33,533 nt of DNA from Gemmiger formicilis. GTDB lineage: Bacteria > Bacillota > Clostridia > Oscillospirales > Ruminococcaceae. Positions within the stretch are counted from its first letter, which is position 1; each line of letters starts with the position of its first letter. The DNA is taken from NCBI RefSeq assembly GCF_016900095.1, contig NZ_JACJJP010000034.1:1-33533 (forward strand), given 5' to 3'. Under the pieces are notes generated by a model. It saw nothing but the letters and a program-made list of their open reading frames with translations, was not told the origin of the DNA and did no database searches. The translations under genes and the position numbers were made by a program. Shown here in pieces: positions 1 to 33,533 of the stretch.

Positions 1-1385
1 GGCGTTGCGGTGGCCGCAGGGGTGGCAGTGGGTGCCGGGGTCGGGGTGGCGGCCGCCGGGGCCACGCAGGCTTCCGGCACATTGGCCACGGTCACCGCAG
101 TGGCACCCGCATCCGCCGTGCCGATGAAGGTCAGATTGCTGAGGTAGTAGGCTGGTTCACCGGCGGCCAGGCAGAAGGTATGGCTGCCGGCGGACAGCCC
201 GGTGATGACCAGGCGGCCCTGGTCGTCGGCAGTGGCAGTGCGGGCGGCACCATCCAGCAAAAAGCTGATCTGACGGCCCGCGTAGGCCGTCCCCAGGTTG
301 ACTACACCGTCGTAGGTGGCGGCGGTGACAGGCAGGACACGGCCGGTGCTGCCTCCGCGGGACAAAAGTACCGTCAGGGTCTCGGCGTTCACGTTTTGCG
401 GCAGGGCTGCGACGGCACCGTCCAGGGTCAGGGACGCCCCGGCCAGATAATCGGTATAGCCTGCCTCGGCATTGACACCGCAGCGGCTGAGCATGTCGGT
501 GGGCAGTACCACCAGCAGGGTGTTCTGCTCGTCCCCGCCGTCCAGCCGGATGCCGGTTTCGGTGTCGGGGCTGATCAGGAAGGCTTCCACAAACCGGGGT
601 TCATTCTCGGTGGTCTGGTAGAGAGCCCGCAATCCGCTGACCTGCCAGAATCCGCCGTAAGAGTCGCTGGAGGAATCGTTCATGCCCGCCAGGCCCTGGT
701 TCAGCATCTCGTACAGCTTTTTCGGGGTAACCTGCACCATGGACAGGGCGGTATCGGCCGCCACCGCCTTGGCCACATCCGCCAGGGTAGCGCCGGCAGC
801 CACGTTTCCGGTCAGGCTGGCACCGTCAATGAGGGCCACCACCGGCAGGCCGCGCAGAGAGGCGGTTTCTTCCCCGCTCCACAGCCAGGATGCCGCCGCA
901 GCGGCGGCCGCGTCGGCGGCCAGGTCACCCAGGTTGGTTTCTTCCCGGGCGGCGGGGTTCAGGGTAACGCCGGCCATCAGCTCCACGCTGCCCCACTGCT
1001 GCACATTCACAGTGCAGGTGTCGGCCGTGATGTCCGCGCTGCCCTGGGGATAGGCCACACCGGCCTGCACGGCGCCCTGCATCCACCCCTGGGATACCGG
1101 TTTCCAGGCGGTTTCCGGCGTGGTCTGCAAGGCGTTTGCCGTCTCGGCCGTGGCCGTTTCCGCTGTGGCCGTCTCGGCGGTGGCGGCGGTTTCGGCGGTG
1201 GAAGCTTCCTTGCCGCTGCCGGTGATGATCCGCACCAGGTCCCCCAGCACCGGAACTTCCAGCAGAGTTTCCATCCAGCCGCTCTTGCCGGTTTCGGCGG
1301 CGGCAGCCAGGGCCGGGGCGGGGGCCGCACAGAACAGAGCGGCGGCCAGGGTCAGGCTGGTCATGCGCAGTTTCCAGTTGGTCAT
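1..1385 (-). CDS. Secreted protein with 5'-nucleotidase C-terminal-like domain (partial, 3' end outside window)
   Basis: The frame is open from an ATG at 1385 to the left edge, giving about 461 residues. An AAGGAAGGGGA ribosome site lies just upstream. Residues 1-28 form a signal peptide (basic start, hydrophobic core, ending AxA). A low-complexity stretch at about 60-85 is built from repeated TAETA units. Residues about 148-300 match the pattern of the 5'-nucleotidase C-terminal domain: an NLGDLAADA-like helix, LPVVALIDGASL in place of the usual N-G-G-x-R loop, a T-L-A-D-V segment, and GGFWQVSGLR, which resembles the family's LQVSGLR strand. No metallophosphatase domain precedes it, so catalysis is unlikely and a binding or wall-associated role is more plausible. 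After it comes an Ig-like segment and then a Pro/Thr/Ala-rich tail reaching the window edge, typical of a wall-spanning linker. The domain call rests on pattern recognition. The exact function is unknown. Confidence 0.7.
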   Translation of the reverse strand, partial: MTNWKLRMTSLTLAAALFCAAPAPALAAAAETGKSGWMETLLEVPVLGDLVRIITGSGKEASTAETAATAETATAETATAETANALQTTPETAWKPVSQGWMQGAVQAGVAYPQGSADITADTCTVNVQQWGSVELMAGVTLNPAAREETNLGDLAADAAAAAAASWLWSGEETASLRGLPVVALIDGASLTGNVAAGATLADVAKAVAADTALSMVQVTPKKLYEMLNQGLAGMNDSSSDSYGGFWQVSGLRALYQTTENEPRFVEAFLISPDTETGIRLDGGDEQNTLLVVLPTDMLSRCGVNAEAGYTDYLAGASLTLDGAVAALPQNVNAETLTVLLSRGGSTGRVLPVTAATYDGVVNLGTAYAGRQISFLLDGAARTATADDQGRLVITGLSAGSHTFCLAAGEPAYYLSNLTFIGTADAGATAVTVANVPEACVAPAAATPTPAPTATPAATAT

Positions 1386-1440
1386 ATAAGTCCCCTTCCT
1401 TCATTTTTGTTTTCCTGCAACTGAGAACGACTATCCGCCG

Positions 1441-1483
1441 AAAAAACAAAACGGGGCGCGCGCTTTGGCTCGCGCGTGCCCCG
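1441..1483 (-). terminator. Intrinsic terminator of the lipoprotein gene
   Basis: Arms at 1452-1463 and 1472-1483 form a 12-bp GC-rich stem with one G-T wobble and an 8-nt loop. Read on the minus strand it is followed by TTTTGTTTTTT. It sits immediately downstream of the lipoprotein stop at 1489 and separates that gene from the secreted protein gene starting at 1385. Confidence 0.88.
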
Positions 1484-1488
1484 CTGCT

Positions 1489-2625
1489 TTATGCGGTTGT
1501 CTTGATATTCGACGCCTTGTAGGTCTTCATGGCCGAGGCGTCCAAGTTCTGTTCCATGGCAGCACCATCGGCATAGAACTGATCCTGCAGCTCATCGCCC
1601 TTGAGCAGGCTGAGCAGATCGTAGGTGTCCTTGTAGTTCTGCAGGGTATCGGCTTCCAGCGGGTCCACGTCGCACATGACGCCGATGCTCATGCCCAGAT
1701 CCACCGTGGTCCACACACCCTTGCCGGCCGCATCCAGGGCGTCGGTGAGGGTGGTACCGTAGCTCTTCAGGGTTTCCGGGGTCAGCAGCTGGCTGCCCAC
1801 ATAGTAGGCACCCATGCCGGATTCCGGCGTGGCGCCCAGCACTTCCATGGCCTGGGCCACGTACTGGTCCGCCGCCTCATACATGGAGGTGAACCGCTCG
1901 GTGCGGCCGCTCTCGGCGGAAGCCCAGCCGTTCAGGGTGTCGGCGCACTCCTGGGCCAGAGCCTGGATCTGAGCGTTCTGGTCTTCGTCCGCAAAGGCGT
2001 AAGAAGCGGAATCAAACAGCGGCAGCTGAACCACGTCCACATACCGGCAGTCATTGTACAGGAAATCGATGTATTCCTCATCGGTCACCGGCGTCTGGCC
2101 GTTTTCGCCGTAGATCAGTTCCAGGCAGGCATCGGCCTTGGCGCTGTTCAGCTCGTACTGTTCCAGGGTGGCCTGGCTGATGCCGTTGGCGGTGTACACA
2201 TCGCCGTCGGACTCCCACTCGGAAGCGGCGGTGTCGGCGGCCTCGGCGGTGGCGGCGTCGTCCAGGGTGGCGCCCAGCTCATCAAACTTGGCTTCCACAG
2301 CGGCGTAATACTGCAGGTTGCGCAGGGTCAGGCGCTCCAGATAATCGGCGCCGTCGGTGGTGACTTCTTCATCCCCGATGGTGCCGGTGCACTGGGCCTT
2401 GAGCACGGCCTTCACATCGTCCGCCGTCTCACCGGTGGCCAGATCGGCCAGGCCGGACACGGTCTTGTAGGCGTTGTACTGGGCCAGCAGATAGATGCCG
2501 GCGGGAATTTCCACCCCGCCGATGGACCCCACCGACGAGGGAGTGCTGACGGTGCAGCCCGTCACACCCAGCAGCATGGCCACGGCCAGCCCCAGGCTGA
2601 GGAATCTTGCATGTAAGGATTTCAT
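1489..2625 (-). CDS. Foldase/SurA-N-like lipoprotein (PrsA-like without recognisable PPIase)
   Basis: The protein has 378 residues. The start at 2625 (MKSLHARF) is preferred over an upstream in-frame ATG because AAAGGAG lies just before it and the signal peptide begins there. A hydrophobic core ends in a lipobox LGVTGC, so the mature protein is expected to be a lipid-anchored extracellular protein. The body is acidic, helical and Ala/Asp/Glu-rich, with 'GGVEIPAGIYLLAQYNAY' near the N-terminus. This resembles the start of SurA/PrsA chaperone domains, where the first helix follows a 'V-n-G-x-x-I' strand. No parvulin PPIase motif is evident. A role in folding or surface-protein maturation is inferred from that resemblance only. 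It has its own promoter (2684-2712) and terminator (1441-1483), so it is probably monocistronic. Confidence 0.72.
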   Translation of the reverse strand: MKSLHARFLSLGLAVAMLLGVTGCTVSTPSSVGSIGGVEIPAGIYLLAQYNAYKTVSGLADLATGETADDVKAVLKAQCTGTIGDEEVTTDGADYLERLTLRNLQYYAAVEAKFDELGATLDDAATAEAADTAASEWESDGDVYTANGISQATLEQYELNSAKADACLELIYGENGQTPVTDEEYIDFLYNDCRYVDVVQLPLFDSASYAFADEDQNAQIQALAQECADTLNGWASAESGRTERFTSMYEAADQYVAQAMEVLGATPESGMGAYYVGSQLLTPETLKSYGTTLTDALDAAGKGVWTTVDLGMSIGVMCDVDPLEADTLQNYKDTYDLLSLLKGDELQDQFYADGAAMEQNLDASAMKTYKASNIKTTA

Positions 2626-2683
2626 CAGAAAGTAACGCTCCTTTATACCTTTCGCTTGCGCATCAAAGCGCATATATGAAGTG

Positions 2684-2712
2684 ATTATACCGCTTTTGGG
2701 CGTTCTTTGCAA
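2684..2712 (-). promoter_or_regulatory. Sigma-A type promoter for the lipoprotein gene
   Basis: On the minus strand TTGCAA (2712-2707) and a perfect TATAAT (2689-2684) are separated by 17 nt. The start codon lies about 60 nt downstream at 2625. Confidence 0.75.
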
Positions 2713-2757
2713 GCAAAAGGCCGGTCGCGGTGTTCAGCTTTTACAAAAATTCCACCG

Positions 2758-5700
2758 TCAGCCCGCGGCGCCGGGCAGCAAAGCCACTGCATCCCGCAGA
2801 ATGACCAGAGGGTCTTCGCCCTTGAGCACATGCAGGCTGATGTAGGGCCGCCCCACGGCGCTGTACAGCACCCGGTGGGGCATGGTGTCCATCAGCTTGC
2901 CCAGCTGGGCCGGTCCCACCACGTCGGAGTACAGAATCAGGTTTTCCCCCTTCTGCACAATCTCCACAATGCCCGCCCGGGCGGCGGTGACGCGTACCAG
3001 CGACACATCCACCAGGCTCTGCACACACTTGGGCGGGTCGCCGTACCGGTCGATGAGCTCGTCCAGCACATCCTCTGCCCCCTCAGCGCTTTCAATGGCC
3101 GCAATGCGCTTGTAGGCCTCGATGCGGCCTGCTGCGTCGGGGATATAGTTTTCCGGCAGGTAGGCGTCGGCGGTCACATCCACCAGGCAGTCGCTCTTGT
3201 CCGGCTCCTGCGGCAGGCCCTTGGCGGCGGCGATGGCCTGGTTGAGCATCTTCACGTACAGTTCGTAGCCCACAGCCTCCATATGACCGTGCTGGCTGTG
3301 TCCCAGCAGGCTGCCGGCGCCCCGGATCTGCAGGTCCCGCATGGCGATGCGGAATCCCGACCCGAACGCGGTGAATTCCCGGATGGCCGACAGGCGTTTG
3401 GCGGCGATTTCGGTGAGGACGGCGTCCCGTCGGAAGGTGAAATAGGCGTAGGCCTTGCGGGAGGACCGCCCCACCCGGCCGCGGATCTGGTACAGCTGGG
3501 ACAGGCCCATGTGGTCGGCGTTTTCGATGACCAGGGTGTTGCAGTTGCGCACGTCCACACCCGTCTCGATGAGGGTGGTGCAGACCAGCACGTCGATCTC
3601 GTTGTCCAGCAGCTGCCGCCACACCACCGAGATCTGCTCTTCGGTCATCTTGCCGTGGGCGATGCCCACCCGGGCACCGGGGGCCATCTTGCCAACCCGG
3701 GTAGCACACTGTTCAATATCGTCCACCCGGTTGTGCAGGTAGTATACCTGGCCGCCCCGGGCCAGCTCCTTGCGGATGGCCTCCGCAATGATGCCCTCGT
3801 CGTATTCCAGCACATAGGTTTCCACCGGTTGGCGCTCGATGGGCGGCTGTTCGATGGTGGACATATCCCGGATGCCGGACAGGGCCATATTCAGCGTGCG
3901 GGGAATGGGGGTGGCGGACAGGGTGAGCACATCCACCCCCACAAAGTTCTCCTTGAGTTTTTCCTTGTGCTTGACCCCGAAGCGCTGCTCCTCATCGATG
4001 ATGAGCAGGCCCAGGTCCTTGAACTTCACATCATCGGACAGAAGGCGGTGGGTTCCCACCACAATGTCCACGGTGCCGTCCTTCAGCCCGCGCAGGGTCT
4101 CCTTCTGTTCCCGGGCGCTGCGGTAGCGGGACAGCAGGCCGATGCGGATGGGAAACGCCTCCATGCGGGCCATGGCGGTGTTGAAGTGCTGCCAGGCCAG
4201 GATGGTGGTGGGGGCCAGAATGGCACACTGTTTGCCCCCCATGACGCACTTGAAGGCGGCGCGCAGGGCCACTTCGGTCTTGCCCACTCCCACATCGCCG
4301 CACAGCAGGCGGTCCATGGGCCAGGGCTGTTCCATATCGTGCTTGATCTCGGCGGCACTGGTCAGCTGGTCGGGGGTCTCGTCGTAGGCAAAGCGCTGTT
4401 CAAAGTCCCCCTGCCAGGTATCGTCCGGCGGGAAGGCATACCCGTGGGCTTGCTTGCGCCGGGCATACAGCTCGATGAGCTCCTTGGCCATCAGTTCGGT
4501 GGCGGCCCGGACCTTCTTGCGGGTCTTGGCCCATTCGGCCCCGCCCAGGCGGCTGAGCTTGACGTTTTCGGCATCGCCGGGGGCGGTGTAGCGGGACAGC
4601 AGGTCCAGCTGGGTGACCGGCACGTACAGGGCGTCCCCCTTGGCGTATTCGATGCGCAGGTAGTCCTTGATGACCCCCTGCACCTCCATGCGGCGGATGC
4701 CCGCATAGCGGCCGATGCCGTGGTTCTGGTGCACCACCAGATCCCCGGGGGTGATGTCGGTGAGGCTGTCCAGGGCGTCCTTGTTGCGCTTGGGTTTGCG
4801 TTTGGCGGTGCCGCTCTGGCCGAAGGCCCGGGCGGTGAGCAGGGCAAATCTGGCAAAGGGCAGTTCGCACCCAGCGGAAAGCTGCCCCGGCAGCACCTGC
4901 ACCAGCCCCGGCGCCGGCGGGACGTCCGGGTCGGTGGAGACGGTGCATCCCCTGCCCCGCAGGTCCTGGGCCAGACCGGCGGCGGCGCGGGTGGTTCCGG
5001 CCAGCACGGTGACCGCAAAGCCACGGCTGCGCAGGGGTTCCAGTTCCTCCCACAGAGCGGCCACCTCGCCGTTCCAGGCGGGCAGGTTGTGGGCCGGGGC
5101 GTTGACCATCTCTTTCAGCGGCTGGTCCGGAATGCTGCGGGCAAAGTTTTCGGCCAGCAGGGTGCGGTACTGCCCCGTCCGGGTCCACAGCCAACCGGCG
5201 TCGGCATACAGGTGGTCCAGCCCGGCGCAGAGCACGCCGTCCTCAAACAGGGCGGAAAGCTCCTCTCCCCTTCTGTAGTTGGCGGCGCGCTCGGCTTCCC
5301 GCACCGAGGCGGGCTCCTCCACGCAGAGCAGCGGATCGTCGAAATAATCCAGCAGGGTGGCGGGCTGGGGATACCGCACATTCAGGTACTTGTCCATGGA
5401 AACCGGCAGGATGCCCGCATCCAGCTGGGCCAGATCGGGGGCCATGATCTGCTCCATGGCGGTGCGCTTTTTGCCCCGGGTACGCTTCCAATAGGCGCGC
5501 AGGGCTTCCGCCGCCTGGGCGGGCGCGCCAAAGAGCACCTCCCGGGCAGGGCTGAGATAGATTTTTTCCACCCCTTCGTCCCGGCGCTGGGTGGCCAGGT
5601 CGAAGGTGTGCATGGTGTCGATCTCGTCTCCCCAGAACTCCACACGCACCGGGGCTTTCATCTCGGGGGCATACAGGTCCAGGATTTCGCCGCGGATGGA

Positions 5701-6207
5701 GAACTGCCCCGGACCTTCCACCCGATCCCGGCGCACGTATCCGGCGTCCAGCAGCATGGTGTTGAGCTCCTCCCGGGGGATGGAATCCCCAGGATGCAAC
5801 GTGCGGGTGTTGCGGCAGAAATCCTCCTTGGGGGTGGTGAACTGGGTCAGGCCCTCGACGGGCACGCAGACGGCCTGCAGCCGTCCGCCCACCAGGTCCC
5901 CCAGCACAGCCAGGCGACGGTACTCGTATTCCCGGGCGGTACCCTCGATGGGGCGCAGCACATAGTCCCGGGCCGGAAACACCGCCGCCGGGACCCCCAG
6001 GGTGTTCAGGTCGGCGGCAAAGCGGGTGGCTTCGGCCTCGCCGGGGGTAACAATGCACAAAGGCCGCCCCAGTTCCCGGCTGAGCGCCGCATATACCTGG
6101 GCGCGACCGGCGCTGGGCAGCCCGAACAGCGCGCTGGCTCCCTTGCCGGACAGCGCGCCGATGAGCTTTTTATGTTCCTGCGTTTGCTGAAAAAGTTCGT
6201 AAAACAT
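2758..6207 (-). CDS. mfd: Transcription-repair coupling factor Mfd
   Basis: The protein has 1149 residues, the usual Mfd length. Mfd is a cytoplasmic ATP-driven DNA translocase that pushes stalled RNA polymerase off lesions and recruits UvrA. The order of domains is visible. Residues about 1-350 are UvrB-like (for example GQFSIRGEILDLYAPE). About 480-550 is the RNA-polymerase-interacting CarD-like domain (GDLVVHQNHGIGRYAGI). Then comes the RecG-like helicase core with Walker A GDVGVGKTEVALRAAF near residue 635, DEEQRFG near 737, LSATPIPRTLNMAL, and GRVGRSSRKAYAYF. The C-terminal TRCF domain follows (LIDRYGDPP). Start at 6207 (MFYELFQQTQ) has a modest AGGTCG ribosome site. The gene lies downstream of pth but is separated from it by a terminator, so it is likely transcribed mainly on its own. 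Confidence 0.97.
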   Translation of the reverse strand: MFYELFQQTQEHKKLIGALSGKGASALFGLPSAGRAQVYAALSRELGRPLCIVTPGEAEATRFAADLNTLGVPAAVFPARDYVLRPIEGTAREYEYRRLAVLGDLVGGRLQAVCVPVEGLTQFTTPKEDFCRNTRTLHPGDSIPREELNTMLLDAGYVRRDRVEGPGQFSIRGEILDLYAPEMKAPVRVEFWGDEIDTMHTFDLATQRRDEGVEKIYLSPAREVLFGAPAQAAEALRAYWKRTRGKKRTAMEQIMAPDLAQLDAGILPVSMDKYLNVRYPQPATLLDYFDDPLLCVEEPASVREAERAANYRRGEELSALFEDGVLCAGLDHLYADAGWLWTRTGQYRTLLAENFARSIPDQPLKEMVNAPAHNLPAWNGEVAALWEELEPLRSRGFAVTVLAGTTRAAAGLAQDLRGRGCTVSTDPDVPPAPGLVQVLPGQLSAGCELPFARFALLTARAFGQSGTAKRKPKRNKDALDSLTDITPGDLVVHQNHGIGRYAGIRRMEVQGVIKDYLRIEYAKGDALYVPVTQLDLLSRYTAPGDAENVKLSRLGGAEWAKTRKKVRAATELMAKELIELYARRKQAHGYAFPPDDTWQGDFEQRFAYDETPDQLTSAAEIKHDMEQPWPMDRLLCGDVGVGKTEVALRAAFKCVMGGKQCAILAPTTILAWQHFNTAMARMEAFPIRIGLLSRYRSAREQKETLRGLKDGTVDIVVGTHRLLSDDVKFKDLGLLIIDEEQRFGVKHKEKLKENFVGVDVLTLSATPIPRTLNMALSGIRDMSTIEQPPIERQPVETYVLEYDEGIIAEAIRKELARGGQVYYLHNRVDDIEQCATRVGKMAPGARVGIAHGKMTEEQISVVWRQLLDNEIDVLVCTTLIETGVDVRNCNTLVIENADHMGLSQLYQIRGRVGRSSRKAYAYFTFRRDAVLTEIAAKRLSAIREFTAFGSGFRIAMRDLQIRGAGSLLGHSQHGHMEAVGYELYVKMLNQAIAAAKGLPQEPDKSDCLVDVTADAYLPENYIPDAAGRIEAYKRIAAIESAEGAEDVLDELIDRYGDPPKCVQSLVDVSLVRVTAARAGIVEIVQKGENLILYSDVVGPAQLGKLMDTMPHRVLYSAVGRPYISLHVLKGEDPLVILRDAVALLPGAAG

Positions 6208-6275
6208 ACAAGCGACCTGTTTTCAAAAGCGGTGAAATCCGCCGCGGTTGCTTTGCTGCGGCGGGGCGTATACCC

Positions 6276-6308
6276 AAAAATCCCGGCCGCCACAGCGGCG
6301 GCCAGGAT
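6276..6308 (-). terminator. Intrinsic terminator after pth
   Basis: Minus-strand arms 6308-6297 and 6291-6280 pair over 12 bp (one T-G wobble) with a 5-nt loop, followed by TTTTT (6280-6276). It lies 37 nt past the pth stop and before the mfd start at 6207. Confidence 0.85.
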
Positions 6309-6344
6309 TCGGAATCAAACTGTGCGGTCTGCCCTGCCCCGCTC

Positions 6345-6938
6345 TCAGTGGTTGCAGCGGTTCTGGGCTTCGCTGAGCTTGCCGTCCATGATCAGGCGGC
6401 AGGCGGTCTCGATATCGGGGTAACGGTCGGTCATGGCCTTGGCGGCGTCGGGCGGGAACTTGCCCAGCACCCAGGCGGCCAGGTCGTAGTCGGGGTGCGG
6501 TTTGGCCCCCACCCCGATGCGCAGGCGGGGAAAGTCTTCCCCGCCCAGGCTCTGGATGATGCTCTTGAGCCCGTTGTGCCCGCCGGCGGACCCGCTGGCG
6601 CGGATGCGCAGATGGCCGGGTTCCTGGGTGATGTCGTCGCAGAGCACCAGCACATGGTCATGGGGAATCTTGTAGAACTGGGTTGCCGGGGCGATGCTCT
6701 GCCCAGACAGATTCATATAGGTCAGGGGCTTGAGCAGCACCACCTTGTGGCTGCCCACCGTGGCCACCCCGTACAAGCCTTGCCACTTGGCCTTGGCGAT
6801 GTCGCACTTCCACTGGGCGGCCAGGTAGTCCAGGGCCGCAAAGCCGGCGTTGTGGCGGGTGCCTTCGTATTTGGATTCCGGGTTACCCAGACCGGCAATG
6901 AGCCAGTCTGCCCCCGAAGTGTTGCTGAAAAATGACAT
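6345..6938 (-). CDS. pth: Peptidyl-tRNA hydrolase
   Basis: The protein has 197 residues, the normal family length. Pth cleaves the ester bond of peptidyl-tRNAs released prematurely from ribosomes and recycles tRNA in the cytoplasm. The hallmarks are present in order: GLGNPESKYEGTRHNAGF with the active-site Asn and catalytic His, LLKPLTYMNLSG, VLCDDI with the conserved Asp, and GSAGGHNGLKSI with the second conserved Asn. The start at 6938 has GAGGAG about 11 nt upstream. It is the last gene of a minus-strand run that begins at the GlmU-like gene (8004) and ends at the terminator at 6276-6308. Confidence 0.97.
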   Translation of the reverse strand: MSFFSNTSGADWLIAGLGNPESKYEGTRHNAGFAALDYLAAQWKCDIAKAKWQGLYGVATVGSHKVVLLKPLTYMNLSGQSIAPATQFYKIPHDHVLVLCDDITQEPGHLRIRASGSAGGHNGLKSIIQSLGGEDFPRLRIGVGAKPHPDYDLAAWVLGKFPPDAAKAMTDRYPDIETACRLIMDGKLSEAQNRCNH

Positions 6939-6993
6939 AAAGTGCGGTATTCTCCTCTTTGAGCGGGAAGCAAGCTTTCCCTTCTTTTTCCGG

Positions 6994-7266
6994 TCAGTCG
7001 CCCAGCTGTCTGCCCTGGAGTGCCATCCGGGCGGCGGATAGTTCCGTCTTTTTTACCAGGATGCGATATTGGGTGCTGTATTCCGGCTTTTCCCCCAGGG
7101 CCGAAAGCGTTCCTCCCCGCCGGGTACCGTGGCCGAAGGTTTCCGTCCTGGTCCGGAACTGGATACCGGCGCGGCGCAGTGTCTCCGACGCCGCAGCAAA
7201 ACGGGCAGCATCAAAGGCGGCCAGCAATTCCGTCCACTCCAGCAAGTCCGACAGGAACGATTTCAT
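6994..7266 (-). CDS. Small conserved hypothetical protein (possible DUF2007-like)
   Basis: A 90-residue protein between the GlmU-like gene (6-nt gap) and pth (55-nt gap), which supports translation from one operon. The ATG at 7266 has AAAGG upstream. The sequence reads as an alpha/beta fold: an N-terminal helix rich in Ala/Leu, 'ETLRRAGIQFRTR', then 'STQYRILVKKTELSAARMAL'. That layout (helix, short 'aGI' turn, strand, 'Y.I.V...d...A..L') resembles DUF2007 'signal-transducing' proteins, but the match is from memory of the family shape and is weak. No membrane segment, signal peptide or catalytic motif is visible. Confidence 0.6.
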   Translation of the reverse strand: MKSFLSDLLEWTELLAAFDAARFAAASETLRRAGIQFRTRTETFGHGTRRGGTLSALGEKPEYSTQYRILVKKTELSAARMALQGRQLGD

Positions 7267-7272
7267 GACAAA

Positions 7273-8004
7273 TCAGCCTTTCTTTGCGGATTCCAGCTTC
7301 TGTTTCTTCTCAATGTATTTCTGCAGTTTCTTCTCGCCCCAGGAAGGCACGTTCACCTGCTTGGCACGCTCGATGCCAAGGGCTCCGTCCGGCACATCCC
7401 TGCCGATGGTGGAGCCTGCCGCCGTAAAGGCATGGTCCCCCACCGTGACCGGCGCCACCAGGTTGGTGTTGCAGCCGATGAAGGCATAGTCCCCGATGGT
7501 GGTGCGATATTTGCCCTCGCCGTCATAGTTGCAGGTGACGGTGCCGCAGCCGAAGTTGCAGTACTTGCCCACCGTGGCATCCCCGATATAGGTCAGGTGG
7601 CTGACGGTGTTGCCCTCGGCAAAGTCGGCGTTCTTGGTTTCCACATAGGCGCCCAGGTGTACGCCCTCCCCGGTCTTGGTGCCGGTGCGCACATGGGTGA
7701 AGGGGCCGATCTTGTTGTTGGGGCCCAGGGTGCTGTCATAGCACTGGCTGGCATTGACGGTGGAGTTCTGCCCCACCGTGGTGTTTTCCAGCAGGGTGTT
7801 GGGGCCGATGACGCAGCCCGCTTCGATGACCGTGTTCCCCCGCAGGATGCAGCCGGGCAGAATGGTGGCGCCGGGAGCAATGATGACCTCGGGGTCGATG
7901 TATACGTCGTTGCTGATGAACTCAACGCCGTTTTCCAGGTGCTTCTGGAAGGTTTCGGCAAACCGCTGCTTGGCAGCGAGGTAGTTTTCTCTTGCAGTAG
8001 CCAT
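7273..8004 (-). CDS. GlmU-like left-handed beta-helix acetyltransferase (acetyltransferase domain only)
   Basis: The protein has 243 residues. The start at 8004 (MATARENYLAAK) is chosen because AAAGGAGGG lies 8 nt upstream; the frame extends further but without a ribosome site. It matches only the C-terminal half of GlmU, which acetylates glucosamine-1-phosphate using acetyl-CoA for peptidoglycan precursor synthesis. Hexapeptide repeats cover most of the length (VIIAPGATILPGC, VIEAGCVIGPNTLL). The diagnostic block is intact: HVRTGTKTGEGVHLG, VETKNA, SHLTYIGDATVG with the catalytic His, GTVTCNYDGEGKYRTTIGD, FIGCNTNLVAPV, AAGSTIGRDVPDGAL. The N-terminal uridylyltransferase domain with its GTRM-type loop is missing. 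It may act with a separate uridylyltransferase or as another sugar-phosphate N-acetyltransferase. It heads the operon with the 90-residue protein and pth. Confidence 0.85.
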   Translation of the reverse strand: MATARENYLAAKQRFAETFQKHLENGVEFISNDVYIDPEVIIAPGATILPGCILRGNTVIEAGCVIGPNTLLENTTVGQNSTVNASQCYDSTLGPNNKIGPFTHVRTGTKTGEGVHLGAYVETKNADFAEGNTVSHLTYIGDATVGKYCNFGCGTVTCNYDGEGKYRTTIGDYAFIGCNTNLVAPVTVGDHAFTAAGSTIGRDVPDGALGIERAKQVNVPSWGEKKLQKYIEKKQKLESAKKG

Positions 8005-8099
8005 GGCAAAGGCCCTCCTTTTATATGTAGGACACAGGCGATTCGGGGCATTGCCGCCCTGCGGACGGCACGGCGGCAGCACAATGCTCCGCGGCTATC

Positions 8100-8127
8100 A
8101 TTATACCAGACGCCACGGAAAAAGCAA
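8100..8127 (-). promoter_or_regulatory. Promoter for the glmU-like/pth operon
   Basis: On the minus strand TTGCTT (8127-8122), 16-nt spacer, and an extended -10 TGGTATAAT (TATAAT at 8105-8100). The expected leader to the start codon at 8004 is about 90 nt. Confidence 0.65.
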
Positions 8128-8294
8128 AGTAAGAGCAGGGTGCACAAAGGCAGAGCGGAATTTTCGGAAAAGAAATATTTTCGAACTTTCCGCCCATTAT
8201 AATTTACCTCATTTTTGGGCAAATTGCAAGAGAAATGTCCGAAAATTTCGTTAGTTTTTAAGCGAAAGCATTGAGCATTTTTTTAACAATCCAC

Positions 8295-8323
8295 TGGTAA
8301 TTCGTCGTCCGGTCTGTTATAAT
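8295..8323 (+). promoter_or_regulatory. Extended -10 promoter for ppdK
   Basis: TGTTATAAT at 8315-8323 is a perfect extended -10. The -35 (TGGTAA at 8295-8300, 17-nt spacing) is weak, which is usual with an extended -10. The ppdK start is at 8409 with GGAGG about 8 nt upstream of it. Confidence 0.7.
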
Positions 8324-8408
8324 GGACTTTGCAATCAGTCCATGACGTTGCAGGCGGGTGCCTTGCGCACACGCCGGGAAGAAACCGTAGTACATATGGA
8401 GGTAAGAT

Positions 8409-11075
8409 ATGAGCAAGAAGTTCCTTTACCTGTTCAAAGAAGGTCATGACGCCTTCGGCGGCGACCAGACCACCATGAAGAACATTCTGGGTGGCAAGGG
8501 CGCCGGCCTGGCCGAGATGACCCATGCCGGCATGCCGGTTCCCCAGGGCTTCACCATCACCACCGAAGCCTGCACCCAGTACTATGCCGACCACCGCGAG
8601 ATCAACGAAGAGATCCGCGCCGACATCTTCAAGTATATGGGCATTCTGGAAGAACAGACCGGCAAGAAGTTCGGTGACATCGAGAATCCCCTGCTGGTTT
8701 CCGTCCGTTCCGGCGCCCGTATGTCCATGCCCGGCATGATGGATACCATCCTGAACCTGGGCCTGAACGACCAGGCTGTGGAAGGTCTGGCCAAGAAGAC
8801 CGACAATCCCCGCTTCGCTTACGACTGCTATCGCCGTTTCATCCAGATGTACTCCGACGTCGTCATGGAACTGGGCAAGAGCTTCTTTGAAGAGCGCATC
8901 GACGCCATGAAGGAAAAGAAGGGCGTGACCCAGGACGTGGACCTGACCGCCGACGACCTGAAGGAACTGGTCAAGGAGTTCAAGGCCATCTACCTGGAAA
9001 AGCAGGGCAGCGAATTCCCGCAGGACCCGAAGGAACAGCTGATCGGCGCTGTCAAGGCCGTTTTCCGTTCCTGGGACAACCCCCGCGCCAACGTGTATCG
9101 TAAGATGAACGAGATTCCCTACGAATGGGGCACCGCTGTCAACGTGCAGCAGATGGCCTTCGGCAACTCCGGCATGCGTTCCGGCACCGGCGTTGCGTTC
9201 ACCCGTAACCCCGCCACCGGCGAAAAGAAGCTGATGGGCGAATACCTGATCAACGCCCAGGGCGAAGACGTGGTGGCCGGTATCCGTACTCCCTCCCCCA
9301 TCAGCAAGCTGCATGAGGAGATGCCGGAAGTCTACGACCAGTTCGTGGAGATCGCCACCCGGCTGGAGAACTACTACAAGGATATGCAGGACATGGAGTT
9401 CACCATCGAAGATGGTAAGCTGTTCATGCTGCAGACCCGTAACGGCAAGCGTACCGCCCAGGCTGCTCTGCAGATTGCCTGCGACCTGGTGGACGAGGGC
9501 GTCATCGACCAGCGCACCGCCGTGCTGCGCGTAGAGCCCAAGCAGCTGGACACCCTGCTGCATCCCCAGTTCGACGCTGCCGCTCTGAAGGCCGCCGAAG
9601 CCATCGGCAAGGGCCTGGCCGCTTCTCCGGGATCCGCCTGCGGCCGTGTTGTCTTCAGCGCCGAAAACGCCGAAGAGAAGGTCAAGGACGCCGACTGGAA
9701 GAAGGTCGTCCTGGTTCGTCTGGAAACCAGCCCCGAAGACATCGTCGGCATGCAGGTTTCTCAGGGCATCCTGACCGTCCGTGGCGGCATGACCAGCCAC
9801 GCCGCCGTTGTGGCTCGCGGCATGGGCACCTGCTGTGTCTCCGGCTGCGGCAACGACAATGATGTCACCATCGACTACGACGCCAAGGTCTTCACCATCA
9901 ACGGCCACACCTTCCATGAGGGTGACTGGATCTCCATCGACGGTTCCACCGGCAACGTCTACGAAGGCCAGATTGCCACCGTCGCTTCCACCGAAAACGC
10001 CAACTTCAAGCGCTTCATGCAGTGGGCCGACGAAGCTCGTCAGCTGAAGGTTCTGACCAACGCCGACAACCCGACCGACGCACAGAACGCCGTGGATATG
10101 GGTGCTGAAGGCATCGGCCTGTGCCGTACCGAGCATATGTTCTTTGCCGAAGACCGCATCAAGGCCGTGCGTGAGATGATCTGCGCCCGTACCGTGGAAG
10201 AGCGCAAGGCTGCTCTGGCCAAGGTTGAGCCGTTCCAGGAAGCTGACTTCATCGCCATGTACAAGATCATGGGCGACCGTCCCATGACCATCCGTTATCT
10301 GGACCCGCCTCTGCATGAATTCCTGCCCACCAAGGCGGAAGACATCGCCGAGCTGGCCGCCGACATGGGCATGACCGCCGAAGAGCTGACCAACGTGGTT
10401 GTCAGCCTGCATGAGTTCAACCCCATGATGGGTCACCGTGGCTGCCGTCTGTGCGTCACCTACCCTGAAATCGCCGAGATGCAGACCAACGCCGTCATCA
10501 AGGCCGCGCTGAAGGTTTCTGCCGAGACCGGCAAGATGATCACTCCGCACATCATGATTCCTCTGGTGGGCGAAGTCAAGGAACTCAAGTACGTCAAGGA
10601 TGTCGTCGTCAAGACCGCCGACAAGCTGATTGCCGAGGCCGGCGTTGACATGAAGTACCAGGTCGGTACCATGATCGAAATCCCGCGTGCTGCTCTGACC
10701 GCCGGCGAGATCGCCAAGGAAGCCGACTTCTTCAGCTTCGGCACCAACGACCTGACCCAGATGACCTTCGGCTTCAGCCGTGACGACGCTGCCAAGTTCC
10801 TGACTGCCTACTACGACAACAAGATCTATGAGAGCGATCCGTTCCAGCACCTCGACCAGGTCGGTGTCGGCAAGCTGATCAAGATGGCTGCTCATGACGG
10901 CCGCGAGACCAACCCCAACCTGGGTCTGGGCATCTGCGGCGAGCACGGCGGCGACCCCAGCAGCGTTGAGTTCTGCCACAATGTTGGCCTGGACTACGTC
11001 AGCTGCTCTCCCTACCGTGTGCCTATCGCTCGTCTGGCCGCCGCCCAGGCTGCGATCAAGAATCCTCGCAAGTAA
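8409..11075 (+). CDS. ppdK: Pyruvate, phosphate dikinase
   Basis: The protein has 888 residues, close to the roughly 875 of the Clostridium symbiosum enzyme. It interconverts pyruvate + ATP + Pi with phosphoenolpyruvate + AMP + PPi in the cytoplasm and serves PPi-linked glycolysis in many gut clostridia. The N-terminal ATP-grasp part begins with YLFKEGHDAFGGD and contains GGKGAGLAEMTHAGMPVPQGFTIT and the RSGARMSMPGMMDT loop. The phosphohistidine domain carries GGMTSHAAVVARGMG, with the catalytic His at about 464. The C-terminal PEP/pyruvate barrel contains GLCRTEHMFF, PMMGHRGCRL, FSFGTNDLTQMTFGFSRDD and the GLGICGEHGGDP lid. All catalytic segments look intact. It has its own promoter and a strong ribosome site. 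Codon use is highly biased, consistent with high expression, and this produces a long antisense open frame that is not a gene. Confidence 0.98.
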   Translation: MSKKFLYLFKEGHDAFGGDQTTMKNILGGKGAGLAEMTHAGMPVPQGFTITTEACTQYYADHREINEEIRADIFKYMGILEEQTGKKFGDIENPLLVSVRSGARMSMPGMMDTILNLGLNDQAVEGLAKKTDNPRFAYDCYRRFIQMYSDVVMELGKSFFEERIDAMKEKKGVTQDVDLTADDLKELVKEFKAIYLEKQGSEFPQDPKEQLIGAVKAVFRSWDNPRANVYRKMNEIPYEWGTAVNVQQMAFGNSGMRSGTGVAFTRNPATGEKKLMGEYLINAQGEDVVAGIRTPSPISKLHEEMPEVYDQFVEIATRLENYYKDMQDMEFTIEDGKLFMLQTRNGKRTAQAALQIACDLVDEGVIDQRTAVLRVEPKQLDTLLHPQFDAAALKAAEAIGKGLAASPGSACGRVVFSAENAEEKVKDADWKKVVLVRLETSPEDIVGMQVSQGILTVRGGMTSHAAVVARGMGTCCVSGCGNDNDVTIDYDAKVFTINGHTFHEGDWISIDGSTGNVYEGQIATVASTENANFKRFMQWADEARQLKVLTNADNPTDAQNAVDMGAEGIGLCRTEHMFFAEDRIKAVREMICARTVEERKAALAKVEPFQEADFIAMYKIMGDRPMTIRYLDPPLHEFLPTKAEDIAELAADMGMTAEELTNVVVSLHEFNPMMGHRGCRLCVTYPEIAEMQTNAVIKAALKVSAETGKMITPHIMIPLVGEVKELKYVKDVVVKTADKLIAEAGVDMKYQVGTMIEIPRAALTAGEIAKEADFFSFGTNDLTQMTFGFSRDDAAKFLTAYYDNKIYESDPFQHLDQVGVGKLIKMAAHDGRETNPNLGLGICGEHGGDPSSVEFCHNVGLDYVSCSPYRVPIARLAAAQAAIKNPRK

Positions 11076-11196
11076 AACCGTTGGACTCTTGGAGCTCACG
11101 CTCAGCTTAGAGGATGCGCAAGCATTCCAAAAAGCGCATAACAGCGTGATAAAGCCAAGCCGATGGCGTGATATCGACTTGGAGATCTACCTGTAA
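11076..11196 (+). pseudogene. Orphan coding remnant after ppdK
   Basis: In a frame different from ppdK, the stretch up to TAA at 11194-11196 reads as a well-formed protein end (…SLEDAQAFQKAHN…PSRWRDIDLEIYL). It has no good ATG start or ribosome site; a TTG at 11089 would give only 35 residues. I do not recognise the family. It looks like the last codons of a gene whose body has been lost, lying exactly where the backbone meets the mobile module. A genuine small protein using TTG cannot be excluded. Confidence 0.35.
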
Positions 11197-11202
11197 TACG
11201 CC

Positions 11203-11242
11203 AATCCCCCTGCTACTGATTTCAGTTGCAGGGGGATTTTTT
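11203..11242 (+). terminator. Intrinsic terminator downstream of ppdK
   Basis: Arms 11204-11213 and 11228-11237 form a perfect 10-bp stem ending in CCCCCTGC/GCAGGGGG. The loop itself contains an inner 5-bp ACTGA/TCAGT stem. TTTTTT follows at 11237-11242. Confidence 0.9.
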
Positions 11243-11384
11243 ATGCCTACTTTTTGTTCAAAAGGCGATTTTGGGCCCGGAAAATCTGGAATTTCTGAAA
11301 ATGTACCCGTTTTTTCGTATACATTTTTGGGCACAAAACGCCTCTTGCAAGCCTTATTTTTACCAAGAAAGGAAGCGTATTGTC

Positions 11385-12260
11385 ATGGCAGAAAACCAAG
11401 TCCAAAACCCACCGGCTGAAAAAGTAATCGCTCTTTCAGCCAGTCAGCTGGAACCCTTTCAGGGGCATCCCTTCCGGGTGGCCAGCGGCGAGGAAATGGA
11501 ACAACTCAAGGAAAGCATCCGGGAGTACGGTGTTCTCTCGCCGCTGCTGGTCCGCCCCCGTGGGGATGGTCGCTACGAGATCGTCAGCGGACACCGCCGC
11601 AAGGCCGCCTGCGAGGCCCTGGGCATCACCGAACTGCCGGTACTGGTCCGGGAAATGACCGACGATGAGGCGGTGATCCTGATGGTGGACAGCAACATCC
11701 AGCGGGAGCATATCCTGCCCAGCGAAAAGGCGTTTGCCTATAAGATGAAGATGGAAGCCATCACACACCAAGGCAAGACAACTTCTCGCCAAGTTGGCGA
11801 GAAGTCATGGAGTGTGGAACAAGTCAGTCAAAATAGCAACGACAGCCAACGGCAAGTCCATCGCTACATCCGCCTGACCCACCTGATCCCCTCCATCCTC
11901 CAGATGGTAGACGAATACCAGATTGCCTTCAATCCGGCGGTGGAGATCTCCTACCTGACCGAGGAACACCAGCGAATGCTCAAAGAGGAGATGGACGCCT
12001 GTCAGGCCACACCGTCCCTCACCCAGTCCCGCACCCTCAAACAAATGAGCAAGGAGGGAACCCTGACCCGAGAATACCTGCATCACTTGCTCACCGAGGA
12101 AAAGCCCAACCAGCGGCAGAAGTTCTTCCTCAATCAGGAGGACGTGCAGCGGTATTTCCCCAAGCACTACACCCCGCAGCAGATGCAGCAGGTTATCCTC
12201 CATCTGCTTCACACCTGGCAGCACAAACGCGGCTACAACAAGGATACTCAGGAACGCTGA
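11385..12260 (+). CDS. ParB/RepB/Spo0J-family protein of a mobile element
   Basis: The protein has 291 residues from ATG 11385 (MAENQVQN), which has GAAAGGAAG upstream; the frame is open further upstream through terminator sequence, so the later start is right. The N-terminal ParB nuclease-fold domain is clear: FRVASGEEMEQLKESIREYGVLSPLLVRP, then YEIVSGHRRKAACEALG with the GHRR box, then VDSNIQREHILPSEKAFAYKMKMEA. A middle helix-turn-helix (WSVEQVSQNSNDSQRQVHRYIRLTHL) follows. These proteins bind DNA and, in chromosomal and plasmid forms, use CTP to spread on partition sites. No ParA is adjacent. It is followed 12 nt later by tnpV, an arrangement common in clostridial mobilizable and conjugative elements, where its role (segregation or regulation) is not established. 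Confidence 0.88.
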   Translation: MAENQVQNPPAEKVIALSASQLEPFQGHPFRVASGEEMEQLKESIREYGVLSPLLVRPRGDGRYEIVSGHRRKAACEALGITELPVLVREMTDDEAVILMVDSNIQREHILPSEKAFAYKMKMEAITHQGKTTSRQVGEKSWSVEQVSQNSNDSQRQVHRYIRLTHLIPSILQMVDEYQIAFNPAVEISYLTEEHQRMLKEEMDACQATPSLTQSRTLKQMSKEGTLTREYLHHLLTEEKPNQRQKFFLNQEDVQRYFPKHYTPQQMQQVILHLLHTWQHKRGYNKDTQER

Positions 12261-12272
12261 AGGAGGCACACC

Positions 12273-12635
12273 ATGAAACTGACTTACACCGAGACCGATG
12301 GCTATCTCATTCCCGATCTGGTTCTCCCCGAAACCGATACCCGGCCCATCGGCAAATACGGTGAACTGCGGCGGCAGTTCTTGAAGGAGCATCGCCCCGA
12401 CTTATTCGACCTCATGCTTCTGGAAGGTACGCTGCACAGCCACCTGGCCGATGTAGACACCGAAGCCCGACAGATGGTAGAGGACACCATCAACCAGATA
12501 GCCCGCCAGCAGGGCGTGGATGAAGCCCTCAAACAGGCCGATCCGCTGGCCTGGGCAGGGCGCATGAATGCAATCAAGAATGCAGCCGAGGAAGCGGTCC
12601 TGCCGGACCTTCTATACGGGGACGCACTGGAGTGA
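12273..12635 (+). CDS. tnpV: Transposon-encoded protein TnpV
   Basis: A 120-residue protein with the features of the TnpV family first named on Tn4451-type elements. It starts with MKLTYTETDGYLIPDL, which matches the family's opening, then GKYGELRRQFLKEHRPDLFDLMLLEG, a helical middle 'LHSHLADVDTEARQMVEDTINQ', and a GVDEALKQADPLAWAGRMN tail. The biochemical function of TnpV is unknown. It is soluble with no obvious catalytic motif. A GAAGGAGG site precedes the ATG. It is probably co-transcribed with the parB-like gene 12 nt upstream. Confidence 0.9.
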   Translation: MKLTYTETDGYLIPDLVLPETDTRPIGKYGELRRQFLKEHRPDLFDLMLLEGTLHSHLADVDTEARQMVEDTINQIARQQGVDEALKQADPLAWAGRMNAIKNAAEEAVLPDLLYGDALE

Positions 12636-12717
12636 TTCCTTTTCAGCACGTACAAAAAGGCCTGTCCGCAGGGGTAACGAGCACTGGCTTTGTATAGCTT
12701 TTGCAAGCCATACGCCG

Positions 12718-12762
12718 CCCCAGCGCAGGACGCTGGCAAGGGGCGCAGCCCCTATGACCCCC
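12718..12762 (+). other. Candidate origin of transfer (oriT) hairpin region
   Basis: In the 200-nt gap before mobC, a 6-bp hairpin CCAGCG/CGCTGG (12720-12736) is followed at once by a 5-bp hairpin GGGGC/GCCCC with a 3-nt loop (12740-12752) and then a short sequence ending in six Cs. Paired hairpins immediately upstream of mobC and relaxase genes are the usual setting of oriT in MOBP elements. The nic site was not identified, so this is inference from position and structure. Confidence 0.4.
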
Positions 12763-12789
12763 CGAAAATCCAACAACGCAACAATGCAG

Positions 12790-12816
12790 AGACCGAGCAG
12801 CGATGCCCGGTCTTTT
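12790..12816 (+). terminator. Possible weak terminator/attenuator before mobC
   Basis: AGACCG (12790-12795) pairs with CGGTCT (12808-12813) around a 12-nt loop, followed by TTT. It may end transcription from parB-tnpV or may be part of the oriT structure. Confidence 0.4.
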
Positions 12817-12835
12817 GCTATATGGAGGTGAAATT

Positions 12836-13117
12836 ATGTTGACTCGAAACGTGCAGATGAATATCCGGGTGACACCAGAAGAAAAGAAGCTGTTTGAACA
12901 GGCAGCCACCCAATGCGGGCTGACACTCTCCCAATACATCCGCATGCGGCTACACAACCAGATGCCCCGGCAACTGCCCAACGCCGACTACCGGCAGGTG
13001 CTGGATGCTCTCACCGCCCTCTACCACAAGGGCAACACACCGGAGGTGCAGCGGGAAATTCTGGACACGCTGCTGACCGTTCAGAGGGCGGTTACAGTGC
13101 CGCAGAAGGAGGAATGA
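12836..13117 (+). CDS. MobC-like relaxosome accessory protein
   Basis: A 93-residue protein starting at 12836 (MLTRNVQMNIRVTPEEKK) with GGAGGTGAAATT directly upstream. 'NVQMNIRVTPEEKKLFEQAATQCGLTLSQYIRMRL' is the ribbon-helix-helix DNA-binding start typical of MobC-type mobilization proteins: a strand with alternating polar residues, then two helices. Such proteins bind oriT and help the relaxase nick. The stop codon lies within the ribosome site of the relaxase gene (4 nt apart), so the two are translationally coupled. Confidence 0.82.
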   Translation: MLTRNVQMNIRVTPEEKKLFEQAATQCGLTLSQYIRMRLHNQMPRQLPNADYRQVLDALTALYHKGNTPEVQREILDTLLTVQRAVTVPQKEE

Positions 13118-13121
13118 GAAG

Positions 13122-14507
13122 ATGGCTGTCACCAAGATCTGGCCCGTGAAAGGGCGTCTGGATGCGGTCATACGCTATGCCGGAAACGAAGAAAAGACCC
13201 GGCTGCCGGACCTGACCGGTCTGTCTGCGGGCAAGGACGATCTGAGCGACGTGCTGCAGTATGCCGCCAATGACGCCAAAACCACCCGGGAAAGTCAGCT
13301 GTTTGTCAGCGGTGTCAACTGTGTGCCGGAGATTGCCCGCCAACAGATGGAACTGACCAAACAGCAGTTCGGCAAGACCGGCGGCACGGTGGCTTTCCAT
13401 GCTTACCAGAGTTTTCGCCCCGGCGAGGTCACGCCGGAGCAGTGCCACGCCATCGGAGTGGAACTGGCTAAACGGGTGTGGGGTGACCGCTTTCAGGTGC
13501 TGGTAGCCACCCACCTGAACACCGATTGCTGCCACAATCATTTCGTCATCAACTCGGTGTCCTTCGTAGACGGCAAACGGTACAACGACTGTAAAAAGAC
13601 CTACCGCGCCCTGCAGGACGCCTCAGATGAACTTTGCCGGGAGCAGGGGCTTTCGGTGGTAGACAAAAAGGACGCCCACCGGGTGCCTCGCAACCTCTAT
13701 CTGGCTGAGAAAGCCGGAGAGCCTACCCGGTATAACGTCATGCGCCAGGACATTGATCTGGCCATCCTGCGCAGTGAAACGCCCCGAGATCTGCCCCGCA
13801 TCCTGCGCAAGATGGGCTATGAGGTCGACTTCAATCCCAACCACAAATACCCGACTATCAAGTTGCCCCATGACCGCCGCGCCGTGCGCTTCAAGACGCT
13901 GGGTGAGGAGTACACCCCGCAGGCAATGGCCCAGCGCATCCAGCAGAACCAGAAGATGGGGATTTTCAAACGCATGGAGATCTACAACAAGCGGTATCCG
14001 CCGGTGCATCCCCATTACCATAAACTGCGTCAGGACTTCCGCAAGGCCATCATGGAAGCGTTCGGTATCTACCGCACCTACCTGTATTACTGCTATCTGC
14101 TGGGCAAGCTGCCTACCACAACCCCCAACTACCGCCCGCCTCATCCTGCCATGCGGGAGGATTACCGCCGCTGGGCAGAAATCGAAAAGCAACTGCATCT
14201 TCTGGAACAGCATTCGCTGAATACCGCAGGGGACGTAGCTGCTTTTGCATCGGAGCAGGAGCAGAAACTGACCGATCTGGAAACCCGGCGCACCAAGTGC
14301 CGCAATCGTCTGCGCCGCTGCCGCGACCCGACCGAGTGTGAGGCCCTCCACACTGAAAAGGATGAACTGACCAAACAGATCATCGAAACAAGAAAGGAAC
14401 TGCACACAGCCCAGCAAATTCCCGCCCGTGTCAAACGTATGCGAGAGAACATCCAACTGTTGAACGACCGTGAGCAGCAGCGCGCCGCCCACCAGAAAGA
14501 ACGATAA
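13122..14507 (+). CDS. MOBP-type relaxase/mobilization nuclease
   Basis: The protein has 461 residues with a start at 13122 preceded by GGAGGAATGAGAAG. Relaxases nick one strand at oriT through a tyrosine, stay bound to the 5' end and lead the strand into a recipient cell. The N-terminus carries a candidate catalytic Tyr at 19 (IRYAGNEEKT). The metal-binding triad is clear in THLNTDCCHNHFVINSV (His 131, 138, 140), and the 'DGKRYNDCKKTYRALQDASDELCREQGL' block is typical of this clostridial family. The C-terminal third (about 350-461) is charged and coiled-coil-like (QEQKLTDLETRRTKCRNRL). No type IV secretion genes are in the window, so transfer would need a helper system or genes outside. Confidence 0.92.
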   Translation: MAVTKIWPVKGRLDAVIRYAGNEEKTRLPDLTGLSAGKDDLSDVLQYAANDAKTTRESQLFVSGVNCVPEIARQQMELTKQQFGKTGGTVAFHAYQSFRPGEVTPEQCHAIGVELAKRVWGDRFQVLVATHLNTDCCHNHFVINSVSFVDGKRYNDCKKTYRALQDASDELCREQGLSVVDKKDAHRVPRNLYLAEKAGEPTRYNVMRQDIDLAILRSETPRDLPRILRKMGYEVDFNPNHKYPTIKLPHDRRAVRFKTLGEEYTPQAMAQRIQQNQKMGIFKRMEIYNKRYPPVHPHYHKLRQDFRKAIMEAFGIYRTYLYYCYLLGKLPTTTPNYRPPHPAMREDYRRWAEIEKQLHLLEQHSLNTAGDVAAFASEQEQKLTDLETRRTKCRNRLRRCRDPTECEALHTEKDELTKQIIETRKELHTAQQIPARVKRMRENIQLLNDREQQRAAHQKER

Positions 14508-14535
14508 CCACCCTATCACAGAAAGGATAAAGACT

Positions 14536-14862
14536 ATGAATCCCAATGGAATTTTGACTACTTACGAAGAACGCATGAAAGCAAATCTGCAGCAGTACCA
14601 GCGCCCCGAGAAGGCCGGGATCTTCCGGCTGCGCCTTGATCACCGCACCTGGGGCAAGCACATGTGCCTGTTCTGCTACTTCACCGATCTGGACACCGGC
14701 GAAAAGCTCCGTCTGGCATGCTGGCGTGGTGCCGGAGAGCGCTACGCGCCCCGCAAATGCGCCATCGACTTCGCCAAGGTCCGTGACCGTACCATTTGGC
14801 GCTGCACCCTGACAGCAAACGTGTACGGCATCATCGACTGGATTGACGCGGAGTCGCTGTAA
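14536..14862 (+). CDS. Conserved hypothetical protein of the mobilization module
   Basis: A 108-residue protein. Start at 14536 (MNPNGILTTYEERMKANLQQY) has GAAAGGATAAAG upstream and follows the relaxase by 28 nt; a longer frame overlapping the relaxase lacks a ribosome site. It is basic and soluble. Visible parts are 'GIFRLRLDHRTWGKHMCLFCYFTDLDTGEKLRLACWR' followed by a beta-rich 'RDRTIWRCTLTANVYGIIDWIDAESL'. I do not recognise a domain. Its position after the relaxase and before a terminator suggests a mobile-element accessory, possibly binding DNA. Confidence 0.68.
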   Translation: MNPNGILTTYEERMKANLQQYQRPEKAGIFRLRLDHRTWGKHMCLFCYFTDLDTGEKLRLACWRGAGERYAPRKCAIDFAKVRDRTIWRCTLTANVYGIIDWIDAESL

Positions 14863-14902
14863 GAAAAGTCTGCAATCCCACTTTGTAACGTGATATAAGC
14901 GA

Positions 14903-14943
14903 CAGCCCCTACCTGTGTATGGATGCACAGGTAGGGGCTGTTT
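14903..14943. terminator. Long hairpin terminator at the end of the mobilization operon
   Basis: A perfect 15-bp stem (CAGCCCCTACCTGTG at 14903-14917, its complement at 14926-14940) with an 8-nt loop is followed on the plus strand by TTT. It lies between the converging hypothetical gene (ends 14862) and XRE gene (ends 14945), so it can serve both directions. The T-tract is clearer on the plus side. Confidence 0.8.
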
Positions 14944-14944
14944 G

Positions 14945-15187
14945 CTATTTCAGTTCTTGTTCCAGACTATCAAACTCAGGTGTAGAGAAAAACTCACCTA
15001 ATGTGATGTCCAAGCCATCGCAAATCATCTTTATCGTAATCAGTTTCGGGTTTTGACTTTTCCCGTACAAAATGTTCTTAATGCTGGACGGCGGAAGCGC
15101 AGAAATCGTAGCCAATTTGTTGATGCTGATGCCACGTTCCCCGCATAATTCCAAAATACGGTTGCGGACAGCAGTAACGGTATCCAT
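14945..15187 (-). CDS. XRE-family HTH transcriptional regulator
   Basis: An 80-residue protein that is essentially one HTH_3 domain: 'VRNRILELCGERGISINKLATISALPPSSIKNILYG' gives helices 1 to 4 with the recognition helix around PPSSIKNIL, then 'KLITIKMICDGLDITLGEFF' closes the domain. The start at 15187 has GGGGGAGG upstream. It is transcribed divergently from the SLOG-family gene. The 116-nt gap between them carries three copies of an 8-bp repeat, the expected layout for a repressor controlling itself and its neighbour. That regulatory link is inferred. Confidence 0.9.
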   Translation of the reverse strand: MDTVTAVRNRILELCGERGISINKLATISALPPSSIKNILYGKSQNPKLITIKMICDGLDITLGEFFSTPEFDSLEQELK

Positions 15188-15248
15188 GCGCTTTCGCCTC
15201 CCCCGAATTGTTTGTCATATATAGAATAAACAACTCAGTTGCCAAATA

Positions 15249-15292
15249 TAGGCTATGCGTGCTACTATTAGGCTATGTATAGCCTATATTTG
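15249..15292. promoter_or_regulatory. Operator: three TAGGCTAT repeats in the XRE/SLOG divergent region
   Basis: TAGGCTAT occurs at 15249-15256 and 15269-15276 (20 nt apart, two helical turns) and inverted at 15279-15286. The outer copies extend to a 14-bp inverted repeat (15243-15256 with 15279-15292). A candidate plus promoter, TTGCCA (15239-15244) and TACTAT (15263-15268) with an 18-nt spacer, is overlapped by these repeats, and the SLOG ribosome site starts right after. This fits repression by the adjacent XRE protein. Confidence 0.65.
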
Positions 15293-15303
15293 AGGTGAAA
15301 AGT

Positions 15304-15738
15304 ATGGAAAAGAAAGCATGTACCTTCTTTGGACACCGTGACAGCCCGGAAACTATCAAACCGAAAATCCGGGCGGCGGTAATTGATCTGATCGAAAATC
15401 ACGGAGTAACCATGTTCTATGTTGGAAATCAGGGCAATTTTGACCGTCTGGTGCGTTCTGTTCTGAAAGAGGTAACAACGGCGTATCCAGGAGTCGGATA
15501 CGCCGTTGTTCTTGCTTATATGCCCTCTGCCAAGAAAAGTGCAGATGATTTTTCTGACACATTGCTGCCAGATGGAATTGAAAAAGTTCCAAAACGCTTC
15601 GCTATCTCCTGGCGCAATAAGTGGATGATTGAACATGCAGACTATGTGGTTACCTATGTGACCCGCTTATTTGGGGGTGCTGCACAATTCTCGGCTTTAG
15701 CCAAATCGAAGGGAAAGATTATATACGATATAAAATAG
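15304..15738 (+). CDS. SLOG-family (DprA/YpsA/LOG-like Rossmann) protein
   Basis: A 144-residue protein from ATG 15304 with GAGGTG just upstream. It opens with CTFFGHRDSPETIKPKIRAAVIDLIENHGVTMFYVGNQGNFDRLV. The 'FFGHRD' and 'FYVGNQGNFD' motifs are typical of SLOG domain proteins (the YpsA / DUF1273-like branch), a Rossmann-like fold that binds nucleotides or nucleotide-derived ligands. The end 'HADYVVTYVTRLFGGAAQFSALAKSKGKIIYDI' is the family's last helix-strand pair. SLOG proteins are widespread in prophages, mobile elements and conflict systems, where they are proposed as ligand sensors. The ligand is unknown here. It is a single-gene unit opposite the XRE regulator. Confidence 0.8.
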   Translation: MEKKACTFFGHRDSPETIKPKIRAAVIDLIENHGVTMFYVGNQGNFDRLVRSVLKEVTTAYPGVGYAVVLAYMPSAKKSADDFSDTLLPDGIEKVPKRFAISWRNKWMIEHADYVVTYVTRLFGGAAQFSALAKSKGKIIYDIK

Positions 15739-15770
15739 GAGCATAGTTCATATAAAATGTGAAATATGTG

Positions 15771-15798
15771 TTGTGCTTTCTATGATAACAGGTATAAT
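15771..15798 (+). promoter_or_regulatory. Promoter for the type I restriction-modification operon
   Basis: TTGTGC (15771-15776), 16-nt spacer, TATAAT (15793-15798). The 10-mer ATAATTATAT, containing the palindrome ATAATTAT, occurs at 15794-15803 and again at 15808-15817, overlapping and following the -10. This could be a regulator site. The hsdR start is about 125 nt downstream. Confidence 0.6.
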
Positions 15799-15927
15799 TA
15801 TATGTGGATAATTATATATTTTTTAGTCAAATGTGATGTAACATTTCAAAATAGAACTACTGTGCCGTAAACCGCTAATGAAACTTAGCTACGCCGGAGC
15901 CAAAGAAAAAGGAAGGGGGAAACTGAT

Positions 15928-18270
15928 GTGAGCACAATCCTGCCGAAGCATCAAATGAGTGAGGAGGATATTAAACTCCAGTACATTACCCCTGCCATTT
16001 TATCTAAATGGAGCCGGGAAAAGATCACTATGGAGACCCGCATCACAGACGGTAAGATTAATCTGAAGGGCAACTTTGTATTTCGTGAAAAACCCAAGCG
16101 GGCAGACTATATTCTGTACCTCAGTGCAAACAATCCGATTGCGATTGTGGAAGCAAAAGACAATACCCATGCTATTTCCCATGGTCTGCAGCAAGCAATG
16201 ACCTATGCTCAAATGCTGGATATTCCCTTTGCCTATAGCTCCAATGGCGACGGTTTTATGGAGCACGATTTCCTGACCGGGCAGGAGCGCGAGATCGGGC
16301 TGGACGAATTTCCATCAGAGCAGGAGTTGGCTACCCGCTACAAGCAAGAATCTGGCTTGACGCCCCGCCAGGAAACCATCCTGGAACAGCCCTATTATTC
16401 CAGCCAGAATACCTATCCTCCGCGCTATTACCAACGTATCGCCATTAACCGGACGGTGGATGCCATTGCGCGCGGACAGCAGCGAATTCTCCTTGTCATG
16501 GCCACAGGCACCGGTAAGACCTATACTGCCTTCCAGATCGTGTACAGATTGCTGCAAAGTGGCATGAAGCGCAAGATTCTCTATCTGGCTGACCGAAACA
16601 TTCTGGTCGATCAGTCCATCCAGCAGGATTTTGCACCGCTGGAAAAGGTCATCCATAAAATCAATGTAGCAAAGGATGACAAGAGCACCATCACTTCCCA
16701 TGAAGTATATTTCTCGTTGTATCAGCAGCTGGTAGGCGAGGACGATGAGGAACATTTCAGCGAACTGTTTACACCGGATTTCTTTGATCTCATCATTGTT
16801 GATGAGTGTCACAGAGGTTCTGCGAAAGAGGAAAGCCGCTGGCGCAGAATTCTGGAGTATTTTCAATCCGCCACGCAGATCGGCATGACGGCTACCCCCA
16901 AGGAAACCAAGTATATCTCCAACCTCAGCTACTTTGGCGAACCGGTCTATACATACAGCCTGAAAGAAGGAATTGAGGACGGTTTCCTTGCTCCATTTAA
17001 GGTCATCAATATCATGACCGATATTGGGGAAGGCTGGCGCCCACGCAAAGGGCAGAAAGACATCAATGGGGAAGAAATTCCTGACCGGATTTACACCAAC
17101 AGCGATTACGACTACAACATCATCATCGAGGATCGAATCCAGCAGGTGGCCCAGGAAATCACCAACTACCTGAAGAGCACTGACCGCATGGCCAAGACCA
17201 TCGTGTTTTGCGCAACAGAGGACGCAGCTTTGCGTATGCGGGATGCTCTGGCAAAGCTCAACGCTGATATGATGAAGAAAAATCCCGACTATGTGGTGCG
17301 TATTACCGGCGGTGATGAATACGGGAAAAAGAAACTGAAATACTTCATCTCTGTTTCGTCGCCCTATCCGGTGATTGCAACCACGTCCAAGCTGCTTTCT
17401 ACCGGGGCCGATTGCAAGATGACCAAACTGATTGTGCTGGACGAAATGATCGGCTCCATGACCGAATTTAAGCAGATTATTGGCCGTGGTACACGCCTGC
17501 GGGAAAAAGAAGGCAAGACCCATTTTGTGGTTATGGATTTCCGCAATGTGACTCGATTGTTTGCTGATCCTGAATGGGATGGGCCCATCGAAATGAATGA
17601 AGGCTACATGCCCGGCGGGAAGCAGCCAGACCATAAAGATCCCCCGGATGGTGATGGAATGGGCGATGAAACGACGCCACCGGAGCCGAAGAAAAAGCCC
17701 ATCGTGGATAGAAACGGTTGTCAGGTACAGATCATCCATAAGACGGTATCAGTGTATGATGCCAACGGCAAGCTGCTGCGCCAGGAAAGCATTGTGGACT
17801 ACACCAAGGAGAACATTCTGGGTGAGTATGCTTCTCTGGATAATTTTATTCGGCAGTGGTCTGCGCAGGATAAAAAAGAGCAGATTCGGGACTTGCTCCA
17901 TGATCGGGGAATTGATTTGGAACTGCTGAAGGCGGACCAGAACATGACCGATGTGGATGACTTTGACTTCATCTGCCATGTGGCTTTTGATAGAAAGCCC
18001 CTTACCCGTAAGGAACGTGCCAACAATGTGAAAAAGCGTGACTTTTTCAGCAAGTACAGTGGTGTGGCGCGAGAAGTGCTGGAGGCGTTGCTGGATAAGT
18101 ACATGAATACGGGCATTTATGAGATTGAAAAAACAGAAATTCTAAAGCTTGATCCATTCCTGAAACTGGGAAAGCCTGCGAAAATTGCCGGGTATTTTGG
18201 TGGTAAGCAGGGCTATCTGAAAGCAGTACAGGAACTGGAACAGGCAATCTATACAGACGAGGTAGGTTAA
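15928..18270 (+). CDS. hsdR: Type I restriction endonuclease subunit R (HsdR, EcoEI-like)
   Basis: The protein has 780 residues. The start is GTG at 15928 with GGAAGGGGGA upstream; the nearby ATG at 15926 is in another frame and stops at once. HsdR is the translocating and DNA-cutting subunit of an R2M2S complex. The N-terminal PD-(D/E)XK nuclease is visible as D60 (KRADYILYL) and E75-x-K77 (IAIVEAKD). The SF2 helicase follows, with Walker A MATGTGKT (191-198), DECH (292-295), TATPKETKY and IGRGTRLREKEGKTHF. The C-terminal EcoEI-type domain ends with AGYFGGKQGYLKAVQELEQAIY. All motifs look intact. It is followed by hsdM after 7 nt. Because the R subunit cuts only in complex with M and S, its activity depends on the state of hsdM, which carries a stop codon. 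Confidence 0.95.
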   Translation: MSTILPKHQMSEEDIKLQYITPAILSKWSREKITMETRITDGKINLKGNFVFREKPKRADYILYLSANNPIAIVEAKDNTHAISHGLQQAMTYAQMLDIPFAYSSNGDGFMEHDFLTGQEREIGLDEFPSEQELATRYKQESGLTPRQETILEQPYYSSQNTYPPRYYQRIAINRTVDAIARGQQRILLVMATGTGKTYTAFQIVYRLLQSGMKRKILYLADRNILVDQSIQQDFAPLEKVIHKINVAKDDKSTITSHEVYFSLYQQLVGEDDEEHFSELFTPDFFDLIIVDECHRGSAKEESRWRRILEYFQSATQIGMTATPKETKYISNLSYFGEPVYTYSLKEGIEDGFLAPFKVINIMTDIGEGWRPRKGQKDINGEEIPDRIYTNSDYDYNIIIEDRIQQVAQEITNYLKSTDRMAKTIVFCATEDAALRMRDALAKLNADMMKKNPDYVVRITGGDEYGKKKLKYFISVSSPYPVIATTSKLLSTGADCKMTKLIVLDEMIGSMTEFKQIIGRGTRLREKEGKTHFVVMDFRNVTRLFADPEWDGPIEMNEGYMPGGKQPDHKDPPDGDGMGDETTPPEPKKKPIVDRNGCQVQIIHKTVSVYDANGKLLRQESIVDYTKENILGEYASLDNFIRQWSAQDKKEQIRDLLHDRGIDLELLKADQNMTDVDDFDFICHVAFDRKPLTRKERANNVKKRDFFSKYSGVAREVLEALLDKYMNTGIYEIEKTEILKLDPFLKLGKPAKIAGYFGGKQGYLKAVQELEQAIYTDEVG

Positions 18271-18277
18271 ACCCCAC

Positions 18278-18973
18278 ATGAGCAACTTGACAGGATTTGT
18301 AAAACGGCTGCGGGACATCATGCGAAATGATGCCGGTATCAACGGCGATGCACAGCGTATCGAGCAGATCGCCTGGATGCTGTTTTTGAAGGTGTACGAC
18401 GCCAAGGAACAGGACTGGGAATGGGATGACGAGGAGTATAAATCCATCATCCCCACCGAATGTCGCTGGCAAAACTGGGCACATGATGATAAGTCCGGTA
18501 CCGCCCTCACTGGCGATAAACTTCTGGACTTTGTCAACAACAAGCTGTTCCCGACACTGAAAAATTTGCCGGTGGACGCATCCACTCCCATCAAAAAGGC
18601 AATCGTGCAAACCACATTTTCCGATGCCAACAACTACATGAAAGACGGTGTGTTGCTACGGCAGGTCATCAATGTGATCGATGACATCGATTTCAGCGAC
18701 TACGAAGAAAGCCATGCCTTCGGGGAAATTTACGAAACCATTCTGAAAGAGTTGCAAAGTGCCGGTTCTGCCGGTGAGTTCTATACACCCCGCGCTGTCA
18801 CCGACTTTATGGCCCAGGTCATCAAGCCTCAGATTGGAGAAACCATGGCAGATTTTGCCTGTGGTACGGGTGGCTTTATCATCAGCTGGCTAAAAGAATT
18901 GAAAAAGCAGGTCAAGACCACCGAGGATGAAGAGGCATATAGCAATTCCATTTACGGTATCGAGAAAAAGTAG
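18278..18973 (+). CDS. hsdM: HsdM N-terminal fragment (N-terminal domain plus SAM motif I)
   Basis: A 231-residue open frame ending at the amber stop. It carries the HsdM_N helical domain, the 'GEFYTPRAVTDFMAQ' block and motif I (ADFACGTGGF) but lacks the catalytic NPPY. Alone it could bind SAM but not methylate. GAGGTAGG lies upstream of the ATG, and it follows hsdR by 7 nt. Confidence 0.75.
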   Translation: MSNLTGFVKRLRDIMRNDAGINGDAQRIEQIAWMLFLKVYDAKEQDWEWDDEEYKSIIPTECRWQNWAHDDKSGTALTGDKLLDFVNNKLFPTLKNLPVDASTPIKKAIVQTTFSDANNYMKDGVLLRQVINVIDDIDFSDYEESHAFGEIYETILKELQSAGSAGEFYTPRAVTDFMAQVIKPQIGETMADFACGTGGFIISWLKELKKQVKTTEDEEAYSNSIYGIEKK

Positions 18974-18982
18974 TTTCCCTAT

Positions 18983-19756
18983 ATGCTTTGCGTGACAAAC
19001 CTGCTGCTTCATGGGCTGGATGTGCCGCAGGTATACCATGCCAATACACTGCTCCACGATGTGCTGGACTATACCGAGGACGATCAGGTGGATGTAGTGT
19101 TGATGAATCCTCCCTACGGCGGCAGCGAAAAGGCGGACGTGAAAAACCATTTTCCTGCCGATTTGGCCAGCAGTGAGACTGCGGATCTGTTTATGTCGGT
19201 TATTATGTACCGATTGAAACAGAATGGCCGGGCAGCAGTGATTTTGCCGGATGGATTTTTGTTCGGTACTGACAACACCAAGGTAAACATCAAGAAAAAA
19301 CTGCTCCGGGAGTTCAACCTGCATACCATTATCCGGCTGCCGGGCAGCGTGTTCTCGCCCTATACCTCTATCACTACCAATATTCTTTTCTTTGATAAGA
19401 CCCATCCCACCAAGGAAACCTGGTTCTATCGGCTGGATATGCCAGAGGGTTATAAGCATTTCTCCAAAACCAAGCCCATGAAACTGGAGCATTTCCAGCC
19501 GGTCCTGGACTGGTGGAATGACCGTAAAGAGATCGTCGAAGACGGCTTTGATAAGGCAAGGAAGTTTATGGTCCGGCAGCTTACCGATGAACTGGGCTAT
19601 AATCTGGACCAATGTGTCTATCCTCACGAGGAAGAAGAAATTCTGGCCCCGCTGGATTTGATTCATCGTTACGAGGAACAGCGTTCGTCCCTCAATGCCG
19701 AGATTGATCGGGTGTTGGAGCAGATCACTGCCATGCTGGGAGGAACCGCCGAATGA
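18983..19756 (+). CDS. hsdM: HsdM C-terminal fragment (catalytic NPPY motif)
   Basis: A 257-residue frame beginning at ATG 18983, nine nt after the amber stop and in the same frame. It contains NPPYGG and the remainder of the methyltransferase fold (DLFMSVIMYRLKQNGRAAVILPDGFLFG). There is only a weak purine-rich stretch (GAGAAAAAG) before the ATG, so translation would probably rely on reinitiation. It overlaps hsdS by 4 nt (ATGA). Confidence 0.65.
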   Translation: MLCVTNLLLHGLDVPQVYHANTLLHDVLDYTEDDQVDVVLMNPPYGGSEKADVKNHFPADLASSETADLFMSVIMYRLKQNGRAAVILPDGFLFGTDNTKVNIKKKLLREFNLHTIIRLPGSVFSPYTSITTNILFFDKTHPTKETWFYRLDMPEGYKHFSKTKPMKLEHFQPVLDWWNDRKEIVEDGFDKARKFMVRQLTDELGYNLDQCVYPHEEEEILAPLDLIHRYEEQRSSLNAEIDRVLEQITAMLGGTAE

Positions 19757-21249
19757 CCCCACAGGAACTGAAAAACAGCATTTTGCAGCTTGCCATCCAG
19801 GGTAAGCTGGTGGAGCAGCGCCCTGAAGAAGGCACGGCGGAGGAACTTTTTGCCCGGATTCAGGAAGAAAAGCAACGATTGATTGCAGAAAAGAAAATCA
19901 AAATCAATAAAAGAATAGAATCTATCTCTGATGACGTAATTCCATTTGATATACCTGAGTCTTGGATATGGGTACGCTTTGGCAATTTAGTTAATTACAC
20001 TATGGGGAAAACGCCCCCACGTGCAGAGCCAGAATGGTGGGGTACCGATATTCCTTGGGTGTCTATTGCAGATATGCCGGAAAGCGGACATATTTGTGAA
20101 ACAAAAGAAAGCGTTACCTCGGCGGCACTTGATAAAAAATTTGGAAATAAAATTTCTCCAGCAGGGACTTTATTGATGAGCTTTAAATTGACTGTTGGAC
20201 GAGTGTCTATTTTAGATATTGATGCGGTTCATAATGAAGCTATAATCTCAATATTTCCTTTCGTAGATGATGATAGTACAGAAAAAATGTATCTCTTTTA
20301 TGTACTGCCTTTTGTTTCTCAGTTCGGCGAAAGTAAAAACGCAATAAAAGGAAAAACATTGAACGATACCAGCATTAGCAATCTTCTAATTCCTCTCCCG
20401 CCACTTGCTGAGCAAAAGAGAATTGTTGCTAAAATCGAGGAACTGTTGCTCTATATTGACCGCTACGAGCTGGCGTGGAGCAAGCTGGAGCAGTTCAACA
20501 GCCGCTTCCCGGAGGATATGAAAAAATCCCTCCTGCAGTACGCCATTCAGGGCAAACTGGTAGAACAGCGTCCCGAGGAAGGAACAGCAGAGGAACTCTT
20601 TACCCAAATTCAGCAGGAAAAACAGCGCCTGATTAGCGAGAAGAAAATCAAAAAGGAAAAGTCCCTGCCCGAAATTACTGAGGACGAAAAAACTTTTGAT
20701 ATTCCGGAGAACTGGAAGTGGATAAGACTTGGGTCGATACTTCATTATATTGACACGGGTAAAAGTTTCAAATGTGATGAAATCCCACCTACAGGTAATA
20801 AATGTGGGATTATAAAAGTTAGTGCGGTCACATGGGGAAAATTCAATGAAAATGAAAGCAAAACTTGCTATTCAAATGAATCGTGGGTAGATGCGTATGA
20901 AATTCATAAAAATGATTTCTTGATATGCCGCGCTAATACGGCAGCCTTAGTAGGCGGTTGTGTAATCGTAGATAAAATTAGCAAACGACTAATGCTATCT
21001 GATAAGGTTTTGCGACTCCACTTTACTAAAATGATATATCCGTTTTATGTTTTATGGGCATTGAGGACACCATTTATTAGAAATCAATTTGGTTCGATGG
21101 CTACGGGAACTTCTGAATCAATGAAAAATATTTCGCAAGATATCCTCAAAAATACTGTCATACCTCTTCCACCTATTCCTGAACAAAGGCGTATTGTCGA
21201 AAAACTAGAACAACTGCTACCTCTGTGTGAGCGGTTGAAAGGCTTTTGA
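19753..21249 (+). CDS. hsdS: Type I specificity subunit HsdS with two target recognition domains
   Basis: The protein has 498 residues. HsdS binds the two halves of the target site and scaffolds two HsdM and two HsdR. Two half-repeats are visible. Each starts with a helical conserved region carrying AIQGKLVEQRPEEGTAEELF (about residues 14-50 and 264-300), then a target recognition domain opening with FDIPE.W.W.R.G, and ends with PLPPLAEQKRIVAKIEELL or PLPPIPEQRRIVEKLEQLL. The first domain contains 'TDIPWVSIADM' and the second 'GNKCGIIKVSAVTWG'. The conserved parts are GC-rich at DNA level while both recognition domains are AT-rich, a sign of domain exchange. The start overlaps the hsdM stop by 4 nt, so the two are coupled. 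No second hsdS copy or invertase is visible. Confidence 0.95.
   Translation: MTPQELKNSILQLAIQGKLVEQRPEEGTAEELFARIQEEKQRLIAEKKIKINKRIESISDDVIPFDIPESWIWVRFGNLVNYTMGKTPPRAEPEWWGTDIPWVSIADMPESGHICETKESVTSAALDKKFGNKISPAGTLLMSFKLTVGRVSILDIDAVHNEAIISIFPFVDDDSTEKMYLFYVLPFVSQFGESKNAIKGKTLNDTSISNLLIPLPPLAEQKRIVAKIEELLLYIDRYELAWSKLEQFNSRFPEDMKKSLLQYAIQGKLVEQRPEEGTAEELFTQIQQEKQRLISEKKIKKEKSLPEITEDEKTFDIPENWKWIRLGSILHYIDTGKSFKCDEIPPTGNKCGIIKVSAVTWGKFNENESKTCYSNESWVDAYEIHKNDFLICRANTAALVGGCVIVDKISKRLMLSDKVLRLHFTKMIYPFYVLWALRTPFIRNQFGSMATGTSESMKNISQDILKNTVIPLPPIPEQRRIVEKLEQLLPLCERLKGF
19792..19902 (+). repeat. Internal hsdS repeat, copy 1 (111 nt)
   Basis: Encodes the first conserved helical region. It aligns without gaps to 20542-20652, with mostly third-position differences; both begin GCCAT(C/T)CAGGG and end AAGAAAATCAAA. 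Such pairs allow recombination that exchanges recognition domains. Confidence 0.85.
20542..20652 (+). repeat. Internal hsdS repeat, copy 2 (111 nt)
   Basis: Second copy of the repeat at 19792-19902, 750 nt downstream, encoding the central conserved helical region between the two recognition domains. Confidence 0.85.
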
Positions 21250-21324
21250 TTGTCTGATATCTTTCCCATTCAAGAAACGTTCAAAGGCATGAAGCGCTCA
21301 AAAGAAGGAGGCGCTAATTGAAGA

Positions 21325-24300
21325 ATGGACTATCCGAACTTTCCCAATATAACATGGCCTCAGTTTAAGGTCTGCAATGATGATTCTCAAACAGAGTTCG
21401 AAAATATGTGTCGGCAACTCTTCACATATGAATTTTTGAAAGACTCATGCATGCCCCATTCTAATCCGAATAATCCTGGTGTTGAGGTTGAGCCTGTATT
21501 GGAACCTGCGCGGTCGGATAAGAAACCACAAAGAAAAATTAGTTTTCAAGCCAAATTCTTTGAAGGGAAAGCTGATTATCGGCAGATCAAGGAATCTGCG
21601 CAGAAGGCTGTAAAATCTTATAAAGATAACCTGGATTTAATCTATTTGTTTTGTAATTGTGCGATCTCAACCCATAATCGCTCCTATAGATCAATTGAAA
21701 GATTACTTTCTGGCGCAGGTATCGAACTGTATCCAATTTCTAATACAGAGTTGTTAGATTTGGTCCGCAAATATCCAACAGTAGCAAACTATTACTTTAG
21801 AAATCGAGACCGTGCAAACGATTTGTCGTCACTTCCTGCAATGCAACTGAGATCTCCAGACCTTTCGACAACTGGCGATTCATTAACGCGTACCGAAGAT
21901 GTCGTGACCACTACTCAGCCTACCCCAGATAATAGCATTCTTATTGCCCTTTATCAGGACAAGGTCAAAAATTTTAGAAATGATATTCTAGAGCTTCGCC
22001 TAAATAACCTGGATTCCAAGATTCAGAAACTCCTTCCATCTAACGCAAAACTAATTGATGGCATGGATACGTTGATGTTTTACCATTTCTTATTGAACGT
22101 ACATAGCAACAATTCGGTTGAATTGGGCGCAATTCGAGAGAAACTTGCACCTGTATATTACAATGACGCAGAGTGGATGCTCACTTATTCGGCAGAGCCT
22201 AAGGACTTCTCACTCTCTGAGTTTGTACGCTTATTACCAGAAACACAAGTGATATTACTCAACAAGATGTTCTCAGACCAATCATGGAGTGACATCATTG
22301 ATTTAAGCCAAAAGGCAGAGCAAGCGCAAGGAGTTCTTGCTGAGTGTGTCACCAAACAGTTGCAGCTTTTATGCGCCCTTTCACTATTTAATCAGCGAAA
22401 ATATGACGTTGCATGTGAGCGACTAGATGAGTTATACGCTCGATATCATACAGATAAAATTGAGTTTTTCCGGGTGTGTGCTCATATCCAAAAAATCAAC
22501 AGTGAATTTATCTATGGAAGTAACCAGTGCCATTTTGATCTAGTGAACTATTTAAAGATTTTCGAGGATATCAAAAATCGTGCACCGGATCATTTCAATC
22601 AGAATTTGATTCTTGCAGCTAATCTGGAAATTGTTTCTTATCGTAATTTAAGTGAGGGTGATGTAGAACAGCTCAAACAAGTATTTGATAGATATGAAAA
22701 TTATTCCGAAACCGTTCGTAACAATCCTACAGTCAAATTTCAAATTGCTTTGTGCTATGAGATGGCCGCAGATTTTGAGCATGCATTGAGCATTTATTCT
22801 TCTTTTGAAGATCAGAATGACGAGTATGTGATGGCAAGAAAAGCATTTTGTAATATCCAACTTAAGCGCTATGAAGAAGCAATTCGTCTCTATTCTGATG
22901 TTGATATAAACAGATTGTCTCCACGTGCTCAAGGGGAATATTTATTAGCACTTAGCTATGGAGACACTGACCAATACTGCGCAATTCTGGATGCTGCCAT
23001 TAATCGAAATCGTTCAAACGTAATCGATTTGTTTTATATTGCGTACTATGTGAGAGATGAACGACTGTTTTGCGAAAAAATTGTACCAGTTCTCCAAGAT
23101 TTGCTCCAACAGGATGTAGACGCTTTTTCACAAGTCTCAATACCGGAACGGAACGGTTATCTATTAGTACTAGCACATTTTAATCAAATAGAATTGGTCA
23201 AGGCGATTCTAGATTCAGTTCATGACATTAGCAGCATCGATGCTTTTATTATTTCGACGATATGTCATTCACTTTTCGTCAAGCTAAATGAATATATAGA
23301 AAAGCCTGTACTCGATAAAATTTCTATTACTCAAATATATATATCCGATAAAATCGCCGATTATTTCCTGAGCTATAAGCCCGGCGATGTCAGTTATATT
23401 CAAATTAAGATGATGTGCGCACGCTTAAATCGAATGTCTCTTAGTGAATTGAAATTTGCAAAGCAGATATTTGAACAGCATCCAAATAAATTTTTGGCAA
23501 GTCGCATTATCCAATTACTGCAAGGGCAAAGAGAAACTGCAAGTGTGGAATATGACCGATATTTGGAAATGTTTAAAGAATCGGATAACGCAGAAGATGC
23601 CATTTATGTGGCACAATTGAGTGCTCGACTTGGAAGGGAAAGCGATGCAAAATTATATTTATATAAGGCCTTTTACAAGTTAAATGGAATAGATAACTAC
23701 ACGGTTTATTCTCATGCACTGATTATTTCTTGTTTGGCACCAGAAATTTTTAATGCAGAAAGCACTGATCGCAAAATTACCGGTAGTTCTGTGATCGTTT
23801 TGGAGCCGGAACAGCCAGTGGAAAATGCTTTACAATCCCAACTCTTGAAAATATGCTTGGATTCAGAGAAGGACTTTTCAGATGCAGATAATAAGAGCCT
23901 TGATATGCAACATTTTTCTAAAGACAGCAAAGGATATGTTAAGCTTCTTGGAGTGACAAAAAATCAAACAGTCAAACTAGGAAAAATCAGATACAAAGTG
24001 GTAGATATTCTCCCGCGTCATACCTACATTAGAATTTACCTTAATAAAAAAATGCAGGACGCTCCCCAAAAATTCAACAATAATGCTGTGCATCTTTTTT
24101 CTGGTAGTAGTGCGGAAGAAGCAATCAGTCAGATCAAGCAATATTTAGATAGCCATAATTTCAAGGCTAAGCATATCGAAGCATCATTGAAAATGTACAA
24201 TTTCGAGAATTTCGAATGGGGTATTCCTATTGATGCGTTTGTTGCAGGAGATTACCAAAGGTATATAGGTATTGCAAAGTATCTTCTATACGCAGATGAC

Positions 24301-25032
24301 CAGGCCTTCTACGCAGGAGAGCCTTCTGAATTTAACGGAAGTGCATATTGTGTGCCAACTTTATCAACCTTTGTTTTGCTCTGCCTAATTGATAAGCTGA
24401 ATGTACTTGATGGGATAAAAGACAAGCTTATCATTCCTGAAAGCTATTTGAGCTTTTTGAATGAACAATATGCCAAAGCAGTGCAAGCCCAAAAGAACTC
24501 AGAAGGACAGTTGGCGTCCATTGATGGCGAATTGGCTTTTTTGAAACTCGATGAGCAACTGCCTTCAATTTGGGAAAATATTCTCGATTTCTGTAATGAT
24601 TTACCGAGAGAAAGCGTCTCCAACGATGAACGTATAGAGCAAGATTTTATTGAAGGCTGTACACTAGAAAAACTTATGGCCCCATTTGGGGCCGAAAAGG
24701 TTCAGTTGGACTCCTTTATTCTTACCAAACGTAAAAATGCTATATATTTATGCGATGATCTTTTCTTTAGAAAGGTTGCAAATATAATAGGAATTCAAAG
24801 TATAAATTGCGCATCTCTCTTAAGGAATATGGTTGAAGAAGAAGCAGATGCAATAACAGTTGAGTTATCTAAAACAAATTATATCTATATACCATTGGAT
24901 ATTCTCTCTAATGAAAAATATGCGAAGGAGGTAATGGAAAATTTGCTCCATGGCAAACAAAAGGAAAAATATTATGGAGCCTGCTTTCATATTTTATCGC
25001 TTTTAATGAATGGCGAAAAAAACACTGATTGA
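21325..25032 (+). CDS. Large nuclease-like / TPR-repeat / PIN-like conflict-system protein
   Basis: The protein has 1235 residues; ATG 21325 is the first in-frame start, since a stop sits just upstream, and GGAGG precedes it. Residues about 20-150 look like a PD-(D/E)XK-type nuclease domain: FENMCRQLF (25-33), NPGVEVEPV (50-58), ISFQAKFFEGKADYRQIKESAQKAV (Q75-A-K77) and DLIYLFCNCAIS. About 270-800 is a long helical array of TPR-like repeats. About 871-910 (VKLGKIRYKVVDILPRHTYIRIYL) may be a GreA/B C-terminal-like domain. The C-terminus (about 1000-1200) is PIN-like, with 'CVPTLSTFVLLCLIDKLNVLD' and 'YLCDDLFFRKVANIIGIQSINCASLL', where D1144/D1145 would be metal ligands of an RNase. I recall a TPR-GreAB-C-PIN conflict family; assignment to it is tentative. 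It follows hsdS by 75 nt and is AT-rich, so it is cargo. Confidence 0.6.
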   Translation: MDYPNFPNITWPQFKVCNDDSQTEFENMCRQLFTYEFLKDSCMPHSNPNNPGVEVEPVLEPARSDKKPQRKISFQAKFFEGKADYRQIKESAQKAVKSYKDNLDLIYLFCNCAISTHNRSYRSIERLLSGAGIELYPISNTELLDLVRKYPTVANYYFRNRDRANDLSSLPAMQLRSPDLSTTGDSLTRTEDVVTTTQPTPDNSILIALYQDKVKNFRNDILELRLNNLDSKIQKLLPSNAKLIDGMDTLMFYHFLLNVHSNNSVELGAIREKLAPVYYNDAEWMLTYSAEPKDFSLSEFVRLLPETQVILLNKMFSDQSWSDIIDLSQKAEQAQGVLAECVTKQLQLLCALSLFNQRKYDVACERLDELYARYHTDKIEFFRVCAHIQKINSEFIYGSNQCHFDLVNYLKIFEDIKNRAPDHFNQNLILAANLEIVSYRNLSEGDVEQLKQVFDRYENYSETVRNNPTVKFQIALCYEMAADFEHALSIYSSFEDQNDEYVMARKAFCNIQLKRYEEAIRLYSDVDINRLSPRAQGEYLLALSYGDTDQYCAILDAAINRNRSNVIDLFYIAYYVRDERLFCEKIVPVLQDLLQQDVDAFSQVSIPERNGYLLVLAHFNQIELVKAILDSVHDISSIDAFIISTICHSLFVKLNEYIEKPVLDKISITQIYISDKIADYFLSYKPGDVSYIQIKMMCARLNRMSLSELKFAKQIFEQHPNKFLASRIIQLLQGQRETASVEYDRYLEMFKESDNAEDAIYVAQLSARLGRESDAKLYLYKAFYKLNGIDNYTVYSHALIISCLAPEIFNAESTDRKITGSSVIVLEPEQPVENALQSQLLKICLDSEKDFSDADNKSLDMQHFSKDSKGYVKLLGVTKNQTVKLGKIRYKVVDILPRHTYIRIYLNKKMQDAPQKFNNNAVHLFSGSSAEEAISQIKQYLDSHNFKAKHIEASLKMYNFENFEWGIPIDAFVAGDYQRYIGIAKYLLYADDQAFYAGEPSEFNGSAYCVPTLSTFVLLCLIDKLNVLDGIKDKLIIPESYLSFLNEQYAKAVQAQKNSEGQLASIDGELAFLKLDEQLPSIWENILDFCNDLPRESVSNDERIEQDFIEGCTLEKLMAPFGAEKVQLDSFILTKRKNAIYLCDDLFFRKVANIIGIQSINCASLLRNMVEEEADAITVELSKTNYIYIPLDILSNEKYAKEVMENLLHGKQKEKYYGACFHILSLLMNGEKNTD

Positions 25033-25220
25033 TAGTGACTGTTTTACCCAATGACTTTGACTGTTAGACACTAAAAGGCGTTTTATTGCGATGTTTTTTC
25101 TATGAAACCAATAAAGCCGATTAATACGAAGGATCTACATTTCTAAAATTATAAAGAATATCAAATAACTGGATACAGCTCTGTAAAAGTCCATATGATG
25201 GTACCTTTGATATGGTATAT

Positions 25221-25250
25221 TTGACATATAAAGATTATCTATATCAATAA
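25221..25250 (+). promoter_or_regulatory. Possible promoter for the Kiwa-like pair
   Basis: A perfect -35 TTGACA at 25221-25226 lies in the 250-nt AT-rich gap before kwaA. The -10 is uncertain: TATCAA at 25242-25247 gives a short 15-nt spacer and CAATAA at 25245-25250 gives 18. The gap otherwise shows no gene or clear terminator. Confidence 0.4.
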
Positions 25251-25283
25251 ATAGTGCTACATTCGATAGTAGGAGTGCGTACC

Positions 25284-25838
25284 ATGAAAAAGTATTGTCT
25301 AAGTATCAGCCGTCTTCCACGTAAAGTGTTTGATATTATTCTAACTTTCTCAGCCTCAGCTTATGTTATTGTAGTATTCTTAATTAAAGAAAAGGCTTTG
25401 ATTCCATTTATTCCTCAAACTTTAGACTTTATATCTTACACTATTTATTTGGCTACTCCTGTACTTATTTCTTGGCTTTGTTTAGTTGTTTCTAGATTTT
25501 TACCAGCATGCGGCATGGAATGCAAAATTAAAGAAGTGGAATTAGCAAGCCATTCTTTTCTGCCAAATTATCTTGGTTACTTTTTTGTGGCCCTTAGTAT
25601 TCCAGATAAGAAAACATTTTTCTTTGTGTATCTAGTTGTTTCCATTTTTGTACATCTCTCACAAGCACTGAGTTTTAATCCATTGTTTTTGCTCTTTGGA
25701 TATCAGTTCTACTTTGTTACAGGTGAAGATGGAACAAAAATATTCTTGATTACAAAACAAAAAATGAAAACTTACCAAGATGTAAAACTAGATAATCTCC
25801 GAAGAATCAATGATTTCACTTTTATTGATATGAGGTGA
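25284..25838 (+). CDS. kwaA: KwaA-like four-helix membrane protein (Kiwa defence)
   Basis: A 184-residue protein from ATG 25284 with AGGAG upstream. About four membrane segments are visible: 17-34, 48-72, 92-107 and 110-128. A soluble tail follows, 'FNPLFLLFGYQFYFVTGEDGTKIFLITKQKMK', continuing to the end. Size, topology and the downstream DUF4868-like partner match KwaA of the Kiwa anti-phage system, where a membrane sensor works with the DNA-binding effector KwaB against phage DNA entry or replication. The stop codon overlaps the ribosome site of the next gene (4-nt gap), so the two are coupled. The call rests on gene pairing and topology; sequence identity to known KwaA could not be tested. 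Confidence 0.62.
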   Translation: MKKYCLSISRLPRKVFDIILTFSASAYVIVVFLIKEKALIPFIPQTLDFISYTIYLATPVLISWLCLVVSRFLPACGMECKIKEVELASHSFLPNYLGYFFVALSIPDKKTFFFVYLVVSIFVHLSQALSFNPLFLLFGYQFYFVTGEDGTKIFLITKQKMKTYQDVKLDNLRRINDFTFIDMR

Positions 25839-25842
25839 AAGT

Positions 25843-26664
25843 ATGAACTATTTGTTGGCGCGAGTTCGTGACCGACGAAACGGTATAAGGTGTGTTTTGT
25901 CTAATCAAAAGATTTATAATGCCCCAGATACATTAGATACAGCGGTTCCGTATGCGCCTGATGATACGTTAGAAGAAGATGAATGGTTCTATTTGAGTGA
26001 CTTTACACAAAAAGATTACTGCCCGGATCTTTTGAAGTGCCCACTTAATGGTACGGCTTATGCTGAAATTGACGAAGGTGAGCTTGATACAATTTCTTTC
26101 CTTTGCTGTCTACAAGACGATGGCCTGGTCTATTTTCAGAGAGTCACAAAGACGCAGCTACTTCGACGGAAAAGAATAGTATTTGGTAATGCAGTGAAAT
26201 TTGAAGATAATGCGAGAGAAATTGTTATTAATTCTTACCCCGATGCGATTTTTCGTGCCGCTGATAACCGGTTGTTTTTTCGAAATTTATCTTCTATCAC
26301 AAGTATTTTCCGTGGAATAGATGAAATATTCCGCGAAGCGACAGATGAAGAAACGAAAAGCTTTTTGGCGTCCGACTTTATTGTCGCAGGGGAAAATTAC
26401 GATAGTTCATGTGTAAAAAAAGCAAACCGAAAGAGAATTGCGCTTGCTAAGGAAGCTCTGGATAGCTATGATCCGGAACAAAAAAAGGCTGTTTTAAGTT
26501 CTATCAGAGAGTATTACCCATCTATCATCAACGATGACAATACATTCAAAATCGAAAATGATGAAGATCTGACATATCTGTTATATGGCATACTACAAAG
26601 ATACTACACAACAGCAGATGGAAGAGAAAAACGAATAGCAAGTTCCGTCCGTAGTTTGCAGTGA
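25843..26664 (+). CDS. kwaB: KwaB-like DUF4868 protein (Kiwa defence effector)
   Basis: A 273-residue soluble protein with GAGGTGAAAGT before ATG 25843. It has the features I associate with DUF4868: an N-terminal beta-rich half with 'REIVINSYPDAIFRAADNRLFFRNLSSITSIFRGIDEIFREA', then helical 'VKKANRKRIALAKEALDSYD' and a closing 'FKIENDEDLTYLLYGILQRYYTTADGREKRIASSVRSL'. In Kiwa, KwaB binds DNA and is held by the membrane partner KwaA. Reference KwaB is about 315 residues, so this one is somewhat short, but both family-typical ends are present. It is directly coupled to the kwaA-like gene and followed after 45 nt by the helicase gene. Confidence 0.65.
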   Translation: MNYLLARVRDRRNGIRCVLSNQKIYNAPDTLDTAVPYAPDDTLEEDEWFYLSDFTQKDYCPDLLKCPLNGTAYAEIDEGELDTISFLCCLQDDGLVYFQRVTKTQLLRRKRIVFGNAVKFEDNAREIVINSYPDAIFRAADNRLFFRNLSSITSIFRGIDEIFREATDEETKSFLASDFIVAGENYDSSCVKKANRKRIALAKEALDSYDPEQKKAVLSSIREYYPSIINDDNTFKIENDEDLTYLLYGILQRYYTTADGREKRIASSVRSLQ

Positions 26665-26709
26665 CATATTTGGCAGCCAATAAACATTCTACATAGGAAG
26701 TGCCCTCTT

Positions 26710-29700
26710 ATGCTTCACCCCGGCCTCTACGAACAAGTCATCAACAATGCCTTAACCAGCGAGCTGTCAGATATTCCTGACGCCCGCAAATCCATTGCGC
26801 CTATTGATAAGGCGGAAGCGGCCAAGGTGCTGGCGCAGTATCTGACAGACGTGGTGCAAAAAGGTATGGAGAACGTTCTGGATAACGGCGGGGATATCTC
26901 TGCCCAAATCGCCCTTGCCAATCAGATTGTCACCCTCATTCAGAACACAACACAAGAAGCTGACTTTGCCACGCTGGGCGTTGACCAGCGGGCAGAGCAG
27001 CTTCTTGCTCTTTTGCGGGAACAAGATCCTCGATTGGCAGCAGGAAAAACAGCAGCCGATCTAAGCCGTCCGGAAACCTCTATTGCTCAAAGCAGTCTAT
27101 TTACAGGGGCTATAAATGAGCCGCAGATGTACACCGAGCTGAAAAAGGAGATCCTTTCCGCTGACCGAATCGATATGCTGGTATCGTTCATCAAGTGGAG
27201 CGGCTTGCGTCTTTTGATAGATGAACTGCGAGAGTTCACCCAAAATGGTGGCGAATTGAGGATTATAACCACCTCCTACATGGGTGCTACGGATGTGAAA
27301 GCCATCGAGGAGCTGCGAGCGCTGCCGAATACCCGGATAAAGGTAAGCTATGATACCAAGCGTACCCGGCTCCACGCCAAAACTTATGTATTCTACCGCA
27401 ATACCGGGTTTACCACCGCATATGTCGGCTCATCCAACCTGTCCAATGCCGCCATATCCAGCGGCCTGGAATGGAATGTAAAGGTCACCCGCAAAGACCT
27501 ACCCGAAACCATAACCAAAATTGCAGCTACCTTTGAGAGCTACTGGAATTCCAATGAGTTTGAGTATTATTCGGAAGATCAGAAAGAGCGCCTGGCGCGG
27601 GCATTGAAGGCGGAAAAGTATTTTGATGCCAATAATACAGCCCTCTATACCATGGATATCGCGCCCTACTCCTACCAGCAGGAGATTCTGGACAGATTAG
27701 AAGCAGAGCGGACCGTCCGCGGTTATACCCGCAACTTGGTAGTGGCTGCCACCGGCACCGGCAAGACAGTGATTTCTGCTCTGGACTACAAACGATTCCG
27801 AAAACAAAATCCGGGCAAACCCTGCCGACTTCTCTTTGTGGCCCACCGGGAAGAAATTCTGCGGCAAAGTCTATACACCTTCCGAGCGGTTTTAAAGGAT
27901 GCCAACTTTGGTGAATTGTTTGTTGGAAACTACCGGCCGGAAACCATCGACTACCTGTTTCTGTCTATCCAGACTTTTAACTCACAGGATTTCACTGCTA
28001 AAACTGCCCCGGATTTCTACGATTACATAATTGTGGACGAATTTCACCATGCGGCTGCGCCTACTTACCAAAAGCTGCTCTCCTATTATCAGCCCAAGAT
28101 TTTACTGGGGCTGACGGCTACACCGGAACGCATGGACGGCAAAAGCATTTTGCCGTACTTTAACTATCGCATTGCTGCCGAAATTCGGCTGCCGGAAGCC
28201 ATTGACCGCAAATTGCTTTGTCCGTTCCAGTATTTCGGAGTTACCGATACGGTGGATCTGAACACGCTCAAGTGGAGCGCTGGCGGCTATGACAAGGGAG
28301 AACTGTCTGCGTTATATACCTTCAGCGGAGCAGTAGCGAATCGCCGTGCAGATCTGGTGGTTTCTTCTCTGCTGAAGTATGTGACGGACATAGACGAGGT
28401 CAAAGGGTTGGGATTCTGCGTTACGGTTGACCATGCCCAATTCATGAGCCGGTATTTCAATGACCATGGAATTCCTTCTATCTTCTTGATAGGAAAATCT
28501 TCCGATGAAGAAAGAAAATCCGCCAAAGATCGGTTGATTAGAGGAGATATCCGCTTTATCTTTGTCGTGGATATCTATAACGAAGGTGTAGATATTCCCG
28601 AGGTCAATACGGTGCTGTTCTTGCGCCCCACCGAGTCCTTGACCATTTTCCTGCAGCAGCTGGGCCGTGGTTTGCGGCTGGCAGAGAACAAAGAGTGCTT
28701 GACGGTGCTGGACTTTATTGGTCAGGCAAATAAGCGGTACAACTTTGAAGATAAGTTTGCAGCACTGTTGTCCAACACTTCCCGCGGCGTGACCCGAGAG
28801 ATCAAAGACGGATTTGTATCGGCTCCCAGGGGCTGTTATATCCAGCTGGAAAAGAAGGCGGCTAAGTATATTCTGGACAACATTCGGGCCTCCTATGGCA
28901 ACACAGCAGGGCTGGTTTCCCGTGTGGCCAGTTTTACGGAGGACAGCGGTCTGGAGCTGACGTTGACCAATTTCTTGGAGTATTATCATCTGGACCCACG
29001 GACGATCTACAAATTTTCTACTTTTTCCCGACTCTGTGCCCGTGCGGATGTAATGGATGATTTTCAGGAGCCTTTAGAAGAAGCCCTCACAAAAGCCATG
29101 GGGCGTCTAGCGGTGATCGATTCCCGGCGATGGATTCAGTTTTTGCTGGAACTCCTGCCTCGGCTGGACAATGTGAACTTTGCAACGCTGGGTGAGTTGG
29201 AGCAAAGGATGCTTCAGATGTTTTATGTCACTGTATGGGGCAAGGCTGCCGAGGACTGGACTTCTGATGAGGTGCTGGATCATTTGTATGCTCTTTCAGA
29301 CAGTCCGGTCTTGCTGGGAGAACTGCAAGAGCTGCTGCGATACCGGTACGAGCAAATTGACTTTATTGATGAGCCAGTAGATCTGGGATTCGATTGCCCT
29401 TTGGATCTGCACTGTACTTATTCCCGTGACCAGTTGCTGGTAGCTTTGGATTTTATGAAACCGTCTACTGTGCGAGAAGGTGTGAAATGGCTGCCGGAGA
29501 AAAAGCTAGATGTGTTTTTTGTAACCCTCAATAAGTCAGATAAGGATTACTCGCCTACGACGATGTACAACGATTACTCCATTAACGAGAGCCTGTTCCA
29601 CTGGCAGAGCCAGAGTACTACAGCGGCAGATTCTCCTACCGGGCAGCGGTACATCCACCACCGAGAACGTGGGAGTAAAGTGCTACTGTTTGTGCGAGAG

Positions 29701-29865
29701 TTCAAATCAGACCGAATCAATGGCGGAGCGGCGGCTTACACTTTCCTGGGTACTGCCAACTATGTGAAACATGAAGGCAGTCGTCCCATGAATATCACTT
29801 GGAAATTGGATCGGCCTATCCCTGCGAAATTCTTGAAAAAGACAAATAAACTGGTGGTTGGATAA
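26710..29865 (+). CDS. PLD-nuclease / DEAD-helicase / DUF3427 protein
   Basis: The protein has 1051 residues, start at 26710 with AGGAAG upstream. Three parts are clear. (1) A phospholipase-D-type nuclease domain at about 130-280 with one HKD motif: H222-A-K224 in RLHAKTYVFYR, then YVGSSNLSNAA. (2) An SF2 helicase at about 310-680 with ATGTGKT (347-353), DEFH (443-446), LTATPERMDG (468-477) and QQLGRGLRLAE (649-658). (3) A C-terminal DUF3427 domain ending in FHWQSQSTTAADSPTGQRY, VLLFVREFKSD and YTFLGTANYVKHEGSRPMNITWKL. Such proteins are common in defence islands and probably unwind and cut foreign DNA. The stop overlaps the next gene by one nt. Its codon use is more GC-rich than both flanks, suggesting a separate origin from the Kiwa-like pair. 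Confidence 0.92.
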   Translation: MLHPGLYEQVINNALTSELSDIPDARKSIAPIDKAEAAKVLAQYLTDVVQKGMENVLDNGGDISAQIALANQIVTLIQNTTQEADFATLGVDQRAEQLLALLREQDPRLAAGKTAADLSRPETSIAQSSLFTGAINEPQMYTELKKEILSADRIDMLVSFIKWSGLRLLIDELREFTQNGGELRIITTSYMGATDVKAIEELRALPNTRIKVSYDTKRTRLHAKTYVFYRNTGFTTAYVGSSNLSNAAISSGLEWNVKVTRKDLPETITKIAATFESYWNSNEFEYYSEDQKERLARALKAEKYFDANNTALYTMDIAPYSYQQEILDRLEAERTVRGYTRNLVVAATGTGKTVISALDYKRFRKQNPGKPCRLLFVAHREEILRQSLYTFRAVLKDANFGELFVGNYRPETIDYLFLSIQTFNSQDFTAKTAPDFYDYIIVDEFHHAAAPTYQKLLSYYQPKILLGLTATPERMDGKSILPYFNYRIAAEIRLPEAIDRKLLCPFQYFGVTDTVDLNTLKWSAGGYDKGELSALYTFSGAVANRRADLVVSSLLKYVTDIDEVKGLGFCVTVDHAQFMSRYFNDHGIPSIFLIGKSSDEERKSAKDRLIRGDIRFIFVVDIYNEGVDIPEVNTVLFLRPTESLTIFLQQLGRGLRLAENKECLTVLDFIGQANKRYNFEDKFAALLSNTSRGVTREIKDGFVSAPRGCYIQLEKKAAKYILDNIRASYGNTAGLVSRVASFTEDSGLELTLTNFLEYYHLDPRTIYKFSTFSRLCARADVMDDFQEPLEEALTKAMGRLAVIDSRRWIQFLLELLPRLDNVNFATLGELEQRMLQMFYVTVWGKAAEDWTSDEVLDHLYALSDSPVLLGELQELLRYRYEQIDFIDEPVDLGFDCPLDLHCTYSRDQLLVALDFMKPSTVREGVKWLPEKKLDVFFVTLNKSDKDYSPTTMYNDYSINESLFHWQSQSTTAADSPTGQRYIHHRERGSKVLLFVREFKSDRINGGAAAYTFLGTANYVKHEGSRPMNITWKLDRPIPAKFLKKTNKLVVG

Positions 29866-30302
29866 TGAATTCAAATAGCGAAAATCCAAGAGTGGGCAGA
29901 TTATTTCAAATTCAAGTTCAGCAATGGTTCCAAGCCGTAAGGAAAGAAGTGTATCAATTAGAAGTGCCCATTGCAATAGGAAAACCTGCGAAACCGCACA
30001 AATTTGATTTGGCCAATTCTAGCGGAAAGACTGTCGTGGAATGTAAATGCTATACCTGGACAGAGACTGGAAATGTACCAAGTGCAAAAATGCGATCCGT
30101 AAACGAGGCTGCGTTTTATTTGTCTTTCTTGTCGTATGATGTCGAGAAATGTGTTGTTATGGCAAAGGCAACACATCCACGGCGAAATGAAACATTAGCT
30201 GAATACTACTATAGAATCAATCATCACCTATTGGGAGATATCAAGATTCTTGAGTATGATACCGACGCGAATGAGATGCGAGTTATAGGTGAAAAGGCAT
30301 GA
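29865..30302 (+). CDS. Small PD-(D/E)XK nuclease-like protein
   Basis: A 145-residue protein whose ATG overlaps the helicase stop (TAATG). It has a minimal restriction-endonuclease fold: an N-terminal helix (GRLFQIQVQQWF), D48 in KPHKFDLA, and the E59-x-K61 motif in KTVVECKCYT, followed by a helix (MRSVNEAAFYLSFL) and strands. The spacing of D and ExK across a hairpin is right for a PD-(D/E)XK core, so metal-dependent DNA cutting is plausible. No separate DNA-binding domain is visible; the adjacent helicase may deliver it. It overlaps the Nudix gene by 4 nt. Confidence 0.72.
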   Translation: MNSNSENPRVGRLFQIQVQQWFQAVRKEVYQLEVPIAIGKPAKPHKFDLANSSGKTVVECKCYTWTETGNVPSAKMRSVNEAAFYLSFLSYDVEKCVVMAKATHPRRNETLAEYYYRINHHLLGDIKILEYDTDANEMRVIGEKA

Positions 30303-30685
30303 CAGAAGTAGTAGCAGCCCTTATTTGGGATAGCAACAAATTTATGATTTGCCAACGACCTGCAAATAAGGCTCGTGGGTTACTCTGGGAATTTGTGGGC
30401 GGCAAGGTTGAACTAGGTGAAACGAAGGAGCAGGCCCTTGTTCGTGAGTGTCAGGAAGAACTGGCAATCACTTTGGACGTTGGTAAAGCGTTTATGGAAG
30501 TAGTCCATGAATACCCGGATTTAAATGTTCATTTGACCCTATTTAATGCATCCATTCGGGAAGGTGTTCCACAAAAGTTGGAGCACAACGATATCCGTTG
30601 GATTACAGTGAAAGAGATTGGCGAGTACAAATTTTGTCCGGCAGATGAGGAAATATTAAAGAAAATTTGTGAGACGTTTGGCTAA
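30299..30685 (+). CDS. MutT-type Nudix (deoxy)nucleoside triphosphate pyrophosphohydrolase
   Basis: A 128-residue protein with a full Nudix box: GGKVELGETKEQALVRECQEELAI fits G-x5-E-x7-R-E-U-x-E-E-x-x-U, with Ala where many have Gly. The opening VVAALIWDSNKFMICQRP and the GLLWEFVGGK segment are typical of MutT/8-oxo-dGTP hydrolases. It would hydrolyse a nucleoside triphosphate to the monophosphate and PPi. Its start overlaps the nuclease gene stop (ATGA), so it is translated together with helicase and nuclease. Nudix genes beside DUF3427 helicases recur in genomes, which points to a role within the defence module such as altering a nucleotide signal or modified phage nucleotides. That role is inferred. 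Confidence 0.92.
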   Translation: MTEVVAALIWDSNKFMICQRPANKARGLLWEFVGGKVELGETKEQALVRECQEELAITLDVGKAFMEVVHEYPDLNVHLTLFNASIREGVPQKLEHNDIRWITVKEIGEYKFCPADEEILKKICETFG

Positions 30686-30708
30686 ATTTGCAAAGCGGAG
30701 AACAAACC

Positions 30709-31752
30709 ATGGCAACAAACGGATTGAATCTGGTTTATGCAATAAAAGATGGAGCGGGAATCAGCATAGAAGATGTTGACAGTGGGTCGAAGTGCGGATG
30801 TTTTTGTCCGGCTTGTGGAGAACCCTTGGTTGCCAAAAAAGGGACCAAGGTTATGCACCATTTCGCCCATCATTCGGGAAGCACCTGCGAATATGGCTAT
30901 GAAACGTCTCTTCATCTTATGGCGAAAGATATCTTATCGCGGACCAAAAAGATTACAATCCCAGCGGTCTATGTTGAATTTCCAGATTCTGATAGAAGCC
31001 CACAATTATATCGTGCAGCACAAGAAATAGCAATTGATCGCGTTGTTTTAGAGGCGCGGTATGATAATTTTATTCCAGATATAGCTTTGTATGTTGGATC
31101 AAAAGTTTTATTTGTGGAGATATATGTTACACATGCTATCGATTCATCGAAACTCGAAAGATTAAAAAGAGAAGGTATTTCAACTATTGAAATTAATCTG
31201 AGTAAAAAGGATCGAATGATTACTGAGCAGGAACTTCGGGATATCTTGCTAAAAGTTTCGGATGAGAAAACGTGGAAATATAATGTGATTGCCGACAAAA
31301 TTGCCACAAAAATATACACACTATCAGAGCTAAAAAATCTTGATGATGGCATTTATGTGAATAATTGTCCTGTAAAATCGTGGCTGTTTGGCAAAAATAT
31401 TAACGCTGATTTTGTGAATGATTGTCGGGAGTGCGCTTTTTGTTATAAGTACTTTTTCACCCATGAAGAAGAAGGAGATATTATCCGCTCACTTCTTTGT
31501 GCTGGGAAGGAACGCATTGCGGAAATAGAGGATGTTAACATTCCCACAGAAAAGCGTCTCCCAAAGCGTAATGCAGAAATCGAGGCATGGAAAAATAATC
31601 GTATTGATAAAAGGATTTGCCCCCTTTGCGGCGCAAGACTTATAAATCGGTGCAGCCGATACGGTTGCTTTCTAGGATGCAAGAATTATCCTCGGTGTAC
31701 GTTTATGGCTTACAGAGATGCCGAAACCGGACAGAGGAAAATGAAGGTATAG
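30709..31752 (+). CDS. CoiA-like nuclease with two zinc-binding modules
   Basis: A 347-residue protein. ATG 30709 (MATNGLNLVYAIKDG) is chosen over an ATG 21 nt upstream because GCGGAG lies before it. The N-terminus has a CoiA-type zinc segment: CFCPACGEPLVAKKGTKVMHHFAHHSG (C33, C36, then His residues). The nuclease core follows with D124 (FIPDIALYVG) and LFVEIYVTHAIDSSKLERLKREG (E137, no Lys two residues later; CoiA proteins commonly vary here). A C249/C252/C255 cluster may bind a second metal. The C-terminus is a topoisomerase-type C4 finger: CPLCGARL, then FLGCKNYPRC. CoiA acts in competence; here the defence context suggests DNA processing against invaders. It follows the Nudix gene by 23 nt and is AT-rich. 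Confidence 0.8.
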   Translation: MATNGLNLVYAIKDGAGISIEDVDSGSKCGCFCPACGEPLVAKKGTKVMHHFAHHSGSTCEYGYETSLHLMAKDILSRTKKITIPAVYVEFPDSDRSPQLYRAAQEIAIDRVVLEARYDNFIPDIALYVGSKVLFVEIYVTHAIDSSKLERLKREGISTIEINLSKKDRMITEQELRDILLKVSDEKTWKYNVIADKIATKIYTLSELKNLDDGIYVNNCPVKSWLFGKNINADFVNDCRECAFCYKYFFTHEEEGDIIRSLLCAGKERIAEIEDVNIPTEKRLPKRNAEIEAWKNNRIDKRICPLCGARLINRCSRYGCFLGCKNYPRCTFMAYRDAETGQRKMKV

Positions 31753-31856
31753 GTAGGCTGTATCCCTAACATCATCGAGGTGGATGGAAAAAACTGTACA
31801 TAGGAAATGTTTCCCGCAGAGAAATATTGAGACTTTTTGAAGAGGAAAGGAAGTGA

Positions 31857-33056
31857 ATGCCAATAATGAGTACAGCAGATATCCAAATTTCTGATGAAGA
31901 AGCCCTCCAAAACTTTCTGCTGGACATAGATTGTCTGGATGAACTGTTACCGTGGACCAAACGTTTTAATCTCTTTGATATCTTAAAAATATCAAGGACT
32001 GAAATTCGCCATAGCAATATGCTTGGTTGGCTTTTGAATCCCAATGAAAATCACGGTTTAGGAGATGCTCTACTTAAATCCATCCTACAGGACGTAGTTC
32101 GTGCAGATAGCAGTCGGTATGATGTCTTTGAAACCTTGTTAATGGATTTATATAGCTTTTCCGTGTATCGGGAATGGAAAAATATTGATTTGCTACTTAT
32201 ATCTAGCACAGAACGGTGCGCAATTGCCATCGAAAACAAAATCGGTTCCCATGAGCACGACAATCAGTTGGCCAGATACAGAAAAACACTGGAAAGCGAT
32301 TATCCTCAATATCGAAAAATTTATTTATATCTTACCCCGGATGGGGAAGAACCCAGTGATGCAGAAAATTGGAGTACTCTGACGTATGAGAACGTTATGG
32401 AGTTCTTATCTGAACTACGCAATTCTATTGAAATGACACCTGACGTAGCCTTGGTAATTGATAACTATCTCGATGTTCTCAGGAGGGATATTGTGGAAGA
32501 CCAGAAATTGGTTGAAGTTTGCAATAAGATATATGCCAAGCATAAAAAGGCACTGGATCTGATTTTCGAGCATAAAACCGATAGCAGGACACAATTGATA
32601 GAAGCGGTACGTGCCGCTCTTACGCGCTTGTCTGAAGAAGGCGTCATTGAGTTCTTTAGAGAGGAAAGCACGAACACTTTCTTACAGTTTTATACGGCTA
32701 AAATGAATGATTACCTTATACCGCTCCAAACGCCAAATAGCTCCTGGGGCAATGAGCATGTCTACAACTACTGGATTGGTATACGCGAGGACCAGCTTTG
32801 TGGCGTTTTTGAAATAGGCGGCTGGAATATTCCTGACGAAGAAATGGAAAAGATGCAAAGAATCATCGATCTGACAAAGCCTTCAGACAAGAGGCGGGAG
32901 AGTTTTCGTTATAAACGGATTTTCCGAACAGGCTGGCATCAGGTTGAAGAAGCAGATAGCTATGATGATGCGGTTTACAACTGTGTAAAGCGAATCGTCG
33001 CAACGCTTCTAAAGAAAGAAGAAAATCTACTGAAACAGCTTGAAAATAAAAGTTAA
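31857..33056 (+). CDS. PD-(D/E)XK nuclease family protein (PDDEXK_4-like)
   Basis: A 399-residue protein. The ATG at 31857 has GAGGAAAGG six nt upstream; an ATG at 31866 is the alternative. It shows the family order: TEIRHSNMLGWLLNPNENHGLGD (47-70), D111 (REWKNIDLLLI), E126-N-K128 (CAIAIENKIG), then HDNQLARYRKTL with the Q-x-x-x-Y signature. A basic C-terminal half (YRYKRIFR-like, 'FRYKRIFRTGWHQ') probably binds DNA. Such proteins occur in defence islands and prophages; activity has seldom been shown. It lies 104 nt after the coiA-like gene, a gap with no visible terminator, so it may be the last gene of the same transcript, though with looser spacing. Confidence 0.85.
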   Translation: MPIMSTADIQISDEEALQNFLLDIDCLDELLPWTKRFNLFDILKISRTEIRHSNMLGWLLNPNENHGLGDALLKSILQDVVRADSSRYDVFETLLMDLYSFSVYREWKNIDLLLISSTERCAIAIENKIGSHEHDNQLARYRKTLESDYPQYRKIYLYLTPDGEEPSDAENWSTLTYENVMEFLSELRNSIEMTPDVALVIDNYLDVLRRDIVEDQKLVEVCNKIYAKHKKALDLIFEHKTDSRTQLIEAVRAALTRLSEEGVIEFFREESTNTFLQFYTAKMNDYLIPLQTPNSSWGNEHVYNYWIGIREDQLCGVFEIGGWNIPDEEMEKMQRIIDLTKPSDKRRESFRYKRIFRTGWHQVEEADSYDDAVYNCVKRIVATLLKKEENLLKQLENKS

Positions 33057-33244
33057 GGAATTTGCACCTTCTTGGGATGAGAGCGTTTACTTTTCCCTTT
33101 CGGTGACGAGGCAACGTGCATCACTCATTCCATCAATCATAATGAGCGTATGAAATGAGCGATGCGAAATATTTATACCGAAAGTGCGGGGCAATGCTTA
33201 GAAGTCTTTCAAAGATGGCTACAAAAAGCTCTAAAATAGATGAA

Positions 33245-33279
33245 AATTAACTTCTGGCCAAATTGGCCAGAAGTTAATT
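33245..33279. repeat. Palindrome 1, core GGCCAA-A-TTGGCC
   Basis: A perfect 35-nt palindrome with 17-bp arms around a single A at 33262. Confidence 0.9.
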
Positions 33280-33291
33280 CGTAGAGAACAA

Positions 33292-33320
33292 AAAAATCGG
33301 GCCAAGTTGGCCCGATTTTT
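33292..33320. terminator. Palindrome 2, core GGCCAA-G-TTGGCC, bidirectional terminator-like
   Basis: A perfect 29-nt palindrome with 14-bp arms around G at 33306. The arms begin with AAAAA and end with TTTTT, so it resembles a terminator in both directions and could end the nuclease gene transcript. A one-base loop is too tight, so the innermost pairs would open in RNA. Confidence 0.65.
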
Positions 33321-33343
33321 CGGTTGACCAATTTACCATCTCC

Positions 33344-33368
33344 ACTTCGGGCCAACTTGGCCCGAAGT
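33344..33368. repeat. Palindrome 3, core GGCCAA-C-TTGGCC
   Basis: A perfect 25-nt palindrome with 12-bp arms around C at 33356. Its inner 19 nt (CGGGCCAA arm) match palindrome 2 except for the central base. Confidence 0.9.
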
Positions 33369-33455
33369 AATTGCAAAACCTCCCAAAAAGCTTATACATA
33401 CGTAAAAAATGGATAGCGTATAATCGAGTTCGCAAAAGCAAATAAGAAATAGACA

Positions 33456-33526
33456 AGCCATTAGGGCTCCTGTAAAATGAAAGTTGTCCAGACAATCACG
33501 ATACAAAGGAGAAAACCCTAATGGCT
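33456..33526. repeat. Inverted repeat enclosing the start of the last gene
   Basis: AGCCATTAGGG (33456-33466) is the exact inverse complement of CCCTAATGGCT (33516-33526), which contains the ATG of the following gene. Between them lies a small dyad TTGTC-CA-GACAA (33484-33495). In RNA the arms could hide the start codon. They could equally be ends of an insertion element or regulator sites. Confidence 0.55.
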
Positions 33527-33533
33527 CAAAAGA
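33521..33533 (+). CDS. Start of an unidentified gene (partial, 4 codons visible)
   Basis: ATG at 33521 reads M-A-Q-K before the window ends. AAAGGAGA lies 8-10 nt upstream, a good ribosome site, and TATAAT at 33419-33424 could be its promoter -10. Too little is present to name a product; a transposase or another cargo gene are both possible. Confidence 0.5.

Follow-up and report, generated by a model that had tools for sequence, protein, structure and literature searches.

Do five closely packed genes for a helicase-nuclease, a small nuclease, a Nudix hydrolase, a CoiA-like protein and a PDDEXK_4 protein constitute a single defence system, as the original prediction proposed, or are they neighbours of different origin? 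We pursued this question for a contig of Gemmiger formicilis (NZ_JACJJP010000034.1), whose entire 33,533 nucleotides are referred to here as the window.

The five-gene run within its defence island

All five genes were found on the plus strand at the predicted positions and with the predicted spacing. Gene 1 (26710..29865) and gene 2 (29865..30302) share one nucleotide in a TAATGA junction, gene 2 and gene 3 (30299..30685) overlap by the 4 nt of an ATGA, gene 4 (30709..31752) begins 23 nt beyond gene 3 at ATG 30709 with a GGAG upstream (the mechanically called reading frame begins earlier, at TTG 30688), and a gap of 104 nt precedes gene 5 (31857..33056). The domains proposed for genes 1, 3, 4 and 5 were recovered with Pfam, and the assignment to defence-type genes was borne out. 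Gene 4 codes for a CoiA-like protein with a C4 zinc ribbon (CoiA_N, 1.8e-11; Zn_ribbon_Top1, 2.2e-12), and gene 5 for a PDDEXK_4 protein (9.6e-38) that matches the PADLOC model for the single-gene candidate PDC-S26 (6.5e-127). The view that four different nuclease folds are assembled here is too strong, since the proteins encoded by genes 2 and 5 both belong to PD-(D/E)XK, to which CoiA is usually assigned as well.

A system in which all five proteins act together would fit the common strand, the short gaps and the lack of a clear intergenic terminator. However, the same-strand run already begins before position 26710: a Kiwa pair, kwaA (25254-25838) and kwaB (25843-26664), ends 45 nt upstream of gene 1, and compact packing is thus a property of the island, which carries a type I system besides Kiwa. 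The terminator scan says little either way, since the number of terminator-like sites (nine) is near that in shuffled sequences (mean 7.2) and both plus-strand sites in 26710-33056 lie inside genes, namely genes 1 and 5; promoter and terminator scans of the locus were uninformative. Co-occurrence ran against the five-gene system. Neither gene 4 nor gene 5 was present in the 39 other gene-1 neighbourhoods (in six of these, the sequence runs out within 3.3 kb downstream of gene 1) or at eight plasmid-borne gene-1 loci. Among 245 genomes of the class, gene 4 drew a single partial match and gene 5 no match outside the genome that carries the window, and three plasmid neighbourhoods of gene-4/gene-5 relatives contained no such partner genes. 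The CoiA-like and PDDEXK_4 genes are consequently rare in the class and do not recur beside DUF3427 helicases. On these data we rejected the five-gene system, and we consider joint action of all five proteins very improbable; genes 4 and 5 look like unrelated neighbours, each an independent cargo of the island. A separate search of viral contigs recovered one relative of gene 5 and no relative of gene 4.

Gene 1 and its recurrent Nudix neighbour

Gene 1 is predicted from homology to encode a SauUSI-type type IV (modification-dependent) restriction enzyme. It matches PADLOC mREase_IV with an E-value of 4e-231 and contains the Pfam domains PLDc_2, ResIII, Helicase_C and DUF3427. As a single sequence it finds SauUSI (PDB 7clg) at 2e-91, and the profile of its family spans 7clg residues 8-952 at 1e-252. 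The homology therefore extends over the full length and includes the C-terminal SRA-like target-recognition domain, given as residues 806-953 of SauUSI (PMC7913695). The gene-1 family thus resembles the Staphylococcus aureus enzyme in its order of PLD nuclease, SF2 motor, coupler and DUF3427/SRA-like domain, whereas gene 1 differs from it by about 105 extra N-terminal residues, by a Tyr at the acidic position of the SauUSI HxK(x)4E motif and by its partner genes. The PLD residues H222, K224, G240, S241 and N243 (HxK and GSxN) are invariant among 18 homologues. The SF2 motor has intact motifs, and its ATGTGKT (Walker A), DEFH (D443-E444-x-H446) and QQLGRGLR show complete or almost complete conservation in these homologues.

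Gene 3 codes for a MutT/NudG-type Nudix hydrolase with an intact Nudix box (PADLOC PDC-S07, 8e-44; Pfam NUDIX_4, 3.5e-23). The predicted recurrence of Nudix genes beside DUF3427 helicases holds for a part of the gene-1 family: in draft genomes, a Nudix gene lies within 1.5 kb of gene 1 at 22 of 42 loci (15 downstream on the same strand, two upstream, five convergent), and among the 28 Nudix places from 28 gene-1 genomes, 19 lie less than 1.5 kb from gene 1. Nudix is the sole widely recurrent neighbour, with 20 loci in one BLAST cluster and five in the next. The Nudix tree requires 10 changes of linkage, nine of them forced by well-supported branches, and the hydrolase is present in 25 of 36 gene-1 genomes versus 45 among the other 204 (p 5e-8 by Fisher's test, with nested draws assumed). 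No Nudix gene was found within 1.5 kb at the remaining 20 of the 42 loci, two of which end at a contig edge and one of which (L039) is in the host genome itself. An extension of the link to plasmids failed, as the 3 kb around each of the eight gene-1 homologues found there, of which two are from Clostridia, are free of Nudix genes. The pairing has already been published for streptococci: neighbouring genes for a SauUSI homologue and MutT are known in Streptococcus (PMC7641849), and PDC-S07 co-localised with a type IV restriction system in 23 of 23 cases in S. suis (PMC12813430). In their accessible text, these reports do not describe a small nuclease between the two genes, as is present in the window, and the accessible literature states no mechanism for the pair.

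What might the hydrolase do for the restriction enzyme? E. coli NudG (Orf135; PDB 2rrk), a 5-methyl-dCTP pyrophosphatase, is among the gene-3 relatives with a solved structure and shares with gene 3 the Nudix box, the fold family and an Asp at the column of E. coli MutT Asn119. The k_cat/K_m of NudG is 1,300 x10^3 M-1 s-1 for 5-methyl-dCTP as against 47 x10^3 M-1 s-1 for CTP (PMC5158307). Unlike gene 3, nudG of E. coli occupies its own chromosomal place, and a NudG-like substrate of gene 3 is putative. The Asp as a distinguishing mark of linked Nudix proteins had to be dismissed, since it is found in 22 of 22 linked proteins but in unlinked relatives as well. A role of gene 3 in nucleotide cleaning is plausible. 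In the reading that we favour, its product would act on dCTP with a 5-methyl, 5-hydroxymethyl or similar modification, release the monophosphate and thereby keep salvaged or phage-made modified nucleotides out of the host chromosome, sparing it from attack by gene 1. We regard this substrate and this self-protective function as doubtful, and lowered the weight given to them because the plasmid gene-1 loci do without a Nudix gene.

The protein could possibly be a general sanitiser of the nucleotide pool instead, hitch-hiking with gene 1 or offsetting the stress of DNA breaks, so that modified cytosine would be irrelevant to the link. Close relatives of gene 3, up to 80% identical, occur without an adjoining gene 1 in many genomes, the eight plasmid copies of gene 1 lack the partner, and the NCBIfam MutT and NudG-type models score gene 3 about equally (94.5 and 95.4 bits), both below their cut-offs (156 for the NudG-type model). 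Such a role does not readily account for repeated adjacency to one enzyme family in three arrangements. An improbable third option directs the hydrolase against the phage: by destroying phage-made modified dNTPs, it would leave the phage the choice of losing its modification or being cut by gene 1. The substrate class would be the same as in the self-protection reading, yet gene 1 would miss unmodified phage DNA, which sets the two arms partly against each other.

A small nuclease beside several kinds of restriction enzymes

Gene 2 encodes a protein of 145 residues that has no match in Pfam, among PDB sequences or in PHROGs. Its proposed PD-(D/E)XK nature is nevertheless upheld by an invariant D-x10-E-x-K motif (D48, E59 and K61 in 58 members) and by a predicted model (pLDDT 94.1) with the element order H-E-E-E-H-E, which together provide the alpha-beta core and D...ExK active site typical of PD-(D/E)XK proteins. 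The top fold matches of the model are restriction and related nucleases, and we are confident that the predicted fold is XisH-like. The protein differs from XisH (PDB 2okf, 2inb) in that identity amounts to 14-15%, that a 58-row profile gave no sequence-level match and that part of its relatives reside in restriction loci.

The original prediction regarded this nuclease as a possible component of the helicase system. Its relatives are in fact rarely found beside DUF3427 helicases (two of 80, plus the window), but they adjoin other restriction enzymes, which had not been foreseen. Seventeen of the 80 have a restriction gene within 3 kb, and a single locus has one beyond that distance. Five lie immediately downstream of GmrSD (L075, L091, L092, L102 and L093), a type IV restriction enzyme unrelated to gene 1 (PMC4619093), four are placed between HsdS and HsdM (L108, L111, L134 and L136), and two follow ZacC-like genes (L077 and L095); the four kinds of enzymes (SauUSI-like, GmrSD, type I and ZacC-like) are adjoined on separate branches of the family. 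The published survey of GmrSD neighbourhoods counted Pfam domains (PMC4619093), and the gene-2 family, which has no Pfam model, could therefore not appear in it.

From this distribution we tentatively propose for gene 2 a portable nuclease that consists of a single PD-(D/E)XK domain, is coupled in translation to genes 1 and 3 on either side and may contribute, in trans, a second activity that cuts or trims DNA; such an accessory role is possible. It is equally conceivable that gene 2 does not work with gene 1 but stands alone, as a mobile or selfish nuclease that inserts into variable regions. For 63 of the 80 relatives, this screen showed no restriction gene within 3 kb, some adjoin housekeeping genes, neighbours are very diverse, and the family is scattered over many phyla and archaea. 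Independence is harder to reconcile with restriction genes that cluster within 3 kb and nearly vanish beyond, with the four enzyme kinds on separate branches, and with the way in which the start and stop of gene 2 overlap genes 1 and 3. Both junctions, TAATGA and ATGA, are seen again at L074, the only other locus found with genes 1, 2 and 3 in this order, where gene 1 is broken (residues ~581-982 are missing).

A search of 295 genomes of the order revealed one further gene-2 carrier, in which the gene adjoins GmrSD, and 291 genomes of the class yielded one whose protein is a longer and distant relative. Two distant relatives in the plasmid collection are, by annotation, not adjacent to gene-1-like genes. 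A phage origin was rejected, as 50,697 phage records contained no match to gene 2. Eight IMG/VR contigs encode relatives; in two of them, L263 and L264, GmrSD adjoins the gene, so that the contigs may stem from islands and not from phages. A library of viral structures returned distant matches only, several of them named nucleases. A limited literature search found no published description of the family, which is a weak negative.

An integrated reading of genes 1 to 3

Collectively, we favour, with a probability of roughly 45%, a reading in which a type IV restriction enzyme with a frequent Nudix partner has acquired a portable accessory nuclease inserted between the two, genes 4 and 5 standing apart. 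The SRA-like C-terminal domain of gene 1 would recognise modified cytosine, probably 5mC/5hmC, whereupon the SF2 motor would translocate on the DNA and paired PLD domains would cut it. A broader proposal takes gene 2 as the founding member of a family of portable accessory nucleases, so far undescribed, that would serve unrelated restriction enzymes and widen or finish their attack on DNA; here it would be coupled with a cutter and a self-protective Nudix hydrolase. We judge this proposal to be unlikely as a whole.

SauUSI and other type IV restriction enzymes are usually portrayed as proteins that act singly. The recurrence of a Nudix partner suggests that they may face an unrecognised problem of self-protection, posed by modified nucleotides entering the host DNA. 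A small nuclease family common to modification-dependent and type I loci would, if true, be a new accessory part, and one necessarily missed by neighbourhood surveys that count Pfam domains, as no Pfam model covers it. Should both readings fail, the locus would still show that tight same-strand packing in a defence island is no evidence for a single system.

Two matches to the cytosine methylase family PF00145, one of them partial, are present in the host genome, and some 5mC may hence exist in the host, a point against the favoured reading. The same genome holds a second copy of gene 1.

The SauUSI-like enzyme and its Nudix neighbour

Genes 1 to 3 (26710-29865, 29865-30302 and 30299-30685, all on the forward strand) plausibly constitute a unit in which a type IV restriction enzyme is combined with a putative accessory nuclease and a Nudix enzyme that would clean the nucleotide pool; the core pair is known and the middle gene is unusual. 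We give this reading as a whole a probability of about 0.45 (0.5 before the plasmid control described below). The identities of the three genes are near certain, and the roles proposed for genes 2 and 3 are hypotheses, each of them rather doubtful.

Gene 1 has matches to mREase_IV, a type IV model of PADLOC (E 4e-231), and to SauUSI itself (PDB 7clg; 2e-91), and its motor and nuclease motifs are conserved. A profile of gene 1 built from 18 homologues aligns to residues 8-952 of the 953 residues of SauUSI, including the target-recognition domain. Two features differ: the closer clade of gene 1 possesses ~105 additional N-terminal residues, and gene 1 carries a Tyr at the acidic position of SauUSI's HxK(x)4E. 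Homologues (E <= 1e-60) are present in 62 of 391 genomes of the class, its own genome counted, and a second full-length copy (71% identity) resides on contig C55 of the same genome.

Our view of the gene-1 neighbourhood relies on 40 regions fetched from 75 places listed, namely the best ones and hand-picked distant ones; exclusion of L015, a 3.4-kb contig, left 39 loci, to which the window and two loci brought in via gene 2 (L074 and L103) were added. Among these 42 loci, which include two whose downstream side ends <=3 bases from the contig edge (L054, L057), a Nudix gene is found <=1.5 kb from gene 1 in 22 (19 of 39 without the window, L074 and L103), positioned downstream on the same strand in 15, upstream in 2 and convergently in 5. 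When the eight nearest ORFs were grouped into BLAST clusters, the Nudix gene was the only widely recurrent neighbour (20 loci; next cluster, 5). A search of 28 gene-1 genomes located gene 3 at 28 places, of which 19 lie <=1.5 kb from gene 1, and the two genes co-occur above expectation in 240 genomes (gene 3 in 25/36 genomes with gene 1 vs 45/204 others; p 5e-8, a value that holds if the genome draws are nested, as their handle numbers suggest). In a tree comprising 22 linked Nudix proteins and 39 unlinked ones (the latter a selected set, 39 of the 40 fetched; some branches are long and the bootstrap is not settled), 10 changes of the linkage label are required, and well-supported branches force 9 of them; the pairing has thus been gained or lost repeatedly.

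A Nudix gene is lacking within 1.5 kb in 20 of the 42 loci, close gene-3 relatives are also found apart from gene 1, and in a plasmid control outside the genome draw none of eight gene-1 homologues (40-49% identical; two from Clostridia) had a Nudix gene or gene 2, 4 or 5 within 3 kb. The pair is thus not universal, although common in part of the gene-1 family. What lies between the two genes varies: L043 has a nitroreductase-like gene there and L038 a cupin-like one (names given by eye from translations), and the window has gene 2. In L065 (5426-7057), a 543-residue ORF beside the SauUSI-like gene includes the Nudix partner and is possibly a fusion.

The pairing itself is already known. MutT homologues adjoin SauUSI homologues in Streptococcus (PMC7641849, figure legend), and in S. 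suis PDC-S07, the PADLOC model matched by gene 3, is co-localised with RM type IV in all of 23 cases (PMC12813430); neither that legend nor the co-localisation passage gives a mechanism. Gene-3 relatives with solved structures include MutT proteins and E. coli NudG, for which a table in PMC5158307 records a preference for 5-methyl-dCTP over CTP, and SauUSI is described in a passage of PMC7913695 as cleaving DNA containing 5-methyl- or 5-hydroxymethylcytosine. A host with a SauUSI-type cutter would have to exclude these bases from its own DNA at target sites, and a pyrophosphatase acting on modified dCTP, as gene 3 might encode, could accomplish this. The two PF00145 cytosine-methylase matches in the host, one of them partial, complicate a simple picture of 5-methylcytosine as foreign, unless sequence context decides. 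An Asp at the position of MutT Asn119, a base-contacting residue, is present in all 22 linked Nudix enzymes; since unlinked ones share it, it is a family trait and was ruled out as a mark of linkage.

Neighbourhoods of the small nuclease

The closest relatives of gene 2, a 145-residue PD-(D/E)XK protein, come from Clostridia, to which the host therefore probably belongs as well. Judged against a reference set of restriction proteins, such a protein lies <=3 kb away in 17 of 80 gene-2 loci and beyond 3 kb in one (the match in L115 is weak, 34 bits, and that in L095, a ZacC-like protein, runs via a C-terminal domain common with GmrSD fusions). Going outwards to 8 kb, the distance bins contain 8.4, 3.9, 0, 0.6 and 0 matches per 100 kb, the near bins being somewhat favoured because the set includes GmrSD and type I proteins first met as neighbours of this family.

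Gene-2 relatives are positioned directly downstream of GmrSD in L075, L091, L092, L102, L093, L257/L266 (one place), L263 and L264; the GmrSD proteins of the first four are very dissimilar, except for a C-terminal part common to L091 and L092. In one clade (L108, L111, L134, L136) they are placed between HsdS and HsdM; in L077 the preceding genes are ZacB- and ZacC-like, and in L095 a ZacC-like gene precedes. SauUSI-like genes accompany gene 2 in the window, L074 and L103; the window and L074 proteins form one clade, and that of L103 is separate. L074 (Faecalibacterium sp. UBA7177) has the same order of genes 1, 2 and 3 with identical stop/start overlaps, and its gene 1 is without residues ~581-982. 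Other gene-2 relatives adjoin housekeeping genes, e.g., lepA or a tRNA synthetase gene.

The GmrSD fusions of L091 and L092 and the ZacC-like helicase of L095, all preceding gene-2 relatives, have a C-terminal domain in common (DUF4268 in the former two, PDC-S11-like in the latter), possibly an adaptor for the small nuclease. L002 encodes a 247-residue gene-2 relative (1132-1875) with an additional N-terminal part, and the upstream ORF, which by eye we take to resemble TniQ/TnsD, hints at a link with transposition.

Genes 4 and 5 and the surrounding island

The original prediction placed genes 1 to 5 correctly, overlaps and gaps included, and viewed them as one candidate defence system. Gene 4 (30709-31752), CoiA-like and bearing a zinc ribbon of the topoisomerase type, and gene 5 (31857-33056), PDDEXK_4/PDC-S26, were found in none of the 39 other gene-1 neighbourhoods (phmmer E <= 1e-5; six end <=3.3 kb downstream of gene 1), which makes a five-gene system very improbable. 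A search of 245 genomes of the class recovered one further match to gene 4, confined to the zinc ribbon, and no further match to gene 5. Plasmid records contain partial gene-4 relatives (54) and gene-5 relatives (26), and the annotation of the three such neighbourhoods read names neither a SauUSI-like nor a Nudix gene nor a gene-2 relative.

Several separate defences lie side by side in the island. Across the window, contig C27 of a 98-contig draft genome of 3.26 Mb, the G+C content runs from ~0.65 at the left end to 0.33-0.50 at the right end. Chromosomal-looking genes on the left (TRCF, peptidyl-tRNA hydrolase, pyruvate phosphate dikinase) are followed by genes of a mobile-element type (ParB, TnpV, NikA-like and relaxase; 11226-14507), and the island is perhaps carried by a mobilisable element. 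The type I system HsdR-HsdM-HsdS (15928-21249) has its HsdM split into successive N6_Mtase parts (18278-18973 and 18983-19756) and may therefore be inactive. A 1235-residue protein (21325-25032), which weakly matches TPR-like repeats and a PIN-TPR-GreABC model and has no PADLOC match, adjoins a Kiwa pair (25254-26664) located on the strand of gene 1. KwaA and KwaB are matched by PADLOC (2.6e-15 and 3.3e-15) and by neither Pfam nor NCBIfam; the pair ends 45 nt directly upstream of gene 1, and genes 1 to 5 follow. After gene 5, three palindromes with the core GGCCAANTTGGCC (at 33256, 33300 and 33350; region 33244-33370) span 107 bases, against a mean of 0.01 expected from shuffles of the window, and may serve in recombination, regulation or transcription termination at the island edge.
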